Shown: positions 1-64,000 of the stretch, in pieces
How positions within the stretch are numbered: the first letter of the stretch is position 1
How the letters are laid out: every line of letters starts with the position of its first letter
Assembly (NCBI GenBank): GCA_902756345.1
Contig: CACVQR010000012.1
Coordinates: forward strand, 1-64,000
DNA: 64,000 nucleotides
DNA from: Fibrobacter succinogenes
Lineage (GTDB): Bacteria > Fibrobacterota > Fibrobacteria > Fibrobacterales > Fibrobacteraceae
Direction: 5' to 3'
Position numbers and translations under genes: made by a program
Notes under the pieces: generated by a model
What the model was told of the DNA's origin: nothing
Database searches by the model: none
Seen by the model: the letters and a program-made list of their open reading frames with translations, nothing else

Positions 1-2322
1 GTGTTCCATCACGGACGGGATGTAAACGTGTTCGCCGTCAGAGAGGGCGTCGGCTTCGCATTCGAGAGCGTTGTGGAGGAAGCGGTCGATGAGGAGCGGA
101 CGATCCGGGGTCACGCCGACAGCCTTCGCCACGTATTCGCGGAGCATGTTCTCGTCGTAGATGACTTCCATGCCGCGGCCGCCAAGCACGAAGCTCGGGC
201 GGATCATCACCGGGTAGCCGCCAATCTGCTTGACGCAAGCGAGGGCTTCGTCGATGTTGGTGGCCATGCCGCTTTCCGGCATCGGGATGCCAAGCTGGTC
301 CATCATCTTGCGGAACAGGTCGCGGTCTTCGGCGATGTCGATGGAGTCGATGCTCGTACCGAGAATCTTCACGCCTTCGTCGGAGAGTGCGCGGGCGATG
401 TTCAGCGGAGTCTGTCCACCGAACTGCACAATCACGCCGGCCGGCTTTTCCTTATGATAGATCTGCAGAACGTCTTCGAGGCAGACCGGTTCGAAGTACA
501 GCTTGTCGCTGGTATCGTAGTCGGTAGAGACCGTTTCAGGGTTGCAGTTGACCATGATGGTTTCGTAACCCATTTCGCGGAGAGCCATGGCAGCGTGGCA
601 GCAGCAGTAGTCGAATTCGATACCCTGGCCGATTCTGTTCGGGCCACCGCCGAGAATCATGATCTTCTTCGGGTTGGTGGAAGCGGTAGATTCGTCCTTG
701 CAGTTGTAGGTGCTGTAGTAGTAGTACTGGTCCTTCACGCCGCTCACCGGCACTGCGCACCAGCCTTCGACCACGCCGAGTTCGGTACGCTTCTTGCGCA
801 CGTCCTTTTCGCGGATGCCGAGGATCTTGGCAATATACTTGTCGCTGAAGCCGTCCTTCTTGGCCTTGATGAGGAGTTCGTCAGAAGGCAGGCGGCCCGG
901 AGTCTTGAGCATTTCTTCTTCGAGTTCCACGAGTTCGCGCATCTGCTGCACGAAGTAAGCCTTTTCGTAGGTGGCGGCGAAGATTTCTTCGTCGGTAGCA
1001 CCCTTGCGGATGGCTTCGTACATCTGGAAGTGGCGTTCGGAGCTCGGGGTCTTGAGCATTTCGAGGAGTTCTTCCTTGCTCTTCTTGTTGAAGTCCTTCG
1101 CAAAGCCGAGGCCGGAGCGACCGTTTTCGAGGCCGCGGATAGCCTTCTGGAGGGTTTCCTTGTAGGTCTTGCCGATAGCCATGACTTCGCCCACAGCCTT
1201 CATCTGGGTGCCGAGGCAGTCATCCACACCGCGGAACTTTTCGAATGCCCAACGTGCGAACTTGAGCACCACGTAGTCACCGCTCGGGGTGTACTTTTCG
1301 AGGCTTCCATCGCGCCAGTACGGAATCTGGTCAAGGGTAAGGCCTGCGGCGAGCTTTGCAGAAATGAGGGCGATCGGGAAGCCGGTAGCCTTGGAAGCAA
1401 GGGCAGAGGAGCGAGAGGTACGCGGGTTGATTTCGATAATCACCACGCGGCCGGTCTTCGGGTCGTGAGCGAACTGCACGTTGGTACCGCCAATCACGCC
1501 GATGGATTCCACAATCTTGAAGGCCTTTTCCTTCAGTTCTTCTTCGAGCTTCTTGTCGATGGTGAGGAACGGGGCTGCGCAGAAGGAGTCGCCGGTATGC
1601 ACGCCCACCGGGTCGATGTTTTCGATGAAGCAGATGGCAATCATCTGGTTCTTGGAATCGCGAACCACTTCGACTTCGAGTTCTTCCCAACCGAGGATAG
1701 ATTCTTCGATGAGGCACTGGTGCGTCATGGAGAGTTCAAGACCGTTAGAGCAAATAGTGCGGAGTTCTTCCACGTTGTAGCAGAAACCGCCGCCTGCACC
1801 GCCCATGGTGTATGCCGGGCGAACCACCACCGGGTAGCCGATTTCGGCCACGATCTTTTCGGCTTCTTCCACAGAGTGGCAAATGCCGGAGCGCGGAGTA
1901 TCGATGCCGAGCTTCTGCATGGTTTCCTTGAAGATTTCACGGTCTTCGCCACGTTCGATAGCGTCGAGGTTCACACCGATGACCTTCACGCCGTACTTGT
2001 CCAGCACGCCAGCCTTGCTCAAAGCAGAGGCGAGGTTCAAACCAGTCTGGCCGCCCAAGTTCGGGAGGAGGGCCTGCGGGCGTTCCTTTTCGATAATCTG
2101 GGTGAGGCGGGCGACGTTCAGCGGTTCGATGTAGGTGGCATCGGCCATGACCGGGTCGGTCATGATGGTAGCCGGGTTGGAGTTCACGAGCACAATCTTG
2201 TAACCCTGTTCGCGCAGGGCCTTGCAAGCCTGGGTGCCGGAATAGTCGAATTCGCAAGCCTGACCGATCACGATCGGGCCAGAACCGATGATAAGGACTT
2301 TGTCGATGCCTTCAATCTTCAT
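1..2322 (-). CDS. carB: carbamoyl-phosphate synthase large subunit (C-terminus beyond window)
   Basis: Makes carbamoyl phosphate from bicarbonate, glutamine-derived ammonia and 2 ATP for pyrimidine and arginine synthesis. The reverse strand reads from MKIEGIDKVLIIGSGPIVIG through 774 residues without a stop; full CarB is about 1,070, so the last part of the second ATP-grasp half and the allosteric domain lie outside. The first ATP-grasp half (GGTNVQFAHDP, EINPRTSRSSALASKATG), the oligomerisation region and the start of the second half (KIMILGGGPNRIGQGIEFDY) are seen. Start ATG at 2322 follows GGAGATAAAAA. carA is not visible in the window. A long antisense reading frame covers the gene but is a codon-bias shadow. 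Expression is probably controlled by the leader at 2340-2555. Confidence 0.97.
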   Translation of the reverse strand, partial: MKIEGIDKVLIIGSGPIVIGQACEFDYSGTQACKALREQGYKIVLVNSNPATIMTDPVMADATYIEPLNVARLTQIIEKERPQALLPNLGGQTGLNLASALSKAGVLDKYGVKVIGVNLDAIERGEDREIFKETMQKLGIDTPRSGICHSVEEAEKIVAEIGYPVVVRPAYTMGGAGGGFCYNVEELRTICSNGLELSMTHQCLIEESILGWEELEVEVVRDSKNQMIAICFIENIDPVGVHTGDSFCAAPFLTIDKKLEEELKEKAFKIVESIGVIGGTNVQFAHDPKTGRVVIIEINPRTSRSSALASKATGFPIALISAKLAAGLTLDQIPYWRDGSLEKYTPSGDYVVLKFARWAFEKFRGVDDCLGTQMKAVGEVMAIGKTYKETLQKAIRGLENGRSGLGFAKDFNKKSKEELLEMLKTPSSERHFQMYEAIRKGATDEEIFAATYEKAYFVQQMRELVELEEEMLKTPGRLPSDELLIKAKKDGFSDKYIAKILGIREKDVRKKRTELGVVEGWCAVPVSGVKDQYYYYSTYNCKDESTASTNPKKIMILGGGPNRIGQGIEFDYCCCHAAMALREMGYETIMVNCNPETVSTDYDTSDKLYFEPVCLEDVLQIYHKEKPAGVIVQFGGQTPLNIARALSDEGVKILGTSIDSIDIAEDRDLFRKMMDQLGIPMPESGMATNIDEALACVKQIGGYPVMIRPSFVLGGRGMEVIYDENMLREYVAKAVGVTPDRPLLIDRFLHNALECEADALSDGEHVYIPSVMEH

Positions 2323-2339
2323 TTTTTATCTCCGTTTGT

Positions 2340-2489
2340 CTAATTATTAAATCCTAAAAAAAATGCTGAACTAAAAAGTCCAGCAAAATCAGAAAAACTA
2401 TTAACCTTGGAAAAACCCGTTGCAGTTGCACAGTGGATTGCGCAGGTCTCGCAGCTCTGGGGCTTCGACATTGCAAGATTTTTGTTCAT
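2340..2489 (-). CDS. putative 49-residue leader peptide upstream of carB
   Basis: An open frame starts at ATG 2489 behind AGGAAG and stops at TAG 2340, 17 nt before the carB ATG. The peptide begins MNKNLAMSKPQSCETC and ends GLFSSAFFLGFNN. It has no recognised family. Its second half is encoded by T-rich RNA (runs TTTTTCC, TTTTTCTG, TTTTGC), and its 3' end runs through an intrinsic terminator hairpin (2356-2385). A leader cistron that translates through a U-rich pause tract and across a terminator is the arrangement of E. coli pyrL-pyrBI. The role is inferred; the frame, the Shine-Dalgarno-like site and the terminator are seen. Confidence 0.55.
   Translation of the reverse strand: MNKNLAMSKPQSCETCAIHCATATGFSKVNSFSDFAGLFSSAFFLGFNN
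2356..2385 (-). terminator. intrinsic terminator / attenuator before carB
   Basis: On the minus strand TGCTGGACT, loop TTTT, AGTTCAGCA form a 9-bp stem with one G-U pair, followed by eight T. It lies 34 nt upstream of the carB ATG, inside the leader reading frame and downstream of the leader promoter, so it must be read through to express carB. This position makes it an attenuator rather than a gene-end terminator. Confidence 0.85.
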
Positions 2490-2526
2490 CTTCCTGTCTA
2501 ATTCGCTCAAGGTTTAAACTTGCGCA

Positions 2527-2555
2527 AATATAGACAAAAAATGTAACGCTTTCAA
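2527..2555 (-). promoter_or_regulatory. carB leader promoter
   Basis: TTGAAA, 17-nt spacer, TATATT on the minus strand. The same bases read TTG-N20-TATATTTG, the Bacteroidota-type consensus. The start site should fall near 2520, about 30 nt before the leader-peptide ATG. Confidence 0.7.
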
Positions 2556-2588
2556 GGCAAAACGCAAAAAATGAAAAATAATTTCGGC

Positions 2589-2762
2589 TTACGGTTCACC
2601 AGCAGGATCAACCGCCGGTTCTTCCGGTTCTCCGCTAGCGCAATCCGCAGCGTTCGGGTCCACGGTGCAGTGGTCATCCGATTGGGTACTTGCAGTGCCG
2701 CAGCCAGCAAAAGCGAGCGCAACAGCCAAAACAGTGGCGAAACCAACAAACTTGCGAACCAT
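2589..2762 (-). CDS. small putative lipoprotein
   Basis: A 57-residue protein with an N-terminal signal MVRKFVGFATVLAVALAFAG followed by Cys21, then a short acidic, proline-rich mature part (CTVDPNAADC, EPEEPAVDPAGEP). The start at 2762 is chosen because AGGAGCGAAAATT precedes it; an in-frame upstream ATG at 2795 has no comparable site. Likely exported and lipid-anchored; the residue at -3 of the lipobox is Phe, which is weaker than the usual Leu. No function recognised. Confidence 0.6.
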   Translation of the reverse strand: MVRKFVGFATVLAVALAFAGCGTASTQSDDHCTVDPNAADCASGEPEEPAVDPAGEP

Positions 2763-2812
2763 AATTTTCGCTCCTAAACATTTGATGTTCAACAAGTTAG
2801 AAGATAGTAATT

Positions 2813-2903
2813 TCAGCGTTCAGAGTTTAGCGTTCGGAGTTTTATATCGCGGCAAAGCCGCCTTACCAAGCAATTCTTAATTCAAAATTCTGAATTCCGA
2901 ACT
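2813..2903. repeat. short-word intergenic repeat with GGCGGC hairpin
   Basis: Contains degenerate words such as TTCAGAGTTTAGCGTTCGGAG and ATTCTGAATTCCGAACT around the hairpin CGCGGCAAAGCCGCC. A very similar arrangement occurs at 61800-61893 (AAGGCGGCTACGCCGCG plus TCTGAATTCCGAACTC). The two copies lie in unrelated intergenic gaps. Confidence 0.6.
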
Positions 2904-2932
2904 AAAAAAAGCACCCGGGAAATCCCGAGTGC
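2904..2932 (-). terminator. intrinsic terminator of the HU gene
   Basis: Minus strand GCACTCGGG-ATTT-CCCGGGTGC (9-bp stem with one wobble) followed by seven T, 25 nt after the HU stop codon. Confidence 0.92.
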
Positions 2933-2957
2933 AAAAGCAAATCGCTTTAGAGCAAAA

Positions 2958-3260
2958 TTACTTCTTAGCAACCTTGGTCTTCTTAGCGGTTTCCTTGAGG
3001 CCAGCGCCGACCTTGAAGGAAACAGTCTTGGAAGCCTTGATCTTGATCGTAGCACCAGTCTGCGGGTTACGGCCGGTACGTGCAGCACGTTCCTTAACAG
3101 TGAAGGTACCGAAACCGATCAGCTGAACGAGACCGTCCTTCTTGATACCAGCGGTGATACCGTCGAGAACGGCGTCAACAGCGCGGCCAGCGGCAGCCTT
3201 GGATTCAATGCCAGCTTCCTTGTTAGCGAGGATGGCGTCGATGAGATCTTGCTTATTCAT
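2958..3260 (-). CDS. hup: HU-family DNA-binding protein
   Basis: Nucleoid protein that bends and compacts DNA as a dimer. The 100-residue sequence begins MNKQDLIDAILANKEAGIES and contains the HU/IHF signature region GFGTFTVKERAARTGRNPQTG (residues about 49-69) and the arm sequence. The C-terminus is extended by a lysine-rich tail (KETAKKTKVAKK) beyond the usual 90 residues. Start ATG 3260 follows CAAGGAGTTAATAAA. It is monocistronic, with a -10 at 3301-3306 and a terminator at 2904-2932. Third-position bias is strong, as expected for an abundant protein. Confidence 0.96.
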   Translation of the reverse strand: MNKQDLIDAILANKEAGIESKAAAGRAVDAVLDGITAGIKKDGLVQLIGFGTFTVKERAARTGRNPQTGATIKIKASKTVSFKVGAGLKETAKKTKVAKK

Positions 3261-3300
3261 TTTATTAACTCCTTGAGTAGGTTAAGAATTTTATAGTGAT

Positions 3301-3306
3301 ATTATA
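3301..3306 (-). promoter_or_regulatory. -10 element of the HU promoter
   Basis: TATAAT on the minus strand, 41 nt before the HU ATG, preceded by an A10 tract that may act as an UP-like or bent element. No clear -35 is seen. Confidence 0.5.
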
Positions 3307-3366
3307 CTTTTTTTTTTGCGTCGCGGCACACTTTTTTTGAAAAATTTTTGAAAAATCCTTATAAAA

Positions 3367-4494
3367 TCAAGCCTCGGGCGGTGGTTCGCCTTCAGACTCT
3401 ACAATCGTGTCTGCTTTCTTCTGAATTTTGTCTAAGTACACCAGACACAAACAAGTGAATGGAATCGCAACGATCAAGCCGAGGAATCCAAGCAGCTTTC
3501 CCCAGATAGAAAGCGAAAGGAGAATGCCTACGGGCGGCAAATCCATCGACGATCCGACAATCTTCGGAACAAGAATCATGTCTTCGATAATTTGTACCAC
3601 CAAGTAAATTACAGCAACGATGGCGGCCACTTCCCAGAAAGGCATTCCCTTGTCAAGAGCATAGACCACTGCCAGCAGTAGGGCCACAGGGATTGTCGCC
3701 AGCTGCAAGTACGGCACCATGTTCAGTGCGCCAGAGAACAAGCCAAAGGCGACTCCCATTGGCAGTCCGATGATTCCAAAGCCGATTGCATACAAAATAC
3801 CAACCGTCAATGCGACCAAGGATTGCGCACGGAAATAGCTACCCATGAACACGTCCATCTTCTTTGCGAAATCAGACGCACCTTCTTTATACCTTGTCGG
3901 AAACAGTTTCTTGATACCGCCGCGAAGCTTAGGCATATCAAGCATGATGAACACGAGGTACATAAAAATGAGGATTGCGCCGGAGAGCCATACAAACAAA
4001 TTAGAAGTCTTGGCAAGTACGTTCCATGCGCTCGGCAAAACCTTTCCGGCCACGGACTGCGCGGCATTCCAGAAATCGAGAGTTTGCATGGCAACAGCAA
4101 CCTTGTTCCAAGAAATGAACGTCTTTATTTCTTGCCACAAGTTTTTCGGTACGAACATCGACAAGCGTTCGGCCCACGTAGAATCGTTAAACAGTTTTGG
4201 AATCAATTCGCCAAGGTGCCTGATTTCGCCCACCACCATCGGGATAAAAAGCCACAAGGCTCCACCCACCACAAGAATCATGAGCGTAAGCACCACTATG
4301 ACAGCGGCAATGCGAAACTTGACCTTGTTCTGGATTTTTGTAACCAGCGGATCGAAAATGTAGGCGATAAGGAACGCCGCAAAAAACGGAGCGAGCACGC
4401 CACTCAAATAATGCAGCACCCAAAGCAGGATGCCGACACCGGCGGCCATAATCAAAAGCCGCATCACGCGGTCTACAGTCCAAATACGTCTCAT
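3367..4494 (-). CDS. AI-2E family (PerM-like) permease
   Basis: A 375-residue integral membrane protein of the AI-2E/PerM transporter family: about eight hydrophobic segments, a long central hydrophilic stretch (residues about 85-150) and the family-typical block around YLQLATIPVALLLAV and DMILVPKIVGSSMDLPPVGILLSL near the C-terminus. Substrate cannot be told; members include the AI-2 exporter TqsA and Na+/H+ antiporters. The ATG overlaps the previous gene by 4 nt (ATGA), so it is the last gene of a four-gene, translationally coupled operon running from 6683. The tail EGEPPPEA is acidic. Confidence 0.88.
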   Translation of the reverse strand: MRRIWTVDRVMRLLIMAAGVGILLWVLHYLSGVLAPFFAAFLIAYIFDPLVTKIQNKVKFRIAAVIVVLTLMILVVGGALWLFIPMVVGEIRHLGELIPKLFNDSTWAERLSMFVPKNLWQEIKTFISWNKVAVAMQTLDFWNAAQSVAGKVLPSAWNVLAKTSNLFVWLSGAILIFMYLVFIMLDMPKLRGGIKKLFPTRYKEGASDFAKKMDVFMGSYFRAQSLVALTVGILYAIGFGIIGLPMGVAFGLFSGALNMVPYLQLATIPVALLLAVVYALDKGMPFWEVAAIVAVIYLVVQIIEDMILVPKIVGSSMDLPPVGILLSLSIWGKLLGFLGLIVAIPFTCLCLVYLDKIQKKADTIVESEGEPPPEA

Positions 4495-5423
4495 TTCTTA
4501 GCCTTATATTCCAGAGGTTTTACGCCATAGATTTTGGAGAAAGCTTTTTCGAATGCGGCCGGATTCTTTTCGCCTACGGCCAGTGCGACTTCGGCAATCG
4601 AGCGGTCCGATTCTTTTAAGAACTTGGCCGCTTGCGCCATGCGGGTCTTCAATTCGTCCAGTTTCTTTTCGCGATTTGCAATATGGCCTGCGGAATTGCG
4701 AACTGTCAGCGCAACAACGCCCGCGTACACCAAAACCATTACCACAAGCGCCACATACATGAGCGCCTTGAAGGTACGGTTTTCGCCCCAGAGTTTGATT
4801 GAGCGCACCACGATGTCGTCGGGGATGCCGAGCATGGTTCCTTCGCCGTTCGTGATTTCAAAGAGCATGCCGCGGTTCATGTAACGCAGGCCATCGTCTT
4901 CTTCGAGGCCCTGCATGGCAAGCCACCATTCAGGCACCTTAAAGTCGAGCATCGACACGGAGGCACGGCTCACGCGGTCGCGAATAATCACCGGCGCTTG
5001 AGCGACCATCGGGCGATAGCTCTGGTACACATTCTTTTTACTGTACACGGGGTCGTCATTCAGAATCTTGATGCCCACGCGCTGCATGCGGACCGTTTCG
5101 ACATCAATCACAAGCGAATCAAAATCCGAGAAGTCAAAGAATCCGTTTACCGGGCGATTATTGACCGAGAGCAAATTAACGCCCACACCTGCATACGGGT
5201 AACCCATGCCCGAGCGAATGTTCACGTGGGCAGAAATGACGGAATCCTGATTGGAAAGTTCGACCGTCGAGAATCCACCCACATTTGCGTCAGAAACGGC
5301 ATACACCTGGAACGTGCCGCCAGGGAACAGGATTTGTTCAGTTGCGCTAAACTTGACGAACAGGCAAATCCATACGGCGACAGCAACAACAAGCGTAGCT
5401 GTTGCGATGATAATTTTTTTCAT
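4491..5423 (-). CDS. membrane-anchored sensor with AraC-type half HTH
   Basis: A 310-residue protein: N-terminal membrane segment (about 5-25), an extracytoplasmic domain (about 30-215) predicted beta-rich, a second membrane segment (about 220-243), then a cytoplasmic C-terminus of about 65 residues. That tail (SIAEVALAVGEKNPAAF, EKAFSKIYGVKPLEYK) matches the second helix-turn-helix half and closing motif of AraC regulators; the first HTH half is not present. Inferred role: one-component transmembrane regulator that senses an extracytoplasmic ligand. Its ATG overlaps the stop of the upstream gene, a paralogue without HTH. Target and ligand are unknown. Confidence 0.6.
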   Translation of the reverse strand: MKKIIIATATLVVAVAVWICLFVKFSATEQILFPGGTFQVYAVSDANVGGFSTVELSNQDSVISAHVNIRSGMGYPYAGVGVNLLSVNNRPVNGFFDFSDFDSLVIDVETVRMQRVGIKILNDDPVYSKKNVYQSYRPMVAQAPVIIRDRVSRASVSMLDFKVPEWWLAMQGLEEDDGLRYMNRGMLFEITNGEGTMLGIPDDIVVRSIKLWGENRTFKALMYVALVVMVLVYAGVVALTVRNSAGHIANREKKLDELKTRMAQAAKFLKESDRSIAEVALAVGEKNPAAFEKAFSKIYGVKPLEYKAKK

Positions 5424-6169
5424 GCCTTAGGTTCCGCCTTCTTGTTTTCGTTTTCTTTGTTGTACGAATGCGTGCGGCCGATCGCCACAATCATGAGCCC
5501 AAGCATTAAGAACATCACGACGCCAAAGGCAAAATTGCTCACACCCTTTGCCGTAATGGAATAGAACTTGAGCGAGAACTTTTTGCCGCGCGGCTGATTC
5601 CAGCCCGGAGCGATTTCGACGCGAGCTACCGTTTCCTGATGACGGCGGTTCAACGTACGATCGACATGTTCGTCGTCATACCAAAAGTCCGGCGTATAGA
5701 ACTGTTCAAACGGGAAGGCGATACGCTGGCGGCCCTTGATCAGCGGAATTTCTTTCATGAGCAGACGGAACGTACGCGGTTTCGCGATGTCAGTAACATC
5801 AGGATCAAAGGTCCAGACCTTCACCAAGATTTCATCGGTGCCGCTAGATTCCAATTCAAAAATGAGCGAATCCACAAAAGTCCAGTTGCGGTATTCCGCC
5901 TTCTCGCCTTGACTGAGGTCCAATAAAAGTCCGCACCAGGCGCTCTTGGCAGTATCGGCACCAAGCATGCAACTAAAGGAAGCCGAGGAATCCGTCAATG
6001 CAAACGTCACCTCGGACGAACCGCCATCGGCCTTGTCGTCGTATTCAAAGACAGAGGCACCATCGTGCAACGGGAACACGGAATCGACAAAGTGACGATC
6101 CGGCAAGGCAAAGTATACGCCGAGAATGACGGCGGCAATCGCCACTATTATAATATATGTCTTAGCCAT
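5420..6169 (-). CDS. two-TM extracytoplasmic-domain protein, paralogue of the downstream regulator
   Basis: A 249-residue protein with the same plan as its downstream neighbour: an N-terminal membrane anchor (about 4-20), an extracytoplasmic domain of about 190 residues, and a second membrane segment (about 210-230). Both domains share the pattern of a phosphate/sugar-binding-like beta fold with a block of the type SLIFELES plus FRLLMKEIPLIKG and a final RVEIAPGW region. It ends in a short charged tail (NKENENKKAEPKA) instead of the HTH. It overlaps the upstream gene by 8 nt and the downstream gene by 4 nt, which suggests fixed stoichiometry and a complex. The ligand is unknown. Confidence 0.55.
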   Translation of the reverse strand: MAKTYIIIVAIAAVILGVYFALPDRHFVDSVFPLHDGASVFEYDDKADGGSSEVTFALTDSSASFSCMLGADTAKSAWCGLLLDLSQGEKAEYRNWTFVDSLIFELESSGTDEILVKVWTFDPDVTDIAKPRTFRLLMKEIPLIKGRQRIAFPFEQFYTPDFWYDDEHVDRTLNRRHQETVARVEIAPGWNQPRGKKFSLKFYSITAKGVSNFAFGVVMFLMLGLMIVAIGRTHSYNKENENKKAEPKA

Positions 6170-6683
6170 TAGAATCTTCAGGTTCCAGAATCGGTTTCAG
6201 GTGAAGGCTGTACTGCACCAAATCCAGCGGATCTTCGTCAGGTTCCTTTTCGCCAAAGAGTTTGTTTACCACGGCGTCGAGCGCACGGATAAAGAAGAAA
6301 TGATGCTTGCCTTCTTTAGCGGGCACCTGGAACGGGTGTTCCAAAGTACGTTTTAAAAGCGTGATGGTCATGGAAGGCGGCATGTGGAACATCTTGCAGC
6401 AAGAGGTGACTTTGCCGTCGTAACCGTAATCCGGGAGTTTCCCTTGCACCAGAGGTTCGCCGTGATCAATGCAGCAGGGGTCTTCGCAAACAGGGTCCTG
6501 CACGTTCTTGGCAAGGAGCGCCTTGAGCCAGAGCTCGCGGGACTTGTCGGTGAGGTCGCTGCGGAAGGCCATCGTCTGGTCGCACGGGAAAAACGTGGAA
6601 TAGCACTTGGGGCAAATGCGCAAGTCCAGATGCTGGAACTTGATTTCTGCCACCTCCGATTTGCAATAAGGGCATGTACTCAT
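6162..6683 (-). CDS. zinc-ribbon protein of unknown function
   Basis: A 173-residue soluble protein. Residues 4-30 hold two CxxC pairs (CPYCKS and CPKC), a zinc ribbon. A second Cys-rich stretch follows near residues 65-70 (CEDPCCIDHGE) and a CC pair near 93 (TSCCKMFHMPP). It is the first gene of the operon 6683 to 3367. A TATATT box lies about 15 nt before the ATG with no Shine-Dalgarno, so the message is close to leaderless. No family was recognised. Confidence 0.6.
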   Translation of the reverse strand: MSTCPYCKSEVAEIKFQHLDLRICPKCYSTFFPCDQTMAFRSDLTDKSRELWLKALLAKNVQDPVCEDPCCIDHGEPLVQGKLPDYGYDGKVTSCCKMFHMPPSMTITLLKRTLEHPFQVPAKEGKHHFFFIRALDAVVNKLFGEKEPDEDPLDLVQYSLHLKPILEPEDSNG

Positions 6684-6695
6684 ATTGGGGAATAT

Positions 6696-6791
6696 AGTAT
6701 TTTAGTTGATAGAACTTAGTTGGTAGAACTTAGAAAAAAGCTCATTATCTTGGTTCTAAGTTCTAAGCTCTAAGTTCTAAGTTCTATATTT
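6696..6791. repeat. TAGAACTTAG/CTAAGTTCTA inverted-repeat cluster between divergent genes
   Basis: Two copies of the word TAGAACTTAG (separated by TTGG) face at least three copies of CTAAGTTCTA or near-copies across AAAAAAGCTCATTATCTTGG. The arms could form a long hairpin. The cluster occupies nearly the whole divergent promoter region between genes starting at 6683 and 6797, and both start boxes (TATATT) sit at its edges. Confidence 0.7.
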
Positions 6792-6796
6792 AGCGT

Positions 6797-7621
6797 ATGG
6801 CTAAAGTTGTACAGATTACCACTGAAAATTTTGAAACCGAGGTCGCACAGGCCTCTGAAACCCGCGCCGTAGCGGTGCTTTTCTCTTCTGCAGAGTACCC
6901 CGACTGCGCACCGTATTCCCAATTGCTGGGGCAGCTTTCGACCAGCATGGATTTTACGCTTGGCGTCGTGAGTTGCGACGAACGCGAAAACATGCAGCTG
7001 ATCCAGGCATTCCGCGTGCGCTCGGTGCCCGAAGTTCACATTGTTGACAAGGGCCAGATTGCAGACGTCATCCAGGGCGTGTTGCCCGAAGCAGACCTTA
7101 AGAAGCGCCTCGAAAAGTTCTTCGTGAGTGACGAAGCGCGCTTCCAGATGGCCTTGGAAGACGCCATTGCCCAAAAGAATTTTGACCAGGCGCTCCCGAT
7201 GCTCGACGAAGCGCTCGCCAAGACCCCCGACGACAAGAAGCTGCAGCTCTTGTGGGCAAAGGCAAGCCTCGGCATGGGCGACACCGAAAAAGCCAAGGAA
7301 GTCCTTGCCAAGTTCACCGAAGCCGACGACCAGTACCGCGAAGCAAAATCGCTGCTGGAGCTCCTCGACTTCCACGCCGAAGCCGCCAAGAAAGACGTTC
7401 AAGGCAAAGAAGCGATTGTTTACCACGAAGCATGCAAGCTCGCTTGCGCCGAAGATTTTGAAAGCGCATTGCAGGCGTTCCTGAACTTGTACGTAGAAGC
7501 TCCGGAATGGAACGACGGCGCCGCAAAGAAGGCGATGCTTACTTTGTTCGGAGTTCTCGGTCCGAAGCACGAACTTACCTGGAAATACCGCGCCAAACTC
7601 AACACGATGATGTTTATTTAG
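6797..7621 (+). CDS. CnoX-like thioredoxin-fold/TPR co-chaperone
   Basis: A 274-residue cytoplasmic protein. Residues 1-110 are a thioredoxin fold with the active-site CxxC changed to YPDC (FSSAEYPDCAPY) and the cis-proline region VRSVPEVHIV. Residues 115-274 are tetratricopeptide-like helices (FDQALPMLDEALAK, GDTEKAKEVLAKF, EDFESALQAFLNLY). This is the plan of YbbN/CnoX, a chaperedoxin that protects proteins from oxidative damage and hands them to GroEL or DnaK; E. coli CnoX likewise keeps only the second Cys (SQHC). TATATTTA at 6785 lies 5 nt from the ATG with no Shine-Dalgarno, suggesting a leaderless message. Confidence 0.8.
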   Translation: MAKVVQITTENFETEVAQASETRAVAVLFSSAEYPDCAPYSQLLGQLSTSMDFTLGVVSCDERENMQLIQAFRVRSVPEVHIVDKGQIADVIQGVLPEADLKKRLEKFFVSDEARFQMALEDAIAQKNFDQALPMLDEALAKTPDDKKLQLLWAKASLGMGDTEKAKEVLAKFTEADDQYREAKSLLELLDFHAEAAKKDVQGKEAIVYHEACKLACAEDFESALQAFLNLYVEAPEWNDGAAKKAMLTLFGVLGPKHELTWKYRAKLNTMMFI

Positions 7622-7734
7622 TGGCAGTGGGGTCGAGCCTTCGGCTCTCTGAGGCATGAGCAATGAGCAAAAAAACTCAAAGCGACCTCACAGTGCTTTA
7701 GCACGACCTCATACCTCAAAGCGAAGCGACCTCT

Positions 7735-8718
7735 ATGAATCTTGACTTCAACCGCAGATTATCTATTGCCCCGATGCTCGACTGCACCGACCGCCACGAA
7801 AGGTATTTCTTGCGGTTACTGTCCAAGCACATCCTGCTCTACAGCGAAATGGTGACGACCAATGCGTTGCTGCATACCGATCCGGACCAGTTCCTGCGCC
7901 ATCAGGAATTCGAATACCCCGCGGTGCTGCAACTGGGCGGCTCTAATCCCGCCGATTTGGCCAAATGCAGCAAGATGGTCGAACAGTCCGGCTTTCAGGA
8001 AGTCAACCTGAATTGCGGCTGCCCTTCGGACCGCGTGCAGAACGGAAACTTCGGCGCGTGCCTCATGAAAGACAAGAACCTGGTCGCCGACTGCTTTAAG
8101 GCCATGCAAGACGCCGTGAGCATTCCCGTGTCTATCAAGTGCCGAATCGGTGTCGACGAATTCGATTCGTGGGACTTTTTCCGCGACTTTGTAGGTACCA
8201 TTGTCGATGCGGGTTGCCGCGTGTTCATTATTCACGCCCGCAAGGCGTGGCTCAAGGGCCTAAGTCCCAAGGAAAACCGCGAAGTTCCGCCGCTGCATTA
8301 CGACTTTGTGCACAAGCTCAAAGCCGAAATGCCGCAACTGAACATCTCGATTAACGGCGGCATCAAAACGCTTGACCAAGTGCAGGAACAGCTGCAGGAT
8401 TTGGACGGCGTGATGGTCGGTCGCGAAGCCTACGAAAATCCGTGGTTCCTGCGCGACGCCGACGAGCGCATTTTTGACGACACCTCCGCAGCAAAGCCCG
8501 AAAGCCGCAAAGCATTACTCGAGGCCTATCTCCCCTATGTAGAAATGGAAGCCGCCCGCGGAACGCCCGCCACCATTTTGGTGCGCCACCTGTACGGCCT
8601 TTTCAACGGTAAACCCGGCGCCCGCAAATACCGCCAGTACCTCGGCGAAAATGCCCCCAAAACAAACAACCCCGCGGAACTGATCCGCAGGGCTATGGAC
8701 TTGGTTACTGAGCCTTAG
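7735..8718 (+). CDS. dusA: tRNA-dihydrouridine synthase A
   Basis: FMN enzyme that reduces uridines in the tRNA D-loop. The 327 residues start with the SIAPMLDCTDRHERYFLRLL block; the catalytic Cys lies in EVNLNCGCPSDRVQNGNFG, the FMN-phosphate site is SINGGIKT and GVMVGREAYENPWF, and HARKAWLKGLSPKENREVPPL-type sequence is diagnostic of the DusA branch. Length is normal. Upstream (7622-7734) is a gap with repeated GACCTCA words. It converges on the lipoprotein gene ending at 8728 with only 9 nt between. Confidence 0.95.
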   Translation: MNLDFNRRLSIAPMLDCTDRHERYFLRLLSKHILLYSEMVTTNALLHTDPDQFLRHQEFEYPAVLQLGGSNPADLAKCSKMVEQSGFQEVNLNCGCPSDRVQNGNFGACLMKDKNLVADCFKAMQDAVSIPVSIKCRIGVDEFDSWDFFRDFVGTIVDAGCRVFIIHARKAWLKGLSPKENREVPPLHYDFVHKLKAEMPQLNISINGGIKTLDQVQEQLQDLDGVMVGREAYENPWFLRDADERIFDDTSAAKPESRKALLEAYLPYVEMEAARGTPATILVRHLYGLFNGKPGARKYRQYLGENAPKTNNPAELIRRAMDLVTEP

Positions 8719-8727
8719 TCTTTTTGA

Positions 8728-10221
8728 TTATTCAGCTTCCACGACTTCGACTTTCTTGGCGCTGAATTCCTTCGTGTCGATGCTCGAAATGGTAGAACCG
8801 TCGCCAAGGGAAATCTTGCGGATTTCTGCCGTATTGTACATGGCGACCCAAGCCGAGTTATTGTCGATAGCTACGACATCGTAGGGGTTTTCAGATTCAA
8901 AAGGTTGTTGCCAGTTAACAGCCTTTGCAGACACATTGATATTCGAAATGCTGCCCTTTCCTTTGCGATCGAGAACATACAATTTGCCGTTCACGGTCAC
9001 GATTTTCGTATCGCCAGAGAAGGCGATAGCGTCAACATCATCGCAGACACCTTTTTCTCCACCATCATCGACAACCCAATAGAGCTTGCCAGACGAATAG
9101 TCGGAGATATAAATGAACGTGTCAGCACCAACTACGGATATTCCTGCAGGCTGGTACATAAATCCTTCATACGTATCCGGATCGAGGTCCTTGAACATCG
9201 CGGTCAATTTGGTGCCATCATAGACGCGAACATTCATGTTCCCCATTTCATAGGTTTCCCAATCCATGAATCCACGGTCACCGATATAGAGTTTGCCAGA
9301 CGCATCCATAAAGAATCCGCCGGTCGCATCCGTAACGCCATCGATATTCTTCACGCTCTTGCTTGCAAGGTCCACTTCCACGACGGGCACCGATCCGTAG
9401 TACTTGTCGATTGCCACATAGCCTTTGCCCGTCTTGGCATTGACTTCAAACAAGGTTACACCGCCACCAAGTGCAGTACCGCTCACCCAAAGTTCAGACT
9501 TCTTTTTCTTCAGGTCAATCTTTTCAATACCGCGGTTATCGTCGGCATCGGTTCCCCAGGACTCATTGTATTCGCCATGGGTTGCCACATAGACGTTACC
9601 CTTCACAACCTTCACGGCCGACGGGTTCTTCGTCACAAGAGGAATGGTGTCAAGAAGAGTTCCGTCACTCAACTTGTAAAGGGCAAGCAAGCCGTTGTCG
9701 TTGAAAAGGGCGGTATAACCGTCATCTGACAGAGTATAACGCTGGAACACTGCAAACAGCGTGTCGCCCGAAACTTCGAGGTCAGCGGCATTCGGGGTTG
9801 TGGACAGGTACGTCACCTTCAGTTCGACAGAACTGCTGGACTGCGGTTCTTCAGAGGAACTGCTAGATTCAACCTTTTCACTAGAACTGGACTTATCGTC
9901 CTTCGTGCTGGAACTAGACTTTTCGTCCTTTGTGCTGGAGCTTGACTTTTCGTCCTTCTTTTCACTGGAGCTAGAAGTCACCTTTTCGGAGCTACTGGAC
10001 TTTTCGTCTTTTTTGACTGAGCTCGAGGACTTGTTCTTGCTGGACTTGGCCGAGCTGGAACTTTTGGCATCGTCAGAATCACTGCTGAGATCTTCGTCGT
10101 CCAGGCAGCTTTCGTTGTCCAAGCATTCAATGCTTGCCGAGGAACTGCTGTCGTCACCGCAAGCACTCATGAACAGCGCAAACGAGACCGATGCGAGTAA
10201 TGAGAGTATTTTTTTATTCAT
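8728..10221 (-). CDS. surface lipoprotein with Ser-rich stalk and beta-propeller, BtuG-like
   Basis: A 497-residue lipoprotein: signal peptide with lipobox FMSAC (Cys21), then about 110 residues of repeated Ser4 plus Lys/Glu/Asp blocks (a flexible stalk), then about 350 residues of NHL/YVTN-like repeats (NGLLALYKLSDGTLLDTIPL, GKLYIGDRGF, NGKLYVLDRKG) that predict a beta-propeller. It starts 41 nt after btuB in the same direction, behind AAAGGACAAACC, so it should be under the same cobalamin riboswitch. In Bacteroides the surface propeller BtuG sits beside BtuB and captures B12 with very high affinity. The same role is inferred here; similarity at sequence level has not been tested. Confidence 0.72.
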   Translation of the reverse strand: MNKKILSLLASVSFALFMSACGDDSSSSASIECLDNESCLDDEDLSSDSDDAKSSSSAKSSKNKSSSSVKKDEKSSSSEKVTSSSSEKKDEKSSSSTKDEKSSSSTKDDKSSSSEKVESSSSSEEPQSSSSVELKVTYLSTTPNAADLEVSGDTLFAVFQRYTLSDDGYTALFNDNGLLALYKLSDGTLLDTIPLVTKNPSAVKVVKGNVYVATHGEYNESWGTDADDNRGIEKIDLKKKKSELWVSGTALGGGVTLFEVNAKTGKGYVAIDKYYGSVPVVEVDLASKSVKNIDGVTDATGGFFMDASGKLYIGDRGFMDWETYEMGNMNVRVYDGTKLTAMFKDLDPDTYEGFMYQPAGISVVGADTFIYISDYSSGKLYWVVDDGGEKGVCDDVDAIAFSGDTKIVTVNGKLYVLDRKGKGSISNINVSAKAVNWQQPFESENPYDVVAIDNNSAWVAMYNTAEIRKISLGDGSTISSIDTKEFSAKKVEVVEAE

Positions 10222-10262
10222 GGTTTGTCCTTTTCTGGCTTTACGCTATTTTAGCGCGGGGG

Positions 10263-12356
10263 CTAGAACCCCTGTATGATTGTGAACTTGTATTCCCTAC
10301 CCGGCGCCGGGTAGGGGGTATAAATGTTCCGATAGGTTTCGTCCGATATATTGTTGACGGCAAAAACTAGGCGAGTCTTATCCCACGGCAACCAAGAAAG
10401 TGATGCGTGGTAATGCGTTACCGAAGGCTGCCTCGTAAAATTCAGTCGGTCACTGAAAATCCGGGTTCTATACGTCATCTGGAACGTTGCACTCAAATCA
10501 AACGGCAAAAAGAGCGTACCTTCGGCAAAATAGCTGCGAACGGGTTCTCCCGGCAAAAGGTTTCCTTTATAGGCCATATTTTTTCCTTCTTCACGCGGGT
10601 CCTGGAAGGTGGCCCGCAATACGGTCTGGAACATTTTTACCGGACGGCTTTCCAGTTCAAGTTCAACACCACGAATGCACGATTCATTAATATTGAACGC
10701 TTTCATCAGGTTTCCGCTCGTAACCCAATATATTCCGTTTTCCGCATGCGTTTCAAAATAGGTTGCACGCAACAGAGAACGCTTTTGAGGGGTCGACAAA
10801 TAAACCCCTGCCGAAAACCTGAGAGCCGATTCGTCTTTAAGCGAAGGACTAGAAAGCATTCCCGCATACACTCCATAAAGTTCCATCAGCTGGGGTTGCC
10901 TAAAAAATCGTCCAACCGAAACATTGGCTCCGAACCACGAATCCTGCTTTCCGAATTTCGCCTGAACCAATCCGCCCATATTCAAATCGCGGTCGGTCGA
11001 CTCGTTTACCTGAGCCATTCCTGTTGACATCAGGACCCTTCCGCCACCAATGTCATCTATAGACTTAAGGATGTTTCCTTCGGCAAAAAGACTGAACCAT
11101 TCAAAAAAGCGATATTCTATATTGCCCGCAAGATTCCCCGTATATCGGTTCACTTCGAAATCTTGCAAAGTCCCGCGGGATTCCCAATATTCAGCACTTC
11201 CCGACACCCTCAAAAACGCTTCAAACTGTCCAAAAACAAGATTTGCCGAAACATCGGGAATCAACCTGTACCCCGCAAGTCCAAATTCCCTATAATTCTG
11301 CGACAAAAAACCAATTTTATCAAGCGGATAATACGATGCCGAAATATTTTTTTCAAATTTCCCGGTAACACCCGTTTCTACGAGCAGATGATTGAAATAT
11401 TCCGGGGTTTCTAGGCGGTACGCAAATTGGCCCATATCCCCCGTAAATTTTGCAACGACTGTCTGCAAATCCTCGGTGCCGGGGTTTCCGGCCTCCGTAT
11501 GGATTACATTACCCGAAAGCGTCGAAAAATAGCCGCCACCATGAAGCATTCGATACTGCACATTTCCTGAATATTCCGTGAACTGGGCATTTCTTCGTTT
11601 GTCCTTAAAATCGTCATTGTCGTTATAAAGAGTGCCATTGCGATTCTTGAATTCATAATCATTATCGCTATGGCGCATCGACGCTGTCGCCGAGAACTGC
11701 ACGCTATCTTTTACTGTGGCTATTACCTGTGCAGAACCCTCGAATGAATGGTGAGAGCCATAACTCGCCAAAACACGTCCTGTAGGATTACGCATCGCAC
11801 GAACGGAATTTTTGGTGATAAAGTTAATGGCACCGCCTATCCCGGCTCCCCCAAACTTGGCAGGCACCCGGTCCTTATAGATTTCGATTTTCTCGATATT
11901 ATTGAGATCGATTGCTCCAAGGTCTACTGCACCGCCGCTTGCGTCATTGAGCGGCATTCCGTCAATACAAATCAAGATGTTCCTTGCCGCAATGCCACGG
12001 ATGCTCACCGTCTGAAAGCTACCCATGCCCCCTTGCGTATAGCTCTGAATTCCTGAAAGTGACGACAATATTTCTGCAGCAGACAGGCCACGGCCTTCCC
12101 AGGCGGACGGCTGGATTTCCATATAGTCCGTACCAGAAACGGCAACACCACTCACCGAGGGAGCAGAAACCTCGCTCAAGCCCAAATCTTGCGTTGAAGA
12201 ATTTTCATCGACCGCGACTGATTTTGCCGAAATAACCGAAACATCCTCCAGGGAATTGCCCGAAGGTTCCGCAAAGGCGCCACAAAGCCCACCCCCAATA
12301 AGCGAGCAGCTAAGGACCGCAGCTCGTGCGGCCTTTAAGAAAGACGTCGTTCGCAT
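10263..12356 (-). CDS. btuB: TonB-dependent cobalamin receptor
   Basis: Outer-membrane gated channel for vitamin B12. The 697-residue protein has a signal peptide (about 1-29), a plug domain (about 75-190; SAAEILSSLSGIQSYTQGG, SIRGIAARNILICIDGMPLN, IEKIEIYKD) and a 22-strand-type barrel ending in Phe (KFTIIQGF). Start ATG 12356 follows GAGGAACG. The substrate is assigned from the cobalamin riboswitch in its 5' leader and the propeller lipoprotein encoded next. TonB/ExbB and the BtuCDF transporter are not in this window. Confidence 0.9.
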   Translation of the reverse strand: MRTTSFLKAARAAVLSCSLIGGGLCGAFAEPSGNSLEDVSVISAKSVAVDENSSTQDLGLSEVSAPSVSGVAVSGTDYMEIQPSAWEGRGLSAAEILSSLSGIQSYTQGGMGSFQTVSIRGIAARNILICIDGMPLNDASGGAVDLGAIDLNNIEKIEIYKDRVPAKFGGAGIGGAINFITKNSVRAMRNPTGRVLASYGSHHSFEGSAQVIATVKDSVQFSATASMRHSDNDYEFKNRNGTLYNDNDDFKDKRRNAQFTEYSGNVQYRMLHGGGYFSTLSGNVIHTEAGNPGTEDLQTVVAKFTGDMGQFAYRLETPEYFNHLLVETGVTGKFEKNISASYYPLDKIGFLSQNYREFGLAGYRLIPDVSANLVFGQFEAFLRVSGSAEYWESRGTLQDFEVNRYTGNLAGNIEYRFFEWFSLFAEGNILKSIDDIGGGRVLMSTGMAQVNESTDRDLNMGGLVQAKFGKQDSWFGANVSVGRFFRQPQLMELYGVYAGMLSSPSLKDESALRFSAGVYLSTPQKRSLLRATYFETHAENGIYWVTSGNLMKAFNINESCIRGVELELESRPVKMFQTVLRATFQDPREEGKNMAYKGNLLPGEPVRSYFAEGTLFLPFDLSATFQMTYRTRIFSDRLNFTRQPSVTHYHASLSWLPWDKTRLVFAVNNISDETYRNIYTPYPAPGREYKFTIIQGF

Positions 12357-12371
12357 CGTTCCTCAAAAAGC

Positions 12372-12556
12372 GTTTCCCACAGTTCTTCTGGCTCGGGGCT
12401 CACTCTACTCCCGGCTCCTTCACATCGCAAGCGACATTGGTTCATGCCGGTTTCGTCCTCCCTTACAGCGGCGCGACCGCTCCCGGTTTTCACGGGATTC
12501 TCTCCTTGCGGGCCACCCAGTAGGGCTCCCGCATGGGCTTTTCAGGGCACAGGAAA
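12372..12556 (-). promoter_or_regulatory. cobalamin (adenosylcobalamin-class) riboswitch
   Basis: On the minus strand the leader shows the conserved core: GGTGGCCCGC, then GAATCCCGTGAAAACCGGG, AGCGGTCGCGCCGCTGTAA, a peripheral hairpin GTCGCTTGCGAT, and the B12-box variant GAGCCAGAAGAACTG (12380-12394). It ends about 20 nt before the btuB ATG, with no terminator U-tract between, so control of ribosome access is more likely than termination. A TATATTTG box at 12568-12575 is the likely promoter. Confidence 0.92.
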
Positions 12557-12567
12557 CTTTTCGCTTT

Positions 12568-12575
12568 CAAATATA
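12568..12575 (-). promoter_or_regulatory. -7 promoter box of the btuB leader
   Basis: TATATTTG on the minus strand, an exact TAnnTTTG match, 12 nt upstream of the riboswitch. No TTG at the expected distance. Confidence 0.5.
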
Positions 12576-12608
12576 GAAATATTTTTACAATTTGCTATAT
12601 TTACGCCC

Positions 12609-13625
12609 ATGACAGCAGAAGAACTCTACAAACGTCTCAGCACCATTCAGCCGGGCACCGTCCTTTGCACCTATTCCATGGAAAAGTGCGAACAGATGCT
12701 CCCCCTCATCAACGAAATCAACGAGCTGAAAAAGGAACGCGACGCCGTGATCCTCGCCCACAGCTATGTTGCCCCCGAAATCATTCTGGGCGTGGCCGAC
12801 TATGACGGCGACAGTTTCAAGCTGAGCCAGGACGCCACCAAGGTAAGCGCGAAGACAATCGTGTTCTCTGCCGTGCGCTTTATGGGCGAAACCGCCAAAA
12901 TTTTGAACCCCACCAAGGACGTTCTGATTCCGGGCCCGCTCACGGGTTGCAGCCTCGCCGACTCCATTACCGGCGCCGAGGTCAAGGCACTCCGCGAAAA
13001 GTACCCCGACCACACCTTCGTGTGCTACATCAACACCACCGCCGACGTGAAGGCGAACTGCGACGTGTGCGTCACCAGCAGCAACGTGATGAAGATTGTC
13101 TCTAGCCTCGAAAACGACAAGATCGTGTTCGTGCCCGATGGTCTCATGGGCCAGAACCTGATCGACGAAATGCAGAAGCGCGGCATCAAGAAAGAAATCG
13201 TGCTCCACAGCGGCTGCTGCTACGTTCACGAGACCTACGATTCCGAACTCATCAATTTCTTCCGCAGCCAGAACCCGGGCCTCAAGGTCGTAAGCCACCC
13301 CGAATGCCACCCGGGCGTCGCCCTCCTCAGCGACTACGTGGGCAGCACCGGCCAGATGGTGAACTACATCAAGGAACAGCCCGAAGGTACGCCCTTCCTG
13401 CTCCTCACCGAATGCGGCCTGAACGCTCGCATGCAGTACGAATTTCCGAACAAGACCTTCATTGGCAGCTGCAGCATGTGCAAGTACATGAAGTCGAATT
13501 CGCTCGAAAACATTTTGGAAACCTTGCGTCATCCGGAAAAGGCTCAGCACGTAGAACTTGACGAAGCAACCCGCGTTGCCGCCAAAAAGTGCATCGACGC
13601 CATGTTCTACTATGCCAGCAAATAA
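12609..13625 (+). CDS. nadA: quinolinate synthase
   Basis: 4Fe-4S enzyme that condenses iminoaspartate with dihydroxyacetone phosphate to quinolinate for NAD synthesis. Starting at ATG 12609 the protein is 338 residues; longer readings from 12444 run through the riboswitch DNA and are not real. Cluster-ligand regions are CDVCVTSSN, LTECGLNAR and GSCSMCKYM, and substrate motifs AHSYVAPEI, SAVRFMGETAKIL and SHPECHPGV are present. TATATTTA (12596-12603) is 5 nt from the ATG, so the message is nearly leaderless. Divergent from btuB; nadB and nadC are not adjacent. Confidence 0.96.
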   Translation: MTAEELYKRLSTIQPGTVLCTYSMEKCEQMLPLINEINELKKERDAVILAHSYVAPEIILGVADYDGDSFKLSQDATKVSAKTIVFSAVRFMGETAKILNPTKDVLIPGPLTGCSLADSITGAEVKALREKYPDHTFVCYINTTADVKANCDVCVTSSNVMKIVSSLENDKIVFVPDGLMGQNLIDEMQKRGIKKEIVLHSGCCYVHETYDSELINFFRSQNPGLKVVSHPECHPGVALLSDYVGSTGQMVNYIKEQPEGTPFLLLTECGLNARMQYEFPNKTFIGSCSMCKYMKSNSLENILETLRHPEKAQHVELDEATRVAAKKCIDAMFYYASK

Positions 13626-13649
13626 GGGTTATTGGTTAGGGGTTAAAAA

Positions 13650-14321
13650 ATGAAAAAACTGAAAGTCATCGCACTGTTCGTCTGCCTATTGGCTGGCTTT
13701 ACCTTCGCCGAAGATTATTACTGGCCGCGCACCTACTATGTAAGCGCAGGCTTTGGCGCGCAGGTTTCCAAGGGCGACTTTAACGACCGCGTCCTTTCCG
13801 GCAAAGATACCGCCGGAGTCAAGGGCGACATTCACCCGCCTTCAATCGCGTTTACTGCAGCACCCGATTTCATGGTGGGCGTGAACCTCGGAGCATTCAC
13901 CTTCGGGCTCGGATTCCAGTATTGGAAATCGGAACAAGACATCATCGGGTTTCCCGAAGACTCCTACCAGCAGGACGTGCGCATTTGGCGTGCCGGACTT
14001 GAAGTTACATACAACTTATTCTATCCGGAATTTTTCCAGATCGGTCTTGGCGCAGGCTATTCTTACAGCAGCGTGAAATCTGAAAATTCCGCCTTCTTCG
14101 GGAGCGACGTCTACGACTCTGAATTTATGGGTTCTGCAGTCGCCTTCATTGCAAACATCCACTATTACATTACCGAAAATCTGGCCATGGTTCCGGCCAT
14201 CAAGATTTACGAAAACTGGTTCAAGAACGTGCATTGTTCTAGAATCGACAACAATGATCTAGACCCGTATTTGTGGCAGTCATTCGTTTTTGCCAGCGTT
14301 TCGGTGCAGTACCAATTTTAA
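13650..14321 (+). CDS. outer-membrane beta-barrel protein
   Basis: A 223-residue protein with a signal peptide (MKKLKVIALFVCLLAGFTFA, cleavage before EDYYW) and alternating hydrophobic strands rich in Tyr, Phe and Gly, ending in VSVQYQF with the C-terminal aromatic residue used for BAM recognition. It has the size of an 8-strand barrel of the OmpA/OmpW type. It follows nadA by 24 nt but no functional link is evident. A terminator follows at 14327. Confidence 0.75.
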   Translation: MKKLKVIALFVCLLAGFTFAEDYYWPRTYYVSAGFGAQVSKGDFNDRVLSGKDTAGVKGDIHPPSIAFTAAPDFMVGVNLGAFTFGLGFQYWKSEQDIIGFPEDSYQQDVRIWRAGLEVTYNLFYPEFFQIGLGAGYSYSSVKSENSAFFGSDVYDSEFMGSAVAFIANIHYYITENLAMVPAIKIYENWFKNVHCSRIDNNDLDPYLWQSFVFASVSVQYQF

Positions 14322-14326
14322 CACAG

Positions 14327-14347
14327 GGCGCCCAAGCGGCGCCTTTT
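14327..14347 (+). terminator. probable terminator
   Basis: GGCGCC-CAAGC-GGCGCC followed by TTTT, 5 nt after the outer-membrane protein stop codon. A second hairpin TTGCCC-TAAA-GGGCAA follows at once. Confidence 0.6.
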
Positions 14348-14371
14348 CTAATTTGCCCTAAAGGGCAAGAT

Positions 14372-14430
14372 AGTGCAGCTCGGCAATGCAAGTTTCAGCA
14401 AGCTAAACTTGCGCTGCACTCGCTTTTTTC
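14372..14430 (+). repeat. nested inverted repeat with T-tract upstream of the next gene
   Basis: AGTGCAGC pairs with GCTGCACT (14372-14379 with 14413-14420) and, inside, GCAAGTTT pairs with AAACTTGC (14388-14395 with 14405-14412). CGCTTTTTTC follows. The structure is terminator-like and overlaps the promoter TTG at 14409. Confidence 0.65.
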
Positions 14431-14438
14431 TATATTTG
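14409..14438 (+). promoter_or_regulatory. promoter of the DUF6588-like gene
   Basis: TTG at 14409-14411, 19-nt spacer, TATATTTG at 14431-14438, then ATG at 14446 with no Shine-Dalgarno. Confidence 0.65.
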
Positions 14439-14445
14439 GCGCCGT

Positions 14446-15585
14446 ATGAAAAAGCTATTTCTCGCAGCGCTTATTATGGGAGCCGCAGCAGCAACCGCTA
14501 TGGACGATAGCGGTTGGGCCACCCAGTTTGAATCCATGTCCGCGTTCGACAGCCAATACGGCAATCGTTCCGGTTACGTCAAGCCCATTATCGACAACCT
14601 GGGCAACGTGCTCAACAGCAACTGGTATGCAAGCGCTTCCGTACCGCAGAGTTTCACCTTCGAAGCGGGCCTTCCGATTTCAATCATTCCCATTGGCGAT
14701 GACGACAAGAGCTACGATGGCAAGCCGACTATCTTTGGCGACCACGGCAACCCGGAAGCACCTTCCGACACCATTTACGGAATCAAGACCCTGAACGGTC
14801 TCGGCGTATTCACCTACCCCTACCTGCAAATGGGCGCAAGCTTCTACCACTTCAGAGCCGTACTCCGCATGATGTACCTGCCCTCCATCAGCGACCTCCG
14901 TAAATTCAGCCTGTTCGGCATCGGATTCCAGTACAGCTTCGGACACTTCTTCCAGTACATGCTCCCGAAAGCCGCCCAGCCGTTTGACGTGAGCATTGTT
15001 TACGGTTACAATTCCAGCAGCATCGGCTACCGCCCCGACGAATTCGATGGCAAGCTTGGCCTCGATGTTTCTACGCACAACTTCACGTTCGTTTTCGGTT
15101 ACAAGCCCGTCAACTTCTTCGAAGTCATGATGTCGCTTGGCTACCAGAGTGCCGAAATGCTGTCTTATGGCGAACTCTACCAGATTGACCCTTACACCAA
15201 CTTCAGAAAGAACGAAATCTACCCCGACATTACCGTCAAGGGCAACAACGGATTCCGTTTCGGCATTGCAATCGCCTTGCAAATCAACTCGTTCCACCCG
15301 GTTCTCGGCTACGATTACGCCGGCAAGTCCAGTTTCACGACAAACGTGCTCTACTTCAAGTCGCAATTCGGCAAGGATAAGACTCCCGACGAAATTGCCA
15401 AGGATAAGGGTTATGTCCGCGGCGGGAACGTGAAAACGCAATCCAGCGAAACCGAGGCCCCGGTAGAACAAGCCCCCGCCATAGAAGAAACTCCGGCTGA
15501 TGAACCGGTTGAGGCGCCCGAAGCCCCCGCAGTAGAAGAAAGTTCAGCAGAAACCTCTAACGACGACTCTTTTAACGAGGAATAA
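14446..15585 (+). CDS. DUF6588-like exported outer-membrane protein
   Basis: A 379-residue protein: signal peptide (about 1-18), an N-terminal region SGYVKPIIDNLGNVLNSNWY typical of the DUF6588 family, and a barrel-like body with many aromatic strands (ALRM, GIGFQYSFGHFFQYML, FEVMMSLGYQSAEML). The last 55 residues are an acidic Glu/Pro/Ala tail (EAPVEQAPAIEETPADEPVE) that is low complexity and probably disordered. Function unknown. Its promoter (14409-14438) leaves almost no 5' leader. Confidence 0.7.
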   Translation: MKKLFLAALIMGAAAATAMDDSGWATQFESMSAFDSQYGNRSGYVKPIIDNLGNVLNSNWYASASVPQSFTFEAGLPISIIPIGDDDKSYDGKPTIFGDHGNPEAPSDTIYGIKTLNGLGVFTYPYLQMGASFYHFRAVLRMMYLPSISDLRKFSLFGIGFQYSFGHFFQYMLPKAAQPFDVSIVYGYNSSSIGYRPDEFDGKLGLDVSTHNFTFVFGYKPVNFFEVMMSLGYQSAEMLSYGELYQIDPYTNFRKNEIYPDITVKGNNGFRFGIAIALQINSFHPVLGYDYAGKSSFTTNVLYFKSQFGKDKTPDEIAKDKGYVRGGNVKTQSSETEAPVEQAPAIEETPADEPVEAPEAPAVEESSAETSNDDSFNEE

Positions 15586-15624
15586 AAACTTCCTACTTTT
15601 AACTTAAAACAAAGAAGGCATCAC

Positions 15625-17160
15625 ATGATTACATTCCTAATCGGTATCGCGATTCTTATCGGCGGATACTTTACTTACGGAAAATTCGTTGAACATGTCT
15701 TCGGCCCCGACGACCGCAAGACTCCCGCCCTCGAAAACCCGGATGGCGTTGACCGCGTTCCCATGGCGCACTGGAAAAACGTCCTTATCCAGCTTTTGAA
15801 CATTGCAGGCATCGGTCCTGTGATTGGCGTGATTTTGGGCATCAAGTTCGGCGCCATCGTGTTCATTCTGCTCCCGCTCGGAAACGTGCTCGGCGGAGCG
15901 GTCCACGACTATTTTAGCGGCATGGTCAGCATGCGCAATAACGGCTACAACGTGCCGGCACTTTCCCGCAAGTTCCTGGGCAAGGGTCCAGCCAAGGTCG
16001 TGATGACGCTTATTTCGGTCGCCCTGATTTTGGTGGGCGCCGTCTTCACCAACACGCCTGCCGCTTTGATTAACACACCAATTCTTGCGGGCTCTGCCGT
16101 GTCGCCCACCTTGTTCTGGGTCGCGGTCGCCTGCATTTTCGCCTACTACTTTGCGAGCACCTTCTTCCCCATCGATAAAATTATCGGACGTATCTACCCA
16201 ATTTTCGGTGCACTCCTGATTCTTGCCTCTCTCGCCATTTTCGTGGGAATCGTCCCGAACCTGAACGTACTCGACGAATTCTGCTTTAGCGACATCATGA
16301 GCAACTTCCACAAGCATCCGGCTGGTCAGCCAATCATCCCGATGCTCTTCGTGACGATTGCTTGCGGTATCATTAGCGGTTTCCACAGCACGCAGAGCCC
16401 GCTTGTCGCCCGCACTGAAGTCACCGAAAGAACAGGCCGTCAGACATTCTACGGCATGATGATTATCGAAGGCCTGATCGGCATGGTTTGGGCCGCCGGC
16501 GGCATGTTCATTTACCACCAGATGCCGGAACTCTTGACCGGCGCTTCGGGCGTCAAGGTCTTGAGCGTCCTCGTTTCTACCGTGATTCCCTGGGCTCCGA
16601 TTTCGATTCTCGTTGTCGTGGGCGTGATTGTCCTTGCTATCACCAGTGGCGACACTAGCCTTAGAAGCCTACGCCTCACGATTGCAGAACTCACCGGCAT
16701 GGAACAGACCTCCATTCGCAACCGTCTGCTCCTTACTGTGCCTATGTTCGCCATTTGCGCCATCATCATCTTCTGGAGCAACCTGAACCCCGAAGGATTC
16801 AACATCCTGTGGAATTACTTTAGCTGGAGTAACCAGCTCATGGCAGTGTGCAGCCTTTGCGTGGCCACGGTTTACCTGCGCAGCAAAAAGAAGAACTTCT
16901 GGATTGCACTCATTCCGTGCATGTTCATGACCTTCATTACTTGCGACTATATTCTTTGGGTGAGCCCCGAAAACCTGAAGGGTGCTCCGCTGGGCTTCGG
17001 TCTCGACTACAAGACCGCCCTTGTGATTGCCCTGCACGACGCCGTCATTCTCGGATTCCTGCTTTGCACTAGGGGCAAGACGCTCACCAAGATGGAAGGT
17101 TTCGATCCTGACCGCTGGAACCCCGAACTGGACGAAGGCAAGGTCCCCAAAGCTCAATAA
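15625..17160 (+). CDS. cstA: CstA-family carbon-starvation transporter
   Basis: Polytopic inner-membrane protein that takes up peptides or pyruvate during starvation. The 511 residues carry about 13-15 hydrophobic segments; motifs ALENPDGVDRVPMAHWKNVL, LLNIAGIGPVIGVILG and GGAVHDYFSGMVSMRNNG near the N-terminus are typical of the short CstA form, and HSTQSPLVARTEVTERTGRQ is typical of the centre. The stop codon abuts the recD2 ATG directly, so the two may be co-transcribed although the functions are unrelated. GAAGGCATCAC precedes the start. Confidence 0.9.
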   Translation: MITFLIGIAILIGGYFTYGKFVEHVFGPDDRKTPALENPDGVDRVPMAHWKNVLIQLLNIAGIGPVIGVILGIKFGAIVFILLPLGNVLGGAVHDYFSGMVSMRNNGYNVPALSRKFLGKGPAKVVMTLISVALILVGAVFTNTPAALINTPILAGSAVSPTLFWVAVACIFAYYFASTFFPIDKIIGRIYPIFGALLILASLAIFVGIVPNLNVLDEFCFSDIMSNFHKHPAGQPIIPMLFVTIACGIISGFHSTQSPLVARTEVTERTGRQTFYGMMIIEGLIGMVWAAGGMFIYHQMPELLTGASGVKVLSVLVSTVIPWAPISILVVVGVIVLAITSGDTSLRSLRLTIAELTGMEQTSIRNRLLLTVPMFAICAIIIFWSNLNPEGFNILWNYFSWSNQLMAVCSLCVATVYLRSKKKNFWIALIPCMFMTFITCDYILWVSPENLKGAPLGFGLDYKTALVIALHDAVILGFLLCTRGKTLTKMEGFDPDRWNPELDEGKVPKAQ

Positions 17161-19302
17161 ATGGTTCTCGAAGGTTCCGTCAAGTCCATTACCTTTCATA
17201 GTCCGCAGAACGGCTTCACCGTGCTGCGGCTTATTGATAACAGTACCAAGAAGGTGGTGGTCGTTACGGGCACCTTGCCTGAACTTTCCGTAGGTGAAAA
17301 CCTGCGTTTCGAAGGCGACTGGGGACGCCACCCTAAATTCGGCGAGCAATTCCAGGCCAAGCATTTCGAAATCGTCGAAACGCAAAACAATAATCTAGAA
17401 GCCTATCTTGGCAGCGGGCTTTTCCCAGGAATAGGCCCCAAGACGGCTAAGGCCATCGTCGAAACTTTCGGCGACGAACTTCGCGATATTCTGGACTACG
17501 AACCGGACCGTTTCCGAGCCAAGAAAATCAAGGGCCTTTCGGCCGCGAAGGTTGAACAGTTCCTTGCGAGTTGGCAAGAAAACCGCCACAGCCGCGAAAC
17601 CTTGTTGTTCCTGTACAATCACGAGATCACGGGCAGCGTTGCAAAAAAGCTGTGGATGAAATTCGGGCAGGACACCATCAGTAAAATCCGCGAAAATCCC
17701 TACATTCTCTGCGAAGAAATCTGGGGAATCGGATTCCTGAAAGCCGACGAAATTGCGATGAAGGTGGGCGTCCCCAAAGACAGTCCCATGCGCCTGCAAG
17801 AGGCGATTCTTTACTCGCTGCAAGAGGCTTCACTTTCGGACGGTCACTGCTATTTGCCAAGCAACGATTTAATCGGCCGCACGCTCAAGAATTTGCGCAT
17901 CGATGTCACCGACGACGACGCGATTCAAAATCTATTGGATCAGTTCAAGCGCATTTGCGAAGCGGGCCGCATCAAGCGCCACGGCGAAGACTGCTTTTAC
18001 CCGCCGCTGGACAACGCGGAGCAGAAAATCGCCGAAATCATCAAGCGCAGACTCAACGAAAACGAGTTGCCGACTTACGGCTTCGAGCGCGAGCTCGTGG
18101 ACTGGGAACGCGAGCACAAGTTCAGTTTTCACCCTGTGCAGCGTGAAGCAATTCGCCTTGCCACCGCACACAAGATTTGCATCATTACCGGCGGCCCAGG
18201 CACCGGCAAGACGACGATTCTCAAGGGAATCCTACACCTTGCCCGCAAAATGGGCGAAAACATTCTGCTCGCCGCCCCTACGGGCCGCGCGGCCAAGCGC
18301 ATGGGCGACTGCTGCGGCGAAAAGGCCTACACCATCCACCGTCTCTTGGATGTCGACCCCGTCACCAAAAAATTCAACAAGAACGAATTCAACAAGCTCG
18401 ACTGCAATTTGCTCGTCGTCGACGAATTCAGTATGGTCGACACCTGGCTTGCGGCCTCGCTCCTGGACGCCGTGCCCGAAACGGCCCGCATCGTCTTTGT
18501 AGGCGATGCCGACCAGCTCCCGAGCGTGGGCCCGGGCAACGTCCTCAACGATCTGCTGCAGTGCCCGCGCATTCCAAGTGTGCGCCTGCAGCACATCTTT
18601 AGGCAATCCGGCGACAACGACATCGCCGACAAGGCAGCCCGCATCAATCAGGGCATCACGCCGTCGCCCATCGAAGGCCCAAACTTCCACTTTGTCCCGT
18701 TCGAAACGCCCGAAGAAGCCAAGCTCCACTTACAGCGACTCATCGCCACCGGCGTCAAAAGCAAAATCGACATCGACCTTAAATCCGACTTGCAGATTCT
18801 TGTTCCCATGCGCAAAGGTCCGCTCGGCATCATCGAGCTGAACCCGTTCCTACAAGACCTCTTGAACCCGGGCGTTCCGCGTCAAAAGATGATGGGCATC
18901 GGCTGGAGCGTGGGCGACCGCGTCATGCAAATCAAGAACAACTACGACAAGAACGTCTTTAACGGCGACGTCGGAATCGTCTACAGCATCTACAAAGAAA
19001 AGCGGAAAATCGCCGTCTTCTTCGACGAAAAACTCATCACCTACCAAGACGACGAACTCGACGAACTGCAACTCGCCTACGCCTGCACCATCCACAAGAG
19101 CCAGGGCAGCGAATACCCTGCCGTCATCGTGATTCTCGACTCCAGCCACTACGTGATGTTGCAACGCAACTTAATCTACACGGCAATTACCCGCGCGAAA
19201 GGCCACGTGTGGATCCTTTCTGCCCCCGGCGCCTTCCACCAGGCCGTCCGCAACAACCGCAGCACCCGCCGCTACACCCGCCTTAAAGAACGCTTGGGAT
19301 GA
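17161..19302 (+). CDS. recD2: RecD2-type ATP-dependent DNA helicase
   Basis: SF1B 5'-3' helicase of RecBCD-independent bacteria, used in DNA repair and replication-fork maintenance. The 713 residues show an N-terminal OB-like region, helix-hairpin-helix region (GLFPGIGPKTAKAIVETFGD, KIKGLSAAKVEQF), Walker A GGPGTGKTT (about 344-352), Walker B VVDEFSM, motif III GDADQLPSVGPG, and motifs V-VI YACTIHKSQGSEYPAVIV and YTAITRAKGHV. ATG 17161 immediately follows the cstA stop with no clear Shine-Dalgarno of its own. Converges on the FISUMP gene ending at 19333. Confidence 0.93.
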   Translation: MVLEGSVKSITFHSPQNGFTVLRLIDNSTKKVVVVTGTLPELSVGENLRFEGDWGRHPKFGEQFQAKHFEIVETQNNNLEAYLGSGLFPGIGPKTAKAIVETFGDELRDILDYEPDRFRAKKIKGLSAAKVEQFLASWQENRHSRETLLFLYNHEITGSVAKKLWMKFGQDTISKIRENPYILCEEIWGIGFLKADEIAMKVGVPKDSPMRLQEAILYSLQEASLSDGHCYLPSNDLIGRTLKNLRIDVTDDDAIQNLLDQFKRICEAGRIKRHGEDCFYPPLDNAEQKIAEIIKRRLNENELPTYGFERELVDWEREHKFSFHPVQREAIRLATAHKICIITGGPGTGKTTILKGILHLARKMGENILLAAPTGRAAKRMGDCCGEKAYTIHRLLDVDPVTKKFNKNEFNKLDCNLLVVDEFSMVDTWLAASLLDAVPETARIVFVGDADQLPSVGPGNVLNDLLQCPRIPSVRLQHIFRQSGDNDIADKAARINQGITPSPIEGPNFHFVPFETPEEAKLHLQRLIATGVKSKIDIDLKSDLQILVPMRKGPLGIIELNPFLQDLLNPGVPRQKMMGIGWSVGDRVMQIKNNYDKNVFNGDVGIVYSIYKEKRKIAVFFDEKLITYQDDELDELQLAYACTIHKSQGSEYPAVIVILDSSHYVMLQRNLIYTAITRAKGHVWILSAPGAFHQAVRNNRSTRRYTRLKERLG

Positions 19303-19332
19303 TTGAGGTGCGAGGCATTTTACGCCGTTCGG

Positions 19333-21453
19333 CTATTCCGCATCCTTGAGGCAACGGACAGGAAGTAAGGCTTCATTAGGATCATTGACAGCACCTCCCT
19401 TGCCAGAAAAGGACGTCCTCCCCCATAGCTGAATGGACAAGACGTATCCATCGCTAGAGAAGAAAAACGCGCTATAGCCGCTGTAACTGAAAAAATCTCC
19501 ATAATGCGATTCAACTAACGCTCCTCCAGTAGGCACCGCAGAAAATCCATAGGCATCTGAACCGCTGTAATCATTCGTCCAACCACTGATAGACCTGAGC
19601 TCATTGCTAGCTTTATCTATTCCACCCACGGTCGTAAGCAAAATTTCAAATTCTTCCTTTTTAGGCAAGTGCCAACCACTGGGGCAAACGGTATCCGCCA
19701 CAGACAAACTGTACAATCGTCCCCCAGCTTCACAGGTTACAGGCATGTCTTCGTAACAACGGCTAATGTCATCATTAGGGCCGGCGTAATTCAGATTTTC
19801 GGCCATCCAGACCTGGTCTCCGATTTTCACGGTCTTGTACTTTTTACCGTCACGATCGTCCGTCATGGTTCCATAATCAATATCCGGATTAAAACGGAAT
19901 TCCTTCGGCACATCATAGCTCCAGTCCTTCAAATTAGTCCAACCATTCACCGTACAGTAAAAGCTCCCGGTAACGCTATCAGCCCTTTCAATGATCCGGC
20001 CAACATCTCCAGCTTCACATTTTTCATCGCGCCTAACGAAATCTACATCCACCGCTTTCCGCCAACTTGGGGGTTCGCCAGGTGCCGCACCATTATTATA
20101 CCAAAGAATAGCATCAGGGCAACTATCGCAATAGTAATAGGCTCCATCTTTAGGACTTTTGCTAATTTCTCCACGGCGCTTAAAAGTACAGCCATCGAGC
20201 ATAAGTGTACGATCTTCTTCGTTAGCGTCCACCCAGCGACCAAGAATTTCGTCGAACTTTTCTACATCACCCCTGTCACCTTCACGCAACTGGCCATCAA
20301 ACCCAGAAGCAGGGACTTCCTCTTGTTTAGGTTCATCTACAGGTCCATCTATACACGACCCCCTGAGCCAAGTCCAAATTTTCGATTTCTTGCAATAAAA
20401 GCAAATGTCGGAGTCATAAATTGAACTATTCTTATTATTGACATGCCTTGCCACAGAGTCTGTACTATAAGCAGGATAAGCAGGACAAAAACCAATGTCA
20501 TAAATTCTAGACCAGAAATCATTTATACGCTTTATATAGTCTTGACTACTCGGAAGAGAACCTATTTTCCAACCCAAGATATCCTGGTAGATTGCATCAA
20601 GTTTTCCTTCAAAATATTTATTTTGCGCTTCATCCGCAATTTTTGCTTTGGCAATTTCGTCATTCCATTTACCGTCTTCCTTGATGTCAGCTGCAAAATC
20701 CTTCAAGAATTCCGCTAATTTGCTTTCGCCACCATAGCATAGCGAGAGTACACTAACAGCGAGCAACTCTGCACTTCCCTTATCGCCGGCAATACTCATG
20801 TCTACAAAACTTGCAAACGAGCCCATAATGTAAAACGCGCTTAAGACATCAACCTCGGCCAGTATCTTAGCTGAAAAAAATTTGAGTCCTTGTTCGAGCA
20901 GATAAAAGACGCGATCCTGTTCCAAGTGCGTAAGCACATTGACATTCACCGTATCATGGTCGCTCAGGTCGGCGAGTGCGTTCAAGGTAATATTACTGCC
21001 CGAAACTTCGAAAAGGACATAAGGGCTCGACAAGGTCACTCCTGGCACAACAAACGAGCCGTCTTTATCTGACTGAACTTTTCCTTCAAAATATTTTCCA
21101 GTTTGGGCAAAGGTTTTTGCATCCAGTTCGTAAATCTTGACTTTGGTTCCAGCGCGGAACGGTCCCTTCTGGGCAACACCGTAAATCGTCTTGTCCTTGA
21201 TGACTGCTGCAGGCACGGAGTCTGTCGCCGAAGAATCCGGTTCGCGCGCCGAACTACTCGAGACATTCTCTTTGGCAGACGAAATACCCTTGCTGCTAGA
21301 CGACAACTTTACCTTAGCGCTGCTGCTGGAGGATATTTCTTCTATATCTTCTACAGACGAGTCGAAAGACGTTTCCACTACCAAATCGTCGTTCCCGCAA
21401 GCAACAAGCAAGACAACAATGCTTAACAAGACATGCCATTTTGTATAAACCAT
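19333..21453 (-). CDS. FISUMP-domain lipoprotein, copy 1
   Basis: A 706-residue lipoprotein: lipobox LLVAC (Cys19), Ser-rich linkers (about 35-85), a beta-sandwich-like domain starting GVAQKGPFRAGTKVKIYELD (about 90-165), a central helical region, a domain with repeated YYCDSC and FYCTVNGW patterns, and the C-terminal Fibrobacter major paralogous domain (DYGTMTDDRDGKKYKTVKIG, WMAENLNYAG, CPSGWHLPKKEEFEIL, RCLKD). Start 21453 is chosen because GGAGGTGATT precedes it. It follows a close paralogue by 15 nt, so the pair arose by tandem duplication. A cell-surface adhesion or substrate-binding role is possible but not shown. Confidence 0.8.
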   Translation of the reverse strand: MVYTKWHVLLSIVVLLVACGNDDLVVETSFDSSVEDIEEISSSSSAKVKLSSSSKGISSAKENVSSSSAREPDSSATDSVPAAVIKDKTIYGVAQKGPFRAGTKVKIYELDAKTFAQTGKYFEGKVQSDKDGSFVVPGVTLSSPYVLFEVSGSNITLNALADLSDHDTVNVNVLTHLEQDRVFYLLEQGLKFFSAKILAEVDVLSAFYIMGSFASFVDMSIAGDKGSAELLAVSVLSLCYGGESKLAEFLKDFAADIKEDGKWNDEIAKAKIADEAQNKYFEGKLDAIYQDILGWKIGSLPSSQDYIKRINDFWSRIYDIGFCPAYPAYSTDSVARHVNNKNSSIYDSDICFYCKKSKIWTWLRGSCIDGPVDEPKQEEVPASGFDGQLREGDRGDVEKFDEILGRWVDANEEDRTLMLDGCTFKRRGEISKSPKDGAYYYCDSCPDAILWYNNGAAPGEPPSWRKAVDVDFVRRDEKCEAGDVGRIIERADSVTGSFYCTVNGWTNLKDWSYDVPKEFRFNPDIDYGTMTDDRDGKKYKTVKIGDQVWMAENLNYAGPNDDISRCYEDMPVTCEAGGRLYSLSVADTVCPSGWHLPKKEEFEILLTTVGGIDKASNELRSISGWTNDYSGSDAYGFSAVPTGGALVESHYGDFFSYSGYSAFFFSSDGYVLSIQLWGRTSFSGKGGAVNDPNEALLPVRCLKDAE

Positions 21454-21468
21454 AATCACCTCCGTCGA

Positions 21469-23586
21469 TTATTTCGCATCCTTGAGGCAACGAACAGAAA
21501 ATTCCGATTCCTTGGAGTCATAATGAGGAACGCCTTCCTCATAATCGTATACTACAGAGGCTTCATCCGTTCCCAACAGCATCACGTACACGTATCTTTC
21601 ATTGTATTCAGTTGAAGTCAAGAAAAACGCAAAACTGCCAGCAAGGTTGTATTCAGGCATGCGGTATGAATAAATATGCTTTCCACCTGCAGGCACCGCA
21701 GAAAAACCGACCACATCTAGGCCTTGAGTCCAGCTCGTGTATTCATTCTTCCAACCGCTGGTAGCCTTGAACATATCGGCAAGGCTGTATTGCGCCTTGT
21801 CATATTTGTCATACACTCGTTTTACAGCAGAGAACAATGTTTCGAACTCTTTCTTTGATGGCAAATGCCAGCCTTCGGGACAAACATCCCTTGCCACATC
21901 CCATTTATAAAGGCGCCCTCCCGTTTCGCAGTTTTCAGAGACATCATCGTAGCAATGCCCTATCCCGTCACCCGCATAATTCAAGTTTTCTGCCATCCAG
22001 GTCTGGTTACCAATCTTTACAGTCCTATACGTCTTGCCGTCACGTTTGTCTGTCATGGATCCATAATCAATATCTGGATAAAAACGGTATTCCTTCGGCA
22101 CATCAAAACTCCATGCCATAAAATCCACCCAACCATTCGCGGAACAGTAATATCTATTTGTGACGGTATCTATTCCGGCAATAATCCGGCCAAAGTCTTC
22201 ACTATCGCATTTATTATCTCGCTTAATGAAATCTATTTCCCGCGCTCTCTTCCAATCGTATCCATCTATTCCTACTTCAGAATCCATATAATACGCGCAA
22301 ACATAATAGGTTTTATCCCTGGGATTCAAGCCTATTTCGCCTTCACGCTTATGCGTACATCCATTGAGCATAAGGGTAACATAGTCATAGCTTACATAAT
22401 CCGCTATTATCCACGCCTTTAAGTCTTCGTCATACTTATATATACGACCCGTCGAGTCGCCTTTCTGTAGTTCCCCATCAGTTCCTGCAGCCCATCCATA
22501 CGTATCTACAGTTGAGTAATCAGCACGAAAAAACGCGCCACCTCGGCAAATATCCCATGAATTGTTGCCTGTGCGAATAAAAGCACCTTCATCTTTACAT
22601 TCTACATTGCATTTGCTCCAACCTCGAAAGCCACACAACATCTTCTTTATATACTTTCCAAATTTCGGAACAGGACCGCTTTCCCAGCCCATAATATTAT
22701 TATGGATTCGTTCTACAATCTGCACATCGTAATCAAACCTGGTTCCAACATTGTATCTAGTGGTTTCGTCATTCCATGTACCATCCTTCCTAAAATCATT
22801 CCCAAAAGTGTCCAGGAACATAATCAAATAATTCTCGTTACGGCCAACAAGAACGCTAGTAGCAAGCAAAGCAGCACTTTCTTCGCTATCGCCAAAAATA
22901 TTTATGTCTTCAAAATTTTCAAATTCGCGACCAAAATAAAACGCTTTGGAAACTTCGGACTCGGCCTGTTTCTTGGCAGCAGCAAAGTCCATCCCCTTCC
23001 CGAACAGGAAAAGAATACGTTCATACGTCATATGCGTAAGCAAGTTGACATTCACCTTTTCGCGTCCATCAAGATTGGCTAGAGCACGCAAGGTGATTTC
23101 ATCGCTAGACTCTTCACCTATCACCTCATGAGGGAACTTGCCTGCCAGCTCATTACGGAACTTGCCTGTCACCTCAAAAAGAGCATACGGGCTCGTCAAT
23201 TCCACATTCGACACCTTGAACCCACCATCACCAACTGAATCGACTTCTCCAGAAAAAAACTTTCCCGTTTTAGTCAAAGTTTTTTCATCCAATTCGTAAA
23301 GTTTGACAGTGGACCCGGCGACGAACGGCCCCTTCTGGGCAACACCGGAAATAGTCCTGCCTTTTTCTTCCTCCGCAAATTCCGAACTACTTGAAGAATT
23401 TTCTTCGGCAGACGAATACACCGCGCTACTGGACGAAGACTCGACCCTACCACTACTGCTAGAAGAATCTTCGATATCTTCAACAGCCGCATCGAAAGAC
23501 GTTTCAATGACCAAATCACTGTCGTCCCCACAAGCGGCGAGCATGACTACAAAGCCTAGAAAAACAAACCATTTAATACAAGCCAT
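21469..23586 (-). CDS. FISUMP-domain lipoprotein, copy 2
   Basis: A 705-residue paralogue of the next gene with the same order: lipobox MLAAC (Cys19), Ser4-5 linkers, the GVAQKGPFVAGSTVKLYELD domain, the central helical block with NVNLLTHMTYERILFLFG, the CNVEC/YYCSANGWVDF region and the FISUMP C-terminus (TRDGKTYRTVKIG-like, WMAENLNYAG, CPEGWHLPSKKEFETL, RCLKDAK). The start at 23586 aligns with the paralogue and removes five residues of a longer frame. Central regions have diverged more than the two ends. Function unknown. Confidence 0.8.
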   Translation of the reverse strand: MACIKWFVFLGFVVMLAACGDDSDLVIETSFDAAVEDIEDSSSSSGRVESSSSSAVYSSAEENSSSSSEFAEEEKGRTISGVAQKGPFVAGSTVKLYELDEKTLTKTGKFFSGEVDSVGDGGFKVSNVELTSPYALFEVTGKFRNELAGKFPHEVIGEESSDEITLRALANLDGREKVNVNLLTHMTYERILFLFGKGMDFAAAKKQAESEVSKAFYFGREFENFEDINIFGDSEESAALLATSVLVGRNENYLIMFLDTFGNDFRKDGTWNDETTRYNVGTRFDYDVQIVERIHNNIMGWESGPVPKFGKYIKKMLCGFRGWSKCNVECKDEGAFIRTGNNSWDICRGGAFFRADYSTVDTYGWAAGTDGELQKGDSTGRIYKYDEDLKAWIIADYVSYDYVTLMLNGCTHKREGEIGLNPRDKTYYVCAYYMDSEVGIDGYDWKRAREIDFIKRDNKCDSEDFGRIIAGIDTVTNRYYCSANGWVDFMAWSFDVPKEYRFYPDIDYGSMTDKRDGKTYRTVKIGNQTWMAENLNYAGDGIGHCYDDVSENCETGGRLYKWDVARDVCPEGWHLPSKKEFETLFSAVKRVYDKYDKAQYSLADMFKATSGWKNEYTSWTQGLDVVGFSAVPAGGKHIYSYRMPEYNLAGSFAFFLTSTEYNERYVYVMLLGTDEASVVYDYEEGVPHYDSKESEFSVRCLKDAK

Positions 23587-23664
23587 AGACAGCCCCTTCA
23601 TAGCCCAAGCGCATTATTTACCAATATATATTATTTGATGTAGAAACGCAATTATCGCAATCAC

Positions 23665-23694
23665 AAAAAAAATCCCGCAGACTTCTCCGCGGGA
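23665..23694 (-). terminator. intrinsic terminator downstream of ilvE
   Basis: Minus strand TCCCGCGGA-GAAG-TCTGCGGGA (9-bp stem, one wobble) followed by eight T. It lies 75 nt after the ilvE stop and separates it from the FISUMP pair. Confidence 0.9.
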
Positions 23695-23730
23695 AATTTT
23701 CAAATTCTGAAGACAGTTTCCGTTAAGATT

Positions 23731-23771
23731 CTACTTCCTACCGTCTACTGTCTACTTCCTACTGTCTACTA
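23731..23771. repeat. CTACTTCCTACTGT short-word repeat, copy 1
   Basis: Tandem degenerate units CTACTTCCTACCGT, CTACTGT, CTACTTCCTACTGT, CTACTAC. The last unit supplies the ilvE stop codon. The same words recur at 27099-27123, 29324-29347 (inverted) and 60427-60454. Confidence 0.75.
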
Positions 23772-24803
23772 CAGTTCCACCACTTCAGTCCAGCCGAACG
23801 GGTCTTCGGCCTCACCGAACTGGATGGCAGTGTACTTCGTGAAGAGTTCCGTGCAGACCGGGCCCGGATTCTTGCCGTCACCATAGGTGAATTCCTTGCC
23901 GGCAACCGGATCCACGATCTTCTTGATCGGGGTAATCACGGCGGCGGTACCGCATTCGGCAGTTTCGGAGAATTCAGCGAGTTCTTCGAACGGAACCTGG
24001 CGGCGTTCCACGGTGTAACCCAGGTATTCAGCCAGTTGCTGCAAACTCTTGTTGGTGATAGACGGCAAAATGGATTCGGACTTCGGGGTCACGTAGGTCT
24101 TGCCCTTGATGCCGAAGAAGTTTGCCGGACCGCATTCGTCGATGTACTTCTTTTCCTTCGCATCCAGGTAGATGGTGCTGGAGTAGCCGAGTTTCTTGGC
24201 TTCGGCGAGGGAAAGCAAGCTGGCAGCGTAGTTACCGCCGACCTTCACCGTACCCGTACCCTGCGGAGCGGCGCGGTCGAAGTTGCGGCTAATCATCATG
24301 TCGACCGGCTTGAACCCGTCCTTGAAGTACGGACCCACCGGAGTCACGAACATCATGAGCAAGTATTCATCAGCAGGCTTCACACCCACTTCCGGGCTCA
24401 TACCAATCAGGAGCGGACGAATATAGAGCGTTGCACCGTAGCCATACGGCGGAACAAAGCGCTTGTTGGCCTTCACCACAGTGTGAACCATTTCGCGGAA
24501 CAATTCAACAGGCGGCACAGCCATGAGTACGCGGTTAGCCGTGTTCTGCATGCGCTTGGCGTTTTCGTCGACGCGGAAAATACGGACCTTGCCGTCCTTG
24601 CCCGTGTAAGCCTTGAGGCCTTCAAAACCTTCCTGGCCGTAATGCAAGCAAGTAGCGGCCATGTGGATGCTAATGTCCTTGGAAGAAGACAGCTCAATCT
24701 TGCCCCACTGACCATTGCGGTAGTAGCAGCGTACATTGTAATCGGTGTCATAATAACCGAAGGGGAGCGTCTTCCAATCGACAGTATTCAAATCAACTTG
24801 CAT
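23769..24803 (-). CDS. ilvE: branched-chain amino acid aminotransferase
   Basis: PLP enzyme for the last step of Leu, Ile and Val synthesis. The 344 residues match the class with N-terminal YRNGQWGKIEL and HYGQEGFEGLKAYTGKDGKV; the PLP lysine lies in GTGTVKVGGNYAASLL, and the motifs YLDAKEKKYIDECGPANFFG and ECGTAAVITPIK follow. Length is normal. A 12-bp palindrome TTCGGTACCGAA lies at about 24848-24859, upstream of the gene, and may be an operator. Confidence 0.95.
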   Translation of the reverse strand: MQVDLNTVDWKTLPFGYYDTDYNVRCYYRNGQWGKIELSSSKDISIHMAATCLHYGQEGFEGLKAYTGKDGKVRIFRVDENAKRMQNTANRVLMAVPPVELFREMVHTVVKANKRFVPPYGYGATLYIRPLLIGMSPEVGVKPADEYLLMMFVTPVGPYFKDGFKPVDMMISRNFDRAAPQGTGTVKVGGNYAASLLSLAEAKKLGYSSTIYLDAKEKKYIDECGPANFFGIKGKTYVTPKSESILPSITNKSLQQLAEYLGYTVERRQVPFEELAEFSETAECGTAAVITPIKKIVDPVAGKEFTYGDGKNPGPVCTELFTKYTAIQFGEAEDPFGWTEVVEL

Positions 24804-24901
24804 ATTATTAACCTTTTTTGCAGTTTGTGCATTTTTAAAGGTATCGTTCGGTACCGAAAGAAAAATACAATTATCGGGGGCATTTTGGCTTGCTTTTTTA
24901 T

Positions 24902-24985
24902 AAAAAAGGGGGAAGAATCCCCCTGGTTCGCACTACGTTGCTCTCCACCCTCTCTGCGGGCGCTCGCCGCCCCGCAACGCCCCGG
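24902..24985 (-). repeat. three-hairpin intergenic element, copy a
   Basis: Minus strand: GGGGCGTTGCGGGG opening, hairpin 1 GCGGGCG region, AGAGAGGGTG, a looser second hairpin, and hairpin 3 GGGGG-ATTCTT-CCCCC followed by TTTTTT. It starts directly at the stop codon of the lipoprotein gene ending at 24986 and is probably its terminator. Confidence 0.75.
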
Positions 24986-25720
24986 CTAATTGTCCTTCAC
25001 GCAACGGACAGAAAATCGCATATTCCATGTTTGACTATCAATGGCCGCGTAATCTTTATCATAAGACAAGCTTATATCAATTGCGAATTCGCTATAGGTC
25101 TGGGATTCAGAAGAACTCCAGAAATTAGCACTGTATCCCTCATTGCCATCAATAATTCCATTGTCATTCACATCTCCACTAGGGAGCGCCGCAAAGGAAT
25201 AGGCATCCGAGCCATTTCCGTTGTCATACCAGCCGCTAGAAGATTTAAGCAATGCGCCTGCCGTTTCTTGGTCGCCAATTGTGGTAAATAAAATTTCAAA
25301 TTCATCTCTTGTCGGCAGATGCCAGCCACTCGGGCAAGCATTTTTCGCAGCAGACCAGCTATAACCACGACCATATTCGGAACATTTGGTCGTGTCACGA
25401 TAGGAGCAGCTACTGTTCAATGTATTATAGTTCAAGTTTTCCGCCATCCAGGTCTGCGTACCGATGGTCACAGTCTTGTAGGTCTGCCCATCACGTTCGT
25501 CAGTCATAGTCCCCGTAACTACAGTCGAAGGATCTACATACCCCTCGGGAACACCGCTACTCGAGGAAGACTTCGTCGAACGGCTCGAACCATCGCAGTC
25601 CCCGCAAACAGACGAAGAGGATTTTTCACTCGGGTCTGTGGCTGGCGCTGAACTATTAGAGTCATCGTCACAGGCAACAAACAAAACTGCCGAAAGCAAC
25701 AACGCAAAGATCTTTTTCAC
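24986..25720 (-). CDS. short FISUMP-domain lipoprotein
   Basis: A 244-residue lipoprotein with GTG start (25720) behind CCGGAGG. Lipobox LFVAC (Cys17), Ser-rich linker (about 20-58), then a nearly minimal major paralogous domain: TGTMTDERDGQTYKTVTIG, TWMAENLNYNT, GYSWSAAKNACPSGWHLPTR, NFWSSSESQTYSEFAIDI, RFSVRCVKDN. It lacks the GVAQKGPF and central domains of the larger paralogues. Secreted to the cell envelope; function unknown. Confidence 0.82.
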   Translation of the reverse strand: MKKIFALLLSAVLFVACDDDSNSSAPATDPSEKSSSSVCGDCDGSSRSTKSSSSSGVPEGYVDPSTVVTGTMTDERDGQTYKTVTIGTQTWMAENLNYNTLNSSCSYRDTTKCSEYGRGYSWSAAKNACPSGWHLPTRDEFEILFTTIGDQETAGALLKSSSGWYDNGNGSDAYSFAALPSGDVNDNGIIDGNEGYSANFWSSSESQTYSEFAIDISLSYDKDYAAIDSQTWNMRFSVRCVKDN

Positions 25721-25959
25721 AGAAAACCTCCGGTAACTTCAAATCAAATACTCGGACAAAATATAATTCTTTTACGGATTGAACAGGAGATGCCGTCCCC
25801 GTTCCGAGAATCATATCCACTAAGCAGCAAAGCTGCAAGTGACTATTGTCATCAGTGCGGCAAAACAAATAGAGGTTTTTCTTCATATCTAGATTTTGCG
25901 TTGGCAAAATCGAATCCGTGTGGCAATGATAGGGCGAATAAATTCTATCTTACTCGTCG

Positions 25960-26994
25960 ATGAATTCCCTTTTGCAAAAAGCAATCGAAGGCAACCGCCT
26001 CTCCCCCGCCGAAGCACTCGACATTCTGAAGAACGCCCCGTGGACCGAGGTGGTGCAGGCAGGAGACGCCATCCGCAAGCGCATGCACCCCGAAGGCAAA
26101 GTGGGCTACACGGCCTTTCGCATTGTGAATTACACGAATGTCTGCGAAATCACATGCAGTTTCTGTAGTTTTTGCAGGCCCGCGCACAGTCCCGAAGCCT
26201 ACGTGCTTAGTTTGGACGAAATCCGAAAGAAAACGCTCGAAGCGAAGGCCAAAGGAGCCGACCAGATTTTTTTGCAAGGTGGCGTGAACAAGGATATTCC
26301 GCTTGAATACTACACCGATGTTCTGAAAATGCTTACGCAAGAACTCGACGTGAAAGTTCGCGGTTTTTCGCCGGTGGAGCTCGTGCGCATCGCCGAATTC
26401 AACGGAATCACGCTCGACGAGCTGCTAGATATTCTTAAAGAGGCGGGCCTGAGTTCTGTGCCGGGTGCCGGCGCCGAGATTCTCTCCGACCGTATGCGTC
26501 AAATCCTGAGCCCGAAAAAATTGCCCGCCCAAGTCTGGTGCGACACGCTCGCCGCCTGCCACAAGAAGGGGCTCCCCGGTAGCGCAAACATCGTCTTCGG
26601 TAGCGTCGAGACGCCCGAAGAAATCATCGAGCACCTGGATTACGTGCGCAAGACTCAGGACATCGCCGGCGGATTCAAGAGTTTTGTGGTTTGGACATTC
26701 CAGCCGCAGACAGACAAGTTCCCGATCCGCCACGTGCGCGGCGACGAATACCTCAAGCTTTTGGCACTCAGCCGCCTGTACCTCGACAACATCCCGCATA
26801 TCGAAGTATCGCTACTCGGCATGGGGCTCTCGCTCGGCGAACTCGGCCTGCACGCCGGCGCCGATGACATCAACAGTATCGTCATCGAGGAGAACGTTCT
26901 CCAGAATCATGGCCTCACCAGCATCGAGCAAGCCGAAGATTTCATCAAAAACGCCGGTTTTACCCCCTACCGCCGTAGTCTTAACTTTGATTAA
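25960..26994 (+). CDS. mqnC: cyclic dehypoxanthinylfutalosine synthase
   Basis: Radical SAM enzyme of the futalosine route to menaquinone, consistent with a quinone-using anaerobe. The 344 residues carry the cluster motif C62-x3-C66-x2-C69 in YTNVCEITCSFCSF, then QIFLQGGVNKDIPLEYY, SVPGAGAEILSDRMR, SANIVFGSVETPEE, FVVWTFQPQTDKF and a C-terminal IEENVLQNHG block, all in the MqnC order. MqnE-type alternatives are less likely because of the AEIL and WTFQP motifs. TATCTTAC about 10 nt before the ATG suggests a very short leader. Confidence 0.88.
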   Translation: MNSLLQKAIEGNRLSPAEALDILKNAPWTEVVQAGDAIRKRMHPEGKVGYTAFRIVNYTNVCEITCSFCSFCRPAHSPEAYVLSLDEIRKKTLEAKAKGADQIFLQGGVNKDIPLEYYTDVLKMLTQELDVKVRGFSPVELVRIAEFNGITLDELLDILKEAGLSSVPGAGAEILSDRMRQILSPKKLPAQVWCDTLAACHKKGLPGSANIVFGSVETPEEIIEHLDYVRKTQDIAGGFKSFVVWTFQPQTDKFPIRHVRGDEYLKLLALSRLYLDNIPHIEVSLLGMGLSLGELGLHAGADDINSIVIEENVLQNHGLTSIEQAEDFIKNAGFTPYRRSLNFD

Positions 26995-27075
26995 GGCGAG
27001 AGTCGCGACCATGGCAAGCGAAGCATGTCAATGGGCATGACCGAGCCGCCACAAAGTGCGCTACAAAGTAGCGCC

Positions 27076-27093
27076 AACTTCGACTAAGGCGAG
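27076..27093 (+). repeat. degenerate copy of the mqnC 3' end
   Basis: AACTTCGACTAAGGCGAG repeats, with two synonymous changes, the last codons of mqnC (AACTTTGATTAAGGCGAG, 26983-27000) 93 nt downstream. Both encode Asn-Phe-Asp-stop. Confidence 0.5.
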
Positions 27094-27098
27094 CGACC

Positions 27099-27123
27099 CA
27101 CTTCCTACTTCCTACTGTCTACT
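27099..27123. repeat. CTACTTCCTACTGT short-word repeat, copy 2
   Basis: CACTTCCTACTTCCTACTGT plus CTACTA directly beside the terminator of the 20-residue gene. Confidence 0.7.
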
Positions 27124-27125
27124 AA

Positions 27126-27162
27126 ATAAAAAACACCGGTCAGCCTATTCAGCTTAACCGGT
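27126..27162 (-). terminator. terminator of the 20-residue gene
   Basis: Minus strand ACCGGT, 16-nt interior, ACCGGT, then GTTTTTTATTT. It lies 44 nt after the small stop codon. Confidence 0.8.
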
Positions 27163-27205
27163 AATCACCAGAGAGAGAAATCTAAAAAAATAGCCAGGCG
27201 GCGAA

Positions 27206-27268
27206 TTAAGCGCGCTTGGCGTACTTCTTGAAGCTCTTGATCAGGAGGGCAGCGAGAATGCAGTACAT
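27206..27268 (-). CDS. 20-residue hydrophobic/basic peptide with its own transcription unit
   Basis: ATG 27268 behind AAGGATAAT opens a frame of 20 codons, MYCILAALLIKSFKKYAKRA, closed by TAA. The first 11 residues are hydrophobic and the last 9 carry five basic residues, the profile of a membrane-associated micropeptide or small type I toxin. It has a near-perfect promoter (27324-27354) and a strong terminator (27126-27162), giving a transcript of about 190 nt. No overlapping antisense RNA promoter was noticed. No family recognised; translation is inferred. Confidence 0.55.
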   Translation of the reverse strand: MYCILAALLIKSFKKYAKRA

Positions 27269-27323
27269 ATTATCCTTCCATCCTTTTTTTTCGACGTTTT
27301 ATCGCCATTTTTTAACAGCGCGC

Positions 27324-27354
27324 CAAATTTAACAAAAATTTACTAACGCGTCAA
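27324..27354 (-). promoter_or_regulatory. promoter of the 20-residue gene
   Basis: TTGACG with TAAATT at 17-nt spacing, equal to TTG-N20-TAAATTTG. Start site expected near 27318, about 50 nt before the ATG. Confidence 0.75.
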
Positions 27355-27410
27355 GGGGAAATAATATATATTCCGCAACTTTTTTTAAAAGCCCCCCCCC
27401 TTTGGAGGAT

Positions 27411-27491
27411 AGGGCGTTGCGGGATGTGCCCGCAGAGGGGGTAGCGAAAGACGAAGGCTGTAGCGAGGGGGAGACCTCCCCCCTTTTCTTT
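27411..27491 (+). repeat. three-hairpin intergenic element, copy b
   Basis: GGGCGTTGCGGG opening, hairpin 1 GCGGG-ATGT-GCCCGC, AGAGGGGGTAGCG, second loose hairpin, hairpin 3 GGGGG-AGACCT-CCCCC followed by TTTTCTTTG. It lies upstream of batD. Confidence 0.75.
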
Positions 27492-27525
27492 GTTTTTCAG
27501 GCTAAAATTTGGTATTTTTGGGGGC

Positions 27526-29340
27526 ATGAAACGAATTATTTTATTTTGCCTAGCCGCTGCCCTGTGCGCACAAGCACGGCCGTCCCTGCAAGTGGATCGG
27601 GAACGAGTGGAATCGGGCAAGACCTTTGGACTCCAGCTTGTATTCCCGTTAGCAGAACTTCCTGAAAACCGTAGCGATTTACAAATCGAGACTGCCAACG
27701 GTTTTTCGCTCGTCAAGCTCGACAGCGCCGACCAGGTGATTCGCCCCAGCATGGAAGACATGTTCAATTCGTTTTTCAGTGGCGGGAGTCGCGGCGGTTA
27801 CAAGGCCCGCGTTTACACCTTTAATCTAAAAGCGCCCAAAAAGACGGGCAGACTCAGCGTCGGTCAGATTTTCTTGACCATCGACGGCCAAAAACGCAAC
27901 CTCACCGGCGACGTTCCTATTAGCATTCAGCGGGCCTACTCCGACGAAGCTTTGGCCGTTAGCCTTACCCCGAGCAAGAAGTCCGTTTACGAGGGCGAAC
28001 AGTTCAGCGTAACGCTCGGGTTCCACACCTACGAGCACTTCGAAGGAGGCCTGCAGGCCACCGACATGAACACGGGCGACGACTTTATCGTTCACCGCAG
28101 CGACCTAGCCAACATGAAGTTCGAACCGGTTGACGGCAGCCGTCGCGAAATGCAGGCTAGCGCCAAGTTCGCCTGGTTAGCCTCCACCAAGAGCGGAAAC
28201 CTGCAAATTCCGCCGTTCAAGTTCAAGTACACCAAGCGCGGCGAACCCAAGGTGGTCGAAGAAAACAAGCAAATGGGCGGCATGACATTCTCGAGCAGAA
28301 GCGTCAAGCAGGAATCTGTAGAAACCGAAACCCAAACCCCTGCTATTAATATTACCGTAAAGCCGCTACCTACCGAGGGCAAACCAGCCAACTTTAGCGG
28401 CATGGTCGGAAACTACAGCTTTAACGCCGACTTTGACCGCACCAACCTAAAGGTGGGCGAAGCCATGACGCTCACCATCAACATCAAGGGCGACGGCCTG
28501 CCAGGTTCCATTACCGACCCCAAGCTCCCCGACTTTGGCGAATTCCGCTCGGTGCCCCCCGAAAACGAAATCAACAAAAAGGTGGTTGGCAACAAGGTGA
28601 TTACGACCAAGAACATCCGCGTGTTCCTGTACCCCAAAAAGAAGGGCGAATTCACCATTCCCGAAATTACTTATTCCTGGTTCAACCCGAGCAAAAAGGC
28701 TTACGAAACCACCAAGGCGGGCCCCTGGAACGTCGTGGTCGAAAAGGGTGAAGCCGCTGCCGAGGCCATATTCCAGGCGCCGGTCGCCCAAGGCCCCGCC
28801 GCCGTGCAAAAGCAAGAAATTGAATCGCTCGGTTCCGACATCCGCTTTATCCATAAGGTGAACGATGCCAGCAACACGACCGCCCCCTACAAAAGCATTG
28901 TTTACTGGGTGATTTTTGCCGCCGCGATTCCGTTCTACCTGATTGTCACCTTTGCCGTGCGCAGTCGCCGCAAGCACAACAGCGACGCAGCCCTGGTGCG
29001 TAAGGGCAAGGCCGACAAGATGCTCAAGGTCCGATTTGCAAACGCCCGCGAAGCCTTAAAGAAGGGCGACGCCAAGGCGCTTTATGCAGCCCTCGAAAAC
29101 GGCCTCATCGATTACCTGAGCGACAAGACCAACCTGGAATTCAAGGGCATGACCAGAGCGCAAATGAACGAAGAACTCGAAAAGCTCGGCGTCAAGAACG
29201 AAACCATTACGGCTATCGACAGCTGGCTTGACAAGTGCGCATTCGCCAGATTTGCTCCGGTGAACCCGACCAAGGACGAGCAGCAACAAATGCTCAAAGA
29301 CGTCGAAAAATTGTGCGAATTAGTTGGAAGTAGGAAGTAG
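27526..29340 (+). CDS. batD: BatD-like protein
   Basis: Exported membrane protein of the Bat (Bacteroides aerotolerance) group, linked in other bacteria to MoxR ATPases and von Willebrand proteins. From ATG 27526 it is 604 residues: signal peptide (about 1-17), repeated beta-sandwich domains (SLTPSKKSVYEGEQFSVTL; DFDRTNLKVGEAMTLTINIKG; RVFLYPKKKGEFTIPEITY), one membrane segment (about 463-485), and a cytoplasmic helical tail. moxR, batA and batB are not beside it. The last codons (GSRK-stop) and the batE start are built from GGAAGTA repeats, so the C-terminus may have been reshaped by repeat expansion. Confidence 0.85.
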   Translation: MKRIILFCLAAALCAQARPSLQVDRERVESGKTFGLQLVFPLAELPENRSDLQIETANGFSLVKLDSADQVIRPSMEDMFNSFFSGGSRGGYKARVYTFNLKAPKKTGRLSVGQIFLTIDGQKRNLTGDVPISIQRAYSDEALAVSLTPSKKSVYEGEQFSVTLGFHTYEHFEGGLQATDMNTGDDFIVHRSDLANMKFEPVDGSRREMQASAKFAWLASTKSGNLQIPPFKFKYTKRGEPKVVEENKQMGGMTFSSRSVKQESVETETQTPAINITVKPLPTEGKPANFSGMVGNYSFNADFDRTNLKVGEAMTLTINIKGDGLPGSITDPKLPDFGEFRSVPPENEINKKVVGNKVITTKNIRVFLYPKKKGEFTIPEITYSWFNPSKKAYETTKAGPWNVVVEKGEAAAEAIFQAPVAQGPAAVQKQEIESLGSDIRFIHKVNDASNTTAPYKSIVYWVIFAAAIPFYLIVTFAVRSRRKHNSDAALVRKGKADKMLKVRFANAREALKKGDAKALYAALENGLIDYLSDKTNLEFKGMTRAQMNEELEKLGVKNETITAIDSWLDKCAFARFAPVNPTKDEQQQMLKDVEKLCELVGSRK

Positions 29341-29347
29341 GAAGTAT
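29324..29347. repeat. GGAAGTA short-word repeat, copy 3 (inverted)
   Basis: GTTGGAAGTAGGAAGTAGG followed by AAGTATGAA spans the end of batD and the start of batE. It is the reverse complement of the CTACTTCC family. Confidence 0.7.
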
Positions 29348-30116
29348 GAAGTTGAAAGTCTTTCTTTTTTCTCTCGTCGCCCTGATTGCCGGAGCAACAA
29401 GCACCTTTGCCGCGGAACATTGCAACGGAATCGAATCCGGCGTCGTCTATTATAACGAAGGCGAATTCGAGCGAGCCATTGACGAATGGCGCACCTGCAT
29501 TGACAACGGCACCGAAAATTCAGACCTTTACTACAACTTGGGCAACGCCTACTTTAGGGAAGGCAAGATCGGCTTTGCCATTTACTATTACAAGTCGGCG
29601 CTGCGCCTCGCCCCCAATAACGACGACATTATTCACAATCTCAAGTACGCGCAGGCCATGACCCGCGACAAGGTTGAAGAAGACGGCGAAGAAAACCCGC
29701 TTCTCTCCGGCCTGTTCAAAGCCCACCACGCACTTTCATTAAGGACTCAGATGTGGGTGTTGCTCGGAATTTTCTGGGCAATCGCACTGCTCGCCATTGC
29801 AAGGCGCATCAGCCGCAGCGGCAAGACTAAGAACGTATTGATTGGCGCGATGTTTGCGCTGTCTGGCGTTTTCTGCATTATCGCGATGAGTGCCGGCTAC
29901 AAGATTTTTGTCGCCGAGACCAACATCGAAGGCGTCGTAACCGCAAAAGATGCCGACGTGACAAGCGCCCCGAACAACAAGTCGCAAACGCTGAACACGC
30001 TTTCTGAAGGTACAACCTTCGAAGTGCTTTCGGAACAGGGTGGATTCGTCGAAATCCGTCTCGGTGAAAAAATCCGCGGTTTCGTCAAGACGAGCGACGT
30101 CGGAATCGTAAAGTAG
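29346..30116 (+). CDS. batE: BatE-like TPR and SH3 protein
   Basis: A 256-residue exported membrane protein: signal peptide (about 1-22), two tetratricopeptide repeats (VVYYNEGEFERAIDEWRTC, DLYYNLGNAYFREGKIGFAI), two membrane segments (about 137-157 and 164-188), then a bacterial SH3 domain (VTSAPNNKSQTLNTLSEGT, GFVEIRLGEKIRGFVKTSDV). This is the BatE plan and it follows batD by 5 nt. TPR and SH3 faces are expected on the periplasmic side. It converges with the phosphatase gene, 5 nt away. Confidence 0.82.
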   Translation: MKLKVFLFSLVALIAGATSTFAAEHCNGIESGVVYYNEGEFERAIDEWRTCIDNGTENSDLYYNLGNAYFREGKIGFAIYYYKSALRLAPNNDDIIHNLKYAQAMTRDKVEEDGEENPLLSGLFKAHHALSLRTQMWVLLGIFWAIALLAIARRISRSGKTKNVLIGAMFALSGVFCIIAMSAGYKIFVAETNIEGVVTAKDADVTSAPNNKSQTLNTLSEGTTFEVLSEQGGFVEIRLGEKIRGFVKTSDVGIVK

Positions 30117-30121
30117 AAAAA

Positions 30122-30871
30122 CTACTTCGCCTTCTTGCTGCCCTTCGCGGAGGAAAGCTTCTTGAATTCTGCCTGGGCCTTGCGCATGTCGGCCATAAAG
30201 GCCTCGTTTGTATGCAGGCTCGGGTAAGCACCCGAAACAAGCACCTTGGAGGCATCCACGTCGCTCTGCCAGTGGAACCCGGCAATCACGCGGCTCTGGC
30301 CCCATTCGTATGCGTATTTCAACAAGGCATCCTGAGCAGACGGATTCACTTCACAAAGTAGCAGCGCCATAGACCACGCGCGAATGGTATGCCCCGACGG
30401 GTAAGAACCATTCGTTCTCAGGCGTTCTTCTTCGGACGGAACCAGGGTCGGTTCGTTAAAGCGGTCATAGGGGCGACGCCTCATGTAATGCCTTTTGGGA
30501 AGGCTCCCCACCTGCTTAAGCGTCCGGATTCCGCGTTCGAGCAGGTTCATGATGGCAGGAGTCTTCTTTGCCGAAATTTCCATGCCGAAGGGTTCGCTGA
30601 ACATCTTGGCCATCTCTTCGACCGTTTCTACCGCCTGGGCTACGGCCAGGGCCGCACGCGCTGAATCCTTGCGCATCGTCTTGCCCCAAATGTACTGCGA
30701 CATATCGTACATAAACTGCGGAGACATAGTATCCGGGGGCGCCGGGTAGAAGTTCAGTGCGTTCGGGAGCGCATCTGCTTCCACGTAAGGTTTGACATCT
30801 GCAGCGAAACTGCAAAGCGACGCGCAACAAAAGGCGACTACGATAAAAGCTTTCTTGATAAAATTGCTCAT
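30122..30871 (-). CDS. exported class A acid phosphatase (PAP2 superfamily)
   Basis: A 249-residue periplasmic enzyme with signal peptide (about 1-22). It has the three-part phosphatase signature: K-x6-RP region (KRHYMRRRPYDRF), the GSYPSGHT core with catalytic His, and SRVIAGFHWQSDVDASKVL with the second His. This is the PhoN-type class A pattern that hydrolyses phosphomonoesters with broad specificity. Start 30871 is chosen for the signal peptide; the longer frame reads back into vsr DNA. Divergent from vsr. Confidence 0.88.
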   Translation of the reverse strand: MSNFIKKAFIVVAFCCASLCSFAADVKPYVEADALPNALNFYPAPPDTMSPQFMYDMSQYIWGKTMRKDSARAALAVAQAVETVEEMAKMFSEPFGMEISAKKTPAIMNLLERGIRTLKQVGSLPKRHYMRRRPYDRFNEPTLVPSEEERLRTNGSYPSGHTIRAWSMALLLCEVNPSAQDALLKYAYEWGQSRVIAGFHWQSDVDASKVLVSGAYPSLHTNEAFMADMRKAQAEFKKLSSAKGSKKAK

Positions 30872-30917
30872 GCCTTGAATATAAATAAAAAAGACTATCT
30901 TTTCAAATGCTAATCCC

Positions 30918-31361
30918 ATGAAAAAATGCCGTCGAAAAAAACACGCACCCATGAACCGTTCGCAAATGATGCAGGCGGTCCATTCGGAAGACACCCGGCC
31001 CGAACTGCTTGTGCGGCGGGCGCTGTTTAAGGCGGGGCTGCGTTACAGGCTGCACAGGCACGATTTGCCCGGCTCGCCAGACCTGTTTATCCTCAAATAC
31101 AGCGTAGTTGTATTTATAAACGGCTGCTTCTGGCACCAGCACGGCTGCAAGTTTACGAGCCGCCCCAAGAGCAATCCCGAATTCTGGAACGAAAAATTCA
31201 CGAACAATATGGTGCGCGACATCAAGACGAACTGGAAACTTTCGCTACAAGGCTACCGCGTTGCAACCATTTGGGAATGTTCCATCAAGAACGATTTCGA
31301 CCACACTATTGAACGCCTCAAGGCCTTTATTGCAAGCGATGAAGAAAGCATAGAGATTTGA
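30918..31361 (+). CDS. vsr: very short patch repair endonuclease
   Basis: Nicks DNA at T:G mismatches that arise from deamination of 5-methylcytosine. The 147 residues hold RSQMMQAVHSEDTRPELLVRRAL, the catalytic Asp in LPGSPDLF (Asp55) and the zinc/active block FINGCFWHQHGC, then NWKLSLQGYRVATIWEC. Vsr is normally encoded with a Dcm-type cytosine methyltransferase or a restriction system; none is visible within 10 kb, so it is an orphan here. TATCTTTT precedes the ATG by about 15 nt. Confidence 0.93.
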   Translation: MKKCRRKKHAPMNRSQMMQAVHSEDTRPELLVRRALFKAGLRYRLHRHDLPGSPDLFILKYSVVVFINGCFWHQHGCKFTSRPKSNPEFWNEKFTNNMVRDIKTNWKLSLQGYRVATIWECSIKNDFDHTIERLKAFIASDEESIEI

Positions 31362-31414
31362 ACCACGGGTCGGGAAAAAGACTATCTTTCTTGTTAATTT
31401 TAAAAGGTTTAAAA

Positions 31415-32347
31415 ATGCACGTTCTTGAAAAAATCAGTGAATTTGTGGGTAAGTGGATGGCGGTTGTCGTTTTAGCCATCGCGGTGCTTTCGCTGTTTGT
31501 CCCGAAATCGACGCTCTGGATTGAGCTCTCGTGGGTAAATTACCTGCTGATGGTCGTGATGTTCGGCATGGGGCTCACGCTCAAGCTCAGCGACTTTGCT
31601 CTTGTATTTGCGCGCCCTAAGGAAATCACCATCGGGTGCGCGGCGCAGTTCATCGTGATGCCAGCTTTGGCTTTCGTACTCTCCAAGGCGTTCGGGCTCG
31701 ACGCGGCCCTCATGGCGGGCGTGGTTCTTGTTGGAACTTGCCCAGGAGGCACTTCGAGTAACGTTATCACCTACCTCTCGAAGGGCGATGTCGCGCTTTC
31801 GGTCGGCATGACCAGCGTGAATACGCTGCTCGCTCCCGTGCTGACGCCGGCGATTACGTACTTGCTTTTGCGCACCACCGTGAACGTCGACGTGCTAGCG
31901 ATGTTCCTTTCCATCGTGAAGGTTGTCATTGTGCCGATTGCGCTCGGGTTTGCAATCAACAAGTTCTTTGGCAAATGGACGGCGCGTGCCGTGAAGGTCT
32001 TGCCGCTCGTCTCGGTGATTGCAATCGCGATGATTGTAGCCGCAGTCGTCTCGCACAATGCATCGAAGATTCTCTCTACGGGTGCCATCGTGTTCGCCGT
32101 CGTAATTCTCCACAACCTGCTCGGTTACGGCTGCGGATTCGGTCTCGGGAAGCTGCTGAAATTCTCGACACCCAAGACAAAGGCGCTTTCCATCGAAATC
32201 GGCATGCAGAATTCCGGACTCGCTACAAGCCTTGCGGCAACAGCGTTCTCGGGACTTGCCATGGCGACTGTGCCTGGCGCCATATTCTCCGTGTGGCACA
32301 ACATTTCGGGAGCGATTTTGGCGAATGTTTATCGCCGGAAGGAATAG
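31415..32347 (+). CDS. bile acid:sodium symporter (BASS) family transporter
   Basis: A 310-residue membrane protein with about nine to ten hydrophobic segments. Motifs FGMGLTLKLSDFALVFARPKE, VGTCPGGTSSNVITYLSKGD and SIEIGMQNSGLATSLA with AVPGAIFSVWHN-like ending are typical of BASS proteins, which carry organic anions (bile acids, pyruvate, pantothenate) with Na+. The substrate cannot be told. Start 31415 follows AAAAGGTTTAAAA; an upstream in-frame TTG overlaps vsr. Confidence 0.9.
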   Translation: MHVLEKISEFVGKWMAVVVLAIAVLSLFVPKSTLWIELSWVNYLLMVVMFGMGLTLKLSDFALVFARPKEITIGCAAQFIVMPALAFVLSKAFGLDAALMAGVVLVGTCPGGTSSNVITYLSKGDVALSVGMTSVNTLLAPVLTPAITYLLLRTTVNVDVLAMFLSIVKVVIVPIALGFAINKFFGKWTARAVKVLPLVSVIAIAMIVAAVVSHNASKILSTGAIVFAVVILHNLLGYGCGFGLGKLLKFSTPKTKALSIEIGMQNSGLATSLAATAFSGLAMATVPGAIFSVWHNISGAILANVYRRKE

Positions 32348-32392
32348 CAGGCTTTAAAAAGGCTATCTTTCTAGCAGCTTTTAGGAGTTTAT

Positions 32393-32848
32393 ATGAAAAT
32401 GAATTATGCCGAATGGGTTTGCCCGGAATGCAAGACCAAGAACCGCGAAACTTGCAACATGTGGATGTACGGCAGTCCGATTCGCGAATGCAAGGCCTGC
32501 CGCAGCGAATACCTGGACAGGCGCTGGCGCGAGGTGGCAATTGACGGATTTGATCCGCGTAGCAAGAATGCAAAATTCTACGCAAAAGGAGCCGCATTCC
32601 TTTTGTCAATGGCAATAATCTGCGGGGTATTACTTCAAACTTCATTCGTACATGGAAACAATTTCACAAAGCTTACCCTGGCGTGCATCCTATGCTCGCT
32701 ATTCGGCGTCGTTAGCGGATTCATCGCGCTCCGGATCAAGCTCGGCTTCGCAGCCAAGGACAACGATAAGTTTATGGCCGAATCCAAGGCGCGCCTAGGC
32801 GACCCGAAATACGTCGAAAAATTACGAAAGTTTGGATACAAAATTTAA
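32393..32848 (+). CDS. zinc-ribbon protein with two membrane segments
   Basis: A 151-residue protein. CPEC and CKAC pairs (residues about 10-37) form a zinc ribbon; two membrane segments follow (about 65-82 and 91-113), and a soluble tail of about 35 residues ends RLGDPKYVEKLRKFGYKI. TTAGGAGTTTAT precedes the start. The stop codon is immediately followed by an acetyltransferase fragment, so this is the last intact gene before the accessory region. No function recognised. Confidence 0.6.
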   Translation: MKMNYAEWVCPECKTKNRETCNMWMYGSPIRECKACRSEYLDRRWREVAIDGFDPRSKNAKFYAKGAAFLLSMAIICGVLLQTSFVHGNNFTKLTLACILCSLFGVVSGFIALRIKLGFAAKDNDKFMAESKARLGDPKYVEKLRKFGYKI

Positions 32849-32970
32849 ATCACCTTCTCGTGCGCCCCGAATACCAAGGCCAAAGCATCGGCAAGGAACT
32901 CGTGGAACGTATCAAGGAAATCTACAAGGATTACCAGCCTGTGGACGTAGGTTCCTTTTTCACCCAATAG
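32848..32970 (+). pseudogene. GNAT acetyltransferase fragment
   Basis: The frame from 32848 reads NHLLVRPEYQGQSIGKELV, then ERIKEIYKDYQPVDV, which is the acetyl-CoA binding motif A (R-x-x-Q/G-x-G/S) and following helix of a GNAT acetyltransferase. The N-terminal half and the C-terminal Tyr region are missing; the frame runs on into DNA of the opposite-strand gene and stops at 32968. Inferred to be a gene broken when the adjacent region was inserted. Confidence 0.65.
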
Positions 32971-34382
32971 CCGCCAGTCTTTTTAGAACCACGACGTTCA
33001 ATAAGTTCTTTTTTACGCAAAGACGAAACAACCTTATCAAGTGTGTCAATAGGCATTTGTAGTCTGCCAGAAAGTTCTTTTATCATAACTCCAGGTCTTT
33101 TTGTGATTTCCAGGAACACTTTCTGCTGTGTTTCATTTAGTTCAATTTTTAATCCGCCACTTAATCCGCCACTTAATCCGCCATTTAATCCGCCAACATT
33201 GCTCTTTTCTGGCACATGATCAGTCAGCGGAATCTCCGCTATAAAAATATCGTTATCCACAAATTTGGGTTTTAGCCCAGAATAAATTTCGCACAGGTCA
33301 CTAATTTTACGGATACCCGTACCGAGGTATTCCGCAAACCCCATCTGTGCAAACATTGTGGCAATATGCGGATTCTTAGGATAAGAACAAAGTTGAGATG
33401 CTATTTTCTCGTACGCAAAGGGCTTATTCGCATTATTCGTCACAAGCTTATCTTTATAAATAACGAGTGTTGTTGGAATCGGATTCATGTATTCACGATG
33501 AATCAGCATATTCGCAATCACTTCTCTAAAAATCTTGTCACGCAAAGAGAGTCTTGTTTTCCCATCCAAATAGAATTTGTCTGGGAGATGCTTTTCGATA
33601 AACCCGTTCAATAATTCGTAACCATCAATCAGGTTGCATGTAACAGTCAAGCGATCATCGTAACGCATCAGGTCTTGTTTGCGGACTACTGCTTCAATTT
33701 TATAATATGGCAAATAACTTGAAATCGCTTCGTCCGTGCCGAACAGCATAAGTGCAGCAAGTGTATAGCCCGACTTTCCAATGGTAGAATCATAGCGAAT
33801 CAAACCAGCCGCTTTGAAAAAATCTTCCTTGTTCAACTTGAGCCACGGGTGATTGGACCTGATAGAACGAATCAAATCCTTGGCCTTCTTAAGCATTCCG
33901 CGTTTAATATCAATTTCGCGAAGCCCCGGATAAACGGTATTTTCCGTATAGCTGTTGCTTTTGCGCAAATACATTGCACTAATTGCGCTCTGCGTCTTTA
34001 CCACAAAATCGCCATCGACGCTACGGTCGAAGACCTTCTTGCCGGTCTTGTGGACCTGCGAACTGGCGGGAACAAAGAAGTAGATCAATTTTTTGTCTTT
34101 GTAATCAACAACTTGCGGGTCAATCAAGTTCTGAGGATCCAATTTTTCAGGATTGTTGCTTAAATTCGCTATTTGCTTGCAAATTTTTTCGACGCAATTG
34201 GGATCAACGCCCTCAATTTTTTTGTCGTCTGTAACACCAAGGACAATATGGCCCCCATTGCGGTTTAAGAATGCCGCAACAGATTCAAAAAGATTGTCGG
34301 GCAATGCAGTCTTTGCCCTCTTGAATTCGACCGTCAAGCCTTCGCCCTGACGAATGATTTTTCCCAATTCTTTTTCATCCAT
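32931..34382 (-). CDS. Schlafen-AlbA_2 domain protein with winged-helix C-terminus
   Basis: A 483-residue protein from ATG 34382 (GGGGTGCCGAT upstream). Residues about 12-130 form the AlbA_2 (Schlafen-like) domain (LTVEFKRAKTALPDNLFESVAAFLNRNGGHIVLGV). The middle holds a GHKL-like region (FREVIANMLIHREYM, FAEYLGTGIRKI). A GGLNGG-LSGGLSGGL linker, encoded by 12-nt tandem repeats (about 33150-33197), joins to a winged helix (about 430-483). Such proteins are seen as regulators and in phage-defence regions. The small gene 34396-34569 lies 13 nt upstream, and both follow the structured leader. Confidence 0.8.
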   Translation of the reverse strand: MDEKELGKIIRQGEGLTVEFKRAKTALPDNLFESVAAFLNRNGGHIVLGVTDDKKIEGVDPNCVEKICKQIANLSNNPEKLDPQNLIDPQVVDYKDKKLIYFFVPASSQVHKTGKKVFDRSVDGDFVVKTQSAISAMYLRKSNSYTENTVYPGLREIDIKRGMLKKAKDLIRSIRSNHPWLKLNKEDFFKAAGLIRYDSTIGKSGYTLAALMLFGTDEAISSYLPYYKIEAVVRKQDLMRYDDRLTVTCNLIDGYELLNGFIEKHLPDKFYLDGKTRLSLRDKIFREVIANMLIHREYMNPIPTTLVIYKDKLVTNNANKPFAYEKIASQLCSYPKNPHIATMFAQMGFAEYLGTGIRKISDLCEIYSGLKPKFVDNDIFIAEIPLTDHVPEKSNVGGLNGGLSGGLSGGLKIELNETQQKVFLEITKRPGVMIKELSGRLQMPIDTLDKVVSSLRKKELIERRGSKKTGGYWVKKEPTSTGW

Positions 34383-34395
34383 ATCGGCACCCCTT

Positions 34396-34569
34396 TCATC
34401 CTCTCGGGTAACGCAGTTTCGCACCGCATTTTGGGCAACGCAGAATCAGTTCCTTAAGCCGTTTGATTTCCGCATCTTTTTCTTCTAGTACCTTGGCAAA
34501 ATCCCCGATGGCGTTGTTAGCACCGCGATTCGGGCCTCCGTTGAATTTTCCGAAAATTTCATCGAACAT
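34396..34569 (-). CDS. 57-residue coiled-coil and zinc-ribbon protein
   Basis: ATG 34569 behind AAGGAATAATT, 57 codons, TGA at 34396. Order: a short N-terminus (MFDEIFGKFNGGPNRG), a heptad-like helix (VLEEKDAEIKRLKELIL) and a half zinc ribbon CPKCGAKLRYPRG. Only two Cys are present, so zinc binding would need dimerisation through the coiled coil. It overlaps no other gene and ends 13 nt before the Schlafen-AlbA gene, so the two form an operon. Too short for most gene finders. Confidence 0.65.
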   Translation of the reverse strand: MFDEIFGKFNGGPNRGANNAIGDFAKVLEEKDAEIKRLKELILRCPKCGAKLRYPRG

Positions 34570-34899
34570 AATTATTCCTTATAAATTTTAGTTGAACGTC
34601 GCCATTGGGCGACAATTTGACTGGCCGTTGCGATTACGCCGAAAAACAGCGCACAACATGCCCTTGCTTATTTGTTATGTATTGAGATTTTCCACGCCTT
34701 GCGCGGAATGGGATGATCTTGCAATCCTGTTGGCGGGGGCTTTCCCCGGCGTTACTTGCCACTCTTTCAAGTGGACTCGAGTAGGTCGTATTCCTACCAG
34801 CTATCCAACAGAACCATCAAGAAGGTTGATGGGCCCCGCCGCGAATGCACGTACGGACCCGAAGGTCTATGTCGACTGTCACGAGGATTATCGAATATC
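34570..34899 (-). ncRNA. structured 5' leader RNA of the AlbA operon
   Basis: A 330-nt untranslated leader on the minus strand between a strong promoter and the 57-residue gene. Stems seen: four-way junction closed by CTGTTGG/CCAACAG (805-811 with 727-733 of 34,xxx), with hairpins GTAGG/CCTAC (34781-34797), CCACT/AGTGG (34759-34774) and CGGGG/CCCCG (34734-34748); CATCAA/TTGATG (34815-34831); GACC-TTCG-GGTC (34856-34867); TTCCGCGC/GCGTGGAA (34690-34708); GTCGCC/GGCGAC (34598-34613). The G-U pair in the 34690 stem exists only on the minus strand. No known riboswitch class was recognised. Confidence 0.6.
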
Positions 34900-34905
34900 G
34901 GCTAC

Positions 34906-34934
34906 AATATACACAAATAGATTGTCAAAGTCAA
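34906..34934 (-). promoter_or_regulatory. promoter of the AlbA operon leader
   Basis: TTGACT, 17-nt spacer, TATATT on the minus strand; the same site reads TTG-N20-TATATTGT. Start near 34899. Confidence 0.75.
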
Positions 34935-34981
34935 GGGATATATTATTTATCGCAACAATGAAAAAAAGCCCCTAAAATTGT

Positions 34982-35007
34982 CATGCCGGGTTTGACTCGG
35001 CATCTCC
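34982..35007. repeat. REP-like hairpin CATGCCGGGTTTGACTCGGCAT
   Basis: ATGCCG pairs with CGGCAT around GGTTTGACT. Hairpins of the form TCATGCCGG-N-CCGGCATCTCC are common dispersed repeats in many bacteria. It separates the two divergent RNA genes. Confidence 0.6.
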
Positions 35008-35040
35008 TTTTCTCTTCCAATTATTTATATTTCCCATTGA

Positions 35041-35255
35041 CATAGCCCCGTACCGAATGGTGCGGAGCGACCGGAATTTTTGAGATTCGTCTCTTATTCT
35101 CGCAACTGAAACTACCACTTTCAAACCAATCGAGAGTAAGACGAACACTCACGTCCCATCTGGGGCGTGGGTCGTTTGTGCTTATTGATTGGTAGGGTGT
35201 GGTAGCCCTCAGTTGCGGTAAGCACGCAAGAACGACTCCACGCCTTTTTTTTTTT
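35041..35255 (+). ncRNA. rod-shaped structured RNA, 6S-like
   Basis: Nearly continuous hairpin: CGCAACTGA/TCAGTTGCG (35101-35109 with 35209-35217), CTACCAC/GTGGTAG (35112-35118 with 35199-35205), a central bulge TTTCAA/AGGGT, ACCAATC/GATTGGT, AGTAAG/CTTATT, CGAAC/GTTTG, ACTCACG/CGTGGGT and a capped tip TCCC-ATCT-GGGG. A looser basal stem pairs 35082-35095 with 35228-35238. Four G-U pairs fit only the plus strand. Eleven T follow at 35245. TATATTTC at 35026 may be the promoter. Length and central bulge resemble 6S RNA, but its place in front of the putative defence operon allows another role. Confidence 0.7.
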
Positions 35256-35316
35256 CAAAAAAGTTGGAAATCGTTCATTTGCTGCAGGGACTTATCTCGC
35301 TGATAAGGATGCCCCT

Positions 35317-37245
35317 ATGGCAAAAATTGAGGTCATACAGACCGTTGATACATCGAACTTTAAGGCCGCTAACGCCGAAGAGCTGAAAAAGCAGATTGTT
35401 CACTATTTTGCCGAAAAAGGCTGTCCTCCAACAGTTGAAATCATTTCCGACAATACTGTCAAAATCATATTCGATACAGAAAACCTTGAATATGCCGAAA
35501 GGAATTTTCAGAAAGCGTCTTTAGCTTGCAGTGAAGGGCGTTTCAATGCGGCAATGGATTTGCTGCATAAGGCAATCAAGGCTTGTCCTGGATATTCTGA
35601 AGCTCATCGCCTTCTAGGCCAAGTTTTCTACCAGCAGGGCGAAATAGAGAAGGGCATGAATGAAGTCCTTGAGGCTCTTCTCATCGACCCGAAAAACATG
35701 TGGGCTCTCATCCTGATGGGAAACATCCTCGCCAATGGCAAGAACAATGCCGATGCCGCAGACAAATATTACAAAAAAGTTCTAGAATACTATCCCGACA
35801 ATGCCATCGCGCTCAACAATGTTGCGGGTACGCTCATTCGGAAAAAAGATTATGACAGCGCCATTCACTACATGAAACAAGCCCTTGAACTGGACAATAC
35901 CTACACAAACAGCTATTATGGGATTGCTTTAGCATACTATCACAAGGATGATTTGGACAACGCTTTTGAATACGCAAGTCAAGGTGCGCTGAAGGGCGCA
36001 AACCGCGCAGAAGACCCCGGTGTCCGTCAAGAACTTTTGAAATTGCTATTGACTATAGCAAGAGATATTGCAGAATCAACAGACTACGAATCCAAGGTAT
36101 TTGAATTTGCACACAGCCTTGAAACCAAGTATAATGTAACCATCAAATTTGAGCGCGATGACGAGCAGGACACCTTAGCACATTTGGAATTCGCCGATTT
36201 CCATCACAGCAAGGATCACGTAGTTAAATACAAGAAGGATGGCAACTACTGTCATTACATGCTTCATGAATTGACACACCTAGAAATGATGCTTTCTGCC
36301 CAAAGAAATGGAAAACTCCAGACCATCGGATTTACGCAGAAAAATTTTGACGCATTCTTGCTAGATTACAAACGTCATTTTGACGAAGTCAAGAAAAAGA
36401 TTGGCGCAATCCAATCAGAAAAGTTGGCGAAGCACTTGTTCCAGGGATTGTCATTGCAGGTGATGAATGCCCCGCTAGACTTGTTCGTGGAACAGAAAAT
36501 TTATGAGAAGGCGGAATTCAGGCCGCTTCAGTTGACATCTTTATTTGCAATGGAATCAAGCAACATCGATGCCGTGCGACAGACCGCGAATGTTGCTGAA
36601 TTTCCGCAAATTATCAAGGACACGAATAAACTGTTGAACATGCTTCAATCCTTGCTTTTACGCAAACTCTATGGATTGGATTTTGTCAATCAGTACAAGC
36701 CATCGCAAAACATGATGAACAGGGCAACAGAATTCTTCAAGGCATTTGAAGATTCTCTTGCATCGTTCAACGCAGGCGATGAATACGCTGTCTTTGAAAA
36801 GATTGCCACAGCACTCGGCTTAATAAAGTATTTCGCTCTTTCCTGCGTTGAAAAGAGTGAAATCAAGACAGAGGTCGACAGAAAGCAAGACCAGTTCAAC
36901 GAAACGCACAATCCCGCAAATGCAGACCCGATGATTACCATAATGATGTCTTCCTACATGGTCGGTGCGCTGGAATACTTTGAAGGGTTGCTGCCGGAAG
37001 ATATTGAAAAAGTCGCTTTTGAATGCGCCATGGTTGGACAAAATGGAATCAGCCCTGCACAAAAGAGCGGATACAAGTTGAACAATGTTCCTGGAAAAGA
37101 TTTTAGCGGTTATGAACTGCTCGCCTATTACTATGTAAGCTGGGCAATCTCGCATCCGGAAATGCTCGATAAACTGCACTTACCTTTTGCAGATGCCTAC
37201 AGTATGGCAAAGCAGATGTTTGATTCCAGACGAGGTGAAAAATGA
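35317..37245 (+). CDS. TPR protein with HExxH metallopeptidase-like domain
   Basis: A 642-residue protein. Residues about 55-240 are tetratricopeptide repeats (RFNAAMDLLHKAIKACPGY, NADAADKYYKKVLEYYPDN, DYDSAIHYMKQALELDNTY). The second half holds H317-E-L-T-H321 in YMLHELTHLEMML, a zinc-peptidase type motif, followed by helices with several Glu candidates for a third ligand (LDLFVEQKIYEKAEF). No signal peptide, so it should be cytoplasmic. AT-rich third positions contrast with the GC-rich genes outside. ATG follows a CTTATC/GATAAG hairpin that ends at GGATGCCCCT. First gene of a three-gene operon. Confidence 0.65.
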   Translation: MAKIEVIQTVDTSNFKAANAEELKKQIVHYFAEKGCPPTVEIISDNTVKIIFDTENLEYAERNFQKASLACSEGRFNAAMDLLHKAIKACPGYSEAHRLLGQVFYQQGEIEKGMNEVLEALLIDPKNMWALILMGNILANGKNNADAADKYYKKVLEYYPDNAIALNNVAGTLIRKKDYDSAIHYMKQALELDNTYTNSYYGIALAYYHKDDLDNAFEYASQGALKGANRAEDPGVRQELLKLLLTIARDIAESTDYESKVFEFAHSLETKYNVTIKFERDDEQDTLAHLEFADFHHSKDHVVKYKKDGNYCHYMLHELTHLEMMLSAQRNGKLQTIGFTQKNFDAFLLDYKRHFDEVKKKIGAIQSEKLAKHLFQGLSLQVMNAPLDLFVEQKIYEKAEFRPLQLTSLFAMESSNIDAVRQTANVAEFPQIIKDTNKLLNMLQSLLLRKLYGLDFVNQYKPSQNMMNRATEFFKAFEDSLASFNAGDEYAVFEKIATALGLIKYFALSCVEKSEIKTEVDRKQDQFNETHNPANADPMITIMMSSYMVGALEYFEGLLPEDIEKVAFECAMVGQNGISPAQKSGYKLNNVPGKDFSGYELLAYYYVSWAISHPEMLDKLHLPFADAYSMAKQMFDSRRGEK

Positions 37246-37571
37246 GCGACTTTGAAAAAATGAAAACGAAGGTCAAACAATTCACCATTGACCGCGACTG
37301 GGACCAATTTCACAACGGCAAGGACCTCGCCATTGCCCTTTCTGGCGAGGCATCGGAACTTCTCAATGCGTTCCTTTGGAAGAAACCTGAAGATGTAAAA
37401 ATTGAAAAGGTGCGTGAAGAATTAGCCGATGTGCTTAATTATGCTTTTTTAATTGCAGACAAGTATAATCTTGATATTGAGCAAATCATGGATGAAAAGT
37501 TGAAAGTTAACGAAGAAAAATATCCCGTTGATAAGGCTAAAGGATCTGCGAAGAAGTATAACGAGTTGTAA
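37242..37571 (+). CDS. MazG-like nucleotide pyrophosphohydrolase
   Basis: A 109-residue all-alpha NTP pyrophosphohydrolase of the short MazG/RS21-C6 type. The Mg-binding motif ExxE12-28ExxD is seen as SGEASELLNAF and REELADVLNYAF. It would hydrolyse (d)NTPs to monophosphates, either as house-cleaning or to deplete nucleotides. It overlaps the upstream gene by 4 nt (ATGA) and lies 11 nt before the nuclease-helicase gene; MazG-like genes are often found beside DUF2075 helicases. Confidence 0.88.
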   Translation: MSDFEKMKTKVKQFTIDRDWDQFHNGKDLAIALSGEASELLNAFLWKKPEDVKIEKVREELADVLNYAFLIADKYNLDIEQIMDEKLKVNEEKYPVDKAKGSAKKYNEL

Positions 37572-37582
37572 GGGGTGTTGAA

Positions 37583-39595
37583 ATGTCTCATAGCCGAGTC
37601 ATCTATCAAGCGGAACAAACAGACTTTTTCACAGATGTCCTGCTGAATCAGGTTGCAGACAAAATGCGAGAGACGGCTGCTGTATTAAATTTTAAACCAG
37701 GATTATCTGAAATCGCTTCATGGAGAAACAATGCTCCTAAAATAAAGAATCTACTTGAATTGTCTGGTGTGCAAAATTCCTACGTAACCTTTGAATACCT
37801 TGTTCCCTATAACAGGAAACGAATTGACTGTATGATATATGGTCGAGGAAATGACAATAAAGGGTCTGTCGTTCATTTGGAATTAAAACAATGGAGTAAT
37901 GAAGGAGTAACTCCAGCACCATCAGAAGGCAATTTTGATATTGTAGAAGACGAATTCACCGATGAAAATGTCGTGTATCGCGTCAACGCCGTTACAGGAG
38001 GCGGAGTTAGAACGGTAGCGCATCCGTCTCAACAGGTTCGTGGTTACAATGATTATTTGAAGGGGTTCGTTGAAGTTTTAAGCGAAAAAGAGCTCAATTT
38101 AACAGGCGCAGCTTATTGTTATAATTACAGAAGAAACAATGCTGATAATACAGCTTTATACGACTCTCGCTACAACAAGCTCTTAACGCAGTACCGCACC
38201 TATGCTGGCGATGAAGTTCGTGATTTAGCAAATTTGCTTAAAGCTGTTTTGGGAAATGGAGACGGACTCAATGTTTTCAACAAGATGATGAATTCTCCGA
38301 TTCGTCCTTCAAAAAAACTACTTGATTCAGCCTCTAATTTAATACATGACGGCAATGCAGATGCATTTTCTCTCATTGAAGATCAAATCGTAGCAAGAAA
38401 TATAATCCTTGACAAAATCCGAAATTTGCATAAAACGCAAGAAAAATCCGTCATATTGGTAAAAGGCGGTCCTGGGACGGGGAAAACCGTAATTGCATTG
38501 CATTTATTAGCCCTGATCGCCGGAATGAAAGGACGAAGTCTAAACGTCCATTATGCCACAAAATCAAAACCACTGTTAGAAGGAGTAAAACATCAACTTC
38601 CTCGCGGATCAAAAGCCAAAATGCTCTTTCATAACGTGACCCAATATGTTCCGGCAAATTGTAACGAAAATGAAATTGACGTATTGATGGTAGACGAAGC
38701 TCATCGAATGACAAATTCTTCGAATAATCAATACACACCTGCCGAAAAAAGAACAGACATGCCCCAAGTCGAAACGTTAATACGGGCATCGAAGGTGGCA
38801 GTCTTTTTTATTGATGATAAGCAGGCCATTCGCGGGGTTGAAATTGGTTCAAGCGATTTGATTCGAGAATATGCAAAGAAATACAATGCAAAAATAGAGG
38901 AAGTCCAATTAAAGTCGCAATTCCGTTGCAATGGTTCGGACAATTACTTAGATTGGCTAGAACAACTTCTCTATAACCAACGAGCCTCGGCCTTTTTTGA
39001 AGAAGAAGAATTTGATTTTAAAATTTTTGACACTCCAAAAGATTTGTACGCTGCTATCTTAGAAAAAAATTCCTTGCCTCAAATGACTGCGAGACTTTGC
39101 GCAGGATTTTGCTGGCCATGGTCAAGCGATTTAGATAAAGACGGAAACCTAGTTAAAGACGTCCATATTGGTGATTTCGCAATGCCCTGGGAAACAAAAG
39201 ACACTATAAAGAAGATTCCTGATGGGTACGTAAAATGGTATGAATGGGCATACAAACCTGAAGGGATTAAACAGATTGGTTGTATCTACACCGCCCAAGG
39301 TTTTGAATTTGATTATATCGGCGTAATTATTGGCCCTGATCTATACTACAATAATTATACTGGACGTATTGAAACAAATATTAAGGAATCCAAAGACCCC
39401 GTTCTAAAACGCAGCGGCGAAAAAGTCGATGAGTACATCCGTAATATTTACCGTGTTCTAATGAGTCGAGGAATGAAGGGGTGCTACGTATATTTCTGCG
39501 ACAAACCATTACGGCATTACATTGAGCAAAGGCTCAAGGCATGCGCACCGGATATGCTGATAGCTGCAGAAAAGAAAGTCATTTACAAAGCATAA
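37583..39595 (+). CDS. PD-(D/E)XK nuclease fused to Schlafen-group-3 helicase (DUF2075)
   Basis: A 670-residue protein. N-terminal residues about 60-110 look like a PD-(D/E)XK nuclease (Asp in NRKRIDCMIYG, then VVHLELKQW with the ExK pair). The DUF2075 helicase follows: Walker A KGGPGTGKTVIAL (about 292-304), Walker B LMVDEAHRM (about 367), motif KSQFRCNGSDNYLDWL, and a C-terminal CIYTAQGFEFDYIGVIIGPDL plus RVLMSRGMKGCYVYF motifs. Start behind AAGGGGTGTTGAA. AT-rich composition. Together with the two upstream genes it suggests a nucleic-acid-directed defence system. Confidence 0.82.
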   Translation: MSHSRVIYQAEQTDFFTDVLLNQVADKMRETAAVLNFKPGLSEIASWRNNAPKIKNLLELSGVQNSYVTFEYLVPYNRKRIDCMIYGRGNDNKGSVVHLELKQWSNEGVTPAPSEGNFDIVEDEFTDENVVYRVNAVTGGGVRTVAHPSQQVRGYNDYLKGFVEVLSEKELNLTGAAYCYNYRRNNADNTALYDSRYNKLLTQYRTYAGDEVRDLANLLKAVLGNGDGLNVFNKMMNSPIRPSKKLLDSASNLIHDGNADAFSLIEDQIVARNIILDKIRNLHKTQEKSVILVKGGPGTGKTVIALHLLALIAGMKGRSLNVHYATKSKPLLEGVKHQLPRGSKAKMLFHNVTQYVPANCNENEIDVLMVDEAHRMTNSSNNQYTPAEKRTDMPQVETLIRASKVAVFFIDDKQAIRGVEIGSSDLIREYAKKYNAKIEEVQLKSQFRCNGSDNYLDWLEQLLYNQRASAFFEEEEFDFKIFDTPKDLYAAILEKNSLPQMTARLCAGFCWPWSSDLDKDGNLVKDVHIGDFAMPWETKDTIKKIPDGYVKWYEWAYKPEGIKQIGCIYTAQGFEFDYIGVIIGPDLYYNNYTGRIETNIKESKDPVLKRSGEKVDEYIRNIYRVLMSRGMKGCYVYFCDKPLRHYIEQRLKACAPDMLIAAEKKVIYKA

Positions 39596-39618
39596 ACCAA
39601 CCTATGCAAAAAATACAC

Positions 39619-39650
39619 AAGTTCCATTTTGGAACTTATGCTCTTTTGAT
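39619..39650 (+). terminator. probable terminator of the three-gene operon
   Basis: AAGTTCC-ATTTT-GGAACTT, 7-bp stem, followed by ATGCTCTTTTG, 23 nt after the helicase stop codon. Confidence 0.6.
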
Positions 39651-39695
39651 GTCTATTAGCCTAGGGCGTTACAGAAGCCCCTGCCAATTTATAAA

Positions 39696-41033
39696 TCACT
39701 CCAAGAACATAGCCATGTAGTACGGCAATGTAACCATCTTGCCAGCAACACCTATGTTGTTTTCGGAAAGTTTGTAGCAAACCTTGGCTGCGTAGTTGTC
39801 GTTATTCAAAACGGTCTTTGCCGACTTGGAGCGTCCCGTTGTCGCCTTGACTTCAATAATGGCAAGTTCGCCGCCGACATTTTCTACAAAGTCAATTTCT
39901 AGCCCAGATTCTTTGCGGAAGTAGAACAGCTTGCGGCCTTGTTTAGAGAAACAATCTGCGATGATATTCTCGTAGATGGCGCCTTTATAGAATCCCAAAT
40001 CACCGCTTAGAATCTTGGCTGCGGTGCCGCGTTCCAGCATGGCGACAAACAGGCCGGAATCCTGCACATAAATCTTAAACGTATTCTCGATCTTGTAGCC
40101 TTCAAGGGGTTCTGCGATGTTGGTCAGGTTGTGGCAAATGTTGATTATGCCGCAGTCGTAGAGCCATTGGATTGCGGTTTGGTAATTTTCGGAACGGCCT
40201 TTCTTTTCTAGTTGCGAATAAACAAACTTGTTATTTTCCTTCGCAAGTTGGGCGGGAATTGAATCAAAAACGCGATTGATGCGGCCAAGAAGCGTGCGGT
40301 CGATTTCCTCATTTTCGTTCTCGTCAAGGTGCTTGCCAAAATCATCCTTGTATTCTTCGAGAATGTCCTGCTGTTCCTGCCAAACAACGTTCATGTCGTT
40401 CGTCTCGACAAATCGAGAAACGACATAAGGGAGCCCGCCTACACAAAGGTATTCCTTGAAGTAGCGGAGCATGGCGTTGTGCGTCGCCTCGCTTACGGGT
40501 TCCTTTTTCGCGAAGCATTCCTTCAGGTAACTGATGACTTTTTCATCAATTCCCTTCGCCCACAGAAATTCCTCGAAATCCATGGGTTTCATATAAAGTA
40601 TTCTTTCAAAACCGGTCGGGACGCCTTTTCCCTTTTTACGGTTGTACCCCTTAATACCAAGCAGGGATCCAGTACAGATGACGTCGTAGCGACCGTCTTC
40701 CATAAAAGGCTTGATGCTTGCGCGGGCGTTTGCACATTCCTGAATTTCATCGAAGATGATGACGGTCTTGTTCTCGACAAAATGCACATTAGGAAAAAGC
40801 GCGGAAAGGTCTATGGTAATCCGGCTCACGTTCAGGTCGCCCTCGAAAACCTTCTTCGCGTTATCGTTTTCCTTAAAGTTGATATAGACGACGCTCTCGT
40901 AGTTGCTGCGGGCGAATTCCAGGACACTGGATGTCTTGCCGATTTGACGCATTCCCTTGACAACTAGGGCCTTCTTTTTACCCCCCGAAATCTTCCAATT
41001 TTCGAATTCTTTAAGGATTTTTCTCTTGAACAT
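39696..41033 (-). CDS. AAA_14/DUF4143 ATPase
   Basis: A 445-residue ATPase with C-terminal DUF4143 (PD-(D/E)XK-like) domain. Walker A is KGMRQIGKTS (about 26-35), Walker B VIIFDEIQEC, sensor region DVICTGSLLGI. The C-terminal part has FYKGAIYENIIADCF, LFYFRKESGLEIDFV and AIIEVKATTGRS, the nuclease-like D...ExK pattern. The role of this common family is unclear. The ATG lies 6 nt from the -10 of a promoter covered by three 33-bp-spaced repeats (41040-41127), which suggests tight and perhaps autogenous control. Confidence 0.88.
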   Translation of the reverse strand: MFKRKILKEFENWKISGGKKKALVVKGMRQIGKTSSVLEFARSNYESVVYINFKENDNAKKVFEGDLNVSRITIDLSALFPNVHFVENKTVIIFDEIQECANARASIKPFMEDGRYDVICTGSLLGIKGYNRKKGKGVPTGFERILYMKPMDFEEFLWAKGIDEKVISYLKECFAKKEPVSEATHNAMLRYFKEYLCVGGLPYVVSRFVETNDMNVVWQEQQDILEEYKDDFGKHLDENENEEIDRTLLGRINRVFDSIPAQLAKENNKFVYSQLEKKGRSENYQTAIQWLYDCGIINICHNLTNIAEPLEGYKIENTFKIYVQDSGLFVAMLERGTAAKILSGDLGFYKGAIYENIIADCFSKQGRKLFYFRKESGLEIDFVENVGGELAIIEVKATTGRSKSAKTVLNNDNYAAKVCYKLSENNIGVAGKMVTLPYYMAMFLE

Positions 41034-41039
41034 ACCCTA

Positions 41040-41127
41040 AAACTACACTTTTCCGACCGAATTGTCAATAATGAAACGCACTTTTTCAACCGAATTAGTG
41101 CATTAAAGTCGCACTTTTTCCACCGAA
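41040..41127 (-). promoter_or_regulatory. promoter with three operator-like direct repeats
   Basis: TTGACA (41063-41068), 17-nt spacer, TAGTTT (41040-41045). The 16-bp word TTCGGTNGAAAAAGTG occurs three times on the minus strand (41046-41061 as TTCGGTCGGAAAAGTG, 41079-41094, 41112-41127) at exactly 33-bp spacing. The first copy fills the spacer between -35 and -10, so a bound protein would block RNA polymerase. Confidence 0.75.
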
Positions 41128-41170
41128 AAAGTGAAAATTTGCCAATTTTACGTAAATTTTGCCAATTTTA

Positions 41171-41364
41171 GTCAGCAAATCTGATGACCCCGCGCTGTTT
41201 CTCCGAGCCATCGGACACACCGCGAGACGCGCTTTGAAACAATTTTCAAGGTGCTGAACGCCATGGGAATCCAGATGACGCTTGTCCCTAAAATGAGGCT
41301 CAGAAAACGCAGCAAACAAACAGCACTTTGCGTCGCCGAGAAAAGGGCGCTATATAGGGTGTAG
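41171..41364 (+). pseudogene. broken HigA-type addiction-module antidote gene
   Basis: One frame (from about 41171) reads VSKSDDPALFLRAIGHTARR and a second frame (from 41230) reads RFETIFKVLNAMGIQM then TLVPKMRLRK. These match the N-terminal and C-terminal parts of the HigA-like antidote family, in which a helix-turn-helix of about 25 residues normally lies between (TQIAKETGL...). The HTH coding part is deleted and the frame shifted. No start codon and no partner toxin are seen. Two AAATTTTGCCAATTTTA words precede it. Confidence 0.6.
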
Positions 41365-41371
41365 AGTTTTA

Positions 41372-41458
41372 TCGGGGGTTTTAGGGGCCTGGCCCCTAGG
41401 TGAAGGGGTAGCGGAAAACGCCGAAGGCGGTTGAAGCGAGGGGAAGGCTTTCCCCTTT
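41372..41458 (+). repeat. three-hairpin intergenic element, copy c
   Basis: Opening GGGGGTTTT, hairpin 1 AGGGGCC-T-GGCCCCT, AAGGGGTAGCG, hairpin 2 around CGCCGAAGGCG, hairpin 3 GGGGAAGGCTTTCCCC. It lies 200 nt upstream of thrS; an inverted copy lies just downstream of thrS. Confidence 0.7.
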
Positions 41459-41473
41459 GTATAATCAGGACTA

Positions 41474-41514
41474 GATTCTTCGACTTCGCCCTACGGGCTC
41501 CGCTCAGAATGACA
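41474..41514 (-). repeat. REP-like hairpin (GTCATTCTGAGCG type), copy 1
   Basis: Minus strand GTCATTCTGAGCGGAGCCC, GTAG, GGGCGAAGTCGAAGAATCT. Same layout with compensatory changes at 46707-46751. Confidence 0.7.
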
Positions 41515-41564
41515 CGTTTAGCCCCTAACGCTGTACTCCAGGGTGACAATCGGGACAGTATTAT

Positions 41565-41595
41565 TTGCCGAAACGCAAGCCAAATGCTACATTTG
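41565..41595 (+). promoter_or_regulatory. thrS promoter
   Basis: TTG (41565-41567), 20-nt spacer, TACATTTG (41588-41595). It leaves a leader of about 60 nt; no T-box is visible. Confidence 0.65.
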
Positions 41596-41660
41596 CGCGC
41601 ACCGCCAGATGTCGTATTTCTGGGGAACCGGGCGAGAACCGCCCATAAAAAGGATTACTT

Positions 41661-43598
41661 ATGTCTCAAATCGAACTCACCTTCCCCGATGGCTCCGTAC
41701 GTTCCGTAGCATCGGGCACCACCGGCCTCGAAATTGCGAAGGGCATTTCCGAAGGTCTTGCACGCAAGGCGCTTGGCGTCAAACTCGGCGATAAGGTCCT
41801 CGACCTCACGCGCCCGCTTACCGAGAGCGGCACCATCAAGATTATCACGCCGAGCAACGACGACCCGGATGCTCTGATGCTCCTGCGTCACAGCTGCAGC
41901 CACGTGCTCGCCGAAGCTATCTGCGACTTGTTCCCGGGCACTAAGCTCGCTTACGGTCCGGCTATCGAAAAGGGTTTCTACTACGATTTGATGACACCGA
42001 CCCCGATCCAGCAGTCGGATTTCGAGCGCATCGAAAAGCGCATGAAGGAAATCATCAAGGAAGACCGTCCGTTTACCCGTTGCGAAGTCAGCGCCGCCGA
42101 TGGCCTGAAGCGCACCGAGGGCGACAAGTACAAGACGGATAACGCGCAGCGCGCTCTCGCCCGCGAGGGTAGCGACGGTACACTCAGCTTCTACGTGACT
42201 GGCGAACCGGGCAAGAACTTTGAAGACCTCTGCGCCGGCCCCCACGTGCCTTCTACCGGCAAGCTCAAGAATTTCAAGGTGCTCTCGATGTCCGGTGCTT
42301 ACTGGCATGGCGACCAGAACAGCGACCAGCTGACCCGCGTGTACGGCACCTGCTTTGCCGACAAGGAAGGTCTCGAAACTTACCTGAAGTTCCTGGAAGA
42401 AGCCGAAAAGCGCGACCACCGCAAGATCGGCAAGGAAATGGACCTCTACCACATCGAAGACCATTCTCCGGGCATGGTGTTCTGGCATCCGAAGGGCACC
42501 AAGATGGTGAACGCCCTCAAGGACTACATCCGCGGCAAGATTGACCGTCGTGGCTACCTCGAAGTGATCACGCCGGAAATCGTGAACAAGACTTTGTGGA
42601 TCAAGTCCGGCCACGCCGACAAGTACAACGAGAACATGTTCAAGACGCTGGCTGGCGACGTGGAAATGGCCGTGAAGCCGATGAACTGCCCCTGCCACAT
42701 CCAGATTTTCAACACGGGTCTCCGCAGCTGGCGCGACCTGCCGATGCGCCTTGCCGAATTCGGCAAGTGCCACCGTTACGAACCTGCCGGTACGATGCAC
42801 GGCCTGATGCGCGTGCGCGGCTTTGTGCAGGACGACGCCCACATCTTCTGTACCGAAGACCAGATTGCAAGCGAAGTGGCCGACTTCTGCGCCCTCGTCA
42901 AGGAAATCTACCACGACTTCGGTTTCGACGATATCGTGGTGAAGTTCTCCACCCGCCCCGAAAAGCGCGTGGGTTCCGACGAAATCTGGGACAAGGCTGA
43001 AGCCGCCCTCGCCGAAGCCACCAAGCTCGCTGGCCTCGACTACATTCTGAATCCGGGCGAAGGCGCCTTCTACGGCCCGAAGCTGGAATTCACGCTGAAG
43101 GACTCCCTCGGTCGTGACTGGCAGTGCGGAACCATCCAGGTGGACTTCAACCTCCCGCAGCGTCTGGGTGCTGAATATGTCGGCAAGGACAACCAGAAGC
43201 ACATTCCGGTGATGTTGCACCGCGCAGCAGTCGGTTCCATCGAACGCTTCCTCGGTATTCTTATCGAAGAGTTCATGGGCGATTTCCCGCTGTGGCTCGC
43301 TCCGGTTCAGGCCCGCGTGCTCCCGATTTCCGAGAAGTTCGTTGACTACGCGAAGCAGGTCGAGAAGGAACTCGTGAACGCCGGCGTCCGCGTGGAAGTC
43401 GACGAATCCAACGAGAAACTCGGCTACAAGATCCGCCAGTGCGAATTGCAGAAGGTGCCTTACCTCCTCATCGTGGGCGAGAAGGAAGTTGCCGACGGCG
43501 TCGTGTCCGTGCGCCGCCGTAAAGAGGGTGATAAGGGTTCGATGACCGTTGCCCAGTTCTTGGAAATGACCGCTGAAGACCGCAAGGTTGTGAGATAA
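41661..43598 (+). CDS. thrS: threonyl-tRNA synthetase
   Basis: Charges tRNA-Thr; class II synthetase. The 645 residues give all expected domains: TGS (1-60), second editing/SAD domain (about 70-225; RHSCSHVLAEAI, CAGPHVPSTGKLKNF), catalytic core (about 245-535; MNCPCHIQIF with the zinc Cys, [39 protein letters not shown]) and anticodon-binding domain (about 540-645). Strong codon bias as for other highly expressed genes here. It is flanked by inverted copies of the three-hairpin element, and its 3' part is repeated as a pseudogene 2.3 kb downstream. Confidence 0.98.
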   Translation: MSQIELTFPDGSVRSVASGTTGLEIAKGISEGLARKALGVKLGDKVLDLTRPLTESGTIKIITPSNDDPDALMLLRHSCSHVLAEAICDLFPGTKLAYGPAIEKGFYYDLMTPTPIQQSDFERIEKRMKEIIKEDRPFTRCEVSAADGLKRTEGDKYKTDNAQRALAREGSDGTLSFYVTGEPGKNFEDLCAGPHVPSTGKLKNFKVLSMSGAYWHGDQNSDQLTRVYGTCFADKEGLETYLKFLEEAEKRDHRKIGKEMDLYHIEDHSPGMVFWHPKGTKMVNALKDYIRGKIDRRGYLEVITPEIVNKTLWIKSGHADKYNENMFKTLAGDVEMAVKPMNCPCHIQIFNTGLRSWRDLPMRLAEFGKCHRYEPAGTMHGLMRVRGFVQDDAHIFCTEDQIASEVADFCALVKEIYHDFGFDDIVVKFSTRPEKRVGSDEIWDKAEAALAEATKLAGLDYILNPGEGAFYGPKLEFTLKDSLGRDWQCGTIQVDFNLPQRLGAEYVGKDNQKHIPVMLHRAAVGSIERFLGILIEEFMGDFPLWLAPVQARVLPISEKFVDYAKQVEKELVNAGVRVEVDESNEKLGYKIRQCELQKVPYLLIVGEKEVADGVVSVRRRKEGDKGSMTVAQFLEMTAEDRKVVR

Positions 43599-43622
43599 TC
43601 ATCAACCACAAAACTTTCTACC

Positions 43623-43656
43623 GCCTTGTCACAGAAATGTGGCAAGGCATTTTTTC
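43623..43656 (+). terminator. thrS terminator
   Basis: GCCTTGTCACA-GAAA-TGTGGCAAGGC (11-bp stem with one wobble) followed by TTTTTTCTTTG, 24 nt after the stop codon. Confidence 0.95.
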
Positions 43657-43662
43657 TTTGTT

Positions 43663-43745
43663 AAAGGGGAAAGCCTTCCCCTGGCTCGCACTCTGTTGCT
43701 CACTACCCTTTCTAGCGGGCTTCAAACGCCAGCCCGCAACGCCCG
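43663..43745 (-). repeat. three-hairpin intergenic element, copy d
   Basis: Minus strand GGGCGTTGCGGGCTGG opening, hairpin 1 GCGGGCT-N-AGCCCGC, AGAAAGGGTAG, second loose hairpin, hairpin 3 GGGGAAGGCTTTCCCC followed by TTTAAC. It begins right after the thrS terminator. Confidence 0.72.
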
Positions 43746-43822
43746 GCTTACCCTACCCACCCGCCCAAAACAGAAGACCATTGCTTTATCAGCAATGGCC
43801 TTCTGAAAAATATGTCCAACGT

Positions 43823-44035
43823 TTAAATTTCGAACAGTTTCATTTCCTGCTCTGTGAGCGGACGCCCCAAACTGTTTGAATAGGCAATTGCTTCATGCAA
43901 ACGGAAATGTCGTTCTGTCGGAGACGGTTCGGTTAAACGACCATCAGAAAACTCTTCTCCGAAGCGGTCGAAATTTTCTCGCAGCGTATTACTCTTGCGT
44001 GAAGCAACGACGGGTTCGAGTTCTGCTACAATCAT
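43823..44035 (-). CDS. 70-residue protein paired with a GNAT gene
   Basis: A small soluble protein (MIVAELEPVVASRKSNTLRE to RPLTEQEMKLFEI) with no recognised domain. It starts 1 nt after the stop of the acetyltransferase gene, so the two are co-translated. Charged, mostly helical composition would suit an antitoxin or adaptor. Order is enzyme first, small protein second, the reverse of most type II toxin-antitoxin pairs. Confidence 0.55.
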   Translation of the reverse strand: MIVAELEPVVASRKSNTLRENFDRFGEEFSDGRLTEPSPTERHFRLHEAIAYSNSLGRPLTEQEMKLFEI

Positions 44036-44036
44036 A

Positions 44037-44561
44037 TTACGCCTCCTCGGGAAAATAGGTTTTGATTAGTTTCAATGCTCCATAGCTGTCTATGAACATT
44101 TTTTGAGAATCGATGTTTCGCGCTCCTAAAGTTTCACGATAATGTTCTACAAGGTTCGTTTTCGCAGTAAACTGAACATAGCCCTCGTTACCGACATCCC
44201 AGCTTAGTTTGCAGGCTATTGCAAAGAGGTGCGCTCCTACGCCTTTGTATTTTCCTAGATGCCCGATATTTTCCGGAGCTGCTTCTACAATATCTACATG
44301 TGTATAAAATTGATCGCGGATATGCTTCAGCGCTATCATACCTTGCACTTGAGTGTCATCTTTCAACAACAACTCATAAACCTCATAATCGTGCTGATGT
44401 GGTATGCTCCAATCGAATTTCCACCCCTTTCGTTGTAGTGCTACGGCGTCCTTCTTTGAAATAGTTTTTAACACTAGCCGAAACTCGGTGTCGAGTTGCG
44501 CTCCAGTTTCTCGACACACTAGGCAGTTCGTAAGGGAATCTATTTGGATGTCAATTTCCAT
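44037..44561 (-). CDS. GNAT-family N-acetyltransferase
   Basis: A 174-residue acetyltransferase. Motif A is weak (LGKYKGVGAHLFAIACKLSWDVG, where R/Q-x-x-G-x-G/A is reduced to YKGVGA), and motif B is GYVQFTAKTNLVEHYRETLGA with the usual Tyr. Substrate unknown; the N-terminal region (CLVCRETGAQL) has two Cys. It is transcribed from TTG-N20-TATATTTA (44586-44616) with the 70-residue gene. The composition is more AT-rich than the chromosomal genes. It could be a toxin that acetylates aminoacyl-tRNA or an ordinary protein acetylase. Confidence 0.7.
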   Translation of the reverse strand: MEIDIQIDSLTNCLVCRETGAQLDTEFRLVLKTISKKDAVALQRKGWKFDWSIPHQHDYEVYELLLKDDTQVQGMIALKHIRDQFYTHVDIVEAAPENIGHLGKYKGVGAHLFAIACKLSWDVGNEGYVQFTAKTNLVEHYRETLGARNIDSQKMFIDSYGALKLIKTYFPEEA

Positions 44562-44585
44562 TGGGTCGCGTTATCCTTATCAGTG

Positions 44586-44616
44586 TAAATATACCTTTTT
44601 CGCACCTCAAAGGCAA
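44586..44616 (-). promoter_or_regulatory. promoter of the GNAT gene
   Basis: TTG (minus strand, 44614-44616), 20-nt spacer, TATATTTA (44586-44593). Leader about 20 nt. Confidence 0.65.
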
Positions 44617-44804
44617 GTTTTAGGGAGGTTCATTCCAAGTAGGAATAGTCCGTTTGCTTTACAAATCTGCTCAAAAATGCCGTTTACTTCACAAAAACAC
44701 TCCTTTTTTGCAAACTTTTTGAGCGTGTTGCCCTTTTTTATGTTATTTTTAGAACGAAATAGAGAGTTCTGCTCTTGTTCTCTAAGTGAAATCTAGACAG
44801 TTCC

Positions 44805-44882
44805 ATGGCCAAAGAACTTTTTGTCCCGCAGGATACGAAGATCGATTATGTTCAATTCACAAAGAATGGAGACTGCGAATGA
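44805..44882 (+). CDS. possible 25-residue upstream peptide
   Basis: ATG 44805 to TGA 44882 encodes MAKELFVPQDTKIDYVQFTK-NGDCE. The stop overlaps the next ATG by 4 nt (ATGA), so it could couple translation of the lipoprotein. No Shine-Dalgarno is seen. It may equally be the end of a decayed gene. Confidence 0.3.
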   Translation: MAKELFVPQDTKIDYVQFTKNGDCE

Positions 44883-45688
44883 AGAAGCTTTTGTTATCGT
44901 TTTGTCTAACAGCGTTGATTGTTGCATGTTCCGATGATTCTTCAAGTACCAACAACGAAAAGCAGTATCCATTGCAACTAAATGAGAATTGTAAAGATTT
45001 TAAAGCGGACTCATCTGTGTGGAACGCTATAGAAAACCAGAATTTAAACAAATTAAAGAAAAGCTTGGAGAATTGTGCATCCTTGGATATGGAAATTTAT
45101 GACTCATCCTTGGTTAGCAATTATTCGGTTTTGGCGGACTTGCTATTTCAAGAAAACACCGATTCACTTATATTGTATCTGTTACAAAACGGCATGGATT
45201 CAGTGGGTCGCGACAAGTGGAACATCTTTGCGACAGATGCCATGTTTGCCGAAGACACACTTATGCTTCGTTATGCAATCGACAACGATTTTCCAATTAG
45301 TGGAACGACGGTTCGAGCGGCAATCATTGAATCTTCAACAGGAATGTTGGGAAGTGAGGTCGGTCGTTATTGGTACAATCTGTTAATCGACCACATTCCT
45401 AGTGTGGATAGCGTTCGTCTGAATACGGCTCAGGATTTTTCAATTTTACATGAGTTCTGTGGCGGAAGCGTCCACTTTACAGGATTATCAGAAGAAGATC
45501 AACTGTTTTATTTTCAAGACTTGATTGATAGGGGATATTCCATAAATCAAAAATCAAGCGACATGGTTGAACTAGATTATTGTAATTATGGATACTGGAA
45601 TCAAACAGACCTTCAAAAGAAGTTTACTGATATTCTTATCAAGGCGGGCGCTGATACAACTCTAGTTAAGTGGACTTATTCGGAATAG
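44879..45688 (+). CDS. ankyrin-like lipoprotein
   Basis: A 269-residue lipoprotein. Start 44879 gives a signal peptide MKKLLLSFCLTALIVAC with Cys17 in the lipobox LIVAC; longer frames add non-signal residues. Repeats of about 33-40 residues (NLNKLKKSLENCASLDMEI, ENTDSLILYLLQNGMDSV, DTLMLRYAIDNDFPISG, KKFTDILIKAGADTTL) resemble degenerate ankyrin repeats, a protein-binding fold. AT-rich. A terminator follows at 45712. Envelope-located, function unknown. Confidence 0.65.
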   Translation: MKKLLLSFCLTALIVACSDDSSSTNNEKQYPLQLNENCKDFKADSSVWNAIENQNLNKLKKSLENCASLDMEIYDSSLVSNYSVLADLLFQENTDSLILYLLQNGMDSVGRDKWNIFATDAMFAEDTLMLRYAIDNDFPISGTTVRAAIIESSTGMLGSEVGRYWYNLLIDHIPSVDSVRLNTAQDFSILHEFCGGSVHFTGLSEEDQLFYFQDLIDRGYSINQKSSDMVELDYCNYGYWNQTDLQKKFTDILIKAGADTTLVKWTYSE

Positions 45689-45711
45689 GAATCGAATTCT
45701 CTTTTTAGCAG

Positions 45712-45740
45712 GCGAAATCCAAGTCGGGTTTCGCTTTTTG
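45712..45740 (+). terminator. terminator after the ankyrin-like lipoprotein
   Basis: GCGAAATCC-AAGTC-GGGTTTCGC (9-bp stem, one wobble) followed by TTTTTG. Confidence 0.85.
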
Positions 45741-45742
45741 CG

Positions 45743-45876
45743 TTAGGGATAGTGACCCTTGGGGACAAGACTCGCGGAGCGAGGCTTGGTTCTGGGAGGT
45801 GAGCGGCAAGCATAAGCGTAGCCGATTGCCCCCAGAACATAGCCCGACCCTCACGATAGTGTGGGGAACGCCCATA
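45743..45876. repeat. multi-hairpin dispersed repeat (GGGCGTTCCCC type)
   Basis: Read on the minus strand it opens GGGCGTTCCCCAC and folds into three hairpins: GGGG/ACCC with CAC/GTG around ATAG-like loop (45847-45866), TTCTGGG/CCCAGAA (45790-45837) and CAAG-CTCGC/GCGAG-CTTG (45766-45788). Elements of this form occur in many bacterial genomes. It directly abuts the partial thrS copy. Confidence 0.6.
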
Positions 45877-45887
45877 AGACCAACATA

Positions 45888-46695
45888 CGAAGTGGCCGAC
45901 TTCTGCGCCCTCGTGAAGGAAAAGCGTGCAAGCCGAGTGTCGCGACAAAATGCTTGCATTTTGGCATAACCGAGGCGCAGCCGCGGACGCCAAAGGCGTC
46001 AAATCTACCACGACTTCGGTTTCGACGATATCGTGGTGAAGTTCTCCACCCGCCCGGAAAAGCGCGTGGGTTCCGACGAAATCTGGGACAAGGCTGAAGC
46101 CGCCCTCGCCGAAGCGACGAAGCTCGCTGGCCTCGACTACATTTTGAACCCGGGTGAAGGTGCCTTCTACGGCCCGAAGCTCGAATTCACGCTGAAGGAC
46201 AGCCTCGGACGTGACTGGCAGTGCGGTACCATCCAGGTGGACTTCAACTTGCCGCAGCGCCTGGGTGCCGAGTATGTCGGCAAGGACAACCAGAAGCACA
46301 TCCCGGTGATGCTTCACCGTGCCGCCGTGGGTTCCATCGAACGCTTCCTCGGTATTCTTATCGAAGAATTCATGGGCGATTTCCCGCTGTGGCTCGCTCC
46401 GGTTCAGGCCCGCGTGCTCCCGATTTCCGAGAAGTTCGTTGACTACGCAAAGCAGGTCGAGAAGGAACTCGTGAACGCCGGCGTCCGCGTGGAAGTCGAC
46501 GAATCCAACGAAAAGCTCGGCTACAAGATCCGCCAGTGCGAATTGCAGAAGGTGCCTTACCTCCTGATTGTGGGAGAGAAGGAAGTTGCCGATGGTGTTG
46601 TCTCTGTTCGCCGCCGTAAAGAGGGTGACAAGGGCAGCATGAAGGTCGCCGACTTCCTCAAGATGACGGAAGAAGACCGTAAGGTTGTGCGGTAA
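45888..46695 (+). pseudogene. thrS: partial second copy of thrS with a 78-bp insertion
   Basis: Repeats the last 40 percent of thrS (from CGAAGTGGCCGACTTCTGCG, equivalent to 42874, to the stop). After AAGGAAA a 78-bp hairpin-rich insert (45923-46000; AAAATGC/GCATTTT and GACGCC/GGCGTC stems) is flanked by AAA on both sides; the copy then continues open to the stop as a 220-residue frame from GTG/ATG near 46033. It keeps the end of the catalytic core and the anticodon domain but lacks TGS, editing and most catalytic parts. Differences are mostly synonymous, with five changes in the last 18 residues ([20 protein letters not shown]). Not expected to charge tRNA. Confidence 0.88.
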
Positions 46696-46706
46696 TCACG
46701 CCCGCG

Positions 46707-46751
46707 TGTCATCCTGAGCGAAGTGCCGTAAGGCACGAAGTCGAAGGATCT
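46707..46751 (+). repeat. REP-like hairpin (GTCATCCTGAGCG type), copy 2
   Basis: GTCATCCTGAGCGAAGTGCC, GTAA, GGCACGAAGTCGAAGGATCT. Stem bases co-vary with copy 1 (41474-41514). Confidence 0.7.
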
Positions 46752-46752
46752 C

Positions 46753-46788
46753 AAAAACTTAAAACGCAGACTCAACCCGAGCCTACGT
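46753..46788 (-). terminator. terminator of the radical SAM/ATP-grasp/WbqC operon
   Basis: Minus strand ACGTAGGCTC-GGGTT-GAGTCTGCGT, a full 10-bp stem with two G-U pairs that would be mismatches on the other strand, followed by TTTTAAGTTTTTG. Confidence 0.82.
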
Positions 46789-46792
46789 TTTT

Positions 46793-47485
46793 TTATTCCG
46801 TCGTATACTCGTCAAGCATCTGCGCGATTTCTTCGCGGGAATTGAACATGATGACATCGAGAATCGATAAACCCGGAACAAAAGCGGTCCCGAATTGCTT
46901 GTACTGCCGACAATGCGAATGGATAAACTTCAGTTCGATTCCATGAGCGGCAAACTCGTCCTTTTTGTATAGTGCCTGCCCGCCAATCGGGTTCACGTAA
47001 GTCGTCCCGCCGAGCCTATCGCAAAAATCAAAAACCCGGTGTTCGCGTTTGAACCGGCAATTGCCTTCAATCTGCGACGTGTACATCATTTTAGTCTTGA
47101 TTCCAAGATATTCTCGAACAATTTCAATGGAATTCACCAGAAACGCTGTCAGGTTCGTCTCTTCGCACGAAAAGATCCTTTCCATCAACTCGTAACCCCT
47201 TTCAAAGAAGGGTGCCGAACGGTAGCAATGATAAAGTTCCTTCATCTTTCTGGCAAAATCATCTCGCAGCAATTCCGTTTGATTAATCAGACGATGGCAA
47301 CTGATATCGTTAATTTCAAGTCCAAAGTAGGCCGGCTTGCCCTGCCGCAAGATTCTGTTACGCTGCACCCACCCGCGTGTGATAAACGCGTAATCATCGC
47401 CAATCAGGAATAAGTCGCACGCCTTCATCAACTGCCAATAGGCAATGTAGGGTATAAAGTAGGGCTGGTTCCCGGCAATGATCAC
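46793..47485 (-). CDS. WbqC-like family protein
   Basis: A 230-residue soluble protein of the WbqC family: N-terminal MIIAGNQPYFIPYIAYWQLM, then GDDYAFITRGWVQRNRIL, and a C-terminal GGTTYVNPIGGQALYKKDEF plus GLSILDVIMFNSREEI. The family is found in O-antigen and sugar-modification loci; its chemistry is not established. It overlaps the upstream ATP-grasp-like gene by 4 nt and ends the three-gene operon. Confidence 0.88.
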   Translation of the reverse strand: MIIAGNQPYFIPYIAYWQLMKACDLFLIGDDYAFITRGWVQRNRILRQGKPAYFGLEINDISCHRLINQTELLRDDFARKMKELYHCYRSAPFFERGYELMERIFSCEETNLTAFLVNSIEIVREYLGIKTKMMYTSQIEGNCRFKREHRVFDFCDRLGGTTYVNPIGGQALYKKDEFAAHGIELKFIHSHCRQYKQFGTAFVPGLSILDVIMFNSREEIAQMLDEYTTE

Positions 47486-48696
47486 AGCAAGTCTCCATGT
47501 TCATAAAGACTTTCGCAATCAGTAGCGACCACGCAAGCTTTTCGGTCGTCAACTTTATTGGTCACAGGGCAACTGGAGGTACGGAACAAACCGGAATCGT
47601 AGAACTTGTCGTCAACACAGAGCATCATGCCGCAAACATAATCATCAAAGGGTGTCCCTTCCCACACCGTATGGAATGTTCGCTGCCGCAAAAACGGCTG
47701 CATGATCATGTCCTTGACGGCACCAGAATCAAAAAGATTCTTCCATTCCGCTTCAGAGGTCAGCGGGCCCGCAAAGACCTTTTCGCTTTTTCCAAGGCAG
47801 TAGTGCTTAAGAATATAGCCGTCTTTGTGCGCATAAGCATCGGCAAGCGCTGAGGCCGCGCTCGATTCCGCGCAGACAAAAGTCTCGATGGCATGGTCAC
47901 GAATGAATGCGGCTTCTTCCTTTGTCAAGAAGTGATCCGTAAAATCGTCTTCGAACCACATCCTCATAAAGCGCTTGTCATGAGCCAAAAAGATTGTCCG
48001 GAAATCGTTATACATTCCGGAATCGATCATCGCCTTGACGGTATCCATGGAATAACTGAGGATATCGTTCTGGTTCAAAGCGCTGATGACAAAATTGCCC
48101 TTCCAGTTGTCGATATTCGGCTCAACTTCATTCGCCTCGTAAACAGTAACGCTCTTGCCCATACGTTCGTAAAAAGCTTTGTAGAGCGCAATTTCAGAGG
48201 TCTTGTCAGAACTTTTCAGGACAAAGACTTTTTGCTTGTCGCCGACAATTTCGAGCATATAGCGAATCATTTCTTCAAAACGACTTTCGCGATGCGTCCC
48301 CGGAAACTTGGCAATAAACTTGTCCGCCGCCGATTCTGAATAGTACGACATGAAAATCCCATGCGCGAAAAAGCGCGAGGTAATTTCGCACAGTTTCAGT
48401 TTGCCGTCTTCGGTAATTAGATAATCGGGCCGGTACGCGCCCGCCTTGAACGGATAACGGCTCTGGTAGGCAAGAATCTCCATTTCCTTTGACGAAAGCG
48501 GCATGTACTTGTCGACGAATTCGGCGTAATGGTACGCCATGTATTCAACGCATTTGTACAAAATGCGGTGCATTTCACGAATCTCGGCAGTTCGTTCAGG
48601 CGTAATAATGATGGGCCGCTCATGGTACCAGCGGTGATAATAGTCTTCCCTGCCGCAATAGAGTTCCTGGCAAACTTGAGAGCAAGTCTTGTCCAT
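47482..48696 (-). CDS. ATP-grasp-like (circularly permuted type) ligase, putative
   Basis: A 404-residue soluble protein. The block YRPDYLITEDGKLKLCEITSRFFAHGIFMS (residues about 88-117, described as two halves RPDYLITEDG and KLCEITSRF) resembles the metal-binding region of circularly permuted ATP-grasp enzymes such as glutathionylspermidine synthase, and GYILKHYCLGKSEKVFAGP near residue 300 fits an ATP-binding Lys loop. If correct it would form an amide bond. It follows the radical SAM gene by 8 nt and overlaps the WbqC gene by 4 nt. No close family recognised. Confidence 0.5.
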   Translation of the reverse strand: MDKTCSQVCQELYCGREDYYHRWYHERPIIITPERTAEIREMHRILYKCVEYMAYHYAEFVDKYMPLSSKEMEILAYQSRYPFKAGAYRPDYLITEDGKLKLCEITSRFFAHGIFMSYYSESAADKFIAKFPGTHRESRFEEMIRYMLEIVGDKQKVFVLKSSDKTSEIALYKAFYERMGKSVTVYEANEVEPNIDNWKGNFVISALNQNDILSYSMDTVKAMIDSGMYNDFRTIFLAHDKRFMRMWFEDDFTDHFLTKEEAAFIRDHAIETFVCAESSAASALADAYAHKDGYILKHYCLGKSEKVFAGPLTSEAEWKNLFDSGAVKDMIMQPFLRQRTFHTVWEGTPFDDYVCGMMLCVDDKFYDSGLFRTSSCPVTNKVDDRKACVVATDCESLYEHGDLL

Positions 48697-48704
48697 AGCA
48701 GCCC

Positions 48705-50048
48705 CTACTTAGCAAAAAGCTTAGACTGGTAACCGAGACACTGGAATCCGTTCGCGTTGACGATAGGAATCAGCGTGTTCGGAATGCGCAATTGCTTGCG
48801 AACCCAGAAGCAGATACTGGTCGTCATGCCGAGCTTTTGCGTGTAGGCCATCATCTTTTCGATGCTCTTGATGCACAAATCCCTTTCTGGAGCGGTACGG
48901 CCGCGTTGCTTGCGGTGGTCAGCATTATCGGGCTTGATATAAATCTCGTACAGTTCTCGTTCCAGGTTCTTATCGAAGTGTCCAAGCCACTGCCCCAGCA
49001 TGGCAAGGTTTTCCATGCACGCCGTCAAGAATTCCGGCTTGTAATTGACGATTCCCGCCGCATGCAACTTGTCGAAAAAGTCCTTGATGTGTTCGTCGGT
49101 GAGGTAAGGCATCACGATAGGCTGGATCAATGCGGAATTCGCTTGAACGCCGCGTTCCTGGCAGAGCTTGACCGACTGCAAGCGTTCTTCGATCGGAGCA
49201 GCGTAAGGTTCCAGCAGGTCGCGGAATTCCTTGGGCATAATCGAGACACTCGTGTTGAACTGCATTTTGCCCTTGAGTTTTTCGAATAAGTCCAGAATGG
49301 TTTCGCCTTCGTACTCGTAAAGCAAATGCTTGGGGCCGGACTTTGACGCAATGAAGAGCCTGGCGTTGGAATCCGGATACTTTTCAAAGTGCGCGATGAA
49401 TTCCTTGAGAATGCGGTGAGCTATTCCTGTCTGCACCGTCGGTTCTTGGAAGGCTTCCGTCTTAGGCGAGAAATAGTAATAATGGTTCCAGTTCTTGCCG
49501 CGGCTGATTTCGACAATCTTCGATTCGATTTCCTTCTTGCGTTCGGGAGCCTCTTCGATGGCAGTCGCCAAATCCTGCAGCAAGACATTCTTTTTATGGA
49601 TATCTTCTTCGGTCACGGGGCGCGTCGGAGTGCCGTTCATTTCTTCCAGGAGTTTGCGCACATACAAGTGGTAATTTTCATACGCCACCAAGTGCTGTTC
49701 ATGAACGCCATCGGTCACCAGGCAATACTGGCAGCCCACATTGCAACCGCGAATCGGGTTAATTTCAAAAGTAAGCGTGGGGCAACGGCCCGTGTAGTTG
49801 TGGATTTCCGTTTCGACCTTTTCCGGATCGATATTTTCGATTGTCAATTTCGAAACAGGAATGACCGTCCGCTTCTGGACTCGCTCCATAAAGAGTTTGG
49901 AGCCCTTGATAAGCCCTTGCAGGGTCGCTTCGGAGGGAACAGCCTTTACTCCGAGATTGCGGAGGTATTCGGCATCGACAATTTGGGGAACAAAACCTTC
50001 AAGGTTGTAAACATTTGTATCGTGAGAATAAAAGTTTTTCAAGTCCAT
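48705..50048 (-). CDS. radical SAM protein, spore-photoproduct-lyase-like
   Basis: A 447-residue protein with the cluster motif C-x3-C-x2-C in EINPIRGCNVGCQYCLVTD (about residue 104-111) and a downstream SAM-barrel (RLFIASKSGPKHLLYEYEG, FNTSVSIMPKEFRDLLEP, ALIQPIVMPYLTDEHI). The layout resembles the SPL/DUF-type radical SAM group, although true SPL is a spore protein. First gene of an operon with an ATP-grasp-like and a WbqC protein; the trio suggests synthesis or modification of a small molecule or glycan. Substrate unknown. Confidence 0.75.
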   Translation of the reverse strand: MDLKNFYSHDTNVYNLEGFVPQIVDAEYLRNLGVKAVPSEATLQGLIKGSKLFMERVQKRTVIPVSKLTIENIDPEKVETEIHNYTGRCPTLTFEINPIRGCNVGCQYCLVTDGVHEQHLVAYENYHLYVRKLLEEMNGTPTRPVTEEDIHKKNVLLQDLATAIEEAPERKKEIESKIVEISRGKNWNHYYYFSPKTEAFQEPTVQTGIAHRILKEFIAHFEKYPDSNARLFIASKSGPKHLLYEYEGETILDLFEKLKGKMQFNTSVSIMPKEFRDLLEPYAAPIEERLQSVKLCQERGVQANSALIQPIVMPYLTDEHIKDFFDKLHAAGIVNYKPEFLTACMENLAMLGQWLGHFDKNLERELYEIYIKPDNADHRKQRGRTAPERDLCIKSIEKMMAYTQKLGMTTSICFWVRKQLRIPNTLIPIVNANGFQCLGYQSKLFAK

Positions 50049-50190
50049 GATAAAAATATACTTTGTTTAAACTCGCTAGACCACAAAGAAAGCCTGTAAA
50101 TTCATCGATTTGCAAAAATATGTGTCCAATGCAACCAAATCTATTGAACACAATAATGCATATAGCCCCGATTTAATTACATTTCGCTTG

Positions 50191-50847
50191 ATGTTTTCGC
50201 TCACCAAAATCGCACCATTCATCCTTGCCGGCATATGCCTGTGGTGTTTCGGATGTTCCTTCCCGGTGCGCACGGGCTACGACCGAAGCGTTGGCGACTA
50301 CAAGAGCGTTCCACCGAGCGAAACGGCTTCTTCTAGACATGAAACTCCGATTGAAGAGCCTGAGACCACGGAGCAATCAACCGTTCCGCAGGATTCCTCC
50401 AAGCGCATGAACTCCGCCGAAAAAGCGCGCGCGGCCATTACCAAAAAAGAAGCCGCCAAGGCCGCCAGAAGGGCAGCCCCTCGCGGAGACTTGGAAAATT
50501 ACGCCCGCGGATGGATGGGCGCCAAGTATGTGTACGGCAAGGCGACAAAAACAAAGACAGACTGTTCCGGATTCGTGATGCAAGTCTACAAGGGCTATTA
50601 CAACATTGCACTAGACCATAGCGCCTCCAAGATGTACAAGGACAGTCGCGGAAGATCAGTGAGCCGAGGCGGACTCAAGGAAGGCGACCTCGTGTTTTTC
50701 GGAAGCCTCTGGAAAATCGACCACGTGGGCATTTACCTGAACGGAGGCCGATTCATTCACGCAAGCACCAAAAACGGCGTGATGATTTCGCCCATGCAGG
50801 ACAAGTATTGGGGCCACAAGTACCAAGGCGCGAGAAGATTCAGGTAA
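50191..50847 (+). CDS. NlpC/P60 peptidoglycan hydrolase lipoprotein
   Basis: A 218-residue lipoprotein from ATG 50191: signal with lipobox WCFGC (Cys22), a Ser/Thr/Glu and Ala/Lys-rich stalk (about 25-95), then an NlpC/P60 domain with the catalytic Cys in TKTDCSGFVMQVYKG, His in IDHVGIYLNGGRFIHAS and a third polar residue after it. Cuts peptide stems (D-Glu to diamino acid bond) of peptidoglycan during wall turnover. The stalk is unusually basic (KARAAITKKEAAKAARRAA). Confidence 0.9.
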   Translation: MFSLTKIAPFILAGICLWCFGCSFPVRTGYDRSVGDYKSVPPSETASSRHETPIEEPETTEQSTVPQDSSKRMNSAEKARAAITKKEAAKAARRAAPRGDLENYARGWMGAKYVYGKATKTKTDCSGFVMQVYKGYYNIALDHSASKMYKDSRGRSVSRGGLKEGDLVFFGSLWKIDHVGIYLNGGRFIHASTKNGVMISPMQDKYWGHKYQGARRFR

Positions 50848-50932
50848 ATGACAAATGACTAATGTGTAATGTGAAATGAGTAATCACACATCTCACATCA
50901 CACACTACACACCATTTACTATCTTTCTAAGC

Positions 50933-51784
50933 ATGAAGAAAATTGCATTCCAGGGACGCAAGGGCGCTTATAGCGATTGCGCCGCACATTACTTGTTCGG
51001 TGAAGACATCGAAACTCTCCCGATGGACACTTTCGAAGAAATCTACCAGGCAATCGAAACCGGCGAAGCCGATGGTGGCGCGATTCCTATCGAAAACTCC
51101 ACGGCAGGTTCCATCGAAGCGAACTACGATTTGCTCTACAAGTGGCGCCACCGCATTGTAGGCGAGGTCATGCTCCGCATCGAGCACACCTTGTGCGTGA
51201 TGCCAGGCGTCAAGCTAGGCGACCTCAAGCGCGTTTATAGTCACCCGCAGGCTCTTGCACAGTGTTCCAAGTTCTTTGCCGAAAATCCGCAGATTAAGGC
51301 CGTACCCGCCTTCGATACCGCAGGCTCTGCCGAAGAACTCGCCGCCCGCAAGGCTAAAGACGAAGGAGCCATCGCTAGCGCCTACGCCGCAAAGATTTAC
51401 AACTTGGACATTCTGAAGGCCGGCCTCGAAAACTTGAAGGGCACGAACTTCACGCGTTTTTACGGCATTCAAAAGGTTCCCGCCGCATTCAGCGGAACCG
51501 AAGGCGCCAAGACGACCATGCTGTTCGAACTTGCCGACAACAATGCGGTGGGTGCGCTTTACAATGCGCTAGGATGCTTCGCCAAGCGCGACATCAACTT
51601 GACCCGCTGCGAAAGCCGTCCGCACCCGGACAAGCCTTGGGAATACATTTTCCACGTATCTTTTGAAGCAAACGTGAATGAAGACCGCGCCCAGGCCGCT
51701 CTTGCCGAGCTCAAGAATTACACGAACAACATGTACATTCTGGGCACCTTCAAGAAAGGCGTGATTGAAACTTTGAAATACTAA
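50933..51784 (+). CDS. pheA: prephenate dehydratase
   Basis: Converts prephenate to phenylpyruvate for Phe synthesis. The 283 residues form a dehydratase domain (MKKIAFQGRKGAYSD, IPIENSTAGSI, RVYSHPQALAQCS, GTNFTRFYGI with the catalytic Thr-Arg-Phe) and a C-terminal ACT domain (PGAL-like VGALYNALGCFAKRDINLTRCESRPHP) for Phe feedback. No chorismate mutase domain is attached. TATCTTTC about 10 nt before the ATG suggests a short leader; the upstream gap 50855-50920 is built of degenerate TAATGTGTAATG and CACATCACAC words. Confidence 0.95.
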   Translation: MKKIAFQGRKGAYSDCAAHYLFGEDIETLPMDTFEEIYQAIETGEADGGAIPIENSTAGSIEANYDLLYKWRHRIVGEVMLRIEHTLCVMPGVKLGDLKRVYSHPQALAQCSKFFAENPQIKAVPAFDTAGSAEELAARKAKDEGAIASAYAAKIYNLDILKAGLENLKGTNFTRFYGIQKVPAAFSGTEGAKTTMLFELADNNAVGALYNALGCFAKRDINLTRCESRPHPDKPWEYIFHVSFEANVNEDRAQAALAELKNYTNNMYILGTFKKGVIETLKY

Positions 51785-51794
51785 GAGGCAGAAT

Positions 51795-52520
51795 ATGGCT
51801 TACGAACGTACTGACAGAAAGTTTGACGAATATCGCAATTTAAAGATGACCACGGGCTTTATTTCGAGCGCCGACGGCTCTGTACTTATTGAAATGGGTC
51901 GTACCCGCGTTATCTGTAACGCAACACTCCTCCCGAAGGTTCCTGATTGGCTCGCCGGCAAAGGCACCGGCTGGATTACGGCAGAATACAGCCTGCTCCC
52001 GCAGAGTACAGGCAAGCGCGTGGAGCGCGAGCGCAAGGGCGCGAGCGGCCGCACTCAAGAAATCCAGCGCCTGGTGGGCCGCTCGCTGCGCGGCGCAGCC
52101 GACCTTTCCGCCCTCGGTGAAAACGCTATCGTGGTCGACTGCGACGTGATCGAAGCCGACGGTGGCACTCGTACCGCAAGCATTATCGGCGGCTTCGTGG
52201 CCCTTGCGCTCGCCCTCAAGAAAATCAAGGCCCGTCTCGGTCTCACGCAGCAGATTCTGCAGCACGGCATTACGGCAATTTCTGTCGGCGTTGTCGCGGG
52301 CAAGCCGCTTTGCGACCTCTGCTACGTAGAAGACTCCGCAGCCGATGTCGACATGAACGTGGTGATGCAAGACGCGAAGAACTTCATCGAAGTCCAAGGC
52401 ACCGGCGAGCACGCAAGCTTTGACCGCAACATGCTCAACACGCTCCTTGACCTCGGCGAAAGCGCATGCAAGGACATTTACAAAAAACAGATGGAACTAA
52501 TCGGCGGCGAACTACCATAA
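51795..52520 (+). CDS. rph: ribonuclease PH
   Basis: Phosphorolytic 3'-5' exoribonuclease that trims tRNA 3' ends. The 241 residues show RNase PH motifs: VLIEMGRTRVICNATL, WITAEYSLLPQSTGKRVERE, TQEIQRLVGRSLRG, VVDCDVIEADGGTRTASIIG and DLCYVEDSAADVDMNVVM. It follows pheA by 10 nt with AGAGGCAGAAT before the ATG and is probably co-transcribed with it. Downstream is a 42-bp direct repeat. Confidence 0.96.
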   Translation: MAYERTDRKFDEYRNLKMTTGFISSADGSVLIEMGRTRVICNATLLPKVPDWLAGKGTGWITAEYSLLPQSTGKRVERERKGASGRTQEIQRLVGRSLRGAADLSALGENAIVVDCDVIEADGGTRTASIIGGFVALALALKKIKARLGLTQQILQHGITAISVGVVAGKPLCDLCYVEDSAADVDMNVVMQDAKNFIEVQGTGEHASFDRNMLNTLLDLGESACKDIYKKQMELIGGELP

Positions 52521-52527
52521 GAAACAA

Positions 52528-52662
52528 AGACCGCTCGGCTCTGTTGCGTTCATAAAAATGTGATTTCGCCTCGCTCTCGTCGCCACGACTCATTAAGATG
52601 AGTCGCTTGCGACTCACAAGAGACCGCTCGGCTCTGTTGCATTCATAAAAATGTGATTTCGC
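52528..52662. repeat. 42-bp direct repeat pair with inverted repeats between
   Basis: AGACCGCTCGGCTCTGTTGC plus the following 22 bases occurs at 52528-52569 and 52621-52662 with one mismatch. The 51-bp interval holds GACTCAT/ATGAGTC and GAGTCGC/GCGACTC hairpins. The second copy touches the rfbA stop region. Confidence 0.85.
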
Positions 52663-52665
52663 AGA

Positions 52666-53553
52666 CTAGTAACGAATTTTGCCTTCGGCGACTTTGCGCA
52701 GGTGCTGGCCGTAAGGAGACTTTCCGTACTTGGCCGCAGATTCCAGGAGTTTATCCTTGGTAATCCAGCCGTTGATGTAGGCGATTTCTTCGACCGCCGA
52801 AATCTGGATGCCCTGACGGTTTTCCACCATCTTCACGAACTCGCCCGCTTCAATGAGGCTATCCATGGTTCCGGTATCGAGCCAGGCAAAACCGCGGCCC
52901 AAGAGCTTCACGTCGAGTTCACCCTTGTCCAGATACACGCGGTTCAAGTCCGTAATTTCAAGTTCGCCGCGGGCGCTCGGCTTCTGAGCCTTCGCAAAGC
53001 CCGACACTCGATTATCATAGAAGTACAAACCCGTAATCGCATAGTTGCTCTTGGGTTCCTTCGGCTTTTCTTCAACCGAAATCACCTTGCCAGCATCATC
53101 GAATTCCACCACGCCAAAGCGTTCCGGGTCTTCGACGTAGTAACCGAACACGCTGGCGCGGCCATTCTGTTCGGCATTCTTCACGGCCGCCTTCAGGAGC
53201 GGGCTAAAACCGTTACCGTAGAAGATGTTGTCGCCGAGTACCATCGCACAGCAATCGTTACCGATAAATTCTTCGCCAAGGATAAAGGCCTGGGCAAGAC
53301 CATCCGGACTCGGTTGCACCTTGTAGCTCAAGTTCAGACCCATCGAAGAACCGTCGCCAAGCAGGCGTTCAAAGTTCGGCAAGTCCGTCGGAGTCGAAAT
53401 AATGAGGATATCGCGAATGCCCGCAAGCATGAGCGTCGAAAGCGGGTAGTAAATCATGGGCTTGTCGTAAACAGGCAAGAGCTGCTTACTGGTCACCATG
53501 GTCAGCGGGTAAAGTCTGGTACCGGAGCCTCCGGCGAGCACGATTCCTTTCAT
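52666..53553 (-). CDS. rfbA: glucose-1-phosphate thymidylyltransferase
   Basis: Makes dTDP-glucose, first step to dTDP-rhamnose and other surface sugars. The 295 residues show [51 protein letters not shown] and [18 protein letters not shown], the full RmlA pattern. Its ATG overlaps the wzc stop by one base, so it is translated with the chain-length regulator; the rest of the rml set is not nearby. Confidence 0.96.
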
Positions 53554-55649
53554 TAGTATTTCCCGTACTTGTAGCCATACCCTTCAGTGCGGCTGTGTTC
53601 ATACTTGTTGATTACGATCGACGCATGGGCACTGGAATTGCCCTTGAGAATCTGCGCCATACCATCCTTGATTGCTTCGATAGAATGCTTGTTGTATTCG
53701 ATCACCATCACGATCTGTGCGGCAACGCGGCAAGCGAGGGCCGCATCGGTCACCAGCATAATCGGCGGAGTATCGACAATTACAAGGTCATAATCTTTCT
53801 TGAACTGTTCAATCAATTCTGCATAGTGCTTAGAACCCAGCAGTTCAGCCGGATTGTTGGGAACATTGCCACACGGCATTACATACAGGTTTTCGACTTC
53901 AGTCTTATGGATGACGTCTTCAGCCTTCACTTCGCGCAACAGCACCTGGGAAAGGCCATTGCCACGCTTGATGCCGAATTCCTTGTGGAGTCGTCCCTTA
54001 CGAAGGTCCGCATCGATTAGCAACACACTCTTGCCAAGACCGGCAAACAAAGCAGCCAGGTTCACCGAGACAAAACTCTTGCCTACGCCCGGAATAAGTC
54101 CGCTCACGCCCACCACGGAGCCGCCCTCGTCCATCATGGAGAATTCCAGAGAAGAGCGAAGAGCACGCAGCGATTCCACGGCGACATCGTCGGGTTCCAC
54201 CACAGCCAAGGGCCTTGTTCCCTTGGTTCCCTTGGGGTTGCCCTTAGGCACCTTGGCGTAAACGGTATAGCCCGTTTCCTTTTCGATGAACGAAGCACTC
54301 TTCACGCCACTGCTGAACTTCGACTTGATCGACACCAACATGGCGCCTAACAAGAATCCGAGGAACAGGGCCATGCAAAGAATCACGCGCTTCTTGGGTT
54401 TCGCAGGCTTGGTCACCTGTTCTGCAAAGTCCACGATACGTACAGAGCCCACTTCGCCGGCAGACACCAGGCGCAATTGCTGGATATTGTTCAGCAAGGA
54501 GGTGTACATGACCTTGGTCAATTCCACTTCGTTCTGGAGTTTAAGCACTTCTTGCTGGGTTGCAGGCAGTTTCTTCACTTCACTGGAAGTACCAGCCAGT
54601 TCGCGACGCAAGGCATTTTCCTGATCTTCCAGAGTCTTTACCGTCGGGTGTTCGGAATGGAACAGGCGAATAGCTTCCTGCTTTTTCTGCTGCAGAGAAA
54701 GGATATCTTGTTGCAGCCTCATACGGCGCTGGAGTACCAACTGAGTTTCTGCATTAATATCGACAGAACCCACTTGATTGCGGTAGGTATTCAAGTTCAA
54801 GAGAGACGAATCCATCTGGGCCTTGACATCGGGCAGCTGCTTTTCGAGGAATTCCAATGTCTTTTGAGCTTCGGCGTTGCGTTCTTCCACATTCTGGCGC
54901 AAGTAAGAAGAAGCCACCTCGTTCAAGATCTCAACGGCGCGGTCTGCATAAATATCCTGATACGAAAATTCAAGAATACCAGTCTTCTTGCCCTTTTCCT
55001 TGACATCGAAGGCAGATCGGAACTGTTCAATGGCATCCAGACGTTTCAGCTTGGACACGGCAAAGCGCTGTCCTTCGCGAACCTCGGCCTTGAAAATGCC
55101 GAACGCAGCCGAATCACCTGCATACGCAAAATGATACGTCTGGCCCACCGCCCCCGAAAGCACCAGGCTATCCTTATAGTCATAAAGATCAAAGTTACCC
55201 AAGGAATCCTTCATTTCAAGGAGCCAGGGTTCATCACGGAAATCGGACGGAAGCAAATCCTTATTGTAGCTAAAATTCATCAGGTCAACACGCCCTTCCT
55301 TATGCAGCAAGCGGTCCAGCTTGTTCAAAGGTTCGGCAACCAGGTCAAGGCGCATCTTTTCAACGGCCGAGCCCATCACCTGACGGCTCTTAATGAGTTC
55401 CATTTCTGTTTCAGCCGGGCTATTGGTCGCAAAAAGGTTTCCAAGTCCGCCCACCAAGCCTGCACTCTTGTTGTTCTTCGCTTCAATCTGCAGCAAGGCA
55501 TCTACCTGAAAAACCGGCCGAATCCACTGGGCGACAAATGCGCCAACCGCACCTGCCAAAAGAATGCAAGGTACCATAATGTACCAATTCTTAGCAAGTT
55601 CCTTCAAAAATTCACCAAGGTCGGTTTCTTCTTTTTTCTTTGTTGCCAT
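53553..55649 (-). CDS. wzc: Wzc-like polysaccharide chain-length regulator and tyrosine autokinase
   Basis: A 698-residue inner-membrane protein for capsule or exopolysaccharide export. N-terminal Wzz domain between two membrane segments (about 28-48 and 415-435), a long periplasmic coiled coil (about 190-370), and a cytoplasmic BY-kinase: Walker [11 protein letters not shown] (about 510-520), Walker A' [10 protein letters not shown], Walker [12 protein letters not shown]. The tail has a Tyr cluster ([12 protein letters not shown]) for autophosphorylation. Start 55649 removes a non-signal extension. Co-translated with rfbA. Confidence 0.93.
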
Positions 55650-55726
55650 AAATGGAATTCCTTCAGACTCAATACGCCTACAATTTAGAAAAACAGACTT
55701 CGCCACAAATATCTATCTTTGGCTTT

Positions 55727-58327
55727 ATGAGTGAAAACGCCCGCAAAACATTGAAAGAATTCTTGCCCCAAACCCCATTTAACGCCGGCGAAGGCGCCGA
55801 GACCCTGTTGGATGCGTTCATGGCATGGGCGGAATCCCGCGGCACAACGCTCTACCCCGCTCAAGAAGAAGCGATTCTTGAACTTTTGGACGGCAAAAAC
55901 GTCATCTTGAACACGCCCACGGGCTCCGGAAAATCCATGGTGGCCCTGGCCCTCCATTTTGACAGTTTGGCCCATGGGCGCCGCAGCGTTTACACCTGCC
56001 CCATCAAGGCTCTGGTGAACGAAAAGTGGATGGCACTCTGCAAGGAATTCGGCGCCGAGAATGTGGGACTTTCGACAGGAGATGCGACCGTCAACCATGA
56101 CGCTCCTATCCTTTGTTGTACCGCCGAAATCTTGAGTAACATGGCGCTAAGTGAAGGCGGAATGCTCACGATTACCGACGTGGTCATGGACGAATTCCAT
56201 TACTATTCCGACAAGGAACGCGGAGTCGCCTGGCAGGTACCGCTATTGACTCTACCGCAAGCAAGATTTTTGCTCATGAGCGCAACCGTCGGCGCCACCG
56301 AATTTTTCGAACGCGACATGACGAAGCATACGGGCCGCGAGTCGGTGACGGTACGTTCGTCACAGCGCCCGGTCCCGCTCGATTTCAGCTATTCCGAAAC
56401 CGAGATTTCGAACACGGTGCAAAAGCTTGTGTCTAGCGGCAAGGCTCCCGTTTATGTAGTGCATTTTACGCAGGCAGCCGCGGCGACCAACGCCCAGAAT
56501 TTCATGAGCTTGGACCTCTGCACTAAAGAAGAAAAGCAAGCCATTAACGAAGCGATTAAGGAAGTCCGATTCAGCAGCCCCTACGGCCCCGAAGTCAAGC
56601 GCTGGCTCAAGCAGGGTATTGGTTTGCACCATGCGGGACTTTTGCCCAAGTACCGCATCCTCTGCGAAAAGTTGGCTCAAAAGGGCCTGCTCAAAGTCAT
56701 TTGCGGCACCGACACGCTAGGCGTGGGCGTAAACGTGCCCATTCGAACGGTGCTCTTCACGCAGCTTTGCAAGTACAGCGGCGACAAGACGGCGATCCTG
56801 ACCGCCCGCGACTTCCACCAGATTGCAGGCCGCGCCGGCCGTAAAGGTTTCGACGACATCGGCTACGTGGTAGCGCAGGCTCCCGAGCATGTCATCGAGA
56901 ACCTGAAACTGGAAGCCAAGACGAAGCAGACCGGCAAAAAATTCCAGAAAAAGAAACCGCCCGAACACGGCTACGTTCCCTTTGACGAAAGCACCTACAA
57001 GCGCCTCATTGCCGCCTCGCCGGAACCGCTCACATCGAGTTTTCAGGTGAGTCACGGAATGCTCCTGAACATTCTGAGCCGCCCCACGGACGGTTGCACC
57101 GCCATGCGCAACCTGCTCAAGGATTGCCACGAAAGTATCGCAAGCAAAAAGAAATTGCAACACCGCGCTTTTCAGCTTTTCAAGAGCCTCGTCAAGAAGA
57201 ATATCATTGAATTTGTGACACCGATTGCGCCCGGCTACAGCAAGCTCCGCGTTAACATGGACTTGCAAGACGACTTTTCCATGAACCAGCCGCTTTCGCT
57301 GTACTTGGTAGACACGCTTCCGAAACTGGACCGCGAAAGCCCCGAATACGCGCTCGATGTCATTACTTTGTGCGAAAGCATTGTGGAAAACCCGGATGCA
57401 ATCCTCCGCATTCAACAGAACAAGGCGCGTAACGCTCGCCTCGACGAGCTCAAGGCGCAGGGCATGGAATTCAACCAGCGCATGGAAGAAATTGAGAAGG
57501 TGGAATATCCCAAGCCGCTTCGCGATTTCATTTACGACACCTTCAACGCCTTTGCCGAAGAACACCCTTGGGTCGACGTGAATATCGAACCCAAGAGCAT
57601 CGTGCGCGAAATGTTCGAAAATTTCAGCACTTTTAGCGGGTACGTCAAGCAGTACGGCTTGCAGCGCATGGAAGCAATTCTACTCCGACATATCAACGGC
57701 GTTTACAAGGTGCTCACCCAAACCGTTCCCGACGGCTACAAGAACGAAGAGCTCCTCGACATGCAAGACTACCTCGGCGACATGATTCGCCGCACCGACT
57801 CGAGCCTGCTCGAAGAATGGGAAAAGATGGCGCACCCCGAAGACTACCAAAAGCGCATGGAAGCCGCGGGAGCCACGGAACTCGAGACCGCCTTCGGAGC
57901 AGACAAGGTAGCCGCCGACATCACCTACGACAAGAAGCATTTTATTGTCATGGTGCGCCAACGCATCTTCCAGCTTATGTCCGCTTTGCAGAAGCAGGCC
58001 TATGGCGATGTGCTCGACATGCTCGCCGACGATCTCGCCGAAGGGCAGATGCTCGTGGACGGCGACGGAAAGCCCTGGACCGAAAACGGCCTCATGGAAA
58101 TCATGGCCGCCTATACCGCAGAACACCACAAGTTCCGTCTTGATGTCGAAGGCCGCTCGTTGCACCATACGATTATCACCTACGAAGGTGATATCATGCA
58201 CGTGCAGCAGATGCTGCAAGACGAAGAAGACTTTAACGACTGGAGCATCGATTTCGATGTGAATCTTGCCGAATGCCGCGACGCGGGCATGCCGCTCCTT
58301 AAAATGATTCGCATCGGTGAAGCGTAA
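55727..58327 (+). CDS. Ski2/MTR4-like DExH helicase
   Basis: An 866-residue SF2 helicase. Walker [11 protein letters not shown] (about 61-70), DExH box [13 protein letters not shown] (about 153), SATVG motif, [27 protein letters not shown] and [15 protein letters not shown] give all conserved motifs of the Ski2-like class (COG4581). A long C-terminal helical region of about 400 residues follows. Likely an RNA helicase for decay or a repair helicase; no direct evidence. TATCTTTG at 55714-55721 lies 5 nt before the ATG, so the mRNA is nearly leaderless. Divergent from wzc. Confidence 0.88.
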
Positions 58328-58337
58328 TGGGAATTTT

Positions 58338-59018
58338 TTATTTGCGGCAATAGGCCGAATTTGTTGAGAAACAAACGCCAAGCTTTGTGGTGATTGCCTT
58401 ATCTCTTTTCACCTGCCCTCCCCCACTTTGCAATAGTATGTCAACACCTTGCTCGCATTTGGTTTTATTCGGACAAAATGCCTTTATGGCGTAAGTTTTT
58501 GGAGCTTCACCTCCATTGGCGACTTCATTGGTAAGAGCTCGGCTAATGAATACCGATTTCCCGCGTACAAAACTACGTCCATCATATTGTTTTGATGCCT
58601 TGAATATTGATTTAAGATTTAGTACATCTAACGCATCTGCGACAACTGGGTTGTCTGCCGTTGCAGAACCAAGAAAATATCGGGGGCCATTTTTGTCGGC
58701 AACGTCGATGTTGATGAGTGCGCAGCCGTCTACGCTAGTTAACCAATCGTAAACGGTATTCCGATTGTAAGGTCCGGGAGTTACGGAAGTGCCTGTAGAA
58801 AACCTTTCATATCCACCTTCTACAAAAGCTCTATCCATTGCGTCTCGAACTGCATAAAGCGATAACAAGTCTACTTTTTGTTTAGTTCTTTCGATGTAAC
58901 CGGTCAATTGTGGCAATGCAACTCCTGACAAGAGGTTGATTATCACGATAACCACCATCAACTCGATGATGGTGAAACCGCGTTTACTCCTCCCCTTTTT
59001 TCTGTTTTCAATATCCAT
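58338..59018 (-). CDS. type IV pilin-like / pseudopilin protein
   Basis: A 226-residue protein with a prepilin leader MDIENRKKGRSKRG cut before FTIIELMVVIVIINLLSGVA, the N-methylated hydrophobic helix used in type IV pili and type II secretion. The mature part (about 195 residues) has two Cys pairs (CALIN, CPNKTKC, CFSTNSAYC) for a disulfide loop. GAAGGTGTT precedes the ATG. No other pilus genes are adjacent. Confidence 0.9.
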   Translation of the reverse strand: MDIENRKKGRSKRGFTIIELMVVIVIINLLSGVALPQLTGYIERTKQKVDLLSLYAVRDAMDRAFVEGGYERFSTGTSVTPGPYNRNTVYDWLTSVDGCALINIDVADKNGPRYFLGSATADNPVVADALDVLNLKSIFKASKQYDGRSFVRGKSVFISRALTNEVANGGEAPKTYAIKAFCPNKTKCEQGVDILLQSGGGQVKRDKAITTKLGVCFSTNSAYCRK

Positions 59019-59198
59019 AACACCTTCTTTTTTTTAAAAAATATAAACAAATCTTTACAATATGGCAATTTTTGTAGTTATTTTGTAACTAGATTGCGCC
59101 AGAATTTTCCGTAGGTTGTGGTTTTTCTCTATTCCAAATTGGAATAGAAAAGTCAACAGCCCGGTAGCCAATTTACTTGATTTTAATCCCACAAAGAA

Positions 59199-59218
59199 CG
59201 CACCCCCGAAGGGGTGCG
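59199..59218 (-). terminator. terminator of the CxC-repeat lipoprotein gene
   Basis: Minus strand CGCACCCC-TTCG-GGGGTGCG followed by TTCTTTGT, 29 nt after the stop codon. The stem is strong; the U-tract is interrupted. Confidence 0.75.
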
Positions 59219-59246
59219 CTAATCATTCCAAGGAGCTTTAGGATGA

Positions 59247-60194
59247 TTATTTTTCAATTCCGGGCTTCAATGTATACACGTATTCCATGTGGTTTCCGAA
59301 AACCATGTACTTGGCATCGGCATAAACACCTTCGTTTTTAAGCTTGAATGCTGCTGTCGTATAGCAACCACAGCCTTCACCCGGGGGCAATTTCACCGAT
59401 TCATCTTTGCTTATTTTAGGTTTCACAAAGAGCGTGTCATTCGAAACAAAAACATTCACGCTAGAAACATATTCATCGCAACTGAACGAAGTCTCCATGA
59501 CAAGGACTGCGTCACCTTCGTCTTCGTACTTTAGGGCAAGAGGAATTGATCCGTTTTCTGTCGTCTCCGAAAAATCATCCCATTCAGCAGCATTGATGTA
59601 TTTATAGCTCAAAAGAGATTCTTCGTCAACAGAGCCATTCCTGCATTTCCCGATAACATCCGTCACTTCCTGATGCGGCTCAGATTCATCAAATTCCGGT
59701 GCATCGGGAATCGTGGGTTCTTCGATTTCGGGCCTTACAGGCGCCGGTTCAGAAGTTACCACAAAAACATCGCCGGAATACTTGAAATATTTGGCATCGG
59801 CATCGCTTGACTTAATACTGAACAGGTGATCCTTGATACACATGCAGTTTGTCACGGCGGCATCTTCCAGATTGAACCAGATTTCCAAGGTATCGCCAGA
59901 ACGTTTTGACCTAAAACGGGCATCCACATCGCAGTAGTCGTTCAATTCAGGAACCAAAACCTGATAGTTACCGTCTTCGTCTTGAGTCAGATACGCCTTG
60001 TCAAGTTCTTCAGAACCAGCCTTTTTAGCCAAGACGCCCAAACCATCGTCAAGGCATTTGCTTACCATCCGAAGGTCAACATTTTTGTTGGATCCTGCAG
60101 AAACGTGATTCCCGTTAGAATCCGACGAGGAATCATCGCTACATGCCCAAAAAGCAAGCGAAAAGGCCGCACAACAGGACAAAAACTTTTTCAT
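59247..60194 (-). CDS. lipoprotein with two copies of a CxC domain
   Basis: A 315-residue lipoprotein; start 60194 follows TTGGAGGTTTAC. Lipobox FWACS (Cys18), a short Ser/Asn linker, then two related domains: residues about 38-155 (CDVDARF, TNCMCIKDHLFSI, DAKYFKYSGD) and about 190-310 (SCDEYV, GCGCYTTAAFKL, DAKYMVFGN). Each has a C-x-C pair at the same place, which suggests an internal duplication and possible disulfides. An acidic, proline-rich linker (PVRPEIEEPTIPDAPEF) joins them. No family recognised; typical Fibrobacter surface lipoprotein. Confidence 0.7.
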   Translation of the reverse strand: MKKFLSCCAAFSLAFWACSDDSSSDSNGNHVSAGSNKNVDLRMVSKCLDDGLGVLAKKAGSEELDKAYLTQDEDGNYQVLVPELNDYCDVDARFRSKRSGDTLEIWFNLEDAAVTNCMCIKDHLFSIKSSDADAKYFKYSGDVFVVTSEPAPVRPEIEEPTIPDAPEFDESEPHQEVTDVIGKCRNGSVDEESLLSYKYINAAEWDDFSETTENGSIPLALKYEDEGDAVLVMETSFSCDEYVSSVNVFVSNDTLFVKPKISKDESVKLPPGEGCGCYTTAAFKLKNEGVYADAKYMVFGNHMEYVYTLKPGIEK

Positions 60195-60301
60195 GTAAAC
60201 CTCCAACACAATTTAATATAAATTAACATAGCCCTAAAAACAAGCCTTTCTGCCCATTTTTTCATTTTTTGCAAAAAACGATGATACGAATCACTAAAAA
60301 T

Positions 60302-60378
60302 GGGGCGTTACGGGGGTGGAACCCCCGTTGGAAAGGGTAGCCCAAGCGCGGCTTGGGCGAGGGGAAGGCTTTCCCCCA
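60302..60378 (+). repeat. three-hairpin intergenic element, copy e
   Basis: GGGGCGTTACGGGGGT opening, hairpin 1 CGGGGGT-GGA-ACCCCCG, GAAAGGGTAG, hairpin 2 GCCCAAG-CGCGG-CTTGGGC (perfect), hairpin 3 GGGGAAGGCTTTCCCC. Between divergent genes. Confidence 0.78.
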
Positions 60379-60426
60379 TTGAACCTTACTTTTTTGTAAC
60401 ATAGATGCATTTTTCACCCCATTTTC

Positions 60427-60468
60427 TGTTTACTGCCTACTGTCTACTGCCTACTTTTTTTATCTTTG
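60427..60468 (+). promoter_or_regulatory. short-word repeat and -7 box of the aminotransferase gene
   Basis: TACTGCCTACTGTCTACTGC (copy 4 of the CTACTGT family, 60427-60454) ends in a T-tract that runs into TATCTTTG (60461-60468), an exact TAnnTTTG box. The repeat occupies the -33 position. Confidence 0.55.
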
Positions 60469-60498
60469 CACCCGCAAAAATTTAAAAGGACACAAACC

Positions 60499-61794
60499 AT
60501 GAACTACAATCCTTTAGCACAGGCTCTCAACGCCGAACTTTCTGCCAACGGCTGCAAAGTTCTCGACATGCTCTCTGAACAGGGCAAGGCGATTTTCTTC
60601 CCCCGCAAGGGAATCCTCGGCCAAGGCGCCGAAGCCAAGGGCTCCGAGATCAACGCTACGATTGGCACCGCCCTCGAAGACGACGGCTCTCCGCTCGTGC
60701 TGGATTGCGTCCTCAAGTCCCTGAATCTGCCCAAGCAGTCCTTCCTGTACGCCCCGAGCTTCGGTAACCCGGACCTCCGCAAGGAATGGAAGAAGCAGGT
60801 CATCATCAAGAACCCGACGCTTGCAAACAAGAATTTCAGCACGCCGGTCGTGACCTGCGCCTTGACGCATGCCATCAGCTGCGCCGGCTACCTGTTCCTC
60901 GATGCCGGTGACGAAGTGATTATCCCGGACCTGTACTGGGACAACTACGAGCTCGTGTTCGAAAACGCCCGCGGCGCAAAGATCAAGACCTTCAACACCT
61001 TCAAGAACGGCGGTTTCGATACCGAAGCCTTGAAGGCCGCTTTGGAAAACAGCAAGGGCGACAAGAAGGTCGTGCTCCTGAACTTCCCGAACAACCCGAC
61101 CGGCTACACCGCTACCGAAACGGAAGCGGTTGAAATCGCCAAGATCCTCACCGAATGCGCCGCCAAGGGCAACAAGGTGGTGGCTCTTCTCGACGACGCT
61201 TACTTCGGACTGGTGTACGAAGAAGGCGTGACCAAGGAATCCCTGTTCGTCAAACTCGTGGACGCTCACGAAAACCTCCTCGCCGTCAAGCTCGACGGTC
61301 CGACCAAGGAAGACTACGTATGGGGCTTCCGCGTGGGCTTCATGAGCTTCGGCTTCAAGGGTGCAACCGAAGCCCAGCTCAAGGCTCTCGAAGACAAGGC
61401 CGCCGGTACCGTCCGTGGCAACATTTCCAACGCCCCGAGCATCAGCCAGAAGATTCTGCTTGCCGCTTACCAGAGCCCGGAATACGCCCAGCAGAAGGCC
61501 GAAAAATACGCCACTTTGAAGAAGCGCTACGACATCATCAAGGAAGTCCTCACCGCCCATCCGGAATACAAGGACGCCTTCGACCCGATGCCGTGCAACA
61601 GCGGTTACTTTATGTGCATCAAGCCGAAGGGCGTCGACGCAGAACAGCTCCGCGAAAAACTCATCAAGGACTACAGCACCGGTACGATTATGCTTTCTGG
61701 CTTGATCCGCCTCGCATTCTCCGCCGTGCCGACCGAAAAGCTTCCCAAGCTCTTCGACAATATCTATAATTGCATCATGGGAATGAAATCGTAG
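60499..61794 (+). CDS. class I/II PLP aminotransferase (aspartate-type)
   Basis: A 431-residue aminotransferase; start 60499 follows AAAAGGACACAAACC. Motifs: LYAPSFGNPDLRKEW, ALTHAISCAGYLFLDAGDEVIIPDLYWDNY, LLNFPNNPTGYTATETEA, LLDDAYFGLVYEEG, the PLP lysine in AVKLDGPTKEDYVWGFRVGF and the substrate arginine in SGLIRLAFS. Probably an aspartate or aromatic aminotransferase; the exact substrate cannot be told. Strong codon bias suggests high expression; citrate synthase lies downstream in the same direction. Confidence 0.85.
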   Translation: MNYNPLAQALNAELSANGCKVLDMLSEQGKAIFFPRKGILGQGAEAKGSEINATIGTALEDDGSPLVLDCVLKSLNLPKQSFLYAPSFGNPDLRKEWKKQVIIKNPTLANKNFSTPVVTCALTHAISCAGYLFLDAGDEVIIPDLYWDNYELVFENARGAKIKTFNTFKNGGFDTEALKAALENSKGDKKVVLLNFPNNPTGYTATETEAVEIAKILTECAAKGNKVVALLDDAYFGLVYEEGVTKESLFVKLVDAHENLLAVKLDGPTKEDYVWGFRVGFMSFGFKGATEAQLKALEDKAAGTVRGNISNAPSISQKILLAAYQSPEYAQQKAEKYATLKKRYDIIKEVLTAHPEYKDAFDPMPCNSGYFMCIKPKGVDAEQLREKLIKDYSTGTIMLSGLIRLAFSAVPTEKLPKLFDNIYNCIMGMKS

Positions 61795-61799
61795 ATTTC

Positions 61800-61893
61800 A
61801 TTCTAAATTCAGAATTATGATTTCGGATTTCGGAGTTGTTAATAAGGCGGCTACGCCGCGACTATTTAAGTTCTGAACTCTGAATTCCGAACT
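61800..61893. repeat. short-word intergenic repeat with GGCGGC hairpin, second copy
   Basis: TTCTAAATTCAGAATTATG, TTCGGATTTCGGAG, hairpin GGCGGC-TAC-GCCGC, then AGTTCTGAACTCTGAATTCCG. Same layout as 2813-2903. Confidence 0.65.
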
Positions 61894-61917
61894 CTTAATT
61901 AATCACCTGGAGGATAC

Positions 61918-63207
61918 ATGTCCGACAACGCCATTTTAAGTTACAACGGAAAGAGCATCGAGCTCCCTGTTGTTGAAGGTGCTGAAAACGAACACGGTCT
62001 CGACATCTGCAAACTCCGCAAGGAAACCGGCCTGGTGACCTTGGATTACGGCTACCTGAATACCGGTAGCACCCGAAGCGCCATCACATACGTGGACGGC
62101 GAGAAGGGTATCCTGCGTTACCGCGGCTACAGTATCGAAGACCTTGCCGAAAAGGCAACCTTCCCCGAAACCGCCTGGCTCCTGATTTACGGTGAACTGC
62201 CGACTCAACAGCAGCTCGCGCGATTCCGCACGTTGTTGACCGAAAACGCCCTCCTCCACGAAAACCTTCTGCATTTCTTTAGGCAGATGCCGCCGAGTGC
62301 CCACCCGATGGGTATTCTGAGCTCCATCGTGAACGCCGTGGGCCTGTTTACGCCGCGTTTCTACGACGACGAAAACATCGCCGACGTGTTCGACCTCACG
62401 ACCGCAAGCCTGATTTCGAAGATCCGCACGATTGCCGCCTTCTCTTACAAGGCAAGCATCGGTGAACCGTTCGTGTACCCCGAAGCGGAACGCAGCTACT
62501 GCAGCAACTTCCTGAACATGATGTTCAGCAGCAAGGCGCGTTCCTACCACCCCGATCCGATCATGGAAAAGGCGCTGAACACGCTTCTGATTGTTCACGC
62601 CGACCACGAACAGAACTGCTCTACCTCTACCGTGCGTATGGTGGGTAGCTCTCACGCTAACTTGTACGCAAGTATCTGTGCCGGCATTTGCGCCTTGTGG
62701 GGTCCGCTCCATGGCGGTGCAAACCAGGCCGTGCTCGAAACGCTCCTGCGCATTCAGCAGAGCGGCATGACCATCGAACAGGTGATGGACAAGGCTAAGG
62801 ACAAGAACGACCCGTTCCGTCTTTCCGGTTTCGGTCACCGCGTCTACAAGAGCTACGACCCGCGCGCGAAGGTTTTGAAGAAGCTCATGTACCAGGTGTT
62901 CGAACGCGAACACTTCCACGACCCGCTTCTGGACATCGCGCTCAAGCTCGAAGAAGCCGCCCTCAAGGATGACTACTTCATCGAACGCAAGCTCTATCCG
63001 AACGTGGATTTCTACTCGGGCATTCTCTACCGCGCCATGGGCATTCCGACGAACATGCTTACGGTGATGTTCGCCATCGGTCGACTCCCCGGCTGGATTG
63101 CCCACTGGAAGGAAATGCACGACGATCCGAATTCGAAGATTAACCGTCCGCGCCAGATTTACACGGGCCACACGGCTCGCGCCTGGGTCGACCGCGACAA
63201 GAGATAA
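61918..63207 (+). CDS. gltA: citrate synthase
   Basis: Condenses oxaloacetate and acetyl-CoA. The 429 residues show the full type I/II pattern: LDYGYLNTGSTRSAITYVDG, ILRYRGYSIEDLAE, catalytic His in IVHADHEQNCSTSTVRMVGS, GPLHGGANQAVLETL with the second His, GFGHRVYKSYDPRAK and the Asp/Arg region KLYPNVDFYSGILY. Start behind CCTGGAGGATAC. Followed by a strong terminator. In a succinate-forming anaerobe it serves glutamate synthesis. Confidence 0.97.
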   Translation: MSDNAILSYNGKSIELPVVEGAENEHGLDICKLRKETGLVTLDYGYLNTGSTRSAITYVDGEKGILRYRGYSIEDLAEKATFPETAWLLIYGELPTQQQLARFRTLLTENALLHENLLHFFRQMPPSAHPMGILSSIVNAVGLFTPRFYDDENIADVFDLTTASLISKIRTIAAFSYKASIGEPFVYPEAERSYCSNFLNMMFSSKARSYHPDPIMEKALNTLLIVHADHEQNCSTSTVRMVGSSHANLYASICAGICALWGPLHGGANQAVLETLLRIQQSGMTIEQVMDKAKDKNDPFRLSGFGHRVYKSYDPRAKVLKKLMYQVFEREHFHDPLLDIALKLEEAALKDDYFIERKLYPNVDFYSGILYRAMGIPTNMLTVMFAIGRLPGWIAHWKEMHDDPNSKINRPRQIYTGHTARAWVDRDKR

Positions 63208-63235
63208 AAGACCGCTCGCGCCCAAATAAAGCAAT

Positions 63236-63268
63236 TAAAAAGCCGCCGGAACTTCCGGCGGCTTTTGT
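63236..63268. terminator. bidirectional terminator between gltA and the HD-GYP gene
   Basis: AGCCGCCGG-AACTT-CCGGCGGCT, 9-bp stem, with TTTTGTTG on the plus side and TTTTTAATTGC on the minus side. Confidence 0.93.
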
Positions 63269-63279
63269 TGCAAGGTCTA

Positions 63280-64000
63280 TCAATTGGTGCGATTAATGAC
63301 TTTCGGGCGACCGCTCTGCAGCTTCATCAGCAAATCAGCGACCTCGTTCCAATGATCCAGAACCACCTTGCCAATGGCAGGGTCGTACATCACGCCCAAA
63401 TTCTTCTCAATTTCATTGCGGCAGTATTCCAACGACAAAGCATCGCGATAGACGCGCTTGCTCGTCATGGCGTCAATGGAGTCCGCAATTGCAATAATTC
63501 GGGCGCCGATAGGAATTTCTTCGCCCTTCAGGCCTTCGGGGTAACCGCGACCATCGTAACGTTCATGGTGATGCAATACTATCTGCACCAGTTCGTGGGT
63601 GTAGTTGGACTGCATCAGAATCTTGGCGCCAATCACCGGGTGCTGCTTAATGATCGAGAATTCATCATCCGTCAGCTTACCAGGCTTGCCAAGAACACTG
63701 TCGCTAATACCCATCTTGCCGATATCGTGCAAATGTGCGGCATGGGTAATCAACGAGACAGAAGCTTCCGAAAGGCCAAGTAACCTTGCAATCTGTTCAG
63801 AGAACGCCTTCACGCGGTCCGAATGATGCGCCGTATAGGAATCCTTCGCTTCTTCCACCGTAATCAAGCAAGAAATCAAGTCCTTGAGATTCTGGTTCTC
63901 GTTATTTTCTACCGGTTTGTGGTAACGCACCTTGTCGCGGTACATATTCAAGTCGGCTTCCATCTTCCAGTCACTAATGGACTTGCGAACGCCAGAATCG
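63280..64000 (-). CDS. GGDEF-remnant/HD-GYP domain protein (N-terminus beyond window)
   Basis: Cyclic-di-GMP phosphodiesterase domain. The visible part begins DSGVRKSISDWKMEADLNMY, which looks like the C-terminal end of a GGDEF domain (ADxxMYxxK), then HD-GYP: AHHSDRVKAFSEQIARLLGL, HAAHLHDIGKMGI (the HD metal pair), IKQHPVIGAKIL, VLHHHERYDGRGYPEGLKGEEIPIGARI (HHE...GYP) and ADSIDAMTSKRVYRDALS. The gene runs off the right edge, so the first domains cannot be seen. An upstream ATG at 63963 is internal to the GGDEF-like part and not the start. Confidence 0.9.
   Translation of the reverse strand, partial: DSGVRKSISDWKMEADLNMYRDKVRYHKPVENNENQNLKDLISCLITVEEAKDSYTAHHSDRVKAFSEQIARLLGLSEASVSLITHAAHLHDIGKMGISDSVLGKPGKLTDDEFSIIKQHPVIGAKILMQSNYTHELVQIVLHHHERYDGRGYPEGLKGEEIPIGARIIAIADSIDAMTSKRVYRDALSLEYCRNEIEKNLGVMYDPAIGKVVLDHWNEVADLLMKLQSGRPKVINRTN

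Follow-up and report, generated by a model that had tools for sequence, protein, structure and literature searches.

The closest described system is the pyrL leader of the E. coli pyrBI operon, where low UTP slows RNA polymerase on the U-rich template, the coupled ribosome prevents formation of the terminator, and pyrBI is expressed (PMC10135430, PMC5021804). For carA of P. aeruginosa, pyrimidine control possibly by attenuation has been reported (PMC4997734), and a carA RNA motif, an extended imperfect hairpin, comes from the genus Polynucleobacter and from metagenomes (PMC8632094). As a yardstick, the E. coli pyrL leader was measured in the same way as the leaders studied here: its 44-codon frame extends over the terminator, with 90 nt between the ATG and the terminator and U-rich bins ahead of it.

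The window (the whole analyzed stretch of 64,000 nucleotides of Fibrobacter succinogenes DNA) contains a leader upstream of carB, for which the preliminary description had listed a promoter, a 49-codon frame, a hairpin and a 9-bp terminator followed by eight T; these coordinates and counts are correct by sequence. The features, from the promoter to the gene, are the following.

2525..2555, minus strand: promoter, with TTG at 2555-2553, a 20-nt spacer and TATATTTG at 2532-2525 (from sequence)
2490..2495, minus strand: AGGAAG, a purine run, weakly Shine-Dalgarno-like, abutting the leader ATG (from sequence)
2340..2489, minus strand: leader ORF, ATG at 2489-2487, 49 codons, stop TAG at 2342-2340, MNKNLAMSKPQSCETCAIHCATATGFSKVNSFSDFAGLFSSAFFLGFNN, extending past the terminator stem
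2427..2444, minus strand: mid-ORF hairpin TGCGCA-AUCCAC-UGUGCA, a candidate pause hairpin, at a similar position in most relatives
2386..2416, minus strand: U-rich stretch between the mid-ORF hairpin and the terminator (U content and codon bias in 19 relatives)
2356..2385, minus strand: intrinsic terminator, 9-bp stem and 4-nt loop at 2385-2364, T8 at 2363-2356 (from sequence and pairing in relatives)
1..2322, minus strand: carB (second copy, carB2), ATG at 2322, truncated at the contig start after its first 774 codons (profile matches)

The -10 box and GCGCAAGTTTAA following it are conserved in nearly all relatives. The purine run proposed as the Shine-Dalgarno site of the leader frame is present, but it adjoins the leader ATG directly, and hence the site is weak, poorly spaced and non-canonical. 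The leader region is flanked by carB and a small lipoprotein-like ORF, both on the minus strand. The latter (window 2589-2795, minus) has an Asp/Pro/Glu-rich end and directly precedes the carB promoter; a comparable reading is also seen upstream at the locus L197.

The orthologous set comprises the leaders of 19 Fibrobacter genomes having carB2; these are related genomes, and the counts obtained on them are not counts of independent events. In all 19 the leader frame is open across the terminator and ends at least 13 nt beyond its stem. The distance from the ATG to the terminator takes nine values between 93 and 120 nt, each of them a multiple of three, indels in the aligned leaders are whole codons, and there are no in-frame stops in 827 codons, compared to 34 and 63 in the other two frames. 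Given the triplet indels and the zero in-frame stops, the leader is under coding constraint. Further Fibrobacter loci, F. intestinalis included, also have a frame over the terminator; at one of them (L155) it overlaps the terminator in a different phase, and thus the overlap, rather than the residues, seems to matter. Inserts of the relatives fall between the terminator and carB, which indicates that only the frame and the terminator are constrained. Repeat-like inserts (e.g. GTCATCCTGAGC...GAAGGATC) are seen in L005, L009, L010, L011, L018 and L020, with the leader and the terminator intact. Hence, in the comparison across Fibrobacter called for by the preliminary description, the frame and the terminator are conserved, and the U tracts are so as a codon-level bias; close relatives that had lost the frame and kept the terminator were looked for, and both are kept in 19/19.

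A strict terminator scan of 878 kb of the source genome (sampled stretches, about 26% of the genome) yielded 84 terminators upstream of an ORF, nine of which share sequence with a short ATG ORF. Bare overlap of an ORF and a terminator in one genome is therefore unremarkable, with a chance of about 9%, and it is only conservation that makes the case for the leader. Among those nine, just two, the leader of the window and the one at carA described below, join a promoter-like box immediately upstream, an ATG-to-terminator distance of more than 100 nt and a U-rich run ahead of the terminator. The leader-terminator arrangement before carB is confirmed as real, its conservation being overwhelming.

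All eight core pairs of the terminator stem form in 19/19 relatives, with two-sided (compensatory) changes at three of them. The energy of the terminator in the relatives ranges from -11.2 to -15.2 kcal/mol, and the energy of the consensus alignment is better than in all 60 column shuffles. In most relatives the end of the mid hairpin mostly lies 39-48 nt ahead of the terminator, while its sequence differs among them (variants TGCGCA..TGCGCA, GCGACAT..ATGTCGC, GGCAC..GTGCC). Its energy is just slightly better than that of codon-order shuffles (mean z -0.72), which is not significant by energy alone; the recurrence of its position, together with this modest energy support, makes the mid hairpin a likely, rather than proven, genuine element.

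In the 19 relatives the fraction of U near the terminator is 0.37-0.75 per 6-nt bin, compared to about 0.2 upstream. The bias is seen in the choice of codons. At the final 14 codon positions ahead of the terminator, 188 codons end in T, while 71.2 are expected from the codon usage of the window's genes (z 16.7; z values here treat kin sequences as independent and thus overstate significance). Phe is encoded there by TTT and TTC in the ratio 52:8, compared to 48:91 in genes, and against the codon usage of carB itself U-ending codons number 136 with 41.6 expected. No such bias is seen in the earlier, 5' part of these frames (80 T-ending codons, 71.5 expected), and this contrast within one frame between the last 14 and the earlier codons does not depend on the assumption of independence. 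Selection for the U-tracts acts on the choice of codons.

A second leader precedes the native operon carA-pyrG-carB (G000:C5), its ATG frame beginning a few nucleotides after TATATTTTG. The order of elements is ATG frame, hairpin, U-rich stretch, and a terminator inside the frame, this terminator being unrelated to that of carB2. The frame is in phase with the terminator in 14/14 scored genomes and has no in-frame stops in 738 codons, compared to 30 and 21 in the other frames; U-ending codons are again in excess (139 observed, 55.2 expected). Two unrelated leaders of one logic within one genome point to convergence. In one clade (L037 9600-9440 minus, relatives L080-L096) the start codon of the carA leader is enclosed in a hairpin (CCGAT..ATCGG) that is conserved and might control translation of the leader.

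The pyrR-pyrB-pyrC, pyrE, pyrD and pyrF units of Fibrobacter were examined and lack such a leader. The device thus marks two carbamoyl-phosphate synthase units rather than the whole pathway and, since the genome's other pyrimidine units are devoid of it, does not constitute a general UTP regulon. The pyrR-pyrB-pyrC operon (G000:C10 41405-44163) has a short 5' UTR with no attenuator. Ahead of carA in other families and orders of Fibrobacterota no terminator or leader was found.

The preliminary description, in proposing control of carB, was made without awareness that the window holds a second carB, which was probably acquired by transfer. The encoded protein matches the CarB profiles NF003671 (1141.7 bits) and TIGR01369 (1059.9 bits), both over the cut-off; its identity is about 60% with the native CarB of Fibrobacterota, compared to 88-91% with that of rumen Treponema. 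A quick tree built from the first 250 residues places this protein beside Treponema, apart from the native copies (SH-aLRT support 83-93 inside, 100 for the split). The genome has two carB genes, only one carA having been found; the native carB stands in the overlapping order carA-pyrG-carB (L037 3219-9337), while carB2 stands alone. Transfer of the gene between phyla is the likely explanation for carB2.

In about 28 Treponema carB loci (L156-L201) a leader frame starts right after the -10 box, and its stop mostly lies 5-8 nt before a terminator, so that a ribosome at the stop would still cover the start of the terminator stem. The leader peptide commonly reads MKTE..ILK..KTVHTIFIL. The frames contain no in-frame stops in 691 codons (76 and 55 in the other frames), and in their last eight positions U-ending codons number 153, with 101.9 expected. 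In several of these leaders the 5' end, including the ATG, is able to pair with the stretch preceding the U-tract. No sequence beyond short stretches is visibly shared by the Treponema and Fibrobacter leaders, and no such leader was seen at the examined carB genes of Kiritimatiellae, Lentisphaerae and Verrucomicrobia. It may tentatively be suggested, with the balance of probability somewhat against it, that UTP-sensing ribosome-coupled attenuators evolved several times at the carbamoyl-phosphate synthase genes of bacteria living in the gut (the two Fibrobacter leaders and the Treponema form), and that the carB2 device may have moved between phyla with the gene.

Judging by its sequence and conservation, the carB2 leader is most probably a pyrBI-type, translation-coupled transcription attenuator, with UTP as the likely signal. 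Transcription would start just after TATATTTG, and a ribosome would begin the 49-codon leader. At low UTP, the mid-ORF hairpin and the U-rich stretch would slow RNA polymerase down, allowing the ribosome to catch up; translation of the frame over the terminator would then block folding of the stem, and transcription would continue into carB. With ample UTP, the polymerase would outrun the ribosome and halt at the terminator. The proposal that carB is controlled by the pyrBI principle gains support from what is directly observed, namely a frame in phase with the terminator, the pairing of the terminator stem, the U bias and the recurrence at carA-pyrG-carB. From these we infer the coupling of ribosome and RNA polymerase as the switch, the pause of the polymerase, and UTP as the signal.

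The signal of the same device could instead be something other than UTP, such as ribosome availability or the translation rate, the U-rich stretch serving just as a pause site or as unstructured RNA. The restriction of the device to two carbamoyl-phosphate synthase units, with its absence from the other pyrimidine genes tested, is consistent with this possibility, but the strong preference for U-ending codons at particular positions of two unrelated leaders, and again in Treponema, as well as the fact that one of the two U-biased leaders drives carA-pyrG-carB, make it rather unlikely.

Since carbamoyl phosphate also feeds arginine synthesis, and a leader peptide with arginine and pyrimidine control has been reported for carA of P. 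aeruginosa (PMC4997734), an amino-acid attenuator of the trp/his type should be considered, in which a stalled ribosome, e.g. one sensing arginine, switches between an antiterminator and the terminator. The leaders contain no run of Arg codons, however, most of them having none or one, and it is U that is conserved, not a repeated codon. Pairing of the left arm of the terminator with the leader does not exceed chance (mean z +0.37), that is, the antiterminator pairing is absent; moreover, as the frame passes the terminator, stalling upstream would favor termination, which is the wrong sign. An arginine-sensing attenuator is therefore improbable.

Equally low is the probability that PyrR with bound UMP or UTP binds the leader RNA and favors the terminator, the ORF being incidental. 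PyrR, encoded within the pyrR-pyrB-pyrC operon, scores above the cut-off in 16/16 Fibrobacter genomes tested, and pyrimidine sensing could thus run another way. Yet an Rfam scan of positions 2000-3000 at a lax threshold (E<=5) yielded no family above chance and no PyrR element, no hairpin sequence is conserved, and PyrR control has no need of the triplet-level constraint on the frame.

That the leader is just a gene for a small protein, equipped with a terminator of its own and situated before carB by chance, is hardly credible, for although a short ATG ORF and a terminator overlap by chance in about 9% of cases in the source genome, here no relative has lost the overlap, the frame, the overlap and the U content are conserved while the protein sequence of the peptide is not, and no protein family is matched.

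For the pyrBI-type reading, the open literature, outside which most subscription journals lie, yielded nothing on leader attenuators of Fibrobacter or Treponema, nor does a survey of premature terminators from 2010 describe one in its main text. Attenuators of the pyrBI kind are thus apparently undescribed in Fibrobacterota and Spirochaetota, in agreement with the earlier suggestion that this control was new for the former phylum. Transcription-translation coupling has been little studied in either phylum. Control by coupling of the ribosome and RNA polymerase, best known at E. coli pyrBI, would extend to Fibrobacterota and, apparently, to Spirochaetota; the leaders could serve as natural reporters for transcription-translation coupling there, and may control pyrimidine supply in major fiber-degrading gut bacteria.

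Compared with the known systems, the leader shares with the carA RNA motif (PMC8632094) the position of a candidate structured RNA ahead of a carbamoyl-phosphate synthase gene, carA in that case, but the window has no Rfam match. As in the PyrR-controlled attenuators of Firmicutes, a terminator precedes pyrimidine genes and PyrR is encoded in the source genome, whereas the window has a translated frame instead of a PyrR-binding element or an antiterminator. The carA leader of P. aeruginosa is similar in that attenuation with a leader peptide has been proposed before a carbamoyl-phosphate synthase gene (PMC4997734), but arginine control is described there too, and the likeness is one of description.

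The preliminary description held that E. coli pyrBI uses exactly such a leader. The anatomy indeed matches, but the start is weakly spaced, and the leader peptides match no Pfam family at E<=5, the PyrL family included, so that membership in PyrL by descent is unsupported. A single NCBIfam match of the leader peptides, far below the cut-off, is ascribed to chance. The window leader differs from pyrL in preceding carB, in belonging to another phylum, in the weak spacing of its Shine-Dalgarno sequence and in having no detectable peptide or RNA homology to it, and the UTP response known for pyrBI is a prediction here. The two are alike in the translated frame of comparable length (44 codons in pyrL, 49 in the window) over an intrinsic terminator close to a pyrimidine gene, in the U-rich stretch and in the lack of an antiterminator, and present evidence supports the view that the carB2 leader would work like that of pyrBI.

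Follow-up and report, generated by a model that had tools for sequence, protein, structure and literature searches.

A leader RNA with two exclusive folds, probably a transcription attenuator, precedes restriction-modification and other operons in Fibrobacter

The RNA encoded at positions 35041–35255 of the window (the whole stretch of 64,000 nucleotides from Fibrobacter succinogenes analysed here) was found to have two folds that are conserved, covarying alternatives sharing strands, and to lie upstream of, and co-directional with, many operons. We consider it probable that this RNA is a cis-acting transcription attenuator, being one copy of a multi-copy leader family of Fibrobacter and relatives. 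The RNA most likely regulates the genes behind it, with a long rod as its proposed ON state and a signal acting in trans that would choose the fold. Attenuator logic as such is known, and Rfam 15 has no entry for this RNA family; what is new is the finding of one leader before every main type of restriction system. The parts of the RNA, from 5′ to 3′, and the genes behind it are as follows.

35024–35032, plus strand: AT-rich promoter-like box TTTATATTT, with TT at −8/−7 from the conserved G of GACATAG
35039–35045, plus strand: conserved 5′ sequence GACATAG, probable transcript start
35045–35068, plus strand: P0 hairpin, variable in letters with the pairing maintained
35082–35093, plus strand: P1 hairpin GAGA-UUCG-UCUC, with compensatory changes in relatives
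35093–35101, plus strand: region 1 (CUUAUUCUC), partner of region 2 (fold B) or, partly, of UAAG at 35219–35222 (fold A)
35101–35217, plus strand: rod of fold A, the proposed antiterminator, with 97.0% of cells paired in 63 copies (a figure that covers all of fold A, P0 included)
35101–35108 / 35210–35217, plus strand: hypervariable covarying stem V1 of the rod
35108–35122, plus strand: HP-a, GAAA-[CUACCAC]-UUUC, a weak local alternative for the 5′ half of the central stem
35126–35133 / 35185–35192, plus strand: hypervariable covarying stem V2 of the rod
35132–35156, plus strand: region 2, partner of region 1 (fold B) or region 3 (fold A)
35163–35186, plus strand: region 3, partner of region 2 (fold A) or region 4 (fold B)
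35195–35208, plus strand: HP-b, GGGU-[loop]-GCCC, a local alternative for the 3′ half of the central stem, with a loop complementary to the HP-a loop
35219–35244, plus strand: region 4, the 3′ arm of the terminator hairpin, with covariation in the 3:4 helix
35245–35255, plus strand: terminator U-tract of 11 T, with T at positions 211–214 in 97–100% of 118 copies
35317–37245, plus strand: downstream gene 1, a 642-aa TPR protein with an HExxH motif (HELTH, by eye)
37242–37571, plus strand: downstream gene 2, a MazG-like protein
37583–39595, plus strand: downstream gene 3, a Schlafen group 3 (SLFN-g3) helicase, with weak PADLOC similarity only

On the plus strand, the segment 35041–35255 folded with a minimum free energy of −87.1 kcal/mol, compared with −58.3 ± 4.2 for shuffled sequences (z = −6.8, with 0 of 200 shuffles as good), which together with the covarying rod pairs bore out the original prediction of a rod-shaped RNA of fixed fold. 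The minus strand folded well too (z = −5.8), as expected from the inverted repeats. That the RNA is on the plus strand had been proposed from G-U pairs, and these were fixed or nearly so in relatives, with rod pair 114–135 being U-G in 63 of 63 copies and pair 86–161 being U-G in 58 of these and C-G in five; since near-invariant G-U pairs of the rod would be A-C on the opposite strand, the assignment stands. The eleven T predicted to follow the rod are present at 35245–35255, and the start codon of the operon, at 35317, lies 61 nt past this run. The earlier description of one almost continuous helix had to be corrected, as a central 7-bp stem sits between two internal loops, the flanking strands of which can self-pair (AAA with UUU, GGG with CCC). 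In this stem, CUACCAC:GUGGUAG, one strand is flanked by AAA and UUU and the other by GGG and CCC, so that each can form its own hairpin and the two loops are complementary. Among 119 sequences, HP-a was weak (87.9% and 83.6% of cells paired), and HP-b had 87.9% of cells paired, with one pair occurring as G-C in 60, C-G in 20, U-G in 6 and U-A in 5. These paired local hairpins may aid the exchange between the two folds.

The 5′ end was analysed using 60 distinct upstream sequences aligned on [GA]ACATA. T was present at −8 in 58/60 and at −7 in 56/60, and positions −19 to −7 before GACATAG were nearly all A/T. The first G of GACATAG was found in 59/60 and the last in 60/60, these being the only informative letters of the motif because the sequences were picked by the [GA]ACATA search. 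T8 was conserved in 94% of 118 aligned copies. From this pattern of letters the AT-rich box is promoter-like, with transcription probably starting near GACATAG. The pairs of P0 changed on both sides in 4/7 cases among 63 sequences and in 7/7 among 119, and the GAGA/UCUC of P1 becomes GAGU/ACUC or GAGU/GCUC in relatives (as in GAGU-UUCG-ACUC). A small hairpin, CTTATCTCGCTGATAAG or near variants, was also seen between the U-tract and the start codon (35291–35307 in the window), and at the equivalent place in L040, L042, L045, L057, L059 and L060 ahead of different genes; copies lacking it carry other hairpin-like sequences before the start codon.

For covariation, we defined fold A as P0, the rod and a basal helix in which region 1 pairs with the UAAG of region 4, and fold B as the 1:2 hairpin together with the 3:4 terminator hairpin. 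Since these share strands, they are mutually exclusive. Alignment A1 contained 63 of 72 near full-length copies, nine rows having been removed before counting (L051, L067, L085 and L086 with deletions, L053 and L080 with a rearranged 5′ part, and L073, L078 and L054:5763), and alignment A3 contained 119 matches from 100 loci. Fold A changed on both sides in 28/56 pairs among the 63 copies, with 395 such cells against 98 ± 10 in shuffled alignments (0/500 as high), the cells being counts of sequences and not independent events; in 119 copies 47/56 pairs had changed on both sides (again counting all of fold A, with P0), and the basal helix was paired in 93.4% of cells. Fold B was tested on A3, an alignment built by a model of fold A alone, and with the two local hairpins included it was paired in 94.0% of cells, with changes on both sides in 26/33 pairs and 170 such cells against 48 in shuffles (0/500 as high), while slid controls gave 44–56% pairing; because both kinds of control preserve the relatedness only in part, the strength of covariation is not to be read as a probability. 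Taken by helix, the 1:2 pairing reached 94.6% of cells with both-side changes in 6/9 pairs, and the 3:4 helices reached 97.9, 96.7 and 98.3% with such changes in 15/16 pairs. In the 63 close copies fold B plus P0 was paired in 98.1% of cells, with 37 both-side cells against 7.6 in shuffles; there the 1:2 helix had a single both-side pair (66 with 97, in five copies) and the 3:4 helices four. The covariation of 1:2 and 3:4 thus comes mostly from divergent copies, because the terminator and rod-tip pairs are strongly conserved in sequence among close relatives; in divergent copies such as L145 and L127 both terminator arms have been rebuilt. A separate idea, that V1 and V2 differ among copies of the same genome as barcodes against cross-pairing, was dropped as not significant: using the 105/119 rows with complete stems, near-identical within-genome pairs numbered 2/115 for V1 against 5.9 in permutations (29/500 as low), and 3 against 3.3 for V2 (287/500 as low).

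The two folds were also close in computed energy, at −86.6 for fold A and −84.0 for fold B in the window copy and at means of −77.4 and −75.8 over the 63 copies, these means including rows misaligned to fold A (L074, L031:14810 and others) that have falsely poor A energies. Prefix folding gave the 1:2 hairpin at nt 106 in 60/63 copies, the rod at nt 183 in 58/63 and the rod at full length in 55/63. The alternative pairing of GGCGTGGGTCG (35165–35175) with CGACTCCACGCC (35233–35244) that had been predicted is present and covaries in relatives, and its proposed ability to switch the terminator is supported by the two covarying exclusive folds of close energy. One of these conserved folds places a hairpin directly before the U-tract. 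Two exclusive folds, and a predicted 1:2 pairing followed by the rod, make up the layout of a transcription attenuator.

Such an attenuator would work in the following manner. Transcription would begin near GACATAG and region 1 would pair first with region 2, whereupon the emerging region 3 could draw region 2 away to build the rod. This would leave region 4 without a partner, so that no terminator would form and transcription would read through into the operon. Were the 1:2 hairpin held, region 3 would be free to pair with region 4, giving a terminator before the U-tract and a stop of transcription. A trans signal acting on the 5′ part, be it a protein, a metabolite or transcription kinetics, would select the fold. 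We lean slightly towards the rod state as the default in the cell. With regards to the signal, the mixed partner genes make a metabolite linked to a single enzyme improbable; a protein, a stress nucleotide or the speed of transcription fits better. Leaders with an exchange of terminator and antiterminator are well known from the trp operon, T-boxes and SAM riboswitches. The Fibrobacter RNA follows the four-region logic of attenuator and riboswitch leaders (1:2 with a 3:4 terminator, or a 2:3 antiterminator) and likewise lies just before a start codon, but it differs from T-boxes and Rfam aptamers in giving no model match and in preceding operons without a common metabolite.

A DNA similarity search gave matches in 79/80 genomes of the genus, and a covariance model (R1) built on the 63 copies gave 525 matches in the 80 genomes, with a median of 5 per genome, 7 in the source genome and up to 18 in one genome. 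Within the phylum, R1 matched 92/167 genomes in 7/40 genera of three families. Among the matches listed, the named members were Fibrobacter (F. intestinalis ATCC 43854 and many F. succinogenes MAGs). The order of promoter-like box, GACATAG, two small hairpins, rod and U-tract was found across copies, and those in other families of the phylum (L138–L144) had the same layout with little sequence identity. In a long subfamily of 278–290 nt (L106, L107, L114, L098, L100 and others) the rod tip bears an additional large domain; genes for C5 methyltransferases and for Fib_succ_major proteins follow these copies, in many cases after a longer spacer. A truncated copy was seen 57 nt before a full copy (L103:596–679, genome G144), and three DUF805 RNAs (RF03081) lie within 1.2 kb just after a divergent copy (L145:460–1614). 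The model also matched contigs labelled Bacteroidales, Treponema or Tannerellaceae (L223, 143.6 bits; L205, 116.1; L225, 94.5; L198, 54.5), which are either mis-binned Fibrobacter contigs or cases of transfer. Pattern matches in Pseudomonas (L166, L204, L209) were taken as chance, as the covariance model does not match them. Searches of plasmids and phages gave no copy of the RNA, a single pattern giving 0 stretches in IMG/VR. None of the 4227 models of Rfam 15 covered the RNA, with no hit at E ≤ 10 in 34900–35330, and at E ≤ 1 the only hit on a copy in eight loci including divergent copies was a sub-threshold chance match to a plant microRNA (L144). A search of the open-licence PMC literature found no description of the family, which is weak evidence of absence; the accessible text of PMC2864571 has Fibrobacter only in a reference title, and that of PMC11109978 does not contain the name.

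For the genes behind the RNA, we used a set of 75 copies, comprising the window and 60 loci (L031–L090) from the top of the DNA similarity list, and downstream genes were typed by sequence cluster, with Pfam run on representatives and not on every first gene. The first ORF of at least 70 aa was co-directional in 73/75 and started within 150 nt in 71, as against a background of 145/266 co-directional genes downstream of gaps ≥250 nt long in these loci, counting both strands. For 63 further matches the ORF was co-directional in 58 and within 150 nt in 41. Being chosen from the top of the list, the 75 copies are biased towards close relatives; 46 of them lead a restriction-modification gene (type III Mod, type ISP/IIG, MmeI, an EcoRI-type methylase, HsdM, HsdR or HsdM-HsdS fusions), 8 the TPR-MazG-SLFN operon, 8 a three-gene cassette without known domains and 12 other genes (EndoU, DUF4417, an acyltransferase, a secreted-looking protein of 2316 aa and unknowns), with 1 at a contig end. 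As a less biased sample we took all 49 matches in eight genomes, including the 7 of the source genome. A DNA methyltransferase or restriction gene is the first or the second one behind 25 of these (for L121 similarity to the type ISP cluster was also used); 14 lead surface-protein-like genes (some by Fib_succ_major or repeat Pfam families, others by their N-terminus as judged by eye), 2 the TPR operon and 1 EndoU, with 7 being unknown, truncated or not fetched. Since divergent copies precede surface proteins, the RNA is not confined to defence. Counted in reverse, the RNA was within 4 kb upstream of 10/47 PF02384 loci and 3/7 PF01555 loci in the eight genomes, from which it follows that most restriction-modification genes do without it. 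The leader thus marks a subset of restriction operons together with a second class of genes.

The original prediction had suggested that the RNA could be a functional part of the nuclease-helicase system behind it. It does lead that operon, but the suggestion is only half right: many unrelated operons, most of them restriction-modification, have this leader in common, and it does not belong solely to the TPR-MazG-helicase operon. This operon, for which PADLOC returned no system in the window, looks like an undescribed defence candidate, and was also found in L040, L042, L059, L067, L075 and L078 with exchangeable N-terminal domains (GIY-YIG in L059). The three-gene cassette (about 224, 139 and 119 aa) belongs to no Pfam or NCBIfam family and has its own copy of the RNA; it lies directly upstream of a second copy and another operon, mostly restriction-modification (L031:5408–6860, L032, L034, L035, L036, L037 and L072, with a variant in L038).

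Among other explanations, the RNA could be a small RNA acting in trans, or an RNA antitoxin, some 210 nt long and equipped with a separate promoter and terminator, while the gene behind it is expressed from elsewhere; this would agree with the promoter-like box, the strong terminator and the high conservation. We hold this to be improbable: a constant terminator needs no conserved alternative pairings of its own arms, and unrelated partner genes argue against a protein-specific antitoxin. No repeat array was found in the region either, with no direct repeats of the kind seen in type III toxin–antitoxin systems in 34500–35400. A precedent does exist in RCd22, upstream of abiF in Clostridioides difficile, described in the accessible part of the article both as antitoxin-like and as a terminated leader (PMC12373285). 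According to the same part its authors suggest a riboswitch-like read-through upon phage stimuli (PMC12373285). The likeness lies in a structured RNA with promoter and terminator of its own directly before a defence gene (PMC12373285, as far as accessible), the promoter of the Fibrobacter RNA being inferred. RCd22, as given there, has two short repeated motifs and one protein family (PMC12373285), whereas the Fibrobacter RNA has no repeat array, a 120-nt rod and many unrelated partner systems.

Very unlikely, in our view, is a site acting at the DNA level, by attC-like or homologous recombination, for docking of defence cargo with the RNA fold being secondary. It would account for the different cargo found behind the RNA at the same chromosomal site: L043 and L067 are 98.2% identical over 1 kb upstream and the RNA and then diverge, leading HsdR and the TPR operon, respectively, and of 40 pairs with a common upstream flank 33 lose homology 200–249 nt after the RNA start, while in 81 of 93 pairs with common cargo homology begins at −25 to +49. 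Homology ending at the edges of the RNA is, however, partly expected because every copy has the RNA, and the fixed G-U pairs and one-sided U-tract mark an RNA on one strand. The attC sites of integrons are imperfect palindromes with a variable yet paired middle, next to exchangeable cargo. The Fibrobacter RNA resembles them in all three respects, but differs in its strand-specific G-U pairs, its U-tract, its upstream leader position and its two alternative folds.

Attenuation through a leader peptide, as in trp, is more doubtful still. A frame stopping just before region 1 (ATG GTG CGG AGC GAC CGG AAT TTT TGA) is present in the window and in many copies, and its peptide MVRSDRNF had seemed conserved by eye; any ATG frame ending there was found in only 47/72 copies, and the peptide was dropped since 25/72 lack one. 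The frame was moreover lost where the letters of P0 differ, with P0 pairing retained, and the RNA thereby differs from trp-type leaders in having no conserved leader peptide. As for 6S RNA, a single housekeeping gene to which the long rod with bulges had been likened, this identity was rejected on copy number and context and has next to no probability left: RF00013 gave 0 matches in the whole genome (a model that also misses most controls, finding 5/14), and the RNA is a leader with a terminator/antiterminator just before genes, of which each genome has several to many copies, at loci unrelated to one another. The original prediction had reasoned that a clear 6S match together with presence at unrelated loci in relatives would indicate a housekeeping RNA; the unrelated loci were indeed found, but the RNA is not housekeeping either.

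Returning to the attenuator, the D12-methyl and similar orphan RNA motifs are further RNAs that lie upstream of DNA methyltransferase genes. The Fibrobacter RNA shares this position, and differs in that no Rfam match at E ≤ 1 was obtained on the copy at a D12 methyltransferase locus (L104); the open-licence PMC search found no paper on the D12-methyl motif.

The controls of restriction systems that we know of, such as C proteins and antisense promoters, are system-specific, and how restriction systems are controlled safely for the host and how many are coordinated at once is largely an open question. Here, restriction systems of type I, II, IIG/ISP and III, which differ in descent, have one structured two-state RNA in front of them within a single phylum, making this a directly testable case of a shared RNA-level control of a defence repertoire, with one hypothetical ligand or protein as a handle for finding the cue. 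As a tentative extension, which we regard as possible and rather unlikely, the leader could be a ‘defence riboswitch’: one sensor RNA before exchangeable restriction-modification operons and some surface proteins would sense one cue for the whole cell, given by infection or incoming DNA or by the lack of such a cue, and would set that part of the repertoire jointly, the RNA also serving as a socket for swapped cargo.

Two further features of the window were seen. A cobalamin riboswitch (RF00174, 81.1 bits) lies at 12361–12569 on the minus strand, and a partial second copy of the 3′ part of a threonyl-tRNA synthetase gene (named by eye) is present at 46033–46695, 2.4 kb after the full gene at 41661–43598.

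Follow-up and report, generated by a model that had tools for sequence, protein, structure and literature searches.

What is a compact, AT-rich cluster of three genes doing in the genome of Fibrobacter succinogenes, and does it form a functional unit? The window (the whole stretch of 64,000 nucleotides that was analysed) carries, at 35317–39595 on the + strand, genes for a TPR-HExxH protein, followed by a MazG protein resembling DCTPP1 and by a PD-(D/E)XK nuclease joined to a Schlafen-group-3 (DUF2075) helicase. An initial annotation had named the three genes and their domains, and open reading frames, Pfam matches and conserved motifs confirm these calls. The genes are also as closely spaced and AT-rich as it had described: genes 1 and 2 overlap by 4 bp (ATGA), genes 2 and 3 are separated by an 11-bp gap, and the GC content is 40–45%, versus approximately 50–55% in the surrounding DNA. 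The span that it gave holds for the genes but omits a conserved structured RNA of approximately 170 nt, which ends in a terminator directly upstream of the operon (35078–35257). Features are collected in Table 1.

Table 1 Features of the operon, its leader and the surrounding chromosomal slot (positions in the window).
Feature	Position	Strand	Details and basis
Integration slot between BASS-type transporter gene and thrS	32348–41660	none	Comparison with other Fibrobacter genomes
Mobile unit	Start ~34980–35078, end ~39647–39664	+	blastn against eight other copies; flanks differ between genomes
Structured leader RNA (class A)	35078–35249	+	Fold z, covariation, CM match, competing fold
Intrinsic-terminator-like 3′ half of leader	35163–35257	+	Stem 35163–35177/35230–35245, then T11
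TPR-HExxH protein gene	35317–37245	+	642 aa; ORF, Pfam TPRs, alignment, AF2
MazG-like NTP pyrophosphohydrolase gene	37242–37571	+	109 aa; PF12643, phmmer, invariant acidic residues
PD-(D/E)XK + Schlafen-group-3/DUF2075 SF1 helicase gene	37583–39595	+	670 aa; PF09848, motifs, fold matches
AAA_14-DUF4143 protein gene	39696–41033	−	Pfam; convergent neighbour of operon

The initial annotation held that its reading would fail if the triple were not conserved together elsewhere. When this test was run, the complete triple was found in the same order in all eight testable Fibrobacter loci, on the Microcystis phage Mwe-JY31 and on the Marivirga plasmid p1, where it is frameshifted; a phage contig (L082) carries a four-gene split version (TPR, HExxH, MazG and DUF2075, with the first two parts as separate genes) between head/scaffold and portal genes. 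Values of omega for genes 1 and 2 in Fibrobacter, in comparisons without saturation, are 0.02–0.08, indicating purifying selection, which together with the conservation in other phyla rules out chance as the origin of the three-gene unit. Catalytic residues are intact across operon copies. Sequence comparison thus shows a single three-gene unit that evolves under purifying selection and is retained in several phyla as well as by phages and plasmids.

The operon is patchily distributed, with copies in approximately 10 of 168 genomes, and the DNA common to these copies lies at differing genomic positions with flanking genes that vary by genome. Our survey outside Fibrobacterota covered plasmid, phage and IMG/VR records. 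Partial arrangements also occur: MazG adjoining DUF2075 in loci of Priestia, Halalkalicoccus and G162, gene 1 on its own next to a type I restriction–modification (R-M) system (G071), a solitary gene 1 copy without MazG (L041), and genes 1 and 2 adjoining McrBC in Hymenobacter, with DUF2075 genes 6 kb away. Among viral contigs, a scan with the TPR-HExxH protein of the window alone had no match, and one with an alignment found a single, truncated locus (L081).

The copy in the window occupies a slot whose length elsewhere in Fibrobacter ranges from approximately 2.6 to 20 kb; R-M systems often fill it, and their genes in other strains are of types I, II, IIG and III. The convergent AAA_14-DUF4143 gene also adjoins two other operon copies (L034 and L035) and other cargo in this slot, and is probably a separate slot gene. 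PADLOC matches of flanking genes to PDC-S entries (S01, S02, S05 and S27) were left out of the evidence because these are unproven candidates. An apparent Gabija system in the flanks of another copy (L033), called from UvrD-type matches to GajB, is probably an AddAB-like pair instead.

The protein encoded by gene 1 begins with a small alpha/beta part (residues 1–60), followed by TPRs at residues ~62–222 (Pfam), a beta-sheet and HExxH helix at ~275–330 that includes H317, E318 and H321, and a helical C terminus. The HExxH region is covered by no Pfam model. In an alignment of seven sequences from three phyla, H317, E318, H321 and E392 are invariant, a pattern of HExxH and downstream Glu that would fit a gluzincin with E392 as a candidate third ligand. 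In the AF2 model a small sheet precedes the HExxH helix, and much of 332–596 falls below pLDDT 50. Because the AF2 models are of moderate confidence overall (pLDDT 67 and 74), both the fold of the peptidase and the function given to E392 stay candidate assignments; the Foldseek matches listed hit the TPRs and include no zincin relative, so that none can be named for gene 1. The HExxH motif is kept in operon copies and lost in solitary chromosomal relatives of this domain. Short Fibrobacter relatives were considered as a stand-alone peptidase and rejected, as LREVVRFEM replaces HExxH in the alignment and the preceding stretch is deleted.

Gene 2 matches the MazG-like family PF12643 (1.6e-17, Pfam) and aligns over nearly its full length to DCTPP1/RS21-C6 (1.3e-16, phmmer). 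The closest solved relatives of this all-alpha NTP pyrophosphohydrolase are dCTP pyrophosphatase 1, and the metal-binding ExxE...ExxD pattern of this type is present as E36, E39, E60 and D63, invariant in eight sequences. We therefore predict a DCTPP1-like MazG pyrophosphohydrolase with dCTP as its putative substrate.

Gene 3 encodes a Schlafen-group-3 helicase (PF09848, 2.9e-91; residues 288–640) whose fold matches include UvrD, AddB and SLFN11/14, with Walker A (295–302) and DEAH (371–374) motifs conserved in bacterial and archaeal homologues. The nuclease at residues ~40–105 has the PD-(D/E)XK pattern D82...E100-x-K102-Q103, invariant in ten homologues from bacteria and archaea, and in the predicted model its motif is carried by a beta-hairpin of strands 81–88 and 94–102. 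Among Fibrobacter copies, blastn shows gene 3 swapped exactly at the MazG stop codon while genes 1 and 2 stay similar, the two versions being a PD-(D/E)XK-helicase and a GIY-YIG-helicase. In these alignments, gene 3 is a block that is exchanged between nuclease–helicase types.

The leader RNA combines two mutually exclusive folds. One is a long covarying hairpin (35102–35108/35210–35216, 35112–35118/35199–35205, 35126–35131/35187–35192 and 35137–35157/35162–35184); the other pairs 35092–35101/35132–35141 and 35178–35187/35216–35225 along with the terminator stem. Both use 35163–35177; the copies retain the two sets of helices and also a CCACGCC-T run. The fold has a z of −6.3. In the alignment, 96.5% of cells are paired, 17 of 40 pairs have changes on both sides, and double-change cells number 76, compared with 23.4 ± 3.5 after shuffling and at most 14 when slid. 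The leader thus has two features of an attenuator: a structure supported by compensatory changes, and an intrinsic terminator that competes with another fold. Its CM match (178.8 bits) is the only one in the window. A search of Rfam assigned it to no family, the matches at E 0.13 and 7.9 (a plant miRNA and DUF3800-XI) being below threshold; a retron or DRT RNA was dropped as a candidate because Pfam found no reverse-transcriptase domain in the operon genes and neighbours.

Of 111 Fibrobacteraceae genomes, 87 carry this leader, usually 30–75 bp ahead of a start codon in sense orientation, and the next gene belongs to an R-M system in 34 of 40 sampled copies. According to blastn of the copies, it marks the 5′ border of the moving unit. 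Several genomes have it in tandem, approximately 1.8 kb apart; two operon copies (L033 and L036) have deletions of 12–14 nt within it, and a search ahead of the non-Fibrobacter triples did not find it.

We conclude that the locus is probably a mobile three-gene defence operon directed against phages (or mobile elements), with protein roles that we infer from their domains. The anti-phage reading follows from a mobile unit whose occurrence extends to unrelated bacteria, to plasmids and to phages, and from a leader that mostly precedes R-M genes. The defence association put forward by the initial annotation is likewise supported by the R-M-filled slot, phage and plasmid carriage, and the leader shared with R-M systems; its reading is borne out in part, and it overlooked both the leader RNA and the exchange of gene 3. 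The roles that it suggested (nucleotide depletion, cutting, and a peptidase effector or regulator) would agree with the intact catalytic residues. In the mechanism that we propose, the nuclease–helicase would engage foreign or aberrant DNA, with the SF1 motor loading and unwinding and the PD-(D/E)XK or GIY-YIG head cutting; gene 3 may diversify because it is this part that meets foreign DNA. The DCTPP1-like enzyme would remove dCTP or modified dCTP and starve phage replication. The TPR-HExxH protein could be the sensor or switch, its TPRs binding a phage or host protein and its zinc-peptidase cleaving a partner to release or restrain the other two proteins. The leader would act as a bistable attenuator with regulated read-through, and we propose that the operon is therefore expressed together with R-M systems.

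Three other readings of the operon were weighed. The arrangement might be a weapon between mobile elements, excluding competitors of plasmids and prophages with host defence as a by-product. Its carriage by a cyanophage and by Bacteroidota plasmids would suggest this, as would its place among the head and portal genes of a phage contig, where it is cargo. We consider this rather unlikely, given the chromosomal positions in Fibrobacter, a window copy that adjoins neither integrase nor structural genes, and a leader used by chromosomal R-M systems. A toxin–antitoxin-like abortive system, with a toxic TPR-HExxH peptidase or nuclease and a protective MazG that sanitises nucleotides rather than depleting them, draws on the homology to DCTPP1, whose loss in human cells increases dUTP and uracil misincorporation, a house-cleaning role (PMC7162842), and on the translational coupling of genes 1 and 2, which are conserved together. 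It is unlikely too: two further catalytic partners and an exchangeable nuclease–helicase fit targeting better than a simple pair, and gene 1 can occur without MazG. Most improbable is an accessory DNA-repair or nucleotide-quality module with no anti-phage role; UvrD/AddB-like helicase folds and DCTPP1-like enzymes are both known from genome maintenance, but such a module sits badly with the patchy distribution, the phage and plasmid carriage, the exchange of gene 3, the R-M slot and the shared leader.

The leader could instead act as DNA, as an attC-like folded single-strand recombination site that moves R-M cassettes and the operon, its covariation reflecting DNA hairpins. Folded attC sites covary too, and the border position and tandem copies would suit such a site. 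Yet its usual place and sense orientation before start codons, and a conserved end of GC-stem and T-tract resembling an intrinsic terminator, speak for an RNA; no matching site was seen at the 3′ border and no integrase is linked to it in the window. A recombination site is accordingly a doubtful explanation, which we keep as a rival to the attenuator.

The usual view is that each defence system has its own regulation. With somewhat less than even confidence, we suggest a Fibrobacteraceae-wide defence regulon, in which one attenuator RNA, standing ahead of the TPR-peptidase/dCTPase/nuclease–helicase operon and of unrelated R-M types I, II, IIG and III, couples all of them to one signal, such as infection or phage-altered transcription. 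The operon would then be a new type of defence that combines several enzymes and whose nuclease–helicase can be exchanged. If so, this previously uncatalogued leader, standing ahead of most sampled R-M loci and a non-R-M operon, would be a marker for finding Fibrobacter defence systems and would allow one to ask which signal switches bacterial immunity on. The operon itself would bring predicted DNA cutting and unwinding, nucleotide removal and proteolysis together in a single unit that is conserved and exchangeable in different phyla and on phages. Literature searches returned no description of the leader and no paper joining DUF2075, MazG and defence, although such absence is not proof of novelty.

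Among known systems, the single-gene phage defences Nhi (nuclease–helicase immunity) and AbiO resemble gene 3 in coupling a nuclease to an SF1 helicase. PADLOC, whose models do not cover genes 1 and 2, matches gene 3 residues 258–486 to AbiO (3.7e-13) and Nhi (7e-13), beginning at profile position 173–183, so that the helicase domain is shared and residues 1–257, with the N-terminal nuclease, are uncovered; the best match is the uncharacterised candidate PDC-S41. Unlike these single genes, gene 3 belongs to a conserved group, with MazG and TPR-HExxH genes beside it in all eight testable loci. Hachiman (HamAB) offers a possible analogy, as its helicase senses DNA state and frees a nuclease (PMC12278908). 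It differs in having two proteins, a DUF1837 nuclease and no MazG or peptidase. Depletion of dNTPs is a known defence strategy, used by dCTP deaminase and dGTPase systems; what the operon shares with these is an enzyme family that destroys dCTP, placed in the context of defence, but its putative enzyme is an all-alpha DCTPP1-like pyrophosphatase that always comes with other genes. Lit is an HExxH peptidase of proteolytic abortive infection, and the likeness is one of motif and phage-defence context, whereas the candidate peptidase here is fused to TPRs within an operon. Like cis-regulatory attenuators and riboswitches, the leader is a structured element with a mutually exclusive hairpin and terminator ahead of many operons; it differs in its absence from Rfam and in an apparent regulon made up mainly of R-M systems and this operon. 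The operon is best read as a nuclease–helicase defence variant that would be expressed through a shared attenuator-like leader.

The initial annotation described a candidate defence operon of three AT-rich, overlapping or closely spaced genes. These were recovered as open reading frames where it had placed them, all on the forward strand, in a block richer in AT than its surroundings in the window. Genes 1 and 2 overlap by 4 bp, and genes 2 and 3 are separated by 11 bp.

Genes of the operon in the window
Feature	Position	Strand	Basis
Gene 1, TPR-HExxH	35317-37245	+	ORF
Gene 2, MazG-like	37242-37571	+	ORF; domain match
Gene 3, Schlafen-group-3/DUF2075 helicase with N-terminal nuclease motif	37583-39595	+	ORF; domain and motif

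Gene 1 contains TPRs and an HExxH motif at residues 317–321, in a region covered by no Pfam or NCBIfam model. H317, E318, H321 and E392 are invariant in an alignment of operon copies from three phyla, and the motif reads HECGH in the split version of the operon on a phage contig (L082). The metal residues of gene 2 are likewise invariant among aligned homologues, and its closest relatives of solved structure are dCTP pyrophosphatase 1, whose human form, DCTPP1, acts on dCTP and 5-modified dCTP (PMC7162842). The helicase model of gene 3, of moderate confidence, resembles UvrD, AddB and SLFN11/14 in structure comparison. Judged from sequence, the catalytic residues are retained in the operon copies.

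Full-length gene 1 occurs in 9 of 168 Fibrobacterota genomes, the window's own included, and a tenth genome has a copy truncated at the end of its contig. All carriers belong to the window's genus. In all eight genomes with gene 1 identity of at least about 60% (G000, G062, G074, G082, G095, G116, G120 and G135), gene 1 is immediately followed by MazG and a DUF2075 gene, in that order. The ninth genome (G071, identity about 40%) carries gene 1 alone, adjoining a type I restriction-modification (R-M) system, with a RecT-like gene (recognized by eye) in the vicinity. Where not saturated, omega among Fibrobacter copies is 0.02–0.08, with synonymous changes far exceeding replacement changes. Separately, solitary chromosomal relatives of the HExxH domain (285–350 aa) occur at fifteen loci (L042–L056) in Fibrobacter and sister genera, none of them linked to MazG or DUF2075. 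Ten aligned relatives have lost HExxH and the preceding stretch, and the group is possibly a domesticated pseudo-peptidase family.

Outside Fibrobacterota, where the survey covered plasmid, phage and IMG/VR records, Microcystis phage Mwe-JY31 carries all three genes in the same order, with gaps of 9 and 14 bp. The initial annotation would have given up the operon had its genes not been kept together in other genomes; their order holds in this phage and the eight Fibrobacter genomes. Marivirga plasmid p1 also has the three genes, with genes 1 and 3 frameshifted and a second DUF2075 gene behind. On Hymenobacter plasmid unnamed2, genes 1 and 2 overlap and adjoin McrB/McrC and a SIR2 gene; two DUF2075 genes lie at a distance of about 6 kb. 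On phage contig L082, four genes make up the operon: TPR and HExxH as separate genes, then MazG and DUF2075. They lie between the major-head/scaffold genes and the portal gene, in the opposite reading direction. MazG–DUF2075 neighbourhoods, mentioned in the initial annotation, were seen in Priestia (with DUF3578) and Halalkalicoccus, with different upstream partners. Together, these neighbourhoods and those in Fibrobacter indicate that MazG–DUF2075 is the wider core, and that TPR-HExxH is its recurring partner, not a chance neighbour.

Nucleotide comparison of the Fibrobacter copies shows homology starting at about 34980–35078, ending with the MazG gene at 37570 and in some copies resuming at about 39557–39664; between the last two points, gene 3 is swapped for another version. 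One PD-(D/E)XK version is common to the window and locus L033, and a second, with about 33% identity to the window version, occurs at L035, L038, L039 and L040. GIY-YIG heads are found at L034 and L037, and L033 has a GIY-YIG version in tandem with its PD-(D/E)XK version. Flanking genes vary among genomes, so the operon unit is mobile.

In the window, the operon sits in the interval bounded by a BASS-type transporter gene and thrS, which spans about 2.6 to 20 kb in other genomes. There it holds type I (G067, G104), type II (G069) or type III (G103) R-M systems, or a type IIG system plus a very large helicase-like protein (G102). In G069, the window's AlbA_2 (97.7%) and DUF4143 (97.5%) genes recur, bracketing the type II system in place of the operon. 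The window's AAA_14-DUF4143 gene (39696–41033) has 94–98% copies beside unrelated defence cargo at L034, L035, L097, L098 and L099, and a Vsr-type mismatch endonuclease gene lies near the slot (30918–31361; TIGR00632, 4.6e-39). The C-terminal third of thrS is duplicated (45676–46695, and 43599–45996; 97% to residues 414–645) about 2.4 kb downstream of intact thrS. Extra thrS 3′ pieces recur near thrS in G095 (three copies), G098 and G071, which suggests that elements integrate at thrS, supplying a replacement 3′ end.

Within the conserved DNA ahead of gene 1 lies a structured leader RNA (35078–35257), which matches no Rfam family. The 35060–35262 segment folds at -80.8 kcal/mol (z -6.3 versus shuffled sequence). 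Over 15 copies, pairing holds in 96.5% of cells, and 17 of the 40 pairs have changes on both sides. Double-change cells number 76, versus 23.4 ± 3.5 when shuffled and no more than 14 when the partner is slid. A conserved second helix set, with weaker covariation (4 pairs), competes with the long hairpin; one of its helices is a 14-pair terminator stem that precedes T11. This predicted anatomy is that of an attenuator. Two operon copies, L033 and L036, have short deletions inside the leader.

A short core pattern of the leader matches 88 of 168 phylum genomes (reversed control near zero), and its covariance model matches 87 of 111 Fibrobacteraceae genomes, with 1–18 copies each. The same model found no leader with the non-Fibrobacter triples, nor at L100–L102, home of two type I R-M systems. 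Among 40 copies drawn from the best-scoring matches, blind to the neighbouring gene, the next gene is R-M in 34 (PADLOC scans identify 25 directly; the other 9 are homologous to a protein so scanned). These calls rest on profile matches and exclude PADLOC class PDC candidates. Types I and II are represented, as are several type IIG and type III families; the weakest call is L163, which matches type I restriction subunits in part. The other six copies precede an acyltransferase (L176), two related 802–805-aa proteins (L183, L198) and three unassigned proteins (L184, L193, L201). Model-building copies also precede type I, III and IIG genes and, at L152, an MBOAT acyltransferase-type pair. Since orthologous loci recur, the sampled copies are non-independent and the association is an enrichment, not a p-value; as such, the leader marks defence genes. 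A second leader class (L142, L143, L145, L146, L150, L151, L153–L159, L161), which shares the GGGGCGTGGGTCGTTT core and the long terminator stem but differs in its 5′ part, serves as an internal contrast: it mainly precedes genes whose products are secreted or lipoprotein-like, many of them beginning with MEAVMA (by eye).

Tandem leaders are common, with both copies facing the same way at a spacing of about 1.8 kb (pairs in G061, G063, G075, G077, G096 and G098). At L099, the first (6872–7024) precedes small genes and the second (8673–8825) an R-M gene. At L098 (14451–17453), a leader-preceded type III methyltransferase gene, apparently truncated, adjoins a ribosomal-protection-GTPase-like gene (by eye) and mobilization-type genes; the arrangement may reflect the insertion of an element.

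Because conservation, gene 3 exchange, carriage, slot and leader combine, a defence role is the best reading of the operon from sequence. Domain make-up and diversification point to gene 3 as the DNA-engaging part; MazG would act as its enzyme family does, and the architecture of TPR-HExxH suggests a sensor or protease. In Hachiman (PMC12278908) and Nhi (PMC12904381), the trigger for helicase–nuclease defence is phage single-stranded DNA-binding protein or abnormal DNA, precedents that make it plausible that gene 3 engages foreign or aberrant DNA. We do not claim the operon as an Nhi/AbiO member, since the N-terminus of gene 3 is unmatched and the single-gene character is absent; the likeness to those systems lies in the gene 3 helicase, which matches.
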